From assembly GCA_012516935.1 (NCBI GenBank), contig JAAYVZ010000155.1, positions 1-33,305 on the forward strand: a DNA stretch of 33,305 bases, given 5' to 3'. The DNA comes from Holophagae bacterium. Lineage in GTDB: Bacteria; Acidobacteriota; Thermoanaerobaculia; Thermoanaerobaculales; Thermoanaerobaculaceae. How positions within the stretch are numbered: position 1 is the first letter of the stretch; each line of letters opens with the position of its first letter. A program made the position numbers and the translations under genes. The notes under the pieces are model-generated. The model saw only the letters and a program-made list of their open reading frames with translations. It was not told the DNA's origin and did no database searches. Positions 1-33,305 of the stretch are shown here, piece after piece.

Positions 1-57
1 CACATTACCCGCGAGCGCCTGCGCCAGCTCTACGACCGGGCGCATCCGAGGGCGTGA
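1..57 (+). CDS. C-terminal end of a Xer-type tyrosine recombinase (partial)
   Basis: Only the last 18 codons are in the window, ending at TGA 55-57. They read HITRERLRQLYDRAHPRA, which matches the usual tail of XerC/XerD recombinases, where the catalytic tyrosine is followed by a segment of the form HVs.erLr.vY..aHPRA. The expected tyrosine would lie just before the window. Xer recombinases resolve chromosome dimers at dif sites. The stop overlaps the next start by one base (TGATG), so the two genes are probably translationally coupled. XerC, XerD and a related integrase cannot be told apart from so short a piece. Confidence 0.6.
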   Translation, partial: HITRERLRQLYDRAHPRA

Positions 58-830
58 TGGGGGGCGGAGAAATGACTCGTGGCTGGGGGGCGGTGGCCAG
101 GGGCTGGCGCTTGGGCCGCGGGGTCGCCGTTTGGCTCGCGGTCATGGCCTGGGCGGCGATGGGGAAGGAGGCCGTTGCGCAGTACCTGGCGGTGTTCGTC
201 GACGGGCGGCTGTTGCCGGTGAAGGCGGCGCGGTTGCTCGACGAGCGGCGGGTCCGGCTCGAGCTGCCTGGCGGAGGGGCGATCGAGGTGCCGCTGATCC
301 GGCTCGACCACGTGATCGAAGACGCCGTCGAAACCGAACCCTTGCCGGTGCCGACGCCACCACCCTCGTGTTCGCACCGGTTCGACGACGGGGTTTCGCT
401 TTCGGACACGCCGTATGCGGCAGAGATCCTGGCGGCAGCCCGGGCGGCTGACCTGCACCCTCGTCTGGTGGCGGCGGTGGTGGCGGCGGAGTCGGCGTTC
501 CAGCCGTATGCGGTCTCGCGCGTCGGCGCCGCCGGCCTGATGCAGCTCATGCCGGCGGTGTGGCTCGCAGCCGGCCTACAGACGCCGTACGACCCCGCCT
601 CGAACCTCACGGTGGGGAGTCGGCACCTCGGAGAGCTCCTCACGCGCTTCGAGGGGGACCTCGCGCTGGCGCTGGCAGCGTACAATGCCGGTGCGGCAGC
701 CGTGGCGAGGTACGGTGGCGTTCCCCCCTTCGCCGAGACCCGCAGCTACGTGCGCCGCGTGCTCGGTCGCTTCTGCCCGGACCCGGCGGCGACGCCGAAG
801 ACCGTGGGGGCCAAGACCGAGGGTGGTTGA
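57..830 (+). CDS. Secreted lytic transglycosylase (SLT domain)
   Basis: The protein of about 257 residues has an N-terminal basic stretch and a hydrophobic segment ending near AVAQ, consistent with a signal peptide and export to the periplasm. The C-terminal half (about residues 115-240) is a soluble lytic transglycosylase domain: the catalytic glutamate is in AAESAFQ, followed by [15 protein letters not shown] and the AAYNAG motif. Such enzymes cleave the MurNAc-GlcNAc bond of peptidoglycan with formation of 1,6-anhydro ends. The ATG at 57 overlaps the upstream stop (TGATG). An alternative ATG at 72 would still leave a complete signal peptide, but its GGAG is only two bases away. The segment between signal peptide and SLT domain (residues 40-100) is not recognised. 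Confidence 0.9.
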
Positions 831-852
831 GCGTGCGGAGGAGGAGGGACGG

Positions 853-1437
853 ATGACCTCGCGTGACCTGAGCATCAGCCCTGGAGGTGGGTCGGAGGAG
901 CGGGCTGCGGCCCGGCGCCCCGACGGCAGCCAGGTGTTCCTCACCACCAAGCTCGACGCGCTGCTCGACATGGCGCGCCGCAACAGCCTGTGGCCGTTCC
1001 CGTTCGGCACCGCCTGTTGTGCCATCGAGTTCATGTCGGTGATGATGTCGCACTACGACCTGTCGCGGTTCGGAGCCGAGGTGGTGCGGTTCTCACCGCG
1101 GCAGTCGGACCTGCTGATTGTCGCCGGCACGGTGACCGACAAAATGGCCCCGGTGTTGGTGCGGATCTACGAGCAGATGGCCGAACCGAAGTACGTGATC
1201 TCGATGGGCGCCTGCGCGTGTACCGGCGGGTTCTATCGCGCCTACCACGTGGTGCAGGGGATCGACGAGTTTATCCCGGTGGACGTCTATGTGCCGGGGT
1301 GTCCGCCGACACCGGAGGCGCTTTTGAAGGGCGTGGTCCACTTGCAGGAGATGATCGGCAAGGGCGAGACGCACTACCAGCGGCAACTGGCCGCCGCCAG
1401 GGCCGCGGCGCGGGGAGGGGCCGATGGCAACGCGTGA
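853..1437 (+). CDS. nuoB: NADH-quinone oxidoreductase subunit B
   Basis: NuoB carries the N2 iron-sulfur cluster that hands electrons to quinone in respiratory complex I. With the start at ATG 853 (GGAGGAGG just upstream) the protein is 194 residues, normal for the family. The four N2 ligands are visible: the CC pair in GTACCAIEF (C55, C56), C121 in GACACTGG and C150 in [11 protein letters not shown]. The spacings of 65 and 29 residues equal those of E. coli NuoB as I recall them. The open frame extends further upstream into the transglycosylase gene, but that part is not NuoB-like. The 3' end overlaps nuoCD by 14 bases. No nuoA precedes it, which is unusual. Confidence 0.96.
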
Positions 1438-3112
1438 CGAGATCGTGGCCTCGATCCGGAAGGCGTTTCCCGAGGGGGTCCGCCTGCTCGACGGCGGGGA
1501 CCTGCCGACGTTCGTGGTGGACCGCGCCGAGCTCCTACGCCTGGCCCGGCATCTCAAGGATGATCCTGGGCTCGACTTCAAGCTGCTTGCCGACGTCTGC
1601 GGCGCCGACTACGCGGGGCGCGAAGAGCGTTTCGAGGCGGTGTACCACCTCTACTCGGTCACCCACGGCCACCGCATCCGTTTGAAGGTGCCGGTGCGCG
1701 AGGACGACCCGGTGTTGCCATCGGTATACGGGGTGTGGAGGGCGGCCGACTGGTTCGAGCGCGAGGCCTTCGATATGTTCGGTCTCCGCTTCGACGGCCA
1801 CCCCAACCTCAAGCGCATCCTCTGCCACCCCGCGTTCGTGGGCCACCCGCTGCGCAAGGACTACGAGCCTGGACAGCGCTGGCTGCTGCGGGAAGGCGAG
1901 CAGGACGAACCGGTGTGGGCACGCCAGCCGCACGAGGACGACGACCACTTCGAGACCCAGGTCATCAACCTCGGTCCTTCGCACCCGGCCACCCACGGCA
2001 CGCTGCGAACCGTGGTGCGCCTCGACGGCGAAATCATCACGCAGGCCGAGGTCGAGATCGGCTACCTCCACCGGTGCTTCGAGAAGATGGCCGAGCGCCA
2101 CACCTGGAAGCAAGTGATCCCGTATACCGACCGCCTCAACTACTGCTCGCCGATGATCAACGGGGTCGGCTACTGCCTGGCAGTCGAGAAACTGGCCGGA
2201 ATCGAGGCCCCACCCCGGGCGCAGCTCATCCGGCTGATCCTCTCCGAGCTCTCGCGGATCATGGACCACATCGTCTGCATCGGCGCCAACCTCAACGACC
2301 TCGGTGCGATGACGCCGTTTTTGTACATGTACAAGGCGCGGGAGGAGATCTACTCGATCCTCGAGGCCTGTGCCGGCGGCCGGCTGACGATCTCGTACGT
2401 GCGCGTGGGCGGGCTCGCCAACGACGTGCCCGGGGACTTCGTCGAGGCGGTGCGCTGGATCCTACGACGCGTCCCGCCGCTGATGAACGACATGGAGAAG
2501 CTGATCACACGGAACCGCATCTTCCGTGACCGCACCGAGGGCGTGGGAGTGATCGCGGGGGCCGAGGCGCTCGATTGGGGGTGGACCGGCCCGTGCCTGC
2601 GCGCCTCGGGTATCCCGTACGACGTACGCAAGGCACAACCCTACCTGGGCTACGAGACGTTCGACTTCAAGGTGCCGATCGCCACCACCGGCGACACGTT
2701 CGCCCGCTACATCGTGCGGGTCGAGGAGGTGCGGCAGTCGCTGCACATCATCGAGCAGGCGCTGGAACGGCTACAGCCCGGCCCCATCATCTGCGACGAG
2801 CACCACGTGGCGCTGCCTCCGAAGGAGCAGGTCTACACCGAGATGGAGGCGTTGATCTGGCACTTCAAGTTGATCATGGAGGGCGCTCGCATCCCCGCCG
2901 GCGAGGTCTACGGCTTCACCGAGGGGGCCAACGGCGAGCTCGGCTACTACATCGTCTCCGACGGTGGCGGCAAGCCGTACCGGATCAAGGTTCGGCCGCC
3001 GTGCTTCGCCATCTTCCAGGCGTACCCGCACATGCTGGTGGGCCACATGGTCTCTGACTCGGTAGCGATCCTGGGGAGCTTCAATGTCATTGCCGGGGAG
3101 CTAGATCGATGA
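1424..3112 (+). CDS. nuoCD: NADH-quinone oxidoreductase fused subunits C and D
   Basis: This 562-residue protein is a natural fusion. About residues 1-150 are NuoC (30-kDa subunit), with the conserved stretch [19 protein letters not shown] followed by LKRILCHP and [11 protein letters not shown]. From about residue 175 it is NuoD (49-kDa subunit), with [28 protein letters not shown], the DRLNYCSP motif and the C-terminal [18 protein letters not shown]. NuoD helps form the quinone pocket next to NuoB. NuoCD fusions are known in several phyla. The gene overlaps nuoB by 14 bases and nuoI by 4 bases (ATGA), so the three are co-translated. The C-terminal aspartate-arginine end is family-typical, so the fusion is complete. 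Confidence 0.96.
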
Positions 3113-3702
3113 GCAGCACGCCCGAAGTGATCGTCTGCGACCCCAAGCCGATGGGCCTGCTCCAGCGGCTCTACGTGATCGAGGTCCTCAAGGGCCTGGG
3201 TGTGACGCTCCGCCACTTCCTCGGCAACGTCTTCCGCCGCACCTACACCGTCACCGTGGAGTGGCCGGAGGTCAAGCGAGAGTACTCCGAGCGCCTGCGT
3301 GGGAGGCACATCCTGGTGGCGCGCGAGGATGGCTCGCCGCGATGTGTCGCCTGTTATATGTGCGAGGAGGCCTGCCCGGCTGACTGCATCTACATCGAGG
3401 CGGAGGAGCGTGACTCGGACAGCGTCGAGTTCGAGAAGCGTCCGAAGGTGTTCGAGATCGACCTGCTACGTTGCGTGTATTGCGGCTTCTGCGTCGACGC
3501 CTGTCCCAAGGAGGCGATCATCATGAGCCGTGTGCACGAGATGACCTTCACGACCCGCGACGAGTCGGTGGCCGGTCTCGACGTGCTGCTGCAGAAAAAG
3601 CCCCTCCGCAAGGAGGACATGGGCTATCGCCCGTACTACGGCAAGCCGCACTCCCACATCGAGCTGCCGATCCCGGTCAAGCCCGGGGGGTTGTTGGGGT
3701 AG
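3109..3702 (+). CDS. nuoI: NADH-quinone oxidoreductase subunit I (2x[4Fe-4S] ferredoxin-like)
   Basis: NuoI relays electrons between NuoG and NuoB through two [4Fe-4S] clusters. Both motifs are intact: C79-x2-C82-x2-C85-x3-C89-P and C122-x2-C125-x2-C128-x3-C132-P. The N-terminal region ([20 protein letters not shown]) forms the usual amphipathic membrane-associated helix. The length of 197 residues is slightly long because of a C-terminal tail rich in proline and glycine. The start overlaps the nuoCD stop in an ATGA junction. In most bacteria nuoI lies between nuoH and nuoJ; here it directly follows nuoCD and ends the cluster. Confidence 0.95.
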
Positions 3703-3784
3703 TCAGCGCGACGCCTTCCCCGCCTCGGCCAACGACGGTGGCGGCGCGTGGCCTGTCAGCGCGGCAAATGAGGCGGGATGAGCG

Positions 3785-3793
3785 TGCTACAAT
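3785..3793 (+). promoter_or_regulatory. Extended -10 promoter candidate for the Skp-like gene
   Basis: The sequence TG-C-TACAAT fits an extended -10 element (TGn followed by a five-of-six match to TATAAT). No good -35 is visible 17 bases upstream, which is acceptable for extended -10 promoters. It lies 33 bases before the start of the Skp-like gene in the only gap between nuoI and the next cluster, so a new transcription unit plausibly begins here. Confidence 0.4.
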
Positions 3794-3826
3794 CCAGCGC
3801 CGCGTTCTCAGCGGCCGGAGGCACGA

Positions 3827-4378
3827 ATGTCGATGGGCAGGTTCCTCTCACTGGTGGCGATGGTCGGGATCGCGGCAGGAGCCGCCATGGCACAAGCCCC
3901 CGAGCCGACCAGGATCGGGTTCGTGGATGTGGAGCGCGCGATTGTCGCCATCGAGGAGGGCAAAGCAAAGCTGAGGGACCTCGAGACCTGGGCCAAACCG
4001 CGCCAGGAGGAGCTCCAGAAGCTCGGAAAGGAGATCAACGACCTGCAGGGCGAGCTCGTCTCCAAGCGAGGCGTGGCGAGCCAGGAGGCGCTCGAGCAGA
4101 TCCAGCAGCGGCTGGTGGCGAAGCAGCGACAGATCGAGGATCGACAGCGGGTGACCAAGCGCGACTTCGAGGAGAGGCAGGACGCTCTCCTCAAGGATCT
4201 GGGCGGGAAGATGCAGAAGATCATTCAGGAGTATGCCGAGAAATCGGGCTATGCGGCGGTGTTCCTCCTCAAGCCCAACGACGTGGCGTACCTGGCCCCA
4301 TCGTCCGACCTCACGGATCTCGTCGTCAGGCTCTACAACGAGAAGCACCCCTTCTCGGCTCCGGCAGCCGCGAAGTAA
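3827..4378 (+). CDS. Skp/OmpH-family periplasmic chaperone
   Basis: The 183-residue product starts with a signal peptide ending in AAMAQA near residue 22. The mature start (RIGFVDVERAI) is the conserved first strand of OmpH/Skp proteins. It is followed by a long charged helical segment (about 45-125) rich in E, K, Q and R, which forms the coiled-coil tentacles. The C-terminal part (GYAAVFLLKPNDVAYLAPSSDLTDLVVRLYNEK) matches the family's trimer-forming core. Skp holds unfolded outer-membrane proteins in the periplasm. ATG 3827 is preceded by GGAGG at a good distance; an in-frame ATG at 3833 is possible. The gene implies a diderm envelope. It is followed after 28 bases by a TPR protein gene. 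Confidence 0.88.
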   Translation: MSMGRFLSLVAMVGIAAGAAMAQAPEPTRIGFVDVERAIVAIEEGKAKLRDLETWAKPRQEELQKLGKEINDLQGELVSKRGVASQEALEQIQQRLVAKQRQIEDRQRVTKRDFEERQDALLKDLGGKMQKIIQEYAEKSGYAAVFLLKPNDVAYLAPSSDLTDLVVRLYNEKHPFSAPAAAK

Positions 4379-4406
4379 CCGCCTCGGCTCGGCAAGGAGT
4401 AGCACA

Positions 4407-5117
4407 GTGCGTCGACTCACTCGCAAGCAGATCAAGCAGGACGAGCTCATCGGTCTGGTGGACCAGGGTATGAACTGGCTCAGCCAGAACTCCCGGCAGG
4501 CCCTTTTGGGGCTTATCGGGGCGATCGTCGTGGTGATGCTCGTGTGGGGTACGAGAGCGATCCTCGACTCGCGCGGAGAGGCGGCCGGCGAAGCGCTTTC
4601 GAAGGCGATTGCCATCTACGCGGCACCGGTCGGCTCCGCGGCGCCCACCGACGCGAAGCTGAAGTTCGCCACCGCCACCGAGCGGCTGGCGGCGGCCGAG
4701 ACGGCGTTCTCCGGGGTGCGCTCGAAATACTCCTGGCGCGCCGAATCGCGCTTGGCCCGCCTCTATCTGGCACGCATCGCCATGGACCGCAACGACAAGG
4801 AGCAGGCGATCCGCGAGCTCAGCGAGCTGGTGAGGAAGAGCTCGGCCGATCCGGTGGTGCGGATGGCGATGCTCAACTTGGTGCGGCTCCGGGTCGAAAA
4901 AGGTGAGGGCGCCCAGCTCGCTCCCGACCTGGAAGCGATGGCCGCCGGCAAGGATCCGCGCCTGCCGCGTGACGTGGCGCTGTGGCAGCTCGCCCAGCTT
5001 CGTGAGCACGACGGCAACTCCGAAGAGGCGAGCAACTTGTACCGCAAGCTGGTGTCCGAGTTCCCAGACTCGCCGTACCGCGGCGATGCGGCGCAACGCG
5101 CCGGCTCTGCGAGCTGA
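4407..5117 (+). CDS. Membrane-anchored TPR-like protein (YfgM-type architecture)
   Basis: The product has 236 residues from GTG 4407, chosen because AAGGAG precedes it and because the longer open frame runs back into the Skp-like gene. A basic N-terminus (RRLTRKQIKQDE) is followed by a single hydrophobic segment at about residues 32-50, then a soluble helical region. The C-terminal part contains tetratricopeptide-like repeats (LARLYLARIAMDRNDKEQAI; LAQLREHDGNSEEASNLYRK). This N-in, single-pass layout with a periplasmic TPR domain is that of YfgM-like proteins, which assist the SecYEG translocon and periplasmic chaperones. The neighbouring Skp-like gene fits an envelope-biogenesis role. An exact orthology to YfgM is not established. 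Confidence 0.65.
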   Translation: MRRLTRKQIKQDELIGLVDQGMNWLSQNSRQALLGLIGAIVVVMLVWGTRAILDSRGEAAGEALSKAIAIYAAPVGSAAPTDAKLKFATATERLAAAETAFSGVRSKYSWRAESRLARLYLARIAMDRNDKEQAIRELSELVRKSSADPVVRMAMLNLVRLRVEKGEGAQLAPDLEAMAAGKDPRLPRDVALWQLAQLREHDGNSEEASNLYRKLVSEFPDSPYRGDAAQRAGSAS

Positions 5118-5138
5118 GCCCGCAATCGATCGAACGTG

Positions 5139-5171
5139 ACGCCGGGAGAGGCTGCAGCCCTCCCGGCGTTT
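5139..5171 (+). terminator. Intrinsic terminator after the Skp-TPR unit
   Basis: A perfect 10-bp stem, ACGCCGGGAG pairing with CTCCCGGCGT, encloses an 11-base loop that is itself nearly palindromic, and a short T run follows. It sits 21 bases after the TPR gene stop. It separates that unit from the ABC-F gene, which starts 20 bases later. Confidence 0.7.
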
Positions 5172-5191
5172 GGCTGTGGAAAGGGAGCACG

Positions 5192-7102
5192 GTGCTGTAC
5201 CGACTCGACGAGATCCGAGTGGTATTCGGTAGCCGGGAGGTGCTGACCGGCGTGAGCCTCCAGCACAACCCGGGTGAGCAGCTCGTGCTGCTGGGCCGCA
5301 ACGGCTGCGGCAAGACCACGCTGCTACGGGTCATTCAGGGCGAGCAGCAGGTCGAGTCGGGTAACGTCGAGCGGGCACGAGGCCTTGATATTGCTCGGGT
5401 CGAGCAGCGGCTGCAGGTGGCCCCGGAAACGCCGATCCTGACGTTCTGCCTGCAGGCATTTGGCCCGCTGCTCGAGGTCGAGGCTGCGATCGCACGGCTC
5501 GAGAGGCAGCCAGGCGAAGCAGCGGCTGCGCGCCTACACGAGCTGCACGAGCAGATCGAGAAGCTGGACGGGTTCCGAGCGCGGGCCCGGGCGCAGGCGA
5601 TGCTGCAAGGGCTCGGGATCGGTCTCGACCTGCACCACCGCCCCATCGGCTCGTTGTCGGGCGGCGAGCGGACGCGTACGGCGTTGGCGCGGGCACTGCT
5701 CTCACCGGCAACGCTGTTGTTGCTCGACGAGCCCACCAACCACCTCGACCTCGTTGGTGTGGAGTACCTCGCTCAGGTCTTGGCACAACGCCCCGGGGCT
5801 CTGCTGCTCGTGACTCACGACCGCGATCTCATCGAGCGAGTGGGCGGAGAGATCCTCGAGCTACACGGCGGGCGGATCGAGCGCTATCCGAGGGGCTACT
5901 CGCGCTACCGGCGCGAGCGTGAGGCGCGCCGGGCGCAGGCCCGCAAAGCATGGGAGCTCCAGCGCGCCGAGATTGCCCGGCAGGAGGAGTTCATCCGCCG
6001 CAACATCGCCGGTCAGAACACCCGCCAAGCACAAGCGCGCCAGAAGCTTCTGGACAAGCTGCAGCGACTCCCAGCGCCCGAGCCCGACCTGCCGCCGGTG
6101 CGGCTGCGCTGGCCCAACCTTGTCCGTTCGGGCGACCGAGTCATGGACGTCGAGGAGCTGACCGTGGGGTGGAGCAAGCCGTTGCTGCGGGGCGTGTCGT
6201 TCGTGCTCCGCCGCGGCGAGCGGCTGGCCGTGGTCGGGCGCAACGGCGCCGGCAAGACGACCTTGCTGCACACGCTCGCCGGCCGCCTCCCGGCGTTGGC
6301 CGGGCAGATCCGGTTCGGTGCCGGCGTGGTGCCGGGCTGGTACGACCAGGAGAACGCCGAGGTGCCGGCCGGGTTGAGTGTCTTGCAGGTGCTGCTCGAG
6401 GCACGGCCTGACTGGACGCCGGCTGAAGGGCGGGCCTGGGGAGGGCGGTTCGGCTTCTCCGGGGAGGCAGCCGATGCCGACACGGCGACGCTGTCGGGCG
6501 GCGAGCGGGCGCGGCTGGCGCTCGCCCGCCTGCTCGCCCTGGGGCCCAACCTCATGATTCTCGACGAGCCCACCAACCACCTCGACATGGTCACCTGCGA
6601 TGTGCTCGAGCAAGCACTGGCAGAGTACCCCGGCGGCGTGGTCCTGGTCAGCCACGATCGCCACCTCGTGGAGCGGGTCGCCAGCCGCGTCCTACTGCTC
6701 GACGGCGAGCGGGTGCTGCCGCTGAACCGAGTCGAGGAGGCGTTTGTCCAGCTCGGGCTGGCCTCGCCGCCCGGACCCGCGGAGGAGGGTGTGAAGGGGC
6801 CGCGCCGCAGCGCGGTCGAGGAGGAGCGCCGGAAGCTCAAGCGCGACGCGGCCCGGGCACGCCAGCGAGCAGACGCCTATGCGGTCGAGTTGCACGCCGC
6901 CGAGTCGCGGCTGCGTGACATCGACTCGCTGCTGTGCGAGCGGGAGGTGTACTCCGACCGTGAACGGGCCCGAGGTCTGGCCGCCGAGGCGGAGGCGCTG
7001 CGCGCCGGTCTGGACGAGCAGTTCGAGCGCTGGAGCACAGCCGAGGAGGACGCCGCTACCCTGGAACGTGCCCTGGCGGAGCTGGCCGGACAGGACCAGT
7101 AG
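5192..7102 (+). CDS. ABC-F family ATPase, Uup-like
   Basis: This 636-residue protein has two ABC ATPase domains in one chain and no membrane segment, which defines the ABC-F family of ribosome-associated factors. Walker A motifs are GRNGCGKT (35-42) and GRNGAGKT (349-356). Each domain has an LSGGER signature and a Walker B ending in LLDEPTNHLD or ILDEPTNHLD. Between the domains is a basic helical linker rich in R, A and Q. The C-terminus (about 540-636) is a charged coiled coil, as in Uup, whose length it also matches. ABC-F proteins bind the ribosomal E site and relieve stalled translation. The start GTG 5192 follows AAGGGAG. The exact subgroup is inferred from length and the C-terminal coiled coil only. 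Confidence 0.9.
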   Translation: MLYRLDEIRVVFGSREVLTGVSLQHNPGEQLVLLGRNGCGKTTLLRVIQGEQQVESGNVERARGLDIARVEQRLQVAPETPILTFCLQAFGPLLEVEAAIARLERQPGEAAAARLHELHEQIEKLDGFRARARAQAMLQGLGIGLDLHHRPIGSLSGGERTRTALARALLSPATLLLLDEPTNHLDLVGVEYLAQVLAQRPGALLLVTHDRDLIERVGGEILELHGGRIERYPRGYSRYRREREARRAQARKAWELQRAEIARQEEFIRRNIAGQNTRQAQARQKLLDKLQRLPAPEPDLPPVRLRWPNLVRSGDRVMDVEELTVGWSKPLLRGVSFVLRRGERLAVVGRNGAGKTTLLHTLAGRLPALAGQIRFGAGVVPGWYDQENAEVPAGLSVLQVLLEARPDWTPAEGRAWGGRFGFSGEAADADTATLSGGERARLALARLLALGPNLMILDEPTNHLDMVTCDVLEQALAEYPGGVVLVSHDRHLVERVASRVLLLDGERVLPLNRVEEAFVQLGLASPPGPAEEGVKGPRRSAVEEERRKLKRDAARARQRADAYAVELHAAESRLRDIDSLLCEREVYSDRERARGLAAEAEALRAGLDEQFERWSTAEEDAATLERALAELAGQDQ

Positions 7103-7323
7103 GAAGTCGATCGTTCTCCCGCTCGCCCGGTCGGCAGTCGCGATGCGGGGCGGGTGGCGGATCCATCCACGACCAGGCCCGGGTTCAGTTGGGGGGAGGG
7201 GCGGAGGTAGCGGGCGCGTGGTCTTGCGTCTCCTCCAGGGCCAGCGAACCCGGCCCGCGGTGGTGTCGTACACTCACGCCGTGCGCCGGCTGCGCGGCCG
7301 AGACGCGCGAAAGGGGGGAGACG

Positions 7324-8658
7324 GTGCGGAAGCTGCTGATTTCCGTAGCTGCTGTGGCGGTGTTGGGGACGTGGGGGTGCACGCGGGCACCAGCGACACC
7401 GGAGCAGGTCGAGGCGGCGTACAAAGTGGCCCAGGAGGCGTGGGATGCGGCCCCGACTCCAGAAACGAAGATCACGATTGCAAAGGAGTTCCTGGCCAAA
7501 CACCCGGACACCAAGTACACCGTGCGGGTGGTCCGTGAGGCCATGAACGTGCTCTCCGAGGAGCTCGGAAAGCCCGGCGAGGCGGAGACGTTGGTGCGGG
7601 CGGTCCGGGCGAAGGTCAAGGACCCGGTGACCCGGCGCCGGCTCGGAGTGGCACACGTCGGGGCCCTGGCAACGCTCAAGAACGGAGCACAGCTCGCCCA
7701 GGTCGCCGCGACGCTGGGCGCTGACCCCGGGCTCGATTTTTACGACCAGGTGAGCATCGCAGAGGCGGCCATCGCTGTCGAAGCTTGGGATACGGCGCTG
7801 ACCTTCGCGACCGAGGCGGCCGGGATCGACGGCGAGAAGCTCAAGGCCATCAGCCCAGCGGGCCGGTACCCGACGCCGGCGGACCTCGAGCGTGCCGTCA
7901 ACAAGCGCAAGGCGTGGGCGCTGGCCGACAAGGGCTGGGCCGAGTTCAAGCTCGGTCGCACCGAGGACGCCCTCGAGACGTTCGAGGTCGCCTCGACGCT
8001 CGACTCCCGTCAGATCATGGGCAACTCCGAGACCTCGCTGCCGGTCTACCGGGGCCGCACGCTGCTCGCCGCCGGTAAGGCGGCCGAGGCGGTCGAGGTG
8101 CTGGTGGCGAGCGCGCTGTACGGGGACGAGAAAGACGCCCGGGCGGCGCTCGAGCAGGCGTGGAGGGCGCAGGGCGGGCAGGGGTCGTTCGACGACTACC
8201 TGTGGAGCGAGCGCCAACGGCGCGCGATCCCGGCCCCCGACTTCACGCTGCCCGACTACGAAGGCACGCCCCATCGGTTCGCCTCGCTGCGCGCTGCCGA
8301 GGTCACGCTCCTGACGTTCTGGTTCCCCACTTGAGGGAGCTGCCGCGTGGAGTTGCCACGCATCGAGGAGCTGTACCAGAAGTACCGCGACAAGGGGTTC
8401 GGAGTGGTGGCCGTCGAGGCGCTGCGCGACACCGAGAGAGCCAGGAAGTTCATCGCCGACAAGAAGCTCACGTTTGCCTTCTTGGAGAACGGTACGGGCG
8501 CGGACGAGGTCGTAGCCAGGGTGTACGGCGTCGGTGGGTTCCCCAGCTCGTTCCTGCTCGACTCAAACGGCAAGATCATCTTCTCGCACTATGGCTTCGA
8601 GGTCGGAGACGAAGAGAAGCTCGAAGCGGAGATCCGGAAGCTGATCGAGAAAGGATAA
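7324..8658 (+). CDS. Predicted selenoprotein: lipoprotein with TPR-like region and TlpA/thioredoxin domain (UxxC)
   Basis: The reading frame runs from GTG 7324 through an in-frame TGA at 8332-8334 to TAA at 8656-8658, giving 444 residues with selenocysteine at 337. The N-terminus is a hydrophobic signal ending in GTWGC, a somewhat atypical lipobox. Residues about 25-290 are helical and TPR-like. The rest is an AhpC/TlpA thioredoxin fold: PAPDFTLPDYEG, then LLTFWFPT-U-GSC-RVELPRIEELYQKY, then the cis-proline loop VGGFPSSFLLDSNGKI. In ordinary TlpA proteins this site reads FWxxWCxxCRxELP, so the TGA falls exactly on the first redox cysteine and the second is kept. A SECIS-like hairpin follows. 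Read as two genes, neither half makes sense: the second would start after the active site. Alternatives are a point mutation or a sequencing error (TGC or TGT to TGA). Confidence 0.8.
8335..8361 (+). promoter_or_regulatory. SECIS-like hairpin directly after the in-frame TGA
   Basis: Sixteen bases after the TGA a perfect 6-bp stem, GCGTGG (8345-8350) pairing with CCACGC (8356-8361), closes a 5-base loop AGTTG. The published bacterial SECIS consensus asks for a small apical loop 16-37 bases after UGA, at least 3 paired bases below it, and a G among the first two loop bases. All three are met, with G in the second loop position. Such an element binds SelB and recruits Sec-tRNA. It lies within the coding sequence, as is normal in bacteria. 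Confidence 0.65.
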
Positions 8659-8728
8659 GTCGTGCTCGATGATCGGAAGCGATCGGGCGCGCCTGCCTGA
8701 CTCCATCACCGAACACCGATGACCGACG

Positions 8729-8759
8729 TCCGCCCGCCGTGAACAACCCGGCGGGCGGA
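8729..8759. terminator. Strong hairpin after the selenoprotein gene
   Basis: A perfect 11-bp stem, TCCGCCCGCCG pairing with CGGCGGGCGGA, encloses a 9-base loop. It lies 70 bases past the TAA stop. There is no T run on either side, so it could be a factor-assisted terminator or an RNA-stabilising structure. Confidence 0.45.
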
Positions 8760-8824
8760 TGCGTATTCACGGGTACGAGCCTCACGCGTCGGGCGCGATC
8801 GCGGCAGGGCTCGGGGGAGGTTGC

Positions 8825-9055
8825 ATGGCCTGCGCAGCACACGAGATCAGACACGGCTCGGTCAGCGTCGGCAGCGGTCCCCACCGCGCCCTGGTGATCG
8901 CCGACCGAGGTGACCGGGCTTTCGTCGTCGCCGTCGACTTCGCAACGCCACCGGTGGTAGGCGATCGCTTCGCCTACCAGGGACTGACCTGGGAGGTCAC
9001 CCGTCCGAAGACCATGCAGCGCGGTCTCGTCGCCTGCCCGCTGCGCCGCCGCTGA
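8825..9055 (+). CDS. Small hypothetical protein, 76 residues
   Basis: The ORF starts at ATG 8825, preceded by GGGGGAGG, and encodes MACAAHEIRHGSVSVGSGP and so on, ending in CPLRRR. The pattern of alternating hydrophobic residues (RALVIADRGDRAFVVAVDFATPPVVGDRFAYQGLTWEV) suggests a small all-beta protein. There is no signal peptide or membrane segment. The frame is open a little further upstream to 8759, but that part would run through the hairpin. I do not recognise a family. It stands alone between the selenoprotein and the glycine cleavage operon, with more than 150 bases free on each side. Confidence 0.45.
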   Translation: MACAAHEIRHGSVSVGSGPHRALVIADRGDRAFVVAVDFATPPVVGDRFAYQGLTWEVTRPKTMQRGLVACPLRRR

Positions 9056-9323
9056 GGCCCACCTTCCCGACCCTCGTCTCGACGCCAGCATCGCTGGGCT
9101 TGGCGACGGCTTCGTGCCTGGCTGTACCGACGAGAGCGAGGGCCGCGTCATGATGGAGATCCCGGATGTCTCCGAGTAGGCGCTGCTCCAGCGCTTCTCC
9201 ACCAAGCCGGGGCTGACGTGTGTCAACCAGGCAGGTGGGTAGAGGTGACAGCAGCGGTGGTTGCCGGTCGGAAGGGGGGGTGATAGGCTCTGTAGCCGGC
9301 GCCCCGAGCGCCAGGAGAGCACG

Positions 9324-10430
9324 ATGACCCACCACGAGCTGCTGCGTACCCCCCTTTTCGACTGCCATGTCGAAGCCAAGGCCCGCATCGTTCCGTTCGC
9401 TGGCTTCGAGATGCCCGTGCAGTACGTCGGGGTGATGGAAGAACACAAGGCGGTGCGGACGGCGGTCGGGATGTTCGACGTCTCGCACATGGGTGAGATC
9501 GACGTCGTCGGTCGGCGGGCGCTGGAGTTCGTGCAATACGTAACCTGCAACGATGCCTCGAAGCTCGTGCCGGGTCGGGCGCAATACTCGGGGCTGATGA
9601 CCAGGCGGGGCACCTTCGTGGACGACCTCCTGGTTCACAAGTTCGATGACGAGCACTACCTCCTGGCCGTCAACGCGGCCAACAAGGACAAGGACTACGC
9701 CTATTTGTGCGCGCAGACCGAAGAGTTCACCCACGTCGAGGTGAACGACCGCTCGGCGGATTACGCGCAGATCGCCGTACAGGGGCCCAAGGCGCTGCAG
9801 GTGCTGCAGCGGCTCACGCCGGTCACGCTCGGAGACATCAAGTACTACCGTTTTGTCGAGGGGAAGGTCGACGGAGAGCCTGCGATCATCGCCCGAACGG
9901 GGTATACCGGCGAGGATGGCTTCGAGATCTATCTCGACCCGACCGCAGCCTCGGGGCTGTGGCGCACGCTGCTCGAGGTCGGCAAGGGGGAGGGAATCAT
10001 GCCGTGCGGTCTCGGGTGCCGCGACACACTCCGCTTCGAGGCAGGTATGCCACTGTATGGTAATGAAATCGATGACACCACCACGCCTTTCGAGGCAGGT
10101 CTTGGCTGGATCGTCAAGCTGGAGAAAGGGGCGTTCCTTGGGCGCGACGCCCTGCTACGCCAGGAGGCCGAGGGGGTCGGACGCAAGCTGATCGGTTTCG
10201 CGGTGACGGGACGAGGTATCGCCCGCCACGGCTACCCGATCTGGTACGGCGGGGAGAACGTGGGGGTGGTGACGTCCGGATCGCATGCGCCAACCCTCGG
10301 TAAGGCACTCGGCATGGGGTACCTGCCGGTCGAGTTGGCGACGGTCGGCACGCAGATCGAGGTCGAGATCCGCGGGCAGATGGTGGCGGCAGAGGTGGTC
10401 GAGATGCCGTTCTATCGGCGGGCCCGCTGA
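9324..10430 (+). CDS. gcvT: Glycine cleavage system T protein (aminomethyltransferase)
   Basis: GcvT transfers the methylene group from the aminomethyl-lipoyl arm of GcvH to tetrahydrofolate and releases ammonia. The 368-residue length is normal. Recognisable parts are RTPLFDCHVEAKARIVPFAGFEMPVQY at the N-terminus, VGMFDVSHMGEI, the GYTGEDGFEIY motif, CGLGCRDTLRFEAGMPLYGNE and the C-terminal barrel segment RGIARHGYPIWYGGENVGVVTSG. The start is ATG 9324 with AGGAGAG upstream; the open frame upstream (to 9261) is not GcvT-like. It is the first gene of a tight operon gcvT-gcvH-gcvPA-gcvPB. No glycine riboswitch was recognised in the 268 bases before it. Confidence 0.96.
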   Translation: MTHHELLRTPLFDCHVEAKARIVPFAGFEMPVQYVGVMEEHKAVRTAVGMFDVSHMGEIDVVGRRALEFVQYVTCNDASKLVPGRAQYSGLMTRRGTFVDDLLVHKFDDEHYLLAVNAANKDKDYAYLCAQTEEFTHVEVNDRSADYAQIAVQGPKALQVLQRLTPVTLGDIKYYRFVEGKVDGEPAIIARTGYTGEDGFEIYLDPTAASGLWRTLLEVGKGEGIMPCGLGCRDTLRFEAGMPLYGNEIDDTTTPFEAGLGWIVKLEKGAFLGRDALLRQEAEGVGRKLIGFAVTGRGIARHGYPIWYGGENVGVVTSGSHAPTLGKALGMGYLPVELATVGTQIEVEIRGQMVAAEVVEMPFYRRAR

Positions 10431-10451
10431 GCATTCCGGAAGGAGAGAACG

Positions 10452-10838
10452 ATGGCACAACCAACTGATCGGAAGTACTCTCGCACCCACGAGTGGGCGA
10501 TGCTCGCCGGCGACGTCGTGACGGTCGGCATCACGCAGTTCGCTCAGGAACAGCTCGGCGATGTCGTCTTCGTGGAGCTGCCAGCCGCCGGCGGAGCGGT
10601 GGAGGCTGGCAAGGCATGCGGCACCATCGAGTCGGTGAAGGCGGTGTCCGAGATCCTGTCGCCGGTCACCGGCGAGGTGGTTGAGGCCAACGCCGCGCTC
10701 GAGGGGCGCCCTGAGCTCGTGAACCAGGACCCGTTCGGCGAGGGGTGGCTGGTGCGTGTGAAGGTCGGTACCGGGGCGCTCGACCATCTCATGGATGCGG
10801 CGGCGTACGAGGCGTTTCTGGCGGAAGAAGGTCACTGA
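10452..10838 (+). CDS. gcvH: Glycine cleavage system H protein (lipoyl carrier)
   Basis: GcvH shuttles the aminomethyl group between the P, T and L proteins on a lipoyl-lysine arm. The 128-residue length is typical. The conserved opening SRTHEWAML is followed by VGITQFAQEQLGDVVFVELP and the lipoylation site GTIESVKAVSEI, where K63 is the modified lysine. AAGGAGAG lies just before ATG 10452, 21 bases after the gcvT stop. Its TGA overlaps the gcvPA ATG by one base (TGATG). Confidence 0.97.
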   Translation: MAQPTDRKYSRTHEWAMLAGDVVTVGITQFAQEQLGDVVFVELPAAGGAVEAGKACGTIESVKAVSEILSPVTGEVVEANAALEGRPELVNQDPFGEGWLVRVKVGTGALDHLMDAAAYEAFLAEEGH

Positions 10839-12199
10839 TGCACCGCTACCTGGCGGGATCCGATGACCGCCGGAGGATGCTGGAGCGGATTGGCTGCACC
10901 TCGGTGGAGGAGCTGTTCGCTTCGATCCCGGCGGAGGTGCGTTGCGGCCCGCTGGAGCTGCCTCCGGGACGAAGCGAGGAGGAGGTCCGGCGCGAGTTTT
11001 GGGGGTTGGCGGGGCGTAACCTGACAACCGAGTGCGCAGCCTGCTTTTTGGGCGCTGGCGTCTATCGGCACGTCCAGCCGGCGGTGGTTGACGCGTTGCT
11101 GTGGCGAGGTGAGCTGTTTACCGCCTACACGCCGTACCAGCCCGAGGTATCGCAAGGGACGCTGCAGGCGATATTCGAGTTCCAGACGTTCGTCTGCCAG
11201 CTCACCGAGATGGACGTGGCCAATGCGTCGATGTACGACGGAGCGACAGCGGTCGTCGAAGCGGCGCTGCTCGCCCGCCGGGTGCTTCCGGCGCGCAACC
11301 GGGTAGTGCTGGCGGCCACGCTTCACCCTGACTCCAAGGCGGTGCTGCGCACGTACGCCGAGGCGCAGGGCATCGAGCTGACCGAGGTCAGATGGGACGA
11401 GGCGGGGCGCCTCGAGGCGGGCAGCCTCACCGACGCGCTGGGCCCGGATGTGTGCGCGGTCATCGTCCAGTCGCCGAACGTCTTCGGCGTGATCGAGGAC
11501 CTCCAAGCGGTGGGCGCGGCGGCGAAGGGGGCGGGAGCACTCGCTGTGCACGCGGTTGCCGAGGCCACGTCGTTGGGCATTCTGGCTCCGGGCGGTCGCT
11601 TCGGGTTCGACGTGGTGTGTGGCGAGCTCCAGGCGTTCGGGATCCCGGCTTCGTTCGGTGGACCGTTGCTCGGGTTTTTTGCCGTCCGCCAGAACCATCT
11701 TCGCCAGATGCCGGGGAGGCTCGTCGGTGAGACGGTCGACGTCGACGGTAGGCGTGCTTTCGTGCTCACGCTATCGACGCGCGAGCAGCACATTCGGCGA
11801 GCGAAAGCAACCTCCAATATCTGTACCAACCACGGTCTGATGGCGCTGGCCGCCACGATCGTGCTCTCGCTGCTCGGGAAGAAGGGTGTGCGCGAAGTGG
11901 GGGTGGCATCTCACAGCCTGGCGGAGTACGTCAAGTCAGGGATCAGAGCACAGCGGAGGGACGACGGACGTGGCGTGCGGCTGGCGTTCGATGGCAGCCC
12001 GACGTACAACGAGTTCCTGGTGCTGCACGACGACCCGGATGGTCTGTTGGCGCAGATGCAGCGCGAAGGGATCCTGGGAGGCGTGGCCACCCCGGCGCTC
12101 GACGGTGCTCTGCCGCGCGGTGTCTTGATCGCGTTGACCGAGCGCAACACCAAGGAGGAGTGCGATCGACTCCTCGAGGCCCTGCGGAGGCTGGCATGA
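10838..12199 (+). CDS. gcvPA: Glycine dehydrogenase (decarboxylating) subunit 1
   Basis: This 453-residue protein is the N-terminal half of the two-subunit P protein, which decarboxylates glycine with pyridoxal phosphate. Family landmarks are FLGAGVYRHVQPAVVDAL, RGELFTAYTPYQPEVSQGTLQAIFEFQT and the ASMYDGATA segment. The C-terminal region has KATSNICTNHGLMAL. It lacks the PLP-binding lysine, which is in the partner subunit, as expected. The start ATG 10838 overlaps the gcvH stop. The frame is open upstream to 10745, but only as a shadow of gcvH. The 3' end overlaps gcvPB in an ATGA junction, so both subunits are probably made in equal amounts. Confidence 0.96.
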   Translation: MHRYLAGSDDRRRMLERIGCTSVEELFASIPAEVRCGPLELPPGRSEEEVRREFWGLAGRNLTTECAACFLGAGVYRHVQPAVVDALLWRGELFTAYTPYQPEVSQGTLQAIFEFQTFVCQLTEMDVANASMYDGATAVVEAALLARRVLPARNRVVLAATLHPDSKAVLRTYAEAQGIELTEVRWDEAGRLEAGSLTDALGPDVCAVIVQSPNVFGVIEDLQAVGAAAKGAGALAVHAVAEATSLGILAPGGRFGFDVVCGELQAFGIPASFGGPLLGFFAVRQNHLRQMPGRLVGETVDVDGRRAFVLTLSTREQHIRRAKATSNICTNHGLMALAATIVLSLLGKKGVREVGVASHSLAEYVKSGIRAQRRDDGRGVRLAFDGSPTYNEFLVLHDDPDGLLAQMQREGILGGVATPALDGALPRGVLIALTERNTKEECDRLLEALRRLA

Positions 12200-13671
12200 G
12201 CGAGCATCGCAACCTGCGCGAGCGCGAGCGGCTGATCTTCGAGGTCTCGACCCCTGGCCGTATCGGGTATCAGTTGCCGCCGCTCGAAGTACCGACGGTC
12301 GACCCCGGAGCCTCGATCGCGGAGGCGGCGCTTCGCGAGGAAATCGCCGACCTTCCCGAGGTCAGCGAGGTCGATGTCATCCGTCACTTCACCCGGTTAT
12401 CCAAGTGGAACTACAGCGTGGACGAGGGGCTGTACCCCCTCGGCTCGTGCACCATGAAGTACAACCCTCGGATCAACGAGGAGCTGGCCCGGCTGGCCGG
12501 AATCCTGCACCTCCACCCCCTGCAGCCAGTCGGCCTCGTGCAGGGGGCGCTGGCACTCATGTGGGAGCTCGAGCGAGCGCTCTCGGCGGTGACCGGCTTG
12601 CCGCGCGTGACGCTGCAACCGGCCGCTGGCGCGCACGGTGAGCTCACCGGGATGCTGATGATCCGCAAGGCGCTGCAGGCCAGGGGTGAGCACCGCAAGC
12701 TGGTGCTCATCCCCGACTCCGCGCACGGCACCAACCCGGCGACGGCGGTGTTCGCGGGGTTCGAGGTGGTGGAGATCGCCTCGACAGGGCAGGGGACTCT
12801 CGATATCAACGCGCTTCGAAAGCACATCGAGGGCGGCAACGTGGCTGCACTGATGGCTACGGTGCCCAACACCCTCGGGGTGTTCGAGCCGCAGATCGCC
12901 ACGGCCGCGGCCATGCTGCACGACAAGGGTGCTTTCCTCTACATGGACGGCGCCAACCTCAACGCCTTCGTGGGGATTGCCCAGCCCGGCAAGATGGGTG
13001 TCGACGCCATCCACATCAACCTCCACAAGACGTTCTCGACGCCGCATGGCGGGGGTGGCCCGGGGGCCGGTCCGGTCGCGGTCTCCGACTCGCTCGTGCC
13101 GCACCTGCCGGTGCCGGTGATCGAAAAGGTCGGCGACCGTTTCGAGATGGTCACGGATCGCCCCGGCACCATCGGCAAGGTGCGTGGGTTTTTCGGCAAC
13201 TTCGGGATGCTGGTTCGGGCACTCGCCTACATTCGCTCGCTCGGCCGCGATGGGCTCAAGGCCATGACCGAGGGCGCGGTGCTCAACGCCAACTACGTCC
13301 GCGCCGGTCTCGAGGGGTCGTACGGCCTCAAGTACACCGGCCCCAGCCTACACGAGGTGGTGTTCGACGACAGCCGCCAGAGTGCGCACGGCGTACACAA
13401 CATCGATATCGCCAAACGGCTGCTCGATTATGGATTCCATCCGCCGACCATGTCGTTCCCGCTGATCGTGCACGGGGCACTCATGATCGAGCCGACCGAG
13501 AGCGAGGGCATCCAGGAGTTGGACGCCTTCATCGAAGCGATGCGCGCAATCGCGCGCGAGGCCGAAGAGGATCCCGAGCTGCTGCACGGTGCACCGTACA
13601 CGACGCCGGTCCGGCGGCTCGACGAGGTGCGAGCGGCTCGGCAGCCGGTCCTGCGCTGGCGGCGCACGTAA
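12196..13671 (+). CDS. gcvPB: Glycine dehydrogenase (decarboxylating) subunit 2
   Basis: This 491-residue protein is the PLP-binding half of the glycine decarboxylase. The cofactor lysine is K278 in INLHKTFSTPHGGGGPG. Other landmarks are YPLGSCTMKYNPRINEE near the N-terminus, LQPAAGAHGELTGMLMIRKA, the stretch DSAHGTNPAT and FGNFGMLVRALAYIRSLG. ATG 12196 overlaps the gcvPA stop by four bases. The gene closes the operon; the E3 component (lipoamide dehydrogenase, gcvL/lpd) is not in the window and must be supplied from elsewhere. It converges on a minus-strand gene with a gap of only 27 bases and no visible terminator. Confidence 0.96.
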   Translation: MSEHRNLRERERLIFEVSTPGRIGYQLPPLEVPTVDPGASIAEAALREEIADLPEVSEVDVIRHFTRLSKWNYSVDEGLYPLGSCTMKYNPRINEELARLAGILHLHPLQPVGLVQGALALMWELERALSAVTGLPRVTLQPAAGAHGELTGMLMIRKALQARGEHRKLVLIPDSAHGTNPATAVFAGFEVVEIASTGQGTLDINALRKHIEGGNVAALMATVPNTLGVFEPQIATAAAMLHDKGAFLYMDGANLNAFVGIAQPGKMGVDAIHINLHKTFSTPHGGGGPGAGPVAVSDSLVPHLPVPVIEKVGDRFEMVTDRPGTIGKVRGFFGNFGMLVRALAYIRSLGRDGLKAMTEGAVLNANYVRAGLEGSYGLKYTGPSLHEVVFDDSRQSAHGVHNIDIAKRLLDYGFHPPTMSFPLIVHGALMIEPTESEGIQELDAFIEAMRAIAREAEEDPELLHGAPYTTPVRRLDEVRAARQPVLRWRRT

Positions 13672-13698
13672 TCCTCCGTCGCTGGGCGCATCTGGCTG

Positions 13699-14754
13699 TC
13701 ACGTCTTGAGGGCGCGTTGGAAGAGCTCCCGCAGGCTCAGTAGCACCTGAGCGAACGCCCGGCTGTTGAGGAACTCGTGCACCTTCTCCTTGGGAGCGCT
13801 GCTGCCGAGAGTGCTCTGGAGATCCTCGACGATGCTGTAGAAATCGGATACCGGCTTGAGCCCCAGCGGCACGAAATGCTCCTGGTACCAGGGGCTTTCC
13901 CGCACGATGTACCAGACCTTGAGGCTCGAGGCGGTGCCGCGCGCCCACACGGCCTCGGCCACCGCCATGATCTCGGCGTAGAGCGCGCGAAGCACGATCG
14001 GGTTCTGGCGCCGGTCGAGTGCTTGCAGGACCTCGTCGAACGACGGGGTCGGAGGCGCTGTCCGCGGTCCCTCGGGCCTGGGAATCGTGCGCGGAGTCGC
14101 GGCCGGAGAGAACGGCAGCGTGACCGGGATCGGCTGGTTCACCGGAGCGGACGCGGTGGGGGCCTCGGGTTCCGGGGTATCCGGCTCAGGTGCAGGGCCA
14201 GGGGTGGGTGGGGTCGGCTGCCGAGCCTCGGGCGGTGCTGGCGGCGTGGTTTCGAGTGGCGAGGGGGTCGGCGCTGGCACTTCATGAGGATCAGCTCCAG
14301 CGCGCAGGTGCTGCGTTGTTTGAGGGGCTAAATTGAGCCGGCTCCGCAGGGTTGCTAGCAGCGACAGCTCTTCATCAGCTACCGGGTGGGCGTGCCCGAG
14401 CCTCTGAGCGACGATCTGCAGCTCCATGAGGCGGGCACGCAGGATCTGCGACTGCGGAAAGACACCGGCGAGGAGCTCGATCCCGGGTTGCTGGCCTTCG
14501 AGAATCTCGACCATGTCGAAGAAATCGACGTATTCGAACAGCTCACGCTCGCCGCTGGAGTACCAGGCAACCGTGTCCTCTCGATCCTTCTTGCCCTCCA
14601 AACGTTCACGCACCCCGTTGGGAACGCCGCGCGTGAACCATTCCTCGCCATGCGCGGTGGTGAGGTCACCGCGCAGCCGCTCGCGAAGGGCGAGGAGCAC
14701 CTCGGTCAAGCTACTGAAAGCCTCGAGGTTCGACTCGATCCAGTCGTTTTCCAC
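13699..14754 (-). CDS. HEPN/Swt1-like N-terminal domain with proline-rich linker and unknown C-terminal domain
   Basis: I chose the GTG at 14754, because AGGAGG (14766-14761) lies six bases before it; the adjacent GTG 14757 is nearly as good. The 351-residue product has three parts. Residues 1-130 resemble the Swt1-type HEPN family: HGEEWFTRGVPNGVRERLEGKK, then LFEYVDFFDMVEILEG, then QRLGHAH, which gives an R-x4-H pair (R118, H123) like the RNase motif of HEPN proteins. Residues about 145-235 are proline-rich and probably disordered. Residues 235-351 form a second helical domain (FDEVLQALDRRQNPIVLRALYAE and onward) that I do not recognise. HEPN proteins are often RNases in toxin or defence systems, but no antitoxin is adjacent. 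The assignment rests on motif resemblance only. Confidence 0.5.
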   Translation of the reverse strand: MENDWIESNLEAFSSLTEVLLALRERLRGDLTTAHGEEWFTRGVPNGVRERLEGKKDREDTVAWYSSGERELFEYVDFFDMVEILEGQQPGIELLAGVFPQSQILRARLMELQIVAQRLGHAHPVADEELSLLATLRSRLNLAPQTTQHLRAGADPHEVPAPTPSPLETTPPAPPEARQPTPPTPGPAPEPDTPEPEAPTASAPVNQPIPVTLPFSPAATPRTIPRPEGPRTAPPTPSFDEVLQALDRRQNPIVLRALYAEIMAVAEAVWARGTASSLKVWYIVRESPWYQEHFVPLGLKPVSDFYSIVEDLQSTLGSSAPKEKVHEFLNSRAFAQVLLSLRELFQRALKT

Positions 14755-14860
14755 CACCTGCCTCCTGGTGGAGACGATAGCACAGGCGATAGGCCATTCC
14801 GGCATCGGTAACCGTCAAGACGAAAGGAATTCCGGCACGGCTCTTGCTCTCCCACGAGTG

Positions 14861-15334
14861 ATGAGCAAGCTCGCCCGCGACGTCGCGCTGCTTCTCGCCC
14901 TCACGCTGCTTTTCGGGGCGACCGCTAACCAGCTCCGGAGGCACCGCCTCGCGTGGTGGGGGGAGGGGCAGCAGCCGCCGATGGTGAACGTCGACTTCCG
15001 ACTGCTCGATATCGGAACAGCCGAGATGCTTCGATCCTCCCTGCCCAGCGTCGTGGTCGTGGACACGCGGCCTCCGGAAGAGGGAGCGACGGGACGGATC
15101 CCGGGAGCGTGGCACCTCGACTACACCGAGCTTGCTTCCTTTCTCACAGCCGACCGGCTGACTGCCCTCAAGCAGGCCGACGCGGTTATCCTCTACGGGC
15201 GAGCCGACGAGGGGGATATCGAGCAGCTGCTCGCGCAGGAGCTCCACCGTCGCGGTGTGCCGCCACCGTACGTGATGGTGGGTGGCTTCCCGGCCTGGGA
15301 GGCGGCGGGATTTGCCGTGGAGGTCGCGCCATGA
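14861..15334 (+). CDS. Membrane-anchored rhodanese-like protein without catalytic cysteine
   Basis: The 157-residue protein has an N-terminal hydrophobic segment (about 8-22) that could be a signal anchor, then a rhodanese fold: VVVVDTRPPEE, GRIPGAWHLDYTEL and the C-terminal YVMVGGFPAWEAAGF. The active-site loop, normally with a cysteine after a hydrophobic strand (such as VVYCxxG), reads VILYGRADEGD, so the cysteine is replaced by glycine. It should not be a sulfurtransferase and may be a binding or scaffold domain. No clear ribosome-binding site precedes ATG 14861; GTG 14858 is an alternative. Its stop overlaps the next ATG by four bases, so the two proteins are likely partners. Confidence 0.75.
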   Translation: MSKLARDVALLLALTLLFGATANQLRRHRLAWWGEGQQPPMVNVDFRLLDIGTAEMLRSSLPSVVVVDTRPPEEGATGRIPGAWHLDYTELASFLTADRLTALKQADAVILYGRADEGDIEQLLAQELHRRGVPPPYVMVGGFPAWEAAGFAVEVAP

Positions 15335-15789
15335 GGTGGCTTCGGAACGTCTGGCTCCACCGTTTTCTCGGTCTCGCGTTGGGCGCGGTCTTCCTTTACG
15401 CTGCCAAGGACAAGCTGATCGACCCCCGCCCCCTGGTCACGATCATCTGGGGCTACCAGCTCCTACCTAACGGACCCATCAACCCGATTGCGATCTTCAT
15501 GCCTTGGATGGAGCTGCTGGTGGGGCTCTCGCTCGCTACCGGCATCAAGCGACAGGCAGGGGCGTTCTGGGCTACGCTCATGCTGACGGGTTTCATCATC
15601 GCTTTGGGGATCAACGCCGCCCGAGGCCTCAACGTAGCCTGTGGATGCTTCTCGACGTCCGCCAGCGAAACCCACGCGGCGTGGATGCTCGTGCTGCGTG
15701 ACCTGCCGATGTGGGTGGCGGCGACCGTGATGCTGTTTTTCGCCCCACCCCCGCGGGCGACCGAGGGTGGAGAACCCCAAGGCAGGTAG
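15331..15789 (+). CDS. MauE/DoxX-like four-helix membrane protein
   Basis: The 152-residue product has about four hydrophobic segments (around 10-27, 52-70, 78-98 and 117-137). It fits the MauE/DoxX family: FLYAAKDKLIDPRPL after the first helix, YQLLPNGPINPIAIFMPWMELLVGLSL in the second region, and NVACGCFSTS with a C-x-C pair (C104, C106). MauE was first described in methylamine dehydrogenase maturation and is related to disulfide-handling membrane proteins; no mau genes are here. ATG 15331 overlaps the rhodanese-like stop. A membrane redox role with the upstream partner is inferred from context. Confidence 0.72.
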   Translation: MRWLRNVWLHRFLGLALGAVFLYAAKDKLIDPRPLVTIIWGYQLLPNGPINPIAIFMPWMELLVGLSLATGIKRQAGAFWATLMLTGFIIALGINAARGLNVACGCFSTSASETHAAWMLVLRDLPMWVAATVMLFFAPPPRATEGGEPQGR

Positions 15790-15841
15790 CGTCATCACCC
15801 ACCCGGCGACCAGAAGCGACCCATGGCTGCCGGCTGGGGGT

Positions 15842-15864
15842 GAGCTGAGGGTCGGGCTCAGCTC
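15842..15864. terminator. Hairpin between convergent genes
   Basis: A perfect 8-bp inverted repeat, GAGCTGAG and CTCAGCTC, encloses 7 bases. It lies between the MauE-like gene and the converging minus-strand gene, about 50 bases past the former's stop. It has no T run on either side, so it is only a possible bidirectional terminator. Confidence 0.3.
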
Positions 15865-15957
15865 GCCCGAATGGTCGGCGTCGGCTGACCCCGACGGGCG
15901 CTTTCGGTTGGCGTTTGGCGAGCTACCCGATAGGGGTGGTCATCGGGCGCTCGGAGG

Positions 15958-18066
15958 TCAGTGCTGTTTGGCCGGATCGGAGGCCGCGAGCTCCTCGATC
16001 AGTGCCTGGACCTCGAGGTTGAGCCCCTGGCGCCGGAACAGCACGGCATGGAGCTGTCTTTGTAACCCTTCGCCCTCGGCCCTCACTGCGTCGAGCCGAT
16101 CCGACTCGACGGGTGCCGTCTGAGCCGGCGGGTTGATCCCCATCTCGATGAGGCGGAACGCCATCATCAGCACCCCACGCCACAGTGTGTCAGGAACGGC
16201 ATGCGGGCGGTCTGGAACACGATCGATCTGCCGATAGAAAAGGTTGCTCTTGGTGAGCAGGTTGGGATGGGCGGCAAGTGCGGCGCTGAGGGCCGACTCG
16301 ACCAGGAACGACCCGCTGCGCACCGGTACCGGGGCGGCGGCTGTGGCGCGCCGCACGGTTCCGGCTACGACCTCTGCCACCGCCGACAGATCCTGGGTGT
16401 CGTTGACCATCAGCAGGCGGAGAAAGATCACCCCGAGAGAGAACGCATCGTCGCCATCGGTGAACCGAGGATACACGCGGTAGCGCACGAGCGGCAGGTG
16501 TAGACCGCCGCTGCGGGCGATTCGGCGTGCTGCAGCGGGCGCCAGAACGACTGGTTCAGAGGTGACCCGGATCTCACCCCCGGGGCCGCTGCCGAGCCGA
16601 GGGTCGAGGCGCACCACGAGCGAGGCGACGCCCAGCTCCTCCGCCCCGTCCGGGATCGCGAGCAGGAGCCAGTCGTGGGTGGATGGGCGCAGGTGCAGCC
16701 CGTGAGGGTCACGCAGGGTGGCCTCGATCCGGTAGCGGCCCGAGCCGTCGCTCTCGGCTGACACTCGCTCAATCAGCAGCTCCGCACGCCGGCGCGCCTG
16801 GGCGCTGAACTCCCGGACGCGCGGCGCGGCAAACGGAACCTTCATCTCCCGGGGCGGAAGCAGGACCGAGGCCCCGCTTCCCAGTGCCACCTCTCGGGTA
16901 CCCGAGGTGCCGAGGAGGCGGGTTCTGAAGCTCCAGAGCGCTGGCAGGAGCTCGCCCGGACGGCCCGGATCGACCACCAGGTGATCGGGATGGAGGTCGA
17001 GGTGGGGCAGGCGCAGCCGCAGGTGGTACTCTCGGACGCAACCGAGGATCTGCAGGAACAGGCTGAGCTTGAGGGTCAGGATCTCGACCGCGTCCAGACC
17101 GGACCCTGCATCGCCGAAGATGAACCCTCCCGCGTCAGGCAAGCCCGGAATCGCGGTGTCGGGCCGGCCGCCCAACCGATCGGCAAACGCCTCGAGCGAG
17201 GCCGGTACCAAGCGTGTCACGATGTAGGGGCTTTCGGTCGACGAGAAAAGGTTCCACAGAGGCTGCGAGGCGGCGCCTTTGGCCCGCCTGCGGCCCGTGG
17301 CTTCGCCACCTGGCGCCCCGCCGAGGCAGGTGGCGCTCATGGCGCAGCGCAGGCACGGCGGGGCCGGCCCCTCGTGCCCGGTTCCGGAGGCAAAACGTGT
17401 CGCTGCCTCCGCCCAGGCGCGCTGCAAGTCTTCGAAGCTCCCGGCCACCTCACCCGAGGTGGCCTCGACCGGCGGCGAAACGGCCCAGAGACGAGTCTCG
17501 CGGCCTTCCTGCCGGCACTGCGGGCAGGACAGGTAGCGCTGCTCTGTACCCGCGGAAAGAGGTAGGCCGGCGGCTGCGGGAGCGGTGCCGGCGCGGTAGC
17601 TCCTGAGCGGCCCCAGACAGGTCGGACAGAATACGGCAAAAAGACGCCGCAGGAGGGTGCAGAACAGCAGGGGCGGAACGGTCGGAAGTGGAGAACAGTC
17701 CGGCGCCGGGAGGAGCAGCTCGGGGAAGCAGGAGGTGTCGCCCTGCAGCAGGGCGAGATCGGCGAGCGTGCGGACCCACCACTCGTCCCGGGAGGCGTCG
17801 AGGCCTTCCAGCTCATCCTCGGGGAAGAACCCTTCCGCAGCCTCCTCCTGTCGCAGCTTGACCACGACTGGGGTGATCACGCTCCCGGAGGCGGACACGA
17901 GTGCCCCGCGCAGGCAGCGGGTTCGCGGTGAGTCGCCGATCAGCCTCACGAAGGCGATCAATGGTGAGTCGGTCACCTCCTCCTCGAGCTCGAGGTATAT
18001 GCCGAGGTCGTTGGGGTCGAGTGGTAGGAACGGGACGAAGCGGGACGGTGGCTTGTCTGAGCTCAT
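15958..18066 (-). CDS. Kinase-like (probable pseudokinase) protein with inserted zinc ribbon, T6SS-linked
   Basis: The 702-residue product from ATG 18066 has no family I can name, but its order of motifs is that of a protein kinase. VVVKL (K70) resembles the ATP-binding lysine strand. YIVTRLVPASLEAFADRL (281-298) resembles the hinge. REYHLRLRLPHLDLHPDHLVV (345-365) contains an HxDLxPx(N/H) catalytic loop with D357 kept. The metal-binding DFG is replaced by WSF (378-380), and DDAFSLGVIFLRLL resembles subdomain IX. Between the lobes lies a zinc-ribbon-like insert with C147-x2-C150 and C181-x2-C184, and a further cysteine cluster near 238-247. No signal peptide is seen. It begins 7 bases after the stop of the TssB-TssC fusion gene, so both form one unit divergent from the T6SS core. 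A regulatory or scaffold role is inferred. Confidence 0.6.
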   Translation of the reverse strand: MSSDKPPSRFVPFLPLDPNDLGIYLELEEEVTDSPLIAFVRLIGDSPRTRCLRGALVSASGSVITPVVVKLRQEEAAEGFFPEDELEGLDASRDEWWVRTLADLALLQGDTSCFPELLLPAPDCSPLPTVPPLLFCTLLRRLFAVFCPTCLGPLRSYRAGTAPAAAGLPLSAGTEQRYLSCPQCRQEGRETRLWAVSPPVEATSGEVAGSFEDLQRAWAEAATRFASGTGHEGPAPPCLRCAMSATCLGGAPGGEATGRRRAKGAASQPLWNLFSSTESPYIVTRLVPASLEAFADRLGGRPDTAIPGLPDAGGFIFGDAGSGLDAVEILTLKLSLFLQILGCVREYHLRLRLPHLDLHPDHLVVDPGRPGELLPALWSFRTRLLGTSGTREVALGSGASVLLPPREMKVPFAAPRVREFSAQARRRAELLIERVSAESDGSGRYRIEATLRDPHGLHLRPSTHDWLLLAIPDGAEELGVASLVVRLDPRLGSGPGGEIRVTSEPVVLAPAAARRIARSGGLHLPLVRYRVYPRFTDGDDAFSLGVIFLRLLMVNDTQDLSAVAEVVAGTVRRATAAAPVPVRSGSFLVESALSAALAAHPNLLTKSNLFYRQIDRVPDRPHAVPDTLWRGVLMMAFRLIEMGINPPAQTAPVESDRLDAVRAEGEGLQRQLHAVLFRRQGLNLEVQALIEELAASDPAKQH

Positions 18067-18073
18067 GGCGACT

Positions 18074-19858
18074 CTACCTGATTGCTTGGGTTCCGAGAAC
18101 GAGGTCCACGCTGCCGCCGTAGATCGTGAAGGCTGGCCGTAGCCGCACCGAGATGTCCCACAGATGTGGCGCATTGAGAGCCGGCGCTACCTCGACCTCG
18201 ACCTCTGCGGCCAGGGGGTGAGGCTCGGCCGTGGCCAAAAAGCCGAGGAGCTGGCCGTGAACGTGGTCTTTGACGCCCTCCTCGTCAGCATGGGCAGGGC
18301 AGGCGCGCGCCGCCGCCTGGAGAGCCTTGGCGGCGACCGACGCGAAGAGCTGGTAGGGCAGGGTCGCGGACCGGAAGCTTGCCGCTGTCGCCTCGGCGGT
18401 GTCGTAACGGGCCACAGCGTGCACTGAAGGCGTTGACAGAAAGTAGGCTCGGTCGGTACCCGGGACACCCAGCAGCGGCGCAAAGCCGCTGTCGACGAGC
18501 TCGAGCGCTTTCTGGTCACTGAGCAGAGCCTCGACCGCCGCCTCGGTCGGCTCGCCTTTGCCAACCCGAGCCGTGCGAGTGGCCAAGCCGGAGAGGAGCG
18601 CCGGACCCTCAGCGCCAGCCATCGGGAATCGCGGTCCCTCGGCCAGGTACCCTTGGGCCACGGCCGCAGCCAACGCCCAGACGCCTGACCCAAAAAGAGG
18701 GCGGTTGGCAGCACCGGCGGCGGCGGCATCCCAGGCGAACCCTGCCACAGCAGCGCCAGGCTCACCCCACGCTGACCGCAGCAGCACCCGGTTGAAAGCG
18801 AGGGCCAGCCAGAGCGAGCTCTCGTCGGCACGCAGGCGGTTCCACTTGGCGTACTCAGGCCCGCGCGATTTCCGCCCCAGGTCGGGCATGGTGGCCACGA
18901 GGGAGAGCTGCTTGACACCGAAGAACTCAGGGCCAACCTCAGCAATGAACGGGACACCGAGGCTCGAGGCGAGACGCGCTGCGTGGTGCAGGCTCTCCGT
19001 GTCGCGTGGCGAGCGGTCGAAGGCATAACCGAGGACGACGAGGCCAAGCGGTGGGTCGACCTCGCCAGCGTGCTCGGCCTCGAAATGCGTGTCGTAGAAG
19101 GAGTCGAGGTAGTCGTCCTTGGAGGCCGGTTGAGCGTGAACCTGGACCGGTCCGCCAGGTTGCACCCGCGCCAGCAGCAGCTCGAGGCCGCGCCAGGCGG
19201 CCTCGAGCTCCCGCAAAGCCGGCGCATCGGCGAACGTCGCAAGCTGTAAGGTGAGCCGGTAGTCGACGGCGGCGAGTGCCGCCGCCACCGCCGGCCCGCT
19301 GCCAGCAGCCGCGGCGGCTCCCAGCGCCGTTTCCAGCGCTAGCGAGGACGTCGCCTGCACCGTCGGGACCTGCACCATGCCGAGCAGCGAGTCGACAGCG
19401 GAGGCGCCGGAGGGTGAGGCCGTCGTGGCGGCTGCCGGGCGCTCGCGTACCAGCGAGGCGAGCTCGCTGTCTCCGGCAGCCACGAGCAGACGCTCGGCGA
19501 GCTGGCCCGCTCCCGTCCGGCCGTCAGCACCATCGGCGAGTGCCTCTCGGATGCGAAGCAGGGTCGAGGTCAGGGCGTGGCCGCGGGCCAAACGCTCGGG
19601 GGCGAAGTCGGCGAGCCGGCGAAACGCGAGCGTGCAAGCCAGCTCGGGGGCGCCGACGCCGAGGCGGTTGGGCACCCGGAGTCGCACGGTGGGCTCGAGC
19701 GCAGCCATCAGCGATTCGAGGCCGTCAAGCTCCACCCAGCGGGGGGCCTCGGCCCGCCCGCCCGCGAAGTCGGAAAGCACCAGCAGGCGCAGAACGGGGG
19801 CAGGGTGCGAGCCGAAGGTCGAGGTGACTGCCGAGGTCGTGGCGGTGTCGGAGCTCAT
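18074..19858 (-). CDS. TssB-TssC fusion paralogue (T6SS sheath-like protein)
   Basis: The 594-residue protein joins both sheath subunits in one chain. Residues about 20-135 are TssB-like: LRLLVLSDFAGG, VRLRVPNRLG, then LAFRRLADFAPERLARGHAL. From about 175 it is TssC-like: LRELEAAWRGLELLLARV, a SKDDYLDSFYD segment, GVPFIAEVGPEFFGVKQL, EYAKWNRLRADESSLWLAL, and LVDSGFAPLLGVPGTDRAYFLSTPSV. The same landmarks occur in the separate tssB and tssC genes across the promoter gap. Alanine-rich linker sequence (about 140-195) joins the halves. AGGAGGGG precedes ATG 19858 at a good distance. Canonical T6SS sheaths are made of separate TssB and TssC, so this is an unusual second sheath-like protein. It may cap, nucleate or vary the sheath, which is speculation. 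Confidence 0.85.
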   Translation of the reverse strand: MSSDTATTSAVTSTFGSHPAPVLRLLVLSDFAGGRAEAPRWVELDGLESLMAALEPTVRLRVPNRLGVGAPELACTLAFRRLADFAPERLARGHALTSTLLRIREALADGADGRTGAGQLAERLLVAAGDSELASLVRERPAAATTASPSGASAVDSLLGMVQVPTVQATSSLALETALGAAAAAGSGPAVAAALAAVDYRLTLQLATFADAPALRELEAAWRGLELLLARVQPGGPVQVHAQPASKDDYLDSFYDTHFEAEHAGEVDPPLGLVVLGYAFDRSPRDTESLHHAARLASSLGVPFIAEVGPEFFGVKQLSLVATMPDLGRKSRGPEYAKWNRLRADESSLWLALAFNRVLLRSAWGEPGAAVAGFAWDAAAAGAANRPLFGSGVWALAAAVAQGYLAEGPRFPMAGAEGPALLSGLATRTARVGKGEPTEAAVEALLSDQKALELVDSGFAPLLGVPGTDRAYFLSTPSVHAVARYDTAEATAASFRSATLPYQLFASVAAKALQAAARACPAHADEEGVKDHVHGQLLGFLATAEPHPLAAEVEVEVAPALNAPHLWDISVRLRPAFTIYGGSVDLVLGTQAIR

Positions 19859-19891
19859 GGTCCCCTCCTGTGCGGCGATCGCTTCCCCCTC

Positions 19892-19897
19892 ATCATA
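19892..19897 (-). promoter_or_regulatory. Possible -10 box for the minus-strand T6SS unit
   Basis: On the minus strand TATGAT lies 34 bases before the TssB-TssC fusion start. The bases 17 upstream do not form a good -35, so support is weak. It is listed because a divergent promoter is expected in this gap. Confidence 0.25.
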
Positions 19898-19930
19898 GCT
19901 AATCTGCCCGAGGCCCGTTGGGCGCGCTCG

Positions 19931-19953
19931 AGCACGTGCTGGTCAACGTTGAC
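19931..19953. promoter_or_regulatory. Two adjacent palindromes overlapping the tssB promoter
   Basis: A perfect 10-base palindrome AGCACGTGCT (19931-19940) is followed after one base by a perfect 12-base palindrome GTCAACGTTGAC (19942-19953). The second covers most of the -35 hexamer of the tssB promoter. This is the layout of operator sites where a dimeric regulator would compete with or recruit RNA polymerase. No regulator gene is in the window. Confidence 0.4.
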
Positions 19954-19978
19954 GCGGCCGCTGCCGCTGCCTTATAAT
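19949..19978 (+). promoter_or_regulatory. Sigma70-type promoter of the tssB operon
   Basis: TTGACG (19949-19954) and a perfect TATAAT (19973-19978) are separated by 18 bases. Transcription would start near 19985, leaving a leader of about 160 bases before tssB. It is the best promoter sequence in the window. Confidence 0.7.
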
Positions 19979-20144
19979 GGCTCCACGTTGGTATTCGAAT
20001 TAGGAGCCGCCGTGTCGTGTAGTGTGGGGTGGGATCCACCGGCAAGTAGAGCGTCGACCCTCCGGTTGAAGGTACGGTGCCTTCTCAAGTGGGGAAGGTG
20101 GCGGGTCAAACCGAGGCGCTCGGCGCGGCAAAGGAGAGTCACAG

Positions 20145-20681
20145 ATGACGCGTGACCGTAGCTTCCAGAAGGAGATCCCGCCGTCGCGGGTCAACATCCG
20201 GTACGTCAAGTACACCGGCGGTGCTCAGGAGCAGGTCGAGCTGCCCCTCAAGCTCCTGCTGCTCGGGGACTACACCGGCAGGGCCGACGCCACACCGCTC
20301 GAGGAGCGCCAGAAAATCAGTGTCAATAAGGACAACTTCGAGGCCGTGATGAGGGAGCAGAACCTGCGGCTATCGATGGTCGTCCCGAACCGGCTCTCCG
20401 GGGTGGAAGGCGACGAGATGTCCGTGAACTTGGCCCTCGAGTCGTTGGACTCTTTCAACCCAGACGATATCGTGAGGCAGGTTCCGGAGCTCACGAAAAT
20501 GCTGGAGATCCGCGACTTGCTCGTGGACCTCAAGGCTCGCGTCATCACCAACAAGCGGTTCCGTCAGGCGTTGGAGCGGATCGTCAAGGACCCGTCGCAG
20601 ATCGAGACGATCATGCGGGAGCTGGACCGCGTGGCTCCTCTTCCGGAGGGCGCCGCTAAGCTGCCTGAGGGGCAGGCGTGA
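20145..20681 (+). CDS. tssB: T6SS contractile sheath small subunit TssB
   Basis: TssB (VipA) pairs with TssC to build the contractile sheath around the Hcp tube. The 178-residue length is normal. Landmarks are FQKEIPPSRVNIRYVKYTGG, LPLKLLLLGDYTGR, LRLSMVVPNRLSG and LESLDSFNPDDIVRQVPEL, all family-typical. AAAGGAG lies upstream of ATG 20145. It heads the plus-strand operon tssB-tssC-hcp-tssE-tssF-tssG-tssH, about 160 bases downstream of a good promoter. An internal paralogue of this domain forms the front half of the divergent fusion gene. Confidence 0.95.
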   Translation: MTRDRSFQKEIPPSRVNIRYVKYTGGAQEQVELPLKLLLLGDYTGRADATPLEERQKISVNKDNFEAVMREQNLRLSMVVPNRLSGVEGDEMSVNLALESLDSFNPDDIVRQVPELTKMLEIRDLLVDLKARVITNKRFRQALERIVKDPSQIETIMRELDRVAPLPEGAAKLPEGQA

Positions 20682-20708
20682 ACGCGCGCTGCATGAGGGG
20701 GTGAGAGC

Positions 20709-22199
20709 ATGGCAAAAGAGCAAGCCAGCACCAAACCGCAAGCCGTGACGGTCGAAGAACGGGGGGTGCTCGACGGTCTGTTCGAGATGGTGGACATGGC
20801 GGCACCGGCGGCAGGTGAGGCAACCACGCCGGCTGGGAGGCTTTCCCAGGCGCTCAACATGCTCATCCGTGAGGTGGCGCTCAGCGGCCGCACGGTGGAG
20901 CACGTGGACAAAGCCCTGGTGGATAGCCTCATTGCTAGCCTCGACCAGAGAATCTCCGCCCAGGTCAACGAGATCCTGCACAACCCCGATTTCCAGCGCC
21001 TGGAGTCGGCCTGGCGGGGCCTGAAGTTCCTCATCGACCGGACCGACTTCCGGCGCAACGTGCGAATCGAGGTCCTCAACGTCTCGAAAGACGACCTGCG
21101 ATCCGACTTCGAGGACGTCCCCGAGCCGATCCAATCGGGACTGTTCAAGCACATCTACGTGCAGGAATATGACCAACCCGGCGGCGAGCCGATCGCGGCT
21201 ATCATCGGCAACTACGAGTTTTCGAACCATCCTCAGGATATTGCGTTGCTCGGCAACATGTCCAAGATCGCCGCGGCCTGCCACGCCCCTTTCATCGGCG
21301 CTGTCGGGTCCGAGTTCTTCGGTCTGCGTTCGGTCGACGAGCTGCCTCGGCTTCCCGATGTGGCGCCGATCTTCGAGCAGGCGGAGTACGCCAAGTGGCG
21401 GGCGTTCCGCGACAGCGAGGACTCCCGCTACGTGGGTCTGACGTTCCCCCGGTTCTTGCTGCGCCTGCCGTACGGAACGGAGACGATACCCACCCGCACT
21501 TTCCACTACGAGGAAGACGTCACGGGCAGCCACGGTAACTACCTATGGGGCAACGCGAGCTTCGCCTTTGCCTCGACCTTGGCGCGCTCGTTCGCCGACC
21601 ACGGTTGGTGCGTGAACATCCGTGGGCCACAGTCGGGTGGATTGGTGGAGGATCTGCCGCTGCATTTCTACGAGGCCGCCGGCGAGACCACGGTGAAGAT
21701 CCCGACCGAGGTGCTGATCTCGGACCGTCGCGAGTTCGAGCTTTCGGAGCTCGGGTTCATTCCGTTCTCGTTTTACAAGAACAAGGATTTCGCCTGCTTT
21801 TTTTCGGCCAACTCGGTGCAGAAACCGAAGAAATACCTCAACGCGGATGCCACGGCGAACAGCCGGTTGTCCGCCCGGCTGCCCTATCTCTTCCTTGTCA
21901 GCCGGCTCGCGCACTATCTGAAGGTCATCCAGCGCGAGAACATCGGTGCGGCCAAGGAGAGGGACGAGCTGCAAAGGGAGCTCGAGACCTGGATCAAGAC
22001 CCTGGTGACGGACATGAAGGACCCAGGTCCTGAGCTCAAGGCTCGTTGTCCACTCTCGGCGGCCAGGATCGCGGTCACGGATATCGCTGACAACCCGGGG
22101 TTTTACAACGTTGAGATGATGGTGCGACCACACTTCCAGATCGAGGGCGTGGACGTCAGCCTGTCGCTGGTGTCCCGTCTTCCGAAGGCCAAGAAGTGA
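20709..22199 (+). CDS. tssC: T6SS contractile sheath large subunit TssC
   Basis: TssC (VipB) is the larger sheath subunit, and it carries the part recognised by ClpV after contraction in concert with TssB. The 496-residue length is typical. Landmarks are ILHNPDFQRLESAWRGLKFLIDRTDF, LNVSKDDLRSDFED, QPGGEPIAAIIGNYEF, CHAPFIGAVGSEFFGL, EYAKWRAFRDSEDSRYVGLTFPRFLLR, and the C-terminal VSRLAHYLKVIQRENIG. AGGGGGTGAGAG precedes ATG 20709, 27 bases after tssB. It is complete and looks functional. Confidence 0.97.
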   Translation: MAKEQASTKPQAVTVEERGVLDGLFEMVDMAAPAAGEATTPAGRLSQALNMLIREVALSGRTVEHVDKALVDSLIASLDQRISAQVNEILHNPDFQRLESAWRGLKFLIDRTDFRRNVRIEVLNVSKDDLRSDFEDVPEPIQSGLFKHIYVQEYDQPGGEPIAAIIGNYEFSNHPQDIALLGNMSKIAAACHAPFIGAVGSEFFGLRSVDELPRLPDVAPIFEQAEYAKWRAFRDSEDSRYVGLTFPRFLLRLPYGTETIPTRTFHYEEDVTGSHGNYLWGNASFAFASTLARSFADHGWCVNIRGPQSGGLVEDLPLHFYEAAGETTVKIPTEVLISDRREFELSELGFIPFSFYKNKDFACFFSANSVQKPKKYLNADATANSRLSARLPYLFLVSRLAHYLKVIQRENIGAAKERDELQRELETWIKTLVTDMKDPGPELKARCPLSAARIAVTDIADNPGFYNVEMMVRPHFQIEGVDVSLSLVSRLPKAKK

Positions 22200-22285
22200 C
22201 GGAAGGAGGTGGGGAGATTACGCAGATTGGGCGGCCAGGGCGGCTCCCAGGGGTTTTGCAAGCGGCATAGAAAGGGGAGGACATC

Positions 22286-22756
22286 ATGCCACTGCCAGCA
22301 TACTTGGAGATCGGTGAAATCCCCGGATCCTGCAAGGTGCAGGGACGGGAAAACCACATGGAGATCTTGGGTTTCCGGCACGAGGTTTACATGCCGGTGG
22401 ACCGCAAGGACGGCAGCGCCTCGGGCACCAGGGTCCACAAGGATCTGATCGTCATCAAGAACTTCGACAAGGGCTCTCCGAAGCTTTACCAGTACCTCTG
22501 TAACGGCAAGATCATCGCCTCCGCCACCCTCAAGTGGTACGAGATCGACCCTTCCGGCCAGGAAAAGATGTACTTCACCCACAAGCTGGAGAACGCTCGG
22601 GTGACGGCGGTGCGGCCGTACATGCCCGACGTGGACAACCCTCATAACGAGCAGTACAAGCACATGGAAGAGGTCGCCTTCCGTTACGAAAAGATCACCT
22701 GGACTTTCTGCGACGGGAACGTCGAGTTCACCGACTCCTGGGTGGAAGGCCGCTAG
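22286..22756 (+). CDS. hcp: T6SS inner tube protein Hcp
   Basis: Hcp (TssD) hexamers stack into the tube that is propelled into target cells. The 156-residue protein begins MPLPAYLEIGEIPGSCKVQG and continues with HMEILGFRHEVYMPVD, KDLIVIKNFDKGSPKLYQYL and a C-terminal FRYEKITWTFCDGNVEFTDSW. These match the Hcp beta-barrel pattern, including the conserved YEKITWT-type strand near the end. AAAGGGGAGG precedes ATG 22286. The 86-base gap after tssC is the longest so far in the operon, which may allow separate expression, since Hcp is needed in large amounts. Confidence 0.93.
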   Translation: MPLPAYLEIGEIPGSCKVQGRENHMEILGFRHEVYMPVDRKDGSASGTRVHKDLIVIKNFDKGSPKLYQYLCNGKIIASATLKWYEIDPSGQEKMYFTHKLENARVTAVRPYMPDVDNPHNEQYKHMEEVAFRYEKITWTFCDGNVEFTDSWVEGR

Positions 22757-22885
22757 CCGTCGAGCAGTTGCCGGCATCTTTGCGGCGCGTCTGTGCTGGC
22801 GTCGCGCGCGGCGCGGCGCCAGGTTCGTCTTGTGACCGTGCTTGAGAGAACCGCACCGCGGTCCGGATGGGTGAGAGGAGGGGCC

Positions 22886-23317
22886 ATGCCCCAGCGTCGG
22901 GAGGAGCGGGGCTTTTTCGAGAGGATGCTCGGGCCCCTGCCGGGGGCTCCGCGAAGCCAGACGATCCGCTGGGTCGGCGACCCGGTGCGTGATCACCTCG
23001 CGCTTCTTCTCAACACCAGGCGCGGGGCGGTGCCGCACCTGGCGGACTACGGCCTGCCGGATGTCTCCGAGTTCTACACCGACTACCCGGGGTCGCTCGC
23101 GGAGCTACGGAAGCTGGTCGAGCAGCTCATCCGCACGTATGAGACGCGTTTGTCGAACGTACGGGTGCGGCTCGTCGAGTCCGATAGCTCCGAGTTCAGG
23201 GCCTCGTTTCTGATTTCCGGCGACCTCGAGTCCGGAGACGAGCCGGTGCGGGTCACGTACCGCACGACGATCAATAACTCGGGACGGGCGGCGCTCGATG
23301 CGGTTGGGCCAGAGTGA
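22886..23317 (+). CDS. tssE: T6SS baseplate subunit TssE (gp25-like)
   Basis: TssE resembles phage T4 gp25 and joins baseplate to sheath. From ATG 22886, with AGGAGG just before it, the product is 143 residues, as expected. The open frame extends to 22793 but without family similarity. Landmarks are GFFERMLGPLPG at the N-terminus, VRDHLALLLNTRRGAVPHLADYGLPDVSEF and a C-terminal FLISGDLESGDEPVRVTYRTTIN strand pair, all gp25-like. The gap to hcp is 129 bases with no recognised feature. Confidence 0.92.
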   Translation: MPQRREERGFFERMLGPLPGAPRSQTIRWVGDPVRDHLALLLNTRRGAVPHLADYGLPDVSEFYTDYPGSLAELRKLVEQLIRTYETRLSNVRVRLVESDSSEFRASFLISGDLESGDEPVRVTYRTTINNSGRAALDAVGPE

Positions 23318-23346
23318 CGGGGCGGCGATGAGCGGGGGGAGGTGGA

Positions 23347-25092
23347 ATGGCCGGTCCTGACCGTTATTACGAGGAGGAGCTGAACTACCTGCTGGAGGCG
23401 GGGCGCGAGTACGCGCGGCTGCACCCCGAGCGCGCGCGCTTCCTCAACCTGCCTGACCCCCGGGCTCGCGACCCGCACGTGGAACGGCTCGTCGAGTCGT
23501 TCGCGTTTCTTACCGGTCGGGTCCGCCAGCGTCTCGACGACGACTTCCCTGAGCTCACGCACGGGCTGCTCGACCTCATATTCCCGCACTACCTGAAGCC
23601 GATCCCCTCGCTCGCCCTGCTCGAGTTCCGCCCCATTCCGGGGATGCTGCGGGAGCGCCAGGTAATCCCGAAAGGTTTCCTGGTCGACTCCAAGCCTACC
23701 TCGGCCGGCGTCGCCTGCCGTTTCTCCACGACCTACCCGGTGGAGATCTACCCACTCGTGCTCGAAGCCGCTGGCATCCACACCGATGCCGCCGGCCAGC
23801 GCTCGATCCGCCTCACGCTGGGCGTGCTCGAGGGTGCGGACGCGTCGAAGGTCGACGTGGGCCGGCTCCGTGTCTGCATCTGCGGTGAGCCGGCGGAAGC
23901 GTTCGCCCTCTACCGCGTCATCCGGCAGACGCTGGAAAAGGTGGTGCTCCACTTCGGTCGCGACCGGCGGCGCGAGCTGCCGCCCTCGGTTCTCCGCCCG
24001 GTCGGGTTCGGCGAGGAGGATACGGTCCTGCAGTATCCGGCTGTGAGCTTCCCCGGGTACCGGTTGCTGTCGGAGTACTTCGCTTTTCCCGAGAAGTTCC
24101 TCTTTTTCGACCTCGTGAACCTCGGTGCGATCGAGCTCGACAAGGGCGCCAGAAGCTTCGACCTCGAGCTGCGGTTTTCGGCGCGCCTGCCCGACAAGCT
24201 GCGTCCCACCCGGGAGACGTTCCGGCTCTACGCCACGCCTATCGTCAACCTCTTTCCACGCGACGGCGAGCCGATTCTCGTCACCCAGCTCAAGACTCGT
24301 TACCGTGTGCTCGGGGATTACACCCACCCCGATGCGTACGAGGTGGTTTCGGTGGATACCGTCGAGGGCGTGCGCAGCAGTGATGGCGCACGGCAGGTTC
24401 ACCATCCTTTCTACTCGTTCGCCGCGCCGAGCCACGAGACACGGGACGAGGTCACGTTTTTTCACACGCATTCCGGACGCAGCCCATCAGGCGCTTGGGT
24501 GACGTATCTGTCGCTCGTCCACCCGACTCGCGGCCAGCTTCCGAGCGAGGAAACGCTATCGCTTCAGTTGACGTGCACCAACGGCCCGCTCTGTCGCGAG
24601 GTCGGGATCGAGGATATCAGGGTCGCGGCGGTCAAACGGCTGGATTTCGTGACGTTCCGCAACTTCACCCGGCCGACGGCACCGCTGTACCCACGGCTTG
24701 GTGAGGGCAGCGAGTGGCGCTTCGTCTCGCACCTCGCAATCAACTTCCAGTCGCTGGTTGCGCCCGGCGCGCTGTCGAACCTGCTGGCCCTGTACGACCC
24801 CGGAGGCCAGCAGGCGAACCAGCGCCGTATCGAGGCTATCCGTGCGGTGCGGGCGTTTCCCAGTGAGCGGGTGCTGGGAGGCGTGGCGGTGCGGGGGACG
24901 CGCTTGGAGGTGGAGCTGCACGAGGGTGGATTCGACGACGAGGGGGACTTGCTGCTTTTCGTCCAGGTGCTTTCGGAGTTCGTCTCGCTCTACGCCGAGA
25001 CCAACACGTTCGCCGAGCTGCAGGTGCTCCGGCGGCCATCAGGGGAGGTGCTGCGGTGCCCGCCGGTCCAGGGCAAGCAAGCGCTGCTCTGA
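23347..25092 (+). CDS. tssF: T6SS baseplate subunit TssF
   Basis: TssF forms the baseplate wedge with TssG, TssE and TssK. The 581-residue protein opens with the family signature RYYEEELNYLLEAGREYARLHPERARFL, followed by DPHVERLVESFAFLTGRVRQRLDDDFPELTHGLLDLIFPHYLKPIPS. The central region includes FHTHSGR and the C-terminus LLLFVQVLSEFVSLYAETNTFAELQV, also typical. ATG 23347 is preceded by GGGAGG. The stop overlaps the tssG start (TGATG), so the wedge subunits are translated together. Confidence 0.95.
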   Translation: MAGPDRYYEEELNYLLEAGREYARLHPERARFLNLPDPRARDPHVERLVESFAFLTGRVRQRLDDDFPELTHGLLDLIFPHYLKPIPSLALLEFRPIPGMLRERQVIPKGFLVDSKPTSAGVACRFSTTYPVEIYPLVLEAAGIHTDAAGQRSIRLTLGVLEGADASKVDVGRLRVCICGEPAEAFALYRVIRQTLEKVVLHFGRDRRRELPPSVLRPVGFGEEDTVLQYPAVSFPGYRLLSEYFAFPEKFLFFDLVNLGAIELDKGARSFDLELRFSARLPDKLRPTRETFRLYATPIVNLFPRDGEPILVTQLKTRYRVLGDYTHPDAYEVVSVDTVEGVRSSDGARQVHHPFYSFAAPSHETRDEVTFFHTHSGRSPSGAWVTYLSLVHPTRGQLPSEETLSLQLTCTNGPLCREVGIEDIRVAAVKRLDFVTFRNFTRPTAPLYPRLGEGSEWRFVSHLAINFQSLVAPGALSNLLALYDPGGQQANQRRIEAIRAVRAFPSERVLGGVAVRGTRLEVELHEGGFDDEGDLLLFVQVLSEFVSLYAETNTFAELQVLRRPSGEVLRCPPVQGKQALL

Positions 25093-26117
25093 TGGCTCGG
25101 ATGAGCGTCACCGGGCACCAGTTCGACTTCTTTCAACTGGTGTACCTCCTGGAACGGTGGCTCGATCGGCGCGCACCGGTCGGCGGGCCAGGCCCGATCG
25201 ATGACGAGGGAGTTCGCTTTCGCCCCGATGCGTCCCTGGCGTTCTCACCTGCGGACGTGATGCGGGTCGAGAAGGCCGATGCCGACGAGCGAAGGCCGGG
25301 TTCAAGCTGGGACTACCGCGTGGTCGTGAGCTTCATGGGGCTGTATGGCGTGGCTGCGCCGTCACCGGTCTACTTCTCCGAGCTGATCGGCTTCGAGGAC
25401 GTGGATCCTGACCCGCTCGTGGACTTCCTCGATCTCTTCAACCACCGCCTGATTTCGTTGTACTACCGGGCCTGGCTGCGATACCGGTACCCCTACCGGT
25501 TCGAAGTGGGAGGCGCCGACCAGCTCTCCGGCTTTCTGCTGGCGTTCCTCGGGCTCTGTGATCCAGTGTCGCGCCAGGGCTTGGGTGTCGATGCGTTTCG
25601 ACTCCTCAAGTACATCGGCTTGCTCTCGCTGCGCAGCAAACCACCCGAGGCGCTCCAGAGGGTGCTGACCGACTACCTGGGCGGTTTTCCGGTGGCGGTC
25701 CGGGAGCTGGTGCTGCGGTGGGTGGATATCGAACCGGCCAACCGCAACCGGCTGGGGCTGGGGGCGAGCACGCTCGGGCGCGACCTGCTCGTCGGCACAC
25801 GTTTGCCCGACCGCATGGGCCGCGTGCGCGTCGTCGTTGGACCGCTCGGGCTCGACCAGTTCCTTAAGCTGCTTCCCGACCGCACCCTTTTCGGCGAGGT
25901 GTGCAGTCTCATCGAGCTGCAAACATTCAAACGCTTCGCGTACGACGTGGAGCTGCGGCTGCACGGGTCGGCAGTCCCGACCCTGCAGGTCGGCGGGCCG
26001 GCCGCGGTGCGGCTGGGCTGGACCTCGTTCCTGTGCAGTGCGCCGGGACGGGATGAGGATGGCGTCGTCTGGCTGCAGCCAGCGCGGCGATCGCAGAGCA
26101 GGGAGGTGCGCGCATGA
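25092..26117 (+). CDS. tssG: T6SS baseplate subunit TssG
   Basis: TssG is the second baseplate wedge protein. Starting at ATG 25092, which overlaps the tssF stop, it has 341 residues. Landmarks are HQFDFFQLVYLLERWL at the N-terminus, the VRFRPDASLAFSPADV strand, VSFMGLYGVAAPSPVYFSEL, DPLVDFLDLFNHRLISLYYRAWLRYRYPY and the GPLGLDQFLKLLPD motif near the C-terminus, all conserved in the family. The frame is open slightly upstream to 25056, which is only overlap with tssF. The end overlaps tssH by four bases (ATGA). Confidence 0.95.
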   Translation: MARMSVTGHQFDFFQLVYLLERWLDRRAPVGGPGPIDDEGVRFRPDASLAFSPADVMRVEKADADERRPGSSWDYRVVVSFMGLYGVAAPSPVYFSELIGFEDVDPDPLVDFLDLFNHRLISLYYRAWLRYRYPYRFEVGGADQLSGFLLAFLGLCDPVSRQGLGVDAFRLLKYIGLLSLRSKPPEALQRVLTDYLGGFPVAVRELVLRWVDIEPANRNRLGLGASTLGRDLLVGTRLPDRMGRVRVVVGPLGLDQFLKLLPDRTLFGEVCSLIELQTFKRFAYDVELRLHGSAVPTLQVGGPAAVRLGWTSFLCSAPGRDEDGVVWLQPARRSQSREVRA

Positions 26118-28717
26118 TCACCCGGGACGTTCGAGCATTGCTCGGCAAGGCAAACCCGTACATGGCACGGCAGCTCGAGGCAGCAGCCGGGTTCTGTATC
26201 GCCCGGACGCACTACGAGGTAACGCTCGAGCACCTGTTCTGCAAGCTGCTGGAGGACGGGCGCGGCGATCTGGTCAAAATCCTCCGCCACTTCGGAGTCG
26301 ACGCCGGGGCGCTCGAGAGCCGCTTGCTGGCGGCGGTCGAGCAGATGCGCTTCGGCAACACCGGGCGCCCGAGCTTCTCGCCCCTGCTGCTGGACGTCAT
26401 CGAGCAGGCGTATCTCATCGGTTCGCTCGAGTACGGCTACGAGCAGATCCGGTCCGGGACCGTGCTCGCCGCCGTGCTCGCATCGGCCGGGATGTCGCCG
26501 TTTCGGTCGTACCTCGACCTGCTCGAGCCGATCCGGCTGGAGGAGCTCAAGGGCTCGTTCGCGGAGATCGTCGCCGGTTCGGAGGAGGACCGTCCGGCGA
26601 CGGGGCGTTACGGCGCGCCGCGTCCCGAACGGGTGGCCCAGCCCGGGGCGAAAGCAGACAGCGCGCTCGCGCAGTTCTGCATCGATGTCACACAGCGGGT
26701 GCGTGAGGGGGCAATTGACCCGGTCCTCGGGCGCGATGAGGAGATCCGCCAAATGGTGGACATCCTCGTGCGGCGGCGCAAGAACAACCCGATCCTGGTG
26801 GGCGAGGCGGGGGTCGGCAAGACCGCGCTCGTCGAAGGCTTGGCGCTGCGCATCGTCGCCGACGATGTGCCGGGACCGCTCAAGGACACCCGGATCCTCA
26901 ATCTCGACCTTGGGCTGCTGCAGGCCGGGGCGGGCGTCAAGGGCGAGTTCGAGAACCGCCTCAAGTCGGTCATCGCCGAGATCAACGAGGCCAAAGCGGC
27001 AGGCGAGAAGATCATCACCTTCATCGACGAGGCGCACACCCTCATCGGTGCCGGCGGCCCGGCGGGGGGTGGCGACGCCGCCAACCTCCTCAAGCCAGCG
27101 CTGGCGCGCGGTGAGCTCCGCACCATAGCCGCTACCACGTGGTCCGAGTACAAGAAGTATTTCGAGAAAGATGCGGCCCTCGCACGCCGCTTCCAGCTCG
27201 TGAAGGTGGACGAGCCGGACGAAGTCCGGGCGATCACCATGCTCCGCGGCGTGCGGTCCAAGTTCGAACAGGCGCACAACGTGCGCATCCTCGATAGCGC
27301 TGTCGTAGCTGCGGTGCAGCTCTCGCAACGCTACATCTCCGGTCGGCAGCTTCCCGACAAGGGCGTGGACGTCATGGACACCGCGTCGTCACGCGTCAAG
27401 GTAGGCCTGGACGCGAAGCCAGCGGCGATGGACCGCCTCGAGCGGCGGATCATGTACGCCGAGATGGCGCTCGCCGCGCGCCGACGCGACGTCGAGGGTG
27501 GCACGTACAAGGACGACGGCGAGATCGAGCGTCTGGAGAGCAGCATCGCTGCGGCGCACGCGGAGCTCGCCGCCATCGCGCCGCTCTGGGAGCGCGAGAA
27601 GGCGGCGGTGAGCAAGGTCATGGCGGCGCGCTCCGAGAGCGGTAGCCCCGAGGAGCTGCAGGCGGCGCTCGCCGAGCTGGCGGAGGTGCAGGGCCCAAGC
27701 CCGCTCATTCCGCTGGAGGTGACGCCGGATGTGGTGGCCTCGGTGGTGGCCGATTGGACCGGCATCCCGGTCGGCAAAATGGTACGCGACCAGGCCGGGA
27801 TCGTGCTCGAGCTCGAGCAGCAGCTCGGCAAGCGCATCATCGGTCAGGATCACGCGCTGGCGGTCCTGGGCGAGCGCATCCGAGCCGCCCGCGCCGGGCT
27901 CGGTAACCCCAACGCCCCGCAGGGCGTCTTCCTCATGGTCGGCCCTTCGGGGGTCGGCAAAACCGAGACCGGCCTCGCGCTCGCCGACCTGCTGTACGGC
28001 GGGGAGCGCTTCCTGACCACCGTCAACATGTCGGAGTACCAGGAGGCGCACACCGTGTCGCGGCTCATCGGCTCCCCACCCGGGTACGTGGGTTATGGCG
28101 AGGGCGGCGTGCTCACCGAGGCGGTGCGCCAGCGGCCGTACTCCGTCGTGCTGCTCGACGAGGTCGAGAAATCGCACGCTGACGTCATGAACCTCTTCTA
28201 CCAGGTGTTCGACAAGGGCATGCTCTCCGACGGTGAGGGGCGGGAGATCGATTTCAAGAACACGGTCCTGATCCTGACCTCCAACCTCGCCTCCGACACC
28301 ATCATGGAGATGACGGCCGGCGGTGCCACCGCCGAGGACCTCATCGAGGGGATCCGACCGGTGCTGCGTGAGCGCTTCAAGCCGGCGCTGCTCGCCCGTA
28401 TGACGATCGTGCCGTTCTTTCCGATCAGCCCCGAGAACATGCGGCGGATCGTCGACCTCAAGCTCGCTAAGGTGGCCGAACGGCTGGCCGCGAACGCCCG
28501 GGTGACGCTCGAGACCACCCCGGCGCTCGCCGACTGGGTCGCCGAGCGCTGCACGGTGGAGGAGACCGGCGCCCGCAACGTCGACCAGGTCATCGCGGGA
28601 CAGATCCTGCCGCGCATCTCGACCGAGATCCTCTCCCGCATGGCGAAGGACGAGCCGGTGGGCACGGTCAAGGCGGACGTCGGCGAGGACGGCGCGCTGA
28701 CGATCACCTTCGCCTGA
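26114..28717 (+). CDS. tssH: T6SS AAA+ ATPase ClpV (TssH)
   Basis: ClpV disassembles the contracted sheath so that its subunits can be reused. The 867-residue chain has a Clp N-domain (about 1-150), then two AAA+ modules. Walker A motifs are GEAGVGKT (230-237) and GPSGVGKT (610-617), with Walker B IITFIDEAH and VVLLDEVEKSH. The middle region (about 400-530) is helical and rich in charged residues, as in ClpB and ClpV. The segment PRTERVAQPG-like between N-domain and first module is short. It starts in an ATGA overlap with tssG. The gene context identifies it as ClpV rather than ClpB. Confidence 0.95.
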   Translation: MITRDVRALLGKANPYMARQLEAAAGFCIARTHYEVTLEHLFCKLLEDGRGDLVKILRHFGVDAGALESRLLAAVEQMRFGNTGRPSFSPLLLDVIEQAYLIGSLEYGYEQIRSGTVLAAVLASAGMSPFRSYLDLLEPIRLEELKGSFAEIVAGSEEDRPATGRYGAPRPERVAQPGAKADSALAQFCIDVTQRVREGAIDPVLGRDEEIRQMVDILVRRRKNNPILVGEAGVGKTALVEGLALRIVADDVPGPLKDTRILNLDLGLLQAGAGVKGEFENRLKSVIAEINEAKAAGEKIITFIDEAHTLIGAGGPAGGGDAANLLKPALARGELRTIAATTWSEYKKYFEKDAALARRFQLVKVDEPDEVRAITMLRGVRSKFEQAHNVRILDSAVVAAVQLSQRYISGRQLPDKGVDVMDTASSRVKVGLDAKPAAMDRLERRIMYAEMALAARRRDVEGGTYKDDGEIERLESSIAAAHAELAAIAPLWEREKAAVSKVMAARSESGSPEELQAALAELAEVQGPSPLIPLEVTPDVVASVVADWTGIPVGKMVRDQAGIVLELEQQLGKRIIGQDHALAVLGERIRAARAGLGNPNAPQGVFLMVGPSGVGKTETGLALADLLYGGERFLTTVNMSEYQEAHTVSRLIGSPPGYVGYGEGGVLTEAVRQRPYSVVLLDEVEKSHADVMNLFYQVFDKGMLSDGEGREIDFKNTVLILTSNLASDTIMEMTAGGATAEDLIEGIRPVLRERFKPALLARMTIVPFFPISPENMRRIVDLKLAKVAERLAANARVTLETTPALADWVAERCTVEETGARNVDQVIAGQILPRISTEILSRMAKDEPVGTVKADVGEDGALTITFA

Positions 28718-29126
28718 AGAGCAAGGCATGGAGAGGCAGCAAGGACGCCTCGCGGGTCGAAGCTTCCGTCTCCAGCCGGTGACGGCGGACCTCGCCGGCG
28801 AGGTGGGGCTGCACGGCAGGGAGGCGCGGTCGCTGAGCGGTACGGTGGGAGCCTCAGGCACCGGGCCGACGACCGGCGCTTGGCGCCTCGTGGTCTGGAG
28901 GGGCCCCGTGGCCGACGCTTTCCGGACAGCCGTACGAGGGCGGCGCCGGTGGAAGAAACAATACCGAGTCGAACGCCGTAATAGACGGTGGTCTCGTCTT
29001 CGGGGATCGAGCGGGGTCTGACCGTTATCGAGGCCGTTGGTCGGGAAGGAGCGGGTTACGAGGTACGGACCTAACCGTATCCACTGTACAACGACGACTG
29101 TACATCCGAATGGAAGGAGGAACCGC
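28718..29126. other. Intergenic stretch of 409 bases after tssH
   Basis: No convincing gene is visible. A plus-strand ORF (28728-29021, 97 codons) exists but is arginine-rich, has no family resemblance and has only a weak ribosome-binding site. The stretch holds a perfect 16-base palindrome ACCTCGCCGGCGAGGT at 28789-28804. Closer to the M16 gene it holds an inverted repeat TACGG/CCGTA at 29064-29079 and two copies of ACTGTACA. It probably contains the end of the T6SS transcript and the promoter of the M16 operon, but neither a clear terminator nor a clear promoter was found. Confidence 0.5.
29083..29104. repeat. Direct repeats of ACTGTACA upstream of the M16 operon
   Basis: ACTGTACA occurs at 29083-29090 and 29097-29104, with a 6-base spacer. 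Each copy contains the palindrome TGTACA, so the two centres are 14 bases apart. The site lies 23 bases before the M16 start. It could be an operator, but nothing else supports this. Confidence 0.35.
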
Positions 29127-30896
29127 ATGACGCAACGAAGGCTTGCCGTCGTACTCGCGATGCTGTTCATAGCAGCCGTGGCCGGCGCGCAACAGGTCCA
29201 GGTCAGGGAAGAGATGCTTCCCAACGGCATGAAGCTCCTGCTGGTAGAGCGCCATGACTCGCCGACCGTGAGCTGCGGCTTCGTGGCCAAGGTTGGGGGT
29301 GTCAACGAGCCCCAGGGCATCACCGGCATCTCGCACATGCTCGAGCACATGATGTTCAAGGGCACCAAGGCGATCGGCACCTCGGACTGGTCTCGCAACG
29401 AAGCCATCATCAAGCAACAGGACGAGGTGCGCGCCGAGATGGAGAAGGAGTACGTCGTCCTGCGCGAGAAGCTGCGGCGGGGTGAGATCTCCGGCAACAT
29501 TCACGACGAGGCCAACGCGACACCGAGGCTGAAGGAGCTCAAGGCCCGCTACGACAAGCTCGTGGAGGAGGAGAGGGCGGTCGTCGTCAAGGACGAGTTG
29601 GACCAGCTCTACACCGAGCAGGGTGGCTCCGGTCTCAATGCCTTCACGAGCGAGGACCAGACCGCCTACTTCATCACCGTGCCCTCCAACAAGCTGGAGC
29701 TGTGGTTCTGGATGGAGTCCGATCGACTGCTCAACCCGGTGTTCCGGGAGTTCTACTCGGAACGCGACGTGGTTCGTGAAGAACGCCGGCTGAGCGTCGA
29801 GTCCACCCCGACCGGGCAACACGAAGAGGCGTTCGATGCCATGTTCTGGCAAGCCTCTCCCTACAGCCACGGGGTCATCGGCTGGCCATCCGACATCGAG
29901 TCGTTCACGCGTGCGCAGGCGGCCCGCTACTTCGCCACCCACTATGCTCCGAACAACATTACGGCGGCGTTGGTGGGGGACTTCAAGGCCGACGAGGCGC
30001 TCGCTCTCGCACAGAAGTACTTCGGGCGCATTCCGCGCGGACAGGTGCCGCCGCCCGAGATGGTCACGTTCGAGCCTCCGCAGCTTGCCGAGAAGCGGAT
30101 GTTCGTCGAGGCCGACACCAACCCAGAGGTGACCATCCGCTACCACGCAGTGGCGTTCAACCACCCCGACAGCTTCGCGCTCCAGGTCCTCGCCAGCATC
30201 CTGAACCGCCGCACCGGCCGGCTATACAAATCCCTCGTCGAGGACAAGCAGTTGGCCGTGGGCGAGCCGCATGGCTTCGCCCGTCCCATGAAGTACGAGG
30301 GGTACTTCGAGATCTCGGCCGAGATCAAAGACGGTGTCGACCCGAAGACCGTCGAGGACGCGCTGCTGGCCGAGCTGGCGCTACTGGCCGAGAAGCCCGT
30401 GGGCGATAACGAGTTGCTGAAGGTCAAAAATCAAATCCTTGCGGACTCGTACCGGCGCTTGGGGTCCAACTTTTTCCTGTTGCTACAGCTCCTGCTCTAT
30501 GACTCGAACGGCGGCTGGCAGTATCTCAACGATTCTCCGGCCAAGCTGCTGGCAGTGACGGCTGCGGACGTACAGCGCGTTGTCAAGACCTACCTCACGC
30601 CGGACAAGAAAAACGTCCTGACGATGGTCCGCAAGGCCGGCGCAGCGGCCGAGGACCCCGAGATCGCAGCCCTTCCGGCGCAGATGAAGAGCATGGTCAA
30701 GCAGCAGCTCGCGGCTATCGACCAGATACAGGACAAGGCCCAGCTCGAGCAAATGCTGGCTCAACTTCAGCAGCACGCCGAGCAGGCACCGCCGCAGGCG
30801 AAACCGGCGATCGGCATCATGCTCAAGAAGCTCCAGCAACGGATCGAGGAGCTGGGCAGCGGTACCGCCAAGCCCGAGCCCGGAAAGGAGAGCTGA
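29127..30896 (+). CDS. Secreted M16-family zinc peptidase (catalytic subunit)
   Basis: The 589-residue protein starts at ATG 29127 behind AAGGAGG. It has a signal peptide (LAVVLAMLFIAAVAGAQQ), so it acts outside the cytoplasm. The inverted zinc motif HxxEH is H70-M-L-E73-H74 in GISHMLEHMMFKGT, and the distal glutamate is probably E225 in RRLSVESTP. Between these is a charged helical insert (about 92-165) rich in E, K and R that spreads the motif. The rest follows the M16 pattern (YAPNNITAALVGDF; FALQVLASILNRRTGRLYKSLVE). The C-terminal 50 residues form a Q- and E-rich helix. M16 enzymes degrade peptides inside a closed clamshell. It is followed after two bases by an M16 homologue lacking the motif, as in heterodimeric M16B pairs. 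Confidence 0.92.
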   Translation: MTQRRLAVVLAMLFIAAVAGAQQVQVREEMLPNGMKLLLVERHDSPTVSCGFVAKVGGVNEPQGITGISHMLEHMMFKGTKAIGTSDWSRNEAIIKQQDEVRAEMEKEYVVLREKLRRGEISGNIHDEANATPRLKELKARYDKLVEEERAVVVKDELDQLYTEQGGSGLNAFTSEDQTAYFITVPSNKLELWFWMESDRLLNPVFREFYSERDVVREERRLSVESTPTGQHEEAFDAMFWQASPYSHGVIGWPSDIESFTRAQAARYFATHYAPNNITAALVGDFKADEALALAQKYFGRIPRGQVPPPEMVTFEPPQLAEKRMFVEADTNPEVTIRYHAVAFNHPDSFALQVLASILNRRTGRLYKSLVEDKQLAVGEPHGFARPMKYEGYFEISAEIKDGVDPKTVEDALLAELALLAEKPVGDNELLKVKNQILADSYRRLGSNFFLLLQLLLYDSNGGWQYLNDSPAKLLAVTAADVQRVVKTYLTPDKKNVLTMVRKAGAAAEDPEIAALPAQMKSMVKQQLAAIDQIQDKAQLEQMLAQLQQHAEQAPPQAKPAIGIMLKKLQQRIEELGSGTAKPEPGKES

Positions 30897-30898
30897 CC

Positions 30899-32374
30899 AT
30901 GCGACGCCAATCCCTCATACCCGCCCTGTTGGTTCTGGTCGTGGCGGCCGTCGCATCGGCGCAGATCCCCGACCGGCCCGAGAAGCTAACCTACCCGAGC
31001 CTGGTCTGGAACGTCCCCAACCCCACGCCGCTGCGGGCCGTGCTTCCCAACGGCGTCCCCGTCTACGTCTCCGAAGATCGCATGCTGCCGCTCGTCAACG
31101 TTCAGGTCTTGTTCCGTGGCGGCCGCTATCTGGAGCCCAATGGCAAGGAAGGCGTCGCCTCTCTCGTCTCCACGGTGTGGCGCACCGGCGGTGCGGGAGA
31201 CCTCGACGCGGCCGCGCTCGACGAGAAGCTCGACTTCCTCGCGGCCCAGCTTTCAACCAACGTCGGCGACACGACCGGTGCGGTCAGCCTCAATCTGCTG
31301 GCTAAGGACCTCGATGCCGGCCTGGCCCTACTCATGAAGGTGTTGCAAGCCCCCCGCTTCGACGAGGCCCGTCTGGAGAAGGCCAAGGTCGACCTCATCT
31401 CCGACATGAAACGGCGCAACGACGAGGCAGCCGATATCGAGAGACGGGAGGGGAGCCGCCTGCTGTACGGCGAGGACTTCTGGCTCAACCGCCTACCGAC
31501 CAAGGCGTCGGTCGACGGCATCACCCGAGCCGACCTGGTGGCGTTCCACAAGCAGCTCGCCAACCCGGCCAACTTCGTTGTTGCCGTGGCCGGCGACTTC
31601 GCCCGCAAGGAGATGCTCGCGAAGCTGGGTGCCTCGCTCGGCGCGTGGAAGGCGACCGGCCCGAAGGTGCCGCCGGTACCGCAGCCGGTTGCATCGGCCA
31701 AGCCCGGTGTGTACGCGGTGGACAAGAAAGACGTCAACCAGGGCCGTGTCTCCATCGGCCATCTCGGCCTGCGACGCCCGATCCCGGACGAGGAGGCGCT
31801 GCAGGTGGCCAACGATATCCTGGGCGGTAGTGGGTTCACCGCCTGGATGATGAAGCGCATCCGGTCAGACGAAGGCCTTGCGTACGGCGCCTACTCTCGG
31901 TTCGGCGTCGGTGACCAGATTCCCGGCATCTTCTACGCGTCCTTCCAGTCCAAGTCGGCGACCTGCGCCCGGGCCGCGATGTTGACGCTGGAGCTCATCG
32001 GCAAGCTGCGCGCCGGTGAGGCGACCGCGAAGGACATCGAGACCAGCAAAAAGTCGTTCATCGAGACGCTACCGCGGTCGTTCGAGTCCAAGCTGCGGAC
32101 CGTGCAACGGTTCGCCACCGATGAGCTGGTGGGCCTGTCGCACCAGTACTGGACCGGCTACCGCGCGCGCATCGCGGCGGTCGATGCCGCAGCGGTCAAA
32201 GAAGCGGCGGAGAAGCGTATTCGGCCGGATCAGCTCATCGTGGTGATCGTCGGCAATCTGGACGAGATCTTCAAGGGCAGCCCGGACCATCCGGACGCCT
32301 CCTTCGAGAAGTTCGGTCCGATCACCAGGCTCCCGCTACGTGACCCAATGACGCTGCAGCCGATCGCCCACTAG
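30899..32374 (+). CDS. Secreted M16-family protein without zinc motif (partner subunit)
   Basis: The 491-residue product has a signal peptide ending in AVASAQ. Its first domain aligns with M16 (LPNGVPVYVSEDRMLPLVNVQVLFRGGRYLEPNGKEGVASLVSTVWRTGG), but where HxxEH belongs it reads SLVSTVW, so it binds no catalytic zinc. The second domain keeps GRVSIGHLGLRRPIPDEEALQVANDILGG and the segment FTAWMMKRIRSDEGLAYGAYSRF, where the R/Y pair that contacts substrate usually lies. In known heterodimeric M16B proteases one subunit has HxxEH and the other the R/Y pair. The gap to the upstream gene is two bases, so coupled translation is likely. Confidence 0.9.
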   Translation: MRRQSLIPALLVLVVAAVASAQIPDRPEKLTYPSLVWNVPNPTPLRAVLPNGVPVYVSEDRMLPLVNVQVLFRGGRYLEPNGKEGVASLVSTVWRTGGAGDLDAAALDEKLDFLAAQLSTNVGDTTGAVSLNLLAKDLDAGLALLMKVLQAPRFDEARLEKAKVDLISDMKRRNDEAADIERREGSRLLYGEDFWLNRLPTKASVDGITRADLVAFHKQLANPANFVVAVAGDFARKEMLAKLGASLGAWKATGPKVPPVPQPVASAKPGVYAVDKKDVNQGRVSIGHLGLRRPIPDEEALQVANDILGGSGFTAWMMKRIRSDEGLAYGAYSRFGVGDQIPGIFYASFQSKSATCARAAMLTLELIGKLRAGEATAKDIETSKKSFIETLPRSFESKLRTVQRFATDELVGLSHQYWTGYRARIAAVDAAAVKEAAEKRIRPDQLIVVIVGNLDEIFKGSPDHPDASFEKFGPITRLPLRDPMTLQPIAH

Positions 32375-32396
32375 GGACGCTCCCTGACTACCCTTG

Positions 32397-32426
32397 AGGC
32401 GCCCGGCAAACCCGGGCGCCTTTGTT
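32397..32426 (+). terminator. Intrinsic terminator of the M16 operon
   Basis: A perfect 10-bp stem, AGGCGCCCGG pairing with CCGGGCGCCT, encloses the loop CAAAC and is followed by TTTGTT. It lies 22 bases past the stop of the second M16 gene and 22 bases before the next start. Confidence 0.8.
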
Positions 32427-32447
32427 ATCCTGCGGGAGGGAGGTGCC

Positions 32448-32846
32448 GTGACGAAAGTCGTCGTACACCGGCTGACGACGGCCAAGCGTGCGCTCGAGGC
32501 GTGTCGGCTCGTCGAGAAGCTCTTCGAGGCCCGCAAGAAGGTGCTCGTGTACTTCACGGACGAGCACCGTGCGGCGACCTTCAACGAGTATTTGTGGACG
32601 TTCTCGCCTGGGTCATTCGTGGGCCACTCGCTGTGGGACGGGCACTCCGAGCTCGATGACCACGTCGTGCTCGCGTTGCGTACCCTCGAGCGACCCAACG
32701 GTGCGACGGTCCTCGTGCTCGTCGACCCTCTCGTCGACCTCGCGGGGGCGAGCTCGTTCGAGGAGGTGTACGACTTCATCGCTCCAGGACCGGAGGACGG
32801 CGACAAGATCGAGCGCTGGAGGGCCGCTGGGTTCGAGGTGGGCTGA
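32448..32846 (+). CDS. holC: DNA polymerase III chi subunit-like protein
   Basis: From GTG 32448, preceded by GGGAGGGAGG, the product is 132 residues, close to chi (about 147 in E. coli). The pattern fits HolC: KVVVHRLTTAKRALEACRLVEKLFEARKKVLVYFTDEHRAATFNEYLWTFSPGSFVGHSL, and the C-terminal SSFEEVYDFIAPGPEDGDKIERWRAAGFEV. Chi links the clamp loader to single-strand binding protein. The frame is open upstream to 32394, but that runs through a terminator. The neighbouring psi gene (holD) is not in the window. Similarity is moderate, so a chi-like protein of unknown partner is also possible. Confidence 0.7.
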   Translation: MTKVVVHRLTTAKRALEACRLVEKLFEARKKVLVYFTDEHRAATFNEYLWTFSPGSFVGHSLWDGHSELDDHVVLALRTLERPNGATVLVLVDPLVDLAGASSFEEVYDFIAPGPEDGDKIERWRAAGFEVG

Positions 32847-32864
32847 AGCCCGCGCGACAGCGGC

Positions 32865-33147
32865 TCAACGGCCCGCCCGCCACGACGCCGAGCGCACGAC
32901 CGACTCGAGCACCGCACCGACGCGGCCCAAGGTCTCGGCGCTCACGCGCTCGACGGTGTCGGTGACCAGGTGCCAGTGAGGGTAGTCGAGGTCCACGATG
33001 TCGGCGGCCGGCACGCCCAGGCGCAGGAACGGCGTGTGATCGTCGAGCAGGGCGTGCCGCGGTTCCGCCACGAACGTGCCACCAAACCCCAGCTCGGCTG
33101 CGCGTTGCCAGATGGCTGCTGCCAGCCAGGTTGTCGAGGTCCGCTCG
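32865..33147 (-). pseudogene. 3' fragment of an M28-family peptidase / glutaminyl cyclase-like gene, cut by an IS end
   Basis: On the minus strand the frame reads AAIWQRAAELGFGGTFVAEPRHALLDDHTPFLRLGVPAADIVDLDYPHWHLVTDTVERVSAETL, which matches the C-terminal part of M28 zinc peptidases and glutaminyl-peptide cyclotransferases. DDHTPFL holds one metal-site region, and YPHWH with DT is the last conserved histidine block. Nothing M28-like continues beyond 33147; instead an insertion-sequence end begins and an in-frame stop follows (33150-33152). The 5' part, with the signal peptide and first metal ligands, is either lost or lies beyond the window on the other side of the element. It converges on holC with an 18-base gap. 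Confidence 0.75.
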
Positions 33148-33305
33148 TGTTAGCAACGGTCGGAATTTGACCCAGGGCAACGTTTGAAAACTGACCCACC
33201 CTGGCGGGTCTAAGTGTAGCTCAGCAGGGTTGTGGTTGTAGTCGTTGGTTCTCCTTTCTCTGTCCTTGTTCTTGCTTGTTCCCTCCCCCCGAGGGGGGAG
33301 GCGCC
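33148..33305. mobile_element. End of an insertion sequence, IS21-family-like (partial)
   Basis: From TGTTAGCAACGG at 33148 the sequence changes character. It has the repeated block TGACCCA at 33168-33174 and 33192-33198 (24 bases apart), each in an A/T-richer context (AATTTGACCCAG; AAACTGACCCAC). IS21-type elements end in TG and carry several such internal repeats for transposase binding. The rest is low-complexity T/C-rich sequence with a strong hairpin near 33282-33301. No transposase gene is readable before the window ends. The family call rests on memory of these end repeats and is not certain. Confidence 0.55.

What the first reader, a model, noticed from the sequence alone, without database searches (positions are those of the whole stretch)
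7324..8658. Unannotated-type selenoprotein: TlpA-like lipoprotein with U-G-S-C in place of the CxxC redox motif
Two same-frame halves separated by one TGA join into a perfect TlpA domain. The TGA sits on the first redox cysteine (FWFPT-U-GSC-R against the usual FWxxWCxxCR), the resolving cysteine is kept, and the cis-proline loop follows at the normal distance. The downstream half shows no decay and would begin after the active site if it were a separate gene. Automatic annotation would call it a pseudogene or two proteins. The fusion of a long TPR-like lipoprotein region to a Sec-containing thioredoxin domain is unusual to my knowledge.
Basis: partly seen in the sequence, partly recalled or inferred. 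Interest (0 to 1): 0.88.

Follow-up and report, generated by a model that had tools for sequence, protein, structure and literature searches.

The report
Selenocysteine TlpA-like lipoprotein with TPR domain
This Acidobacteriota gene reads an in-frame TGA as the rare amino acid selenocysteine in the active site of an exported redox protein; 22 relatives keep the same TGA and a matching RNA hairpin, so it is a real gene family that gene finders would split in two, although thioredoxin-type selenoproteins as such are already known.

Summary
Window 7324-8658 is one gene whose only internal stop is a TGA (8332-8334) at the first redox residue of a ResA/TlpA-type thioredoxin domain. The genome holds selA, selB, selC (tRNA-Sec) and selD, and selD itself has an in-frame TGA at its usual Sec position. 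I found 22 homologues from Acidobacteriota, mostly Thermoanaerobaculia. All carry TGA at the same codon and none carries Cys. An N-terminus-only search, blind to the active site, found 19 genomes and all 19 are TGA. A hairpin (8345-8361, 16 nt after the TGA) fits the published bacterial SECIS model. It pairs fully in all 23 members, with compensatory changes, and its codons are among the most synonymously constrained in the gene. Downstream dN/dS is low. AlphaFold2 gives a confident TPR-like solenoid joined to a thioredoxin fold (pLDDT 91.5). The likely role is a membrane-anchored extracytoplasmic disulfide reductase; substrate and donor are inferred. UxxC TlpA/redoxin selenoproteins are already catalogued, but no NCBIfam model covers this family at cut-off. 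Verdict: genuine, high confidence, a new member family of a known kind.

The parts
7324..8658 (+). selenoprotein gene, 444 residues with Sec337, stop TAA at 8656-8658
   Evidence: homologues
7313..7320 (+). possible Shine-Dalgarno sequence GGGGGGAG before the GTG start
   Evidence: read directly from the sequence; inference
7324..7380 (+). signal peptide with predicted lipidated Cys19 (7378-7380)
   Evidence: Cys invariant in aligned relatives, several with canonical lipobox; window box atypical at -2
7399..8223 (+). all-helical TPR-like solenoid, residues 26-300
   Evidence: AlphaFold2 model; weak TPR matches in some members; consensus TPR chains matched by the profile
8230..8646 (+). ResA/TlpA-type thioredoxin domain, residues 303-441
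   Evidence: Pfam Redoxin 2.1e-17 and AhpC-TSA 1.3e-16; 3gl3 and ResA structures
8332..8334 (+). in-frame TGA read as Sec337, position of the first redox Cys
   Evidence: TGA in 23 of 23 family members
8341..8343 (+). resolving Cys340
   Evidence: invariant
8345..8361 (+). SECIS hairpin: stem 8345-8350 with 8356-8361, loop AGTTG 8351-8355, 16 nt after the TGA
   Evidence: bSECIS rules in PMC13188914
8350..8352 (+). Glu343, at the position of the ResA active-site Glu80
   Evidence: invariant column; assignment by the spacing C-x-x-E; ResA E80Q structure 2h1b listed
8542..8544 (+). Pro407, predicted cis-proline
   Evidence: invariant column

Best explanation
It is a bacterial selenoprotein. The ribosome starts at GTG 7324 and makes a lipoprotein signal and a TPR-like helical domain. 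At UGA 8332, SelB bound to the hairpin just downstream delivers Sec-tRNA, so Sec becomes the attacking residue (U337) of a U-x-x-C motif in a ResA/TlpA-type thioredoxin domain. After export and lipidation, the domain most likely reduces disulfides of extracytoplasmic client proteins. Sec attacks, Cys340 resolves, and a CcdA/DsbD-type membrane protein may reset it. The TPR-like domain probably binds the client or a partner. Gene structure and recoding signals are shown by sequence and comparison; Sec insertion follows from these plus the machinery; export, substrate, donor and the TPR role are inferred. The confidence given is for the selenoprotein identity; for the disulfide-reductase role alone it is about 0.6.
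For: Machinery: tRNA-Sec 72 bits, UCA anticodon; selB 324.5 bits; selA 451 bits; selD with in-frame TGA in SCAG-U-ASK. Conservation: 23 of 23 TGA, no Cys; the N-terminus-only search of 149 genomes found 19, all TGA. SECIS: 100% of stem cells paired, 8 cells with compensatory changes against 1.3 in shuffles, 0 of 500 as high; stem-loop -10.7 kcal/mol, z -3.64; meets loop, G, stem, spacing and energy rules. Stem codons R-V-E-L-P-R show excess synonymous constraint, with rare TTG and CCA. dN well below dS after the TGA in all seven pairs. Fold. A DsbD_TM protein is encoded in the genome.
Against: No protein-level proof. No conserved neighbours to point to a pathway. The window's own lipobox is atypical at -2. 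The TPR assignment rests mainly on the model; the window protein itself scores below Pfam TPR cut-offs. Folding the whole 33-45 nt stretch gives only a modest z-score (-1.1 to -1.4), so only the upper hairpin stands out.
Confidence: 0.9

Rival explanations
1. A pseudogene or sequencing error: a Cys or other codon mutated, or was misread, to TGA.
For: By table 11 the frame is interrupted, and MAG contigs can carry errors.
Against: The same TGA in 23 separate genomes, low dN/dS after it, and a conserved covarying hairpin.
Confidence: 0.01
2. Two proteins: a TPR-like lipoprotein ending at the TGA, and a small protein re-initiating at GTG 8347 just after it.
For: GTG 8347 is preceded by a GAGGGAG stretch in the window.
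Against: The GTG is not conserved: four relatives have GCG and L074 has GAG, and the purine stretch varies. The split would remove the core strand and active site from the thioredoxin fold.
Confidence: 0.02
3. The TGA is read as another amino acid, or by simple leaky readthrough, without selenium.
For: Nothing specific; the protein product has not been seen.
Against: Complete Sec machinery, a SECIS fitting the bacterial model, and a position that is Cys in ordinary TlpA proteins.
Confidence: 0.02
4. Still a selenoprotein, but the function differs: a copper-site or cytochrome c assembly factor, a peroxidase-like enzyme, or a redox sensor using the TPR-like domain, rather than a general disulfide reductase.
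For: Pfam's best matches are Redoxin and AhpC-TSA, some members weakly match SCO1, and the ResA-like Glu343 is invariant.
Against: Best solved relatives are ResA/DsbE-type proteins with CxxC at the place of UxxC, which fits disulfide reduction; none of these functions is tested.
Confidence: 0.3

Closest known systems
ResA/TlpA/DsbE thiol-disulfide oxidoreductases
   Same: Thioredoxin-like fold, CxxC-type site, Glu three residues after the second Cys, predicted cis-Pro, extracytoplasmic
   Different: Sec replaces the first Cys, Thr replaces the usual Trp before it (FPTU against ATWC), and a TPR-like lipoprotein domain of about 275 residues is fused in front
Catalogued UxxC thioredoxin-fold selenoproteins: 'Thiol-disulfide isomerase-like protein' (cd02966), 'Redoxin family protein' (PF08534), Prx-like thiol:disulfide oxidoreductase (PMC13188914 Table 1)
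   Same: Sec in a UxxC motif of a TlpA/redoxin domain
   Different: The catalogue table gives no TPR-fused lipoprotein subfamily, and the paper does not mention Acidobacteria or TPR; I could not compare with the table's representative sequences
NF041054 ResA-like WAxxUGC motif protein
   Same: ResA-like domain with Sec near the active site
   Different: 46.7 bits against a cut-off of 300; UGC rather than UxxC motif; different architecture
Other TPR-like Sec-TlpA proteins of Acidobacteriota (L064, L067, L096, L097, L105)
   Same: TPR-like N-terminus, UxxC TlpA domain and the same SECIS type
   Different: Different N-terminal lengths, ASW/ASF before U rather than FPT, and outside the 22-member clade in the tree

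Membership tests
bacterial selenoprotein | in-frame TGA at a redox position, conserved in homologues | tested here: met
   23 of 23
bacterial selenoprotein | SECIS: 3-9 nt loop, 4-16 bp stem, G in the first two loop positions, 16-37 nt from UGA, MFE at most -7.5 | tested here: met
   5 nt loop AGUUG, 6 bp, 16 nt, -10.7 kcal/mol; rules; covariation
bacterial selenoprotein | selA, selB, selC, selD in the genome | tested here: met
bacterial selenoprotein | Sec detected in the protein | not testable with these tools
   needs mass spectrometry or 75Se labelling
ResA/TlpA-like thioredoxin domain | thioredoxin-like fold matching ResA/DsbE | tested here: met
   3gl3 TMt 0.90, ResA 0.88; profile E 2.7e-29
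ResA/TlpA-like thioredoxin domain | CxxC with both Cys | tested here: not met
   first position is TGA/Sec in all members; UxxC
NCBIfam ResA subfamily NF002854 | score at or above the curated cut-off of 170 | tested here: not met
   70.3 bits
NF041054 WAxxUGC selenoprotein | score at or above the cut-off of 300 and a UGC motif | tested here: not met
   46.7 bits
UGSC-motif selenoprotein NF041046 | match to the model | tested here: not met
   no hit listed
TPR protein | TPR motifs above Pfam cut-off | tested here: inconclusive
   weak hits in up to 5 of 17 members, 13.6 bits in the window; helical solenoid in the model
lipoprotein | signal peptide with lipobox Cys | tested here: inconclusive
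   Cys invariant and canonical boxes in some relatives; window box atypical; no signal predictor available

The most novel reading that the evidence does not exclude
The family is obligately Sec: no Cys form was found in 22 relatives. The mRNA stretch coding CR(V/A)ELPR acts as a stereotyped Sec-SECIS module used by several divergent TPR-fused and other TlpA selenoproteins in Acidobacteriota, WOR-3 and Armatimonadota. TPR-fused Sec-TlpA lipoproteins may be a phylum-specific extracytoplasmic reducing system whose chemistry truly needs selenium.
Probability: 0.3. Interest if true: 0.55.

Novelty: new member of a known kind. Interest (0 to 1): 0.45.

Why it matters
It adds a well-supported selenoprotein family that standard gene finding would truncate before the active site or split in two. 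Because no Cys form was found, it is a good place to ask why some oxidoreductases keep Sec. The invariant hairpin inside the coding sequence gives a SECIS pattern specific enough to find more such genes: 10 of 396 genomes matched, against none for the reversed control pattern.

Tried and rejected
Conserved operon: proteins from the window's neighbours found no match beside the gene in relatives. Rfam on the window: no match, as expected for a short bacterial SECIS. tRNAs in the window: none. Presence of Sec machinery as a correlate of this gene is uninformative, because nearly all sampled relatives have selA and selB, with or without it; each of the 17 carriers in that set has at least one of the two. 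Pseudogene, two-gene and other-amino-acid readings were rejected for the reasons given under rivals. L074 is a distant relative, not placed with the main clade in the tree. Published accounts: no paper found joins Thermoanaerobaculia or TPR to such a selenoprotein, but the library is partial.

Full report
Observation. Window 7324-8658 translates as 444 residues with one internal TGA at 8332-8334, in FWFPT-U-GSCRVELPR, and ends at TAA. By the standard bacterial code it appears as two ORFs, 7189-8334 and 8347-8658. The residues after the TGA match the second half of Redoxin, AhpC-TSA and ResA-type models.

Genome. The window is contig 92 of a 3.7 Mb, 98% complete assembly. Named relatives are Thermoanaerobaculia and related Acidobacteriota MAGs. 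The genome has tRNA-Sec (72 bits, UCA), selB, selA (incomplete at a contig end) and selD. selD has its own in-frame TGA in SCAG-U-ASK, so a second selenoprotein uses the same decoding.

Homologues. Among 60 relatives, 16 besides the window carry a homologue spanning the site, each with TGA at this codon; a 17th, the same-genus genome, is cut by a contig start just after the site. In a phylum draw of 396 genomes the profile found 7 at 1e-40, all TGA. To avoid bias towards the active site I searched with the N-terminal domain alone in 149 genomes of the class. It found 19, and all 19 continue into TGA. In total 23 members have TGA and none has Cys. Twenty-two form one clade (100/98), separate from Cys TlpA proteins and from other Sec-TlpA proteins; L074 is distant.

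RNA element. After the TGA comes N6-TGCC-GCGTGG-AGTTG-CCACGC. The stem starts 10 nt after the TGA and the loop 16 nt after. It meets the published bacterial SECIS rules: 5 nt loop, G then U at loop positions 2 and 3, 6 bp stem, 16 nt spacing, -10.7 kcal/mol. In a 20-sequence alignment every stem cell pairs, and two positions show changes on both sides (C-G to U-A; U-A to C-G and A-U). Eight cells change on both sides against 1.3 expected, 0 of 500 shuffles as high, and slid structures fail. All 23 members pair 6 of 6. Codons 341-346 are among the most synonymously constrained in the gene: R346, V342, R341 and L344 rank in the top five of 172 columns, and the stem uses TTG and CCA, which make up only 11% and 10% of their amino acid's codons. 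This is selection on RNA, not only on protein.

Protein-level selection. In seven pairs of relatives dN is well below dS in residues 347-441 (for example 0.037 against 0.655), with a dN lower than that before the TGA. The downstream half is therefore translated and functional.

Structure. AlphaFold2 with the 17-member alignment gives mean pLDDT 91.5 and pTM 0.85: helices 26-300, then a thioredoxin fold. Foldseek's best hits are 3gl3 and ResA at TMt 0.8-0.9. U337, Cys340, Glu343 (ResA Glu80 position) and Pro407 are invariant. The N-terminal part resembles TPR: weak Pfam hits in some members and synthetic consensus TPR chains in a profile search.

Mechanism. Shown by sequence: recoding signals, conservation, domain fold. 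Inferred: export and lipid anchoring, from a conserved N-terminal Cys; nucleophilic attack by Sec and resolution by Cys340, from the established ResA/thioredoxin mechanism; reduction by a DsbD/CcdA-type membrane protein, one of which is encoded in the genome; client binding by the TPR-like domain. No neighbour conservation helps to name the client.

Comparison with the known. Thioredoxin-fold UxxC selenoproteins, including TlpA/redoxin kinds, are catalogued (PMC13188914; PMC2398784). No NCBIfam model reaches its cut-off for the window protein. The pattern TGA-N6-TGYCGYGYGGAGTTDCCNCRY hit 10 of 396 Acidobacteriota genomes and the reversed control none. Its additional hits, and those of the genome scan, include other Sec-TlpA proteins, some with TPR-like N-termini, in Acidobacteriota, and others in WOR-3 and Armatimonadota. 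So the family is a new, well-defined member of a known kind, and TPR-like fusion recurs in the phylum.

Verdict. The result is solid and useful but not surprising in kind.

Noticed in passing
window 18074-19858 (-): A 594-residue ORF matches both the T6SS small sheath protein (TssB/VipA, residues 23-110) and the large sheath protein (TssC/VipB, residues 194-480), next to separate tssB and tssC genes at 20145 and 20709; it may be a fused sheath paralogue.
   Followed up: no
window 20145-28717 (+): Type VI secretion cluster: tssB, tssC, hcp, tssE (gp25-like), tssF, tssG and a ClpV-like ATPase in an Acidobacteriota genome.
   Followed up: no
window 15958-18174 (-): 738-residue ORF with no Pfam match, beside the sheath-like fusion ORF.
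   Followed up: no
L059, L063, L066 (TGA) and L058 (TGC): WOR-3 TlpA proteins exist in Sec and Cys forms within one well-supported clade, the Sec forms with the same SECIS sequence; a natural Sec/Cys comparison set.
   Followed up: partly
L064, L067, L096, L097: Large Acidobacteriota proteins with TPR-like N-termini of about 500-660 residues joined to UxxC Sec-TlpA domains, outside the present family.
   Followed up: partly
L075 1531-1533: selD of the same genome is itself a selenoprotein gene (in-frame TGA in SCAG-U-ASK).
   Followed up: yes

Follow-up and report, generated by a model that had tools for sequence, protein, structure and literature searches.

Genes and setting

A kinase-like protein encoded next to the sheath gene of a T6SS raises the question of what it does there, given that its residues WSF stand where a kinase would have DFG. 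We addressed this question for one such protein, here called KIN. It is encoded in a 33,305-nucleotide stretch of a Holophagae genome (the window) that also holds a large part of a T6SS:

15958..18066, minus strand: KIN, pseudokinase-like protein of 702 aa (open reading frame, model, homologue alignment, codon test)
18074..19858, minus strand: TssB-TssC sheath fusion (Pfam VipA and VipB), 7 bases upstream of KIN
20145..20681, plus strand: TssB (Pfam)
20709..22199, plus strand: TssC (Pfam)
22286..22756, plus strand: Hcp (Pfam)
22793..23317, plus strand: TssE, start uncertain (Pfam)
23347..25092, plus strand: TssF (named by order and size; relative in the T6SS cluster of genome G041)
25101..26117, plus strand: TssG (likewise named by order and size; relative in the same G041 cluster)
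26114..28717, plus strand: ClpV/TssH (likewise named by order and size; relative in the same G041 cluster)

The names TssF, TssG and ClpV, as well as TssJ and TagF used below, are our assumptions, based on gene order, size and mutual similarity, with no Pfam call. A 352-aa protein with no Pfam match (13699-14757, minus strand) is encoded near KIN both in the window genome (G000) and in the same-genus genome G002, where it is 67% identical.

KIN is a protein-coding gene under purifying selection. The open reading frame listed in the first-pass annotation is present on the minus strand, while the plus strand of the interval is interrupted by stops. It starts 7 bases past the stop codon of the sheath fusion on the same strand, and a same-genus homologue (locus L018) likewise begins 8 bases past its own fusion; an alternative upstream ATG at 18174 would give a longer frame overlapping the fusion. 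Comparison of KIN with the same-genus homologue over 702 aligned codons gave dN 0.30 and dS 1.08 (dN/dS ~0.28), with 189/153/364 substitutions at codon positions 1/2/3. Identity is 65% in the sense frame versus 34–55% in the antisense frames, which contain stops. More than 50 columns are invariant in an alignment of 14 KIN proteins from the class, and none of 17 KIN matches has an internal stop. Long conserved antisense frames (~690–790 aa) lie opposite KIN at four loci (L020, L021, L024 and L025). A codon-based caller picked them as genes; we rejected them and chose the sense frame because of homology.

Kinase-like fold

No Pfam or NCBIfam family fits KIN, and none of the 17 members matches Pfam Pkinase at E 1. 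The KIN sequence alone found no PDB chain at E 1, and a PDB profile search with the family gave weak matches (best E 0.14), with no EssB chain among them. An AlphaFold2 model computed from the alignment of the 14 class members (A2) reached a pTM of 0.80 and a mean pLDDT of 75.2. Foldseek returned no match to it at E 0.001 or better, with many kinases among the weak rows. When the Foldseek top 1000 were aligned with VIA-align, 442 chains had Z of at least 8, and the best 50 of these 442 were all protein kinases, headed by IRAK1, IRAK4 and PKR at Z ~16; for reference, models without a clear match typically reach a best Z of 7 to 8. The KIN model superposes on IRAK1 with Z 16.1 (277 aligned residues, 3.5 Å), on PknB with Z 15.8 and on IRAK3 with Z 15.6. 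The last of these is the only named pseudokinase among the best 50 of the 442 chains, and EssB is not among the matches listed, an absence that carries no weight. Kinase superpositions at Z ~16 cover 250–277 residues, and the aligned KIN residues span 11 to 673; therefore the lobes are split by inserts.

An hhalign profile comparison of A2 with five STK domains (real kinases from T6SS neighbourhoods) aligned 75 columns that reach from helix E to APE, at a probability of 93.7%; a wider profile (A5) gave 83.0% over only 37 columns. The pairs include helix E of KIN, HLD under HRD, the DFG region and APE. As modelled, KIN has a two-lobed kinase-like fold, in agreement with the first-pass annotation.

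Cysteine-rich and beta-barrel inserts

Three segments stand out from the kinase framework:

17515..17628, minus strand: ribbon-like insert C147PTC150 ... C181PQC184, putative metal site, from sequence
17326..17355, minus strand: third cysteine cluster C238LRC241AMSATC247, absent from the first-pass list
16459..16800, minus strand: inserted small beta-barrel, ~residues 423-536, weak fold matches, best Z 6.1

The two CxxC pairs (C147/C150 and C181/C184) had been placed between the lobes. Both pairs exist, and by our assignment from the secondary structure of the AlphaFold2 model they fall within the N-lobe, after strand 4 and ahead of strand 5 and the hinge, which roughly fits that placement. 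At least two CxxC motifs occur in 14 of 17 homologues and none in the other three; a Pfam zf_Rg match is weak and under the cut-off. The third cluster is common to the window protein, the same-genus homologue L030 and the distant homologues L112 and L113. The beta-barrel follows the APE motif and precedes helix F, and residues 383-538 modelled alone also give a small beta-barrel (pLDDT 82.6). It resembles common barrels alone (Upf1, ferredoxin-reductase-like, F1-ATPase), and therefore no function was read from it. No transmembrane segment was found in the 17 proteins (highest 19-residue Kyte-Doolittle mean 1.82), which are predicted to be soluble.

KIN follows one TssK clade

In our class sample (148 genomes of Thermoanaerobaculia, Acidobacteriota), KIN is present in 14 genomes and TssK in 20. 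TssK scores form two groups, with at least 259 bits in 13 genomes and hits of at most 178 bits only in seven. All 13 genomes of the strong type carry KIN, and none of the seven with only the other type does. TssC was found and TssK was not in the 14th KIN genome, G137 (87% complete). G041 has both TssK types (contigs C11 and C45) and a single copy of KIN, in the strong-type C11 cluster. The 13 strong-type TssK proteins form one clade (100/98) in a tree of 32 rows; the KIN label needs three changes on this tree, and none of 500 shuffles was as low. Within the class, KIN strictly accompanies a single TssK clade, as counted over genomes that are mutually related and hence non-independent.

TssK was found in 64 of the 396 genomes of the phylum sample. 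Profile A5 detects KIN in seven of these 64, all seven being among 13 genomes with TssK of intermediate score (~230–310 bits). The idea that every intermediate-score cluster has KIN was accordingly rejected. An hmmsearch of regions from the six KIN-negative intermediate genomes, several of them short, gave no KIN (best non-KIN E 0.16). KIN is missing in these six of 13 and is therefore not required for that broader group. The matches in G314 and G438 from the phylum scan were retained, whereas L111, matched in part in G335 at E 4e-4, was dropped because its translation read like an SMC-like coiled-coil protein. A single-sequence scan of genome contigs with KIN found no relative. An alignment scan of genome contigs by a short-conserved-pattern method found 13 loci, titled Acidobacteriota, Acidobacteria, Thermoanaerobaculia, Thermoanaerobaculaceae or Holophagales only, a result of short patterns that does not exclude occurrence elsewhere. 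Two queries gave no KIN match in plasmids.

FHA and membrane-complex genes next to KIN

The 14 class genomes with KIN fall into two sets: G000, G002 and G041 (f1/f6), and the other 11 (f17). The gene after KIN encodes an FHA protein in 10 of the 11 f17 loci, and the 11th locus stops at the contig edge. Where the contig continues, the FHA gene is followed by tssK-tssL-tssM-tagF. Six f17 contigs extend across a TssJ-like gene (its protein has no Pfam match), tssK, tssL, tssM and partly tagF, and a TagF-like gene closes the cluster. The GR, S..H and NGT positions, which we take to be those of the FHA motif, are kept in 9 of 9 aligned FHA domains. KIN had previously been set apart from T6SS kinases that act through Fha, a separation that this gene order does not support.

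In G000 and G002, KIN and the FHA gene sit on separate contigs, and in G041 they share a contig but are ~30 kb apart. The T6SS of G000 is divided: sheath, tube, baseplate and ClpV genes lie in the window (C92), and FHA, TssJ-like, TssK, TssL, TssM and TagF genes lie together on contig C125 (L054).

Outside the class, the homologues at L112, L113 and L135 are upstream of tssK-tssL-tssM. The KIN homologue at L135 is preceded by a genuine kinase gene (Pkinase E 2e-55) that ends 23 bases ahead of it, and real STK genes are found near T6SS genes in several loci. In the distant loci a further protein is encoded between KIN and TssK. We considered whether it could be part of an FHA protein that has been split; this was rejected, with no Pfam support and no convincing similarity between the two of the three intervening proteins that were compared. 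In the KIN-less genome G347, a real Ser/Thr kinase gene (L147:458-1912) also precedes TssK, from which a single gene of 504 aa separates it.

The T6SS link proposed in the first-pass annotation is strong: it is seen both in the 13 of 13 strong-TssK genomes with KIN and in the FHA neighbours, and homologues are T6SS-linked, not scattered. Because its relatives lie within the clusters of one T6SS lineage, KIN probably has a regulatory or scaffolding role in the T6SS; its family is unnamed in the databases searched.

The sheath fusion as a possible partner

KIN and the sheath fusion had been described as one unit, with the fusion as the defining partner. The unit stands in the window, where 7 bases separate the genes, but KIN is directly downstream of a fusion in only 3 of 14 class genomes, and 10 of the 11 others adjoin the FHA gene instead. 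These three are the genomes with the full-length fusion (FUS), in all of which KIN follows 1 to 8 bases behind it. A shorter VipA plus VipB protein occurs in 8 of the 11 f17 genomes (one seen in part only); across 273 residues of their TssC portion the two forms are 27% identical. Fusions of both forms occur beside separate TssB and TssC (window 18074-19858, minus strand; L114:2734-4104; L117:2665-4038; L123:5255-6604; L125; L126).

KIN might then be an assembly factor or chaperone specific to the sheath fusion, its FHA linkage being mere operon neighbourhood. The tight spacing in all three FUS genomes fits such a role, as does the presence of either fusion form in 11 of 14 KIN genomes versus none of the seven KIN-less T6SS genomes of the class. 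However, the f17 fusion is ~24–31 kb from KIN or on another contig, and no fusion was found in three genomes that have KIN, G139 (99% complete), G134 (96%) and G147 (75%). We consider this explanation unlikely.

Altered active site

The kinase motifs of KIN map as follows:

17857..17868, minus strand: strand-3 motif VVVK, residues 67-70
16981..17004, minus strand: HLDLHPDH, residues 355-362, in the place of the catalytic loop and paired with HRDxKPxN
16927..16935, minus strand: WSF, residues 378-380, replacing the DFG region
16819..16827, minus strand: APR, residues 414-416, APE equivalent
16432..16449, minus strand: helix-F motif DAFSLG (subdomain IX-like), residues 540-545

VVVK, HLDLHPDH and DAFSLG, all noted earlier, recur in homologues. 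Among the 17 homologues the strand-3 Lys is kept in 12 and replaced by Arg in four and Gln in one, Glu is present at the APE equivalent in 11, and the D and G of the helix-F motif are invariant. At the HRD positions, His is found in 16 of 17, Leu replaces Arg in all 17, and Asp is found in 16. The catalytic-loop Asn is present in none, with His instead in 14. Profile alignment with STKs places Ser379 of KIN at the DFG Asp, directly after Trp378, which is invariant (17/17). The earlier reading of WSF as a non-DFG sequence is thereby upheld and its register refined. The DFG Asp is missing in 16 of 17 homologues, L135 being the sole carrier, and it has no conserved substitute; the catalytic loop is more eroded in distant homologues.

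The protein had been called catalytically altered, which these counts bear out, and its motif 'degraded', for which 'conserved non-canonical' is the better term, as the change is family-wide. Judging by the alignment, the altered catalytic site is a conserved family trait, not that of one decayed copy, and the residues required for ordinary phosphotransfer are lost throughout the KIN family.

Lys, the HLD Asp and a helix-C Glu (seen in each of the 11) are retained in the f17 proteins, which would leave room for residual or altered catalysis. KIN could use these three residues as an enzyme of altered chemistry, by SelO- or SidJ-like AMPylation or glutamylation, or by metal-independent phosphotransfer, and pseudokinases with new chemistry are precedents (PMC12599244). 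Yet the helix-C Glu is absent in exactly the three fusion-linked proteins (the window protein, L030 and L035), Lys is replaced in 5 of 17, and neither the lack of a conserved substitute for the DFG Asp nor the further loop loss in distant homologues favours retained chemistry. Such an enzyme seems to us improbable, somewhat more so than the fusion-specific factor. A third alternative, in which KIN has no function and is what remains of a PpkA-type kinase, retained through linkage, would fit the lost motifs and the real STK genes near T6SS genes in several loci, but is very improbable given the selection test (dN/dS ~0.28), the invariant columns and the stop-free frames.

Proposed role

Our best explanation (probability roughly 0.55) is that KIN is a soluble pseudokinase of one T6SS lineage, an inferred scaffold or phospho-switch working with Fha. 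KIN would have no phosphorylating activity of its own and would serve in the threonine-phosphorylation pathway, where KIN or its partners would be the substrate of a genuine Ser/Thr kinase and the phosphothreonine would be read by the FHA protein of the same T6SS. Through its cysteine-rich and beta-barrel inserts KIN may touch the membrane complex (FHA-TssK-TssL-TssM); in the window lineage these inserts may also contact the sheath fusion encoded just upstream. A bolder version, which we hold only tentatively and think rather less likely than the pseudokinase reading itself, makes KIN a phospho-switched hub from Fha/TssK-L-M to sheath assembly, extending or replacing PpkA and working in the window lineage via the dedicated TssB-TssC fusion.

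If the scaffold or phospho-switch reading is true, a kinase fold without catalysis can stand at the centre of an Fha phosphorylation pathway. A conserved pseudokinase that marks a T6SS lineage also gives a concrete protein and a partner list to test.

Comparison with known systems

We found no T6SS pseudokinase described in the open-licence literature searched. KIN resembles the PpkA-type T6SS Ser/Thr kinases, which belong to the threonine-phosphorylation pathway with Fha partners, in its kinase fold and, for f17, in being encoded in a T6SS cluster beside Fha. Unlike them, it has no DFG Asp, HRD Arg or loop Asn, no membrane segment by hydropathy and no Pfam Pkinase match.

Pseudokinases are known in T7SSb (PMC12599244). 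Like EssB/YukC of that system, KIN is a catalytically altered kinase fold of a secretion machine; EssB is described there as a transmembrane protein of Firmicutes, whereas KIN is predicted to be soluble and has two inserts. The DLHK pseudokinases (PMC12599244) share with KIN the kept HRD Asp, the absence of a transmembrane segment and altered ATP and metal motifs, but they keep the loop Asn and miss the strand-3 Lys, the reverse of KIN; the DLHK section of that review describes no T6SS link. The MviN pseudokinase domain (ActPs3), with its phosphorylated tail, is bound by FhaA, a link shown physically (PMC12599244). KIN likewise is a pseudokinase linked with an FHA protein, here by gene neighbourhood alone, and unlike MviN it keeps HLD and mostly Lys. 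We regard MviN-FhaA and EssB as the closest analogies for the mechanism of KIN, offered as analogies and not as a claim of family membership.

Follow-up and report, generated by a model that had tools for sequence, protein, structure and literature searches.

How does a type VI secretion system (T6SS) sheath start, stop and keep its length? This question is touched by a gene lying beside the sheath genes tssB and tssC in the stretch of DNA analysed here, whose whole length of 33,305 nucleotides we call the window. The gene encodes both sheath components in one chain and lies next to a complete set of the separate ones. In the present study we have examined its domains, its strand-exchange elements, its relatives in other genomes and the roles that it may play.

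The fusion gene and its locus

The TssB-TssC fusion gene is one open reading frame of 594 amino acids on the minus strand, for which the exact coordinates (18074..19858) were confirmed, with a strong ribosome-binding site (AGGAGGGGACC) 5' of its ATG. The claim of an earlier note on this DNA, that TssB and TssC are fused here, is borne out by Pfam, since T6SS_VipA (PF05591) matches residues 23-110 (E 1.9e-10, 41.2 bits against a cut-off of 24) and VipB (PF05943) residues 194-480 (E 1.9e-41, 142.5 bits against a cut-off of 27). The TssB-like core comprises residues 23-138 (19445..19792, minus strand), where our own TssB HMM also matches (65-155) and the structure model reaches a pLDDT of 41-86 by blocks; the TssC-like body comprises residues 190-480 (18419..19291, minus strand) and is matched by our own TssC HMM and by PDB entries as well. 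A phmmer search of the PDB found TssC chains, with 5n8n_B at the top (E 5.4e-34, residues 189-588), and gave weak matches to TssB chains, of which 4uqz_B scored best (E 7.4e-5). Both NCBIfam equivalogs stay far under their cut-offs (TIGR03355, 161.9 against 271.5; the TssB equivalog, 35.8 against 97.25), which indicates a diverged protein; its identity to canonical TssC is 29%.

The canonical pair, divergent from the fusion as the same note had stated, is complete and lies on the plus strand (tssB, 20145..20681; tssC, 20709..22199). It is followed on that strand by hcp/tssD (22286..22756), tssE (22793..23317) and tssF (23347..25092), all recognised like the pair by Pfam and NCBIfam, then by tssG (25056..26117; NCBIfam) and by a clpV/tssH-like AAA+ ATPase gene (26114..28717; Pfam AAA_2, AAA_lid_9 and ClpB_D2-small), which we name from its position and domains. 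Contig C125 of the window's genome (G000) encodes TssK, DotU/TssL-like and TssM-like proteins and a TssA match was located on C120; together with the tss genes of the window these matches make the T6SS look nearly complete. The TssM-like protein (C125, 3280-4692) matches TIGR03348 in its N-terminal half only. PF06761 (TssM) gave no match in 13 of the 30 fusion genomes, namely G000 and 12 others; in all 13, the N-terminal half of TIGR03348 was matched, under its cut-off, and DotU was found. A missing TssM is thereby ruled out, and the membrane complex is present in a diverged form.

The intergenic region common to the fusion and tssB (19859..20144, 286 bp) is in part conserved in a congener (G001). 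It contains one sigma70-like site on the plus strand (TTGACG-18-TATAAT, 19949-19978), where shuffled sequences would give 0.1, and the congener retains most of this site. A TATGAT was noticed by eye on the minus strand (19892-19897), inside the conserved block. On the other side of the fusion lies a kinase-like gene of 702 amino acids (15958..18066, minus strand), its ATG 7 bases past the fusion stop codon. The label reflects one motif read by eye only, because the protein matches nothing in NCBIfam or the PDB, and nothing in Pfam below E 0.1.

In the congener the fusion is 62% identical over the whole length and is likewise flanked by tssB and the kinase-like gene. The nearest named relative is a Thermoanaerobaculaceae MAG (JALOLB010000037.1), which is the same locus as that of congener G001, and a contig scan with exact back-translated patterns found one relative. 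The comparison with the congener by the Nei-Gojobori method gave a dN of 0.309, a dS of 1.13 and a dN/dS of about 0.27 for the fusion, against a dN of 0.086 and a dS of 0.61 for tssB (173 codons). The fusion is thus under purifying selection, yet it is changing faster than tssB, with a dN 3.6 times higher; the kinase-like gene has a rate similar to that of the fusion (dN 0.299, dS 1.08). A chance open reading frame or an assembly artefact is ruled out by the congener copy, by the dN/dS and by the presence of fusions in G096 and G161, both of them genomes of a single contig.

Fusions in other genomes and their lineages

A profile of 21 fusions was run on 396 Acidobacteriota genomes and matched 62 of them, three weakly (G218, G235 and G270, E above 1e-7). 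One reading frame spanning the TssB and TssC parts was counted by hand in 29 of the 396; the count includes G211, G379 and G164, each with two matches in one frame, and G076, in which a stop is reported within the matched stretch but a 505-aa ORF (L063) is open. The start codons of L057, L037, L040 and L063 were set by homology. All 29 genomes also have a canonical tssC match, so the fusion is not a replacement. Nor does it replace TssA, a candidate role ruled out by the finding of TssA in 29 of 30 fusion genomes (it was missed in G164). The long type, to which the window protein belongs, or its diverged kin is present in nine genomes (G000, G220, G199, G233, G400, G081, G105, G068 and G164) and a short type in 20. 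Beyond Acidobacteriota the search covered plasmid records, 23 of which match the core of a Leisingera fusion over 97-100% in one piece: 22 from Rhodobacterales and one from the Burkholderiales member Eleftheria terrae. The matching plasmid genes are annotated 'contractile sheath large subunit'. Three single-protein scans of viral contigs, with canonical TssC and two fusions, returned no relative, and an alignment of canonical TssC returned three loci with canonical tssB and tssC only. The IMG/VR contigs L076, L077 and L078 hold canonical T6SS tssB-tssC and are probably not viral.

A careful tree of the TssC core (38 rows, 305 columns), from which L048, L049, L052a, L052b, L058, L060 and several short fusions and canonical sequences were left out, has one clade for the short fusions (100/99) and a second for the four of the long type, from the window (W), L057, L036 and L037 (100/100). 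A further branch (98/96) separates the long fusions, which stand beside the canonical TssCs from the window, L024, L049 and L066, from the short fusions, which stand with the other canonicals; this suggests two fusion events. A tree constrained to hold all 18 fusions in one clade is worse by 24 log-likelihood units (AU p 0.036, with long branches present and the test run after the FastTree tree had been seen, from which fusL_L048 and fusL_L049 were dropped as under 60% filled). The evidence for two origins is therefore moderate, the single clade being only moderately rejected. A third fusion (L056, in G161; 7522-9117, 531 aa) lies among the canonical sequences in the tree, keeps the TssB N-terminus and joins its parts without a linker. 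It adjoins a TssA-like gene, and its end looks frame-broken.

TssCL of roseobacters, described in 2022, has TssB and TssC domains in one chain and is reported, with two VipA domains and 1,684 aa, as alphaproteobacterial only and of untested function (PMC9515649). The Leisingera sp. M527 copy that we examined is 1,207 aa long, with a single VipA match. TssCL resembles the window fusion in uniting both domains and in being extra to tssB and tssC. However, the TssCL-type proteins examined (Leisingera, Ruegeria, Qingshengfaniella) belong to the short clade, bear long acidic tails and are without the C-terminal domain of TssC, whereas the window fusion belongs to the other clade, with other canonical TssCs, appears to keep that domain and has no tail in its 594 aa. 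A literature search, largely without subscription journals, found no publication on native TssB-TssC fusions beyond TssCL. The fusions in Acidobacteriota and in one betaproteobacterium, in two clades, are new, and the survey corrects the published view of TssB-TssC fusions as confined to Alphaproteobacteria. The earlier note had named, as grounds against its idea, that such fusions might be common and already characterised, and half of this holds: they are common among T6SS-bearing Acidobacteriota (29 genomes) and one lineage is published as TssCL (PMC9515649), but no functional characterisation was found in the literature searched.

The fusion is not a second TssC of the ImpD/TssC40 kind either. 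The second TssC of R. etli, which from its position we take to be ImpD/TssC40, is likewise a diverged sheath paralogue beside a canonical pair, but it lacks the TssB part and the N-terminal helix and has a full C-terminal domain. TssC40 (ImpD in Rhizobium and Agrobacterium) is reported not to be redundant for Hcp secretion (PMC3702570). Paralogues like it, of 446-447 aa and without TssB or the N-terminal helix, were observed in L048 (9493-10833) and L049 (10318-11661), where they share a gene cluster with canonical tssC and a fusion; in L048 a sigma54 activator gene adjoins the fusion. One genome (L052) has two tandem, strongly diverged sheath-like genes (8341-9798 and 9803-11362).

The neighbourhoods of the fusions vary. 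The vgrG gene adjoins the fusion in L037, Leisingera, Ruegeria, Phaeobacter and Parasedimentitalea, and is separated from it by one small gene in Qingshengfaniella; tssK adjoins it in L039 and Eleftheria. In the five loci of family f33 whose neighbouring genes were clustered (L040, L042, L043, L045 and L063) the fusion lies beside the housekeeping genes mnmG-parA-parB, away from T6SS core genes, as seen from Pfam for L040 and from clusters for all five, not all three genes being called in L043. An unnamed family of 256-300 aa occurs next to or near fusions of both lineages (L036, 11109-11897; L055, 8238-9020; L051, 12064-12966; L046, 11321-12091). It is present in 6 of the 396 Acidobacteriota genomes, all six with a T6SS sheath match and four with a fusion; it has no convincing Pfam or NCBIfam match and was found neither in the plasmids nor in the window's genome.

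Strand exchange, contraction residues and linker

The handshake sheet of the sheath is formed by TssC beta11-12, TssC beta13 of the same protofilament and TssB beta1 of the neighbouring protofilament in the same disc (PMC5807055). In the alignments the donor strand beta1 of TssB and its linker are missing from the window protein and from its congener, and their place is taken by an S/T/A-rich N-terminus (residues 1-21; 19796..19858, minus strand) with no predicted strand and a pLDDT below 50. A diverged TssC C-terminal (gp25-like) domain appears to be retained (residues 488-594; 18077..18397, minus strand), with strands predicted, in weak models, at 553-560, 563-573 and 586-593; the C-terminus aligns as far as position 468 of 473 in TIGR03355 and 486 of 496 in our own TssC HMM, and PF18945 (VipB_2) gave no match. 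The view of the earlier note that the fusion could not join the normal strand exchange unchanged thus stands, with the donor strand missing by alignment and the TssC C-terminal strands apparently kept. The fusion shares with canonical VipA/VipB the domain order, the body and, apparently, the C-terminal strands; unlike them it is one chain, is devoid of the donor strand and its linker, and has the TssC N-terminal helix inside the chain.

The loss of the donor strand is read from the alignment because both AlphaFold models of the fusion, made from 4 and 8 rows, are weak (mean pLDDT 49.8 and 54.6, pTM 0.39 and 0.41). The results of a Foldseek search with the fusion model were headed by nine sheath chains of TssC (E at most 3.9e-8), and one chain of TssB stood in eleventh place (E 0.026, prob 1.00). 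VIA-align gave Z scores of 9.2-10.8 for these nine TssC entries, and a Z of 7.2, within the range of unrelated rows, for the match of the C-terminal part to T4 gp25.

In the other long fusions L036 and L037 beta1 is uncertain, as their aligned N-termini could hide a degenerate strand. The short lineage, which includes TssCL, has lost the whole TssC C-terminal domain in 24 of 24 proteins (occupancy 0.00-0.03), and its N-termini, judged by eye, are often beta1-like in length and alternating pattern. Each lineage therefore appears to be without a different part of the exchange.

Two residues of the body, K338 (18845-18847) and D448 (18515-18517, both minus strand), align with K223 and D333 of VipB, in a numbering inferred by offset. 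In Vibrio cholerae these residues form an inter-protomer contact, and D333A abolishes contraction (PMC5797969). The pair is K/D in the window protein, L057 and L036, and K/E in L037; over 11 long-type rows, L056 included, K is kept in 8 and D or E is aligned in 5. Among the 24 proteins of the short lineage, 2 retain K and 8 retain D.

ClpV binds TssC at its N-terminal helix (PMC5048182). A segment of the fusion linker, VDSLLGMVQVP (residues 155-165; 19364..19396, minus strand), resembles this ClpV-recognised helix of the window's own TssC, LDGLFEMVDMA. Of the 34 fusions tested, 18 have a strict ClpV-helix-like pattern in the linker, against 1.4 expected from shuffles; fusL_L052a, which has no TssB match, was omitted. 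Most Rhodobacterales fusions that were read have acidic N-terminal tails of about 500-630 aa, and LDx[LI]L motifs number 7-13 per protein in L069 (12084-15707), L070 (10459-13650), L071 (10303-13713) and L074 (1429-4677), against a shuffled mean of 0.4-0.6.

Candidate roles of the fusion

We propose, tentatively and with rather less than even confidence, that the fusion is a minor subunit at an end of the sheath, as a starter ring or a terminator, and not bulk sheath. The protein itself is a natural paralogue of the sheath protomer, with TssB and TssC in a single chain and encoded next to the normal pair; it may dock on the canonical TssBC lattice and receive strands. As it would be unable to pass a TssB strand to its disc neighbour, it could not propagate the sheath, and its action would be confined to an end or be that of a minor modifier, possibly setting where the sheath begins or stops. 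Such a role would be shared with the TssA/TagA caps and the gp25/TssE initiators, though the fusion has no Pfam match to those families and both TssE and TssA are present separately.

This end-subunit proposal is consistent with the domain make-up and divergence of the fusion, the absent donor strand beside apparently kept C-terminal strands, the purifying selection, the constant company of canonical tssC (29/29), the presence of TssA in 29 of 30 fusion genomes and the lack of some handshake part in both lineages. The K223/D333 equivalents of the long fusions and the linker motif (18 of 34 against 1.4 expected) point the same way, as does work in V. cholerae that gives the VipA linker a role in contraction and shows linker-mutant subunits to be dominant when built into sheaths together with wild-type ones (PMC5797969). 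A hint of the baseplate end comes from other genomes, in which vgrG or tssK is a neighbour of the fusion; the window copy is divergent from tssB and away from baseplate genes, and this argues against the proposal, as do the five f33 loci beside housekeeping genes, the largely lost K and partly lost D of the short lineage, the N-termini of L036 and L037 that could hide a degenerate strand, and the weakness of the structure models. A broader idea, which we consider distinctly speculative, is that two T6SS lineages independently made a one-armed single-chain protomer as a dedicated sheath-end component, in about half of the sampled T6SS-bearing Acidobacteriota and in roseobacters, and that the part lost, either the TssB donor strand or the TssC acceptor domain, would show which contact is dispensable at that end. 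A natural subunit without one strand-exchange element may serve as a tool to probe each arm, at the ends and along the sheath.

It is less probable that the fusion, as a minor subunit, co-assembles along the whole canonical sheath, where it would make the exchange of strands weaker or tune it and in this way brake contraction or set it off. The kept K and D of the middle domain would suit such a subunit, and so would the dominant co-assembly of V. cholerae subunits with a changed VipA linker (PMC5797969); against it, the mesh would be left with a hole at every point where a protomer without the donor strand was inserted, and the identity to canonical TssC is only 29%. An adaptor or chaperone directed at ClpV or TssBC and working off the sheath, for instance by recruiting ClpV or holding free protomers, seems a little more doubtful still. 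The ClpV-helix-like motif of the linker agrees with it, as do the acidic Rhodobacterales tails with their many LDx[LI]L motifs in four proteins; however, the Phaeobacter and Eleftheria fusions have only 2 of these motifs, and an adaptor would not need the whole sheath body that is kept. Furthermore, the LLDxIL motif is absent from the N-terminus of the canonical TssC of Leisingera though the fusion there has repeats of it, so that the Leisingera tail need not be related to ClpV, and a ClpV hub was demoted as the leading idea for this reason.

Two other explanations are improbable to the same degree. Phage and pyocin sheaths are single-chain, and since both protomer halves are present the fusion could be imagined to form a second, alternative sheath, alone or with canonical TssB. 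Nevertheless, Pfam and NCBIfam reveal in the window no duplicate set of genes for tube, baseplate or ATPase, the donor strand is missing and the second lineage is without the entire C-terminal domain; the sequence speaks rather for a minor subunit, or one acting at an end, than for a second full sheath. The fusion could instead be a regulatory pseudo-sheath working with the adjacent kinase-like protein, given the common strand, the 7-base gap, the pair kept in the congener and the similar rates of change. The link between both genes, which the earlier note had raised, holds locally and fails in general: the kinase-like family is found in 4 of the 30 fusion genomes and adjoins the fusion in 2, and nothing in Pfam, NCBIfam or the PDB matches it clearly. 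Finally, a functionless decaying duplicate, for which the fast divergence might speak (dN 3.6 times that of tssB), is the most improbable in view of the dN/dS of about 0.27, the intact frame and ribosome-binding site and the 29 genomes with long fusions.
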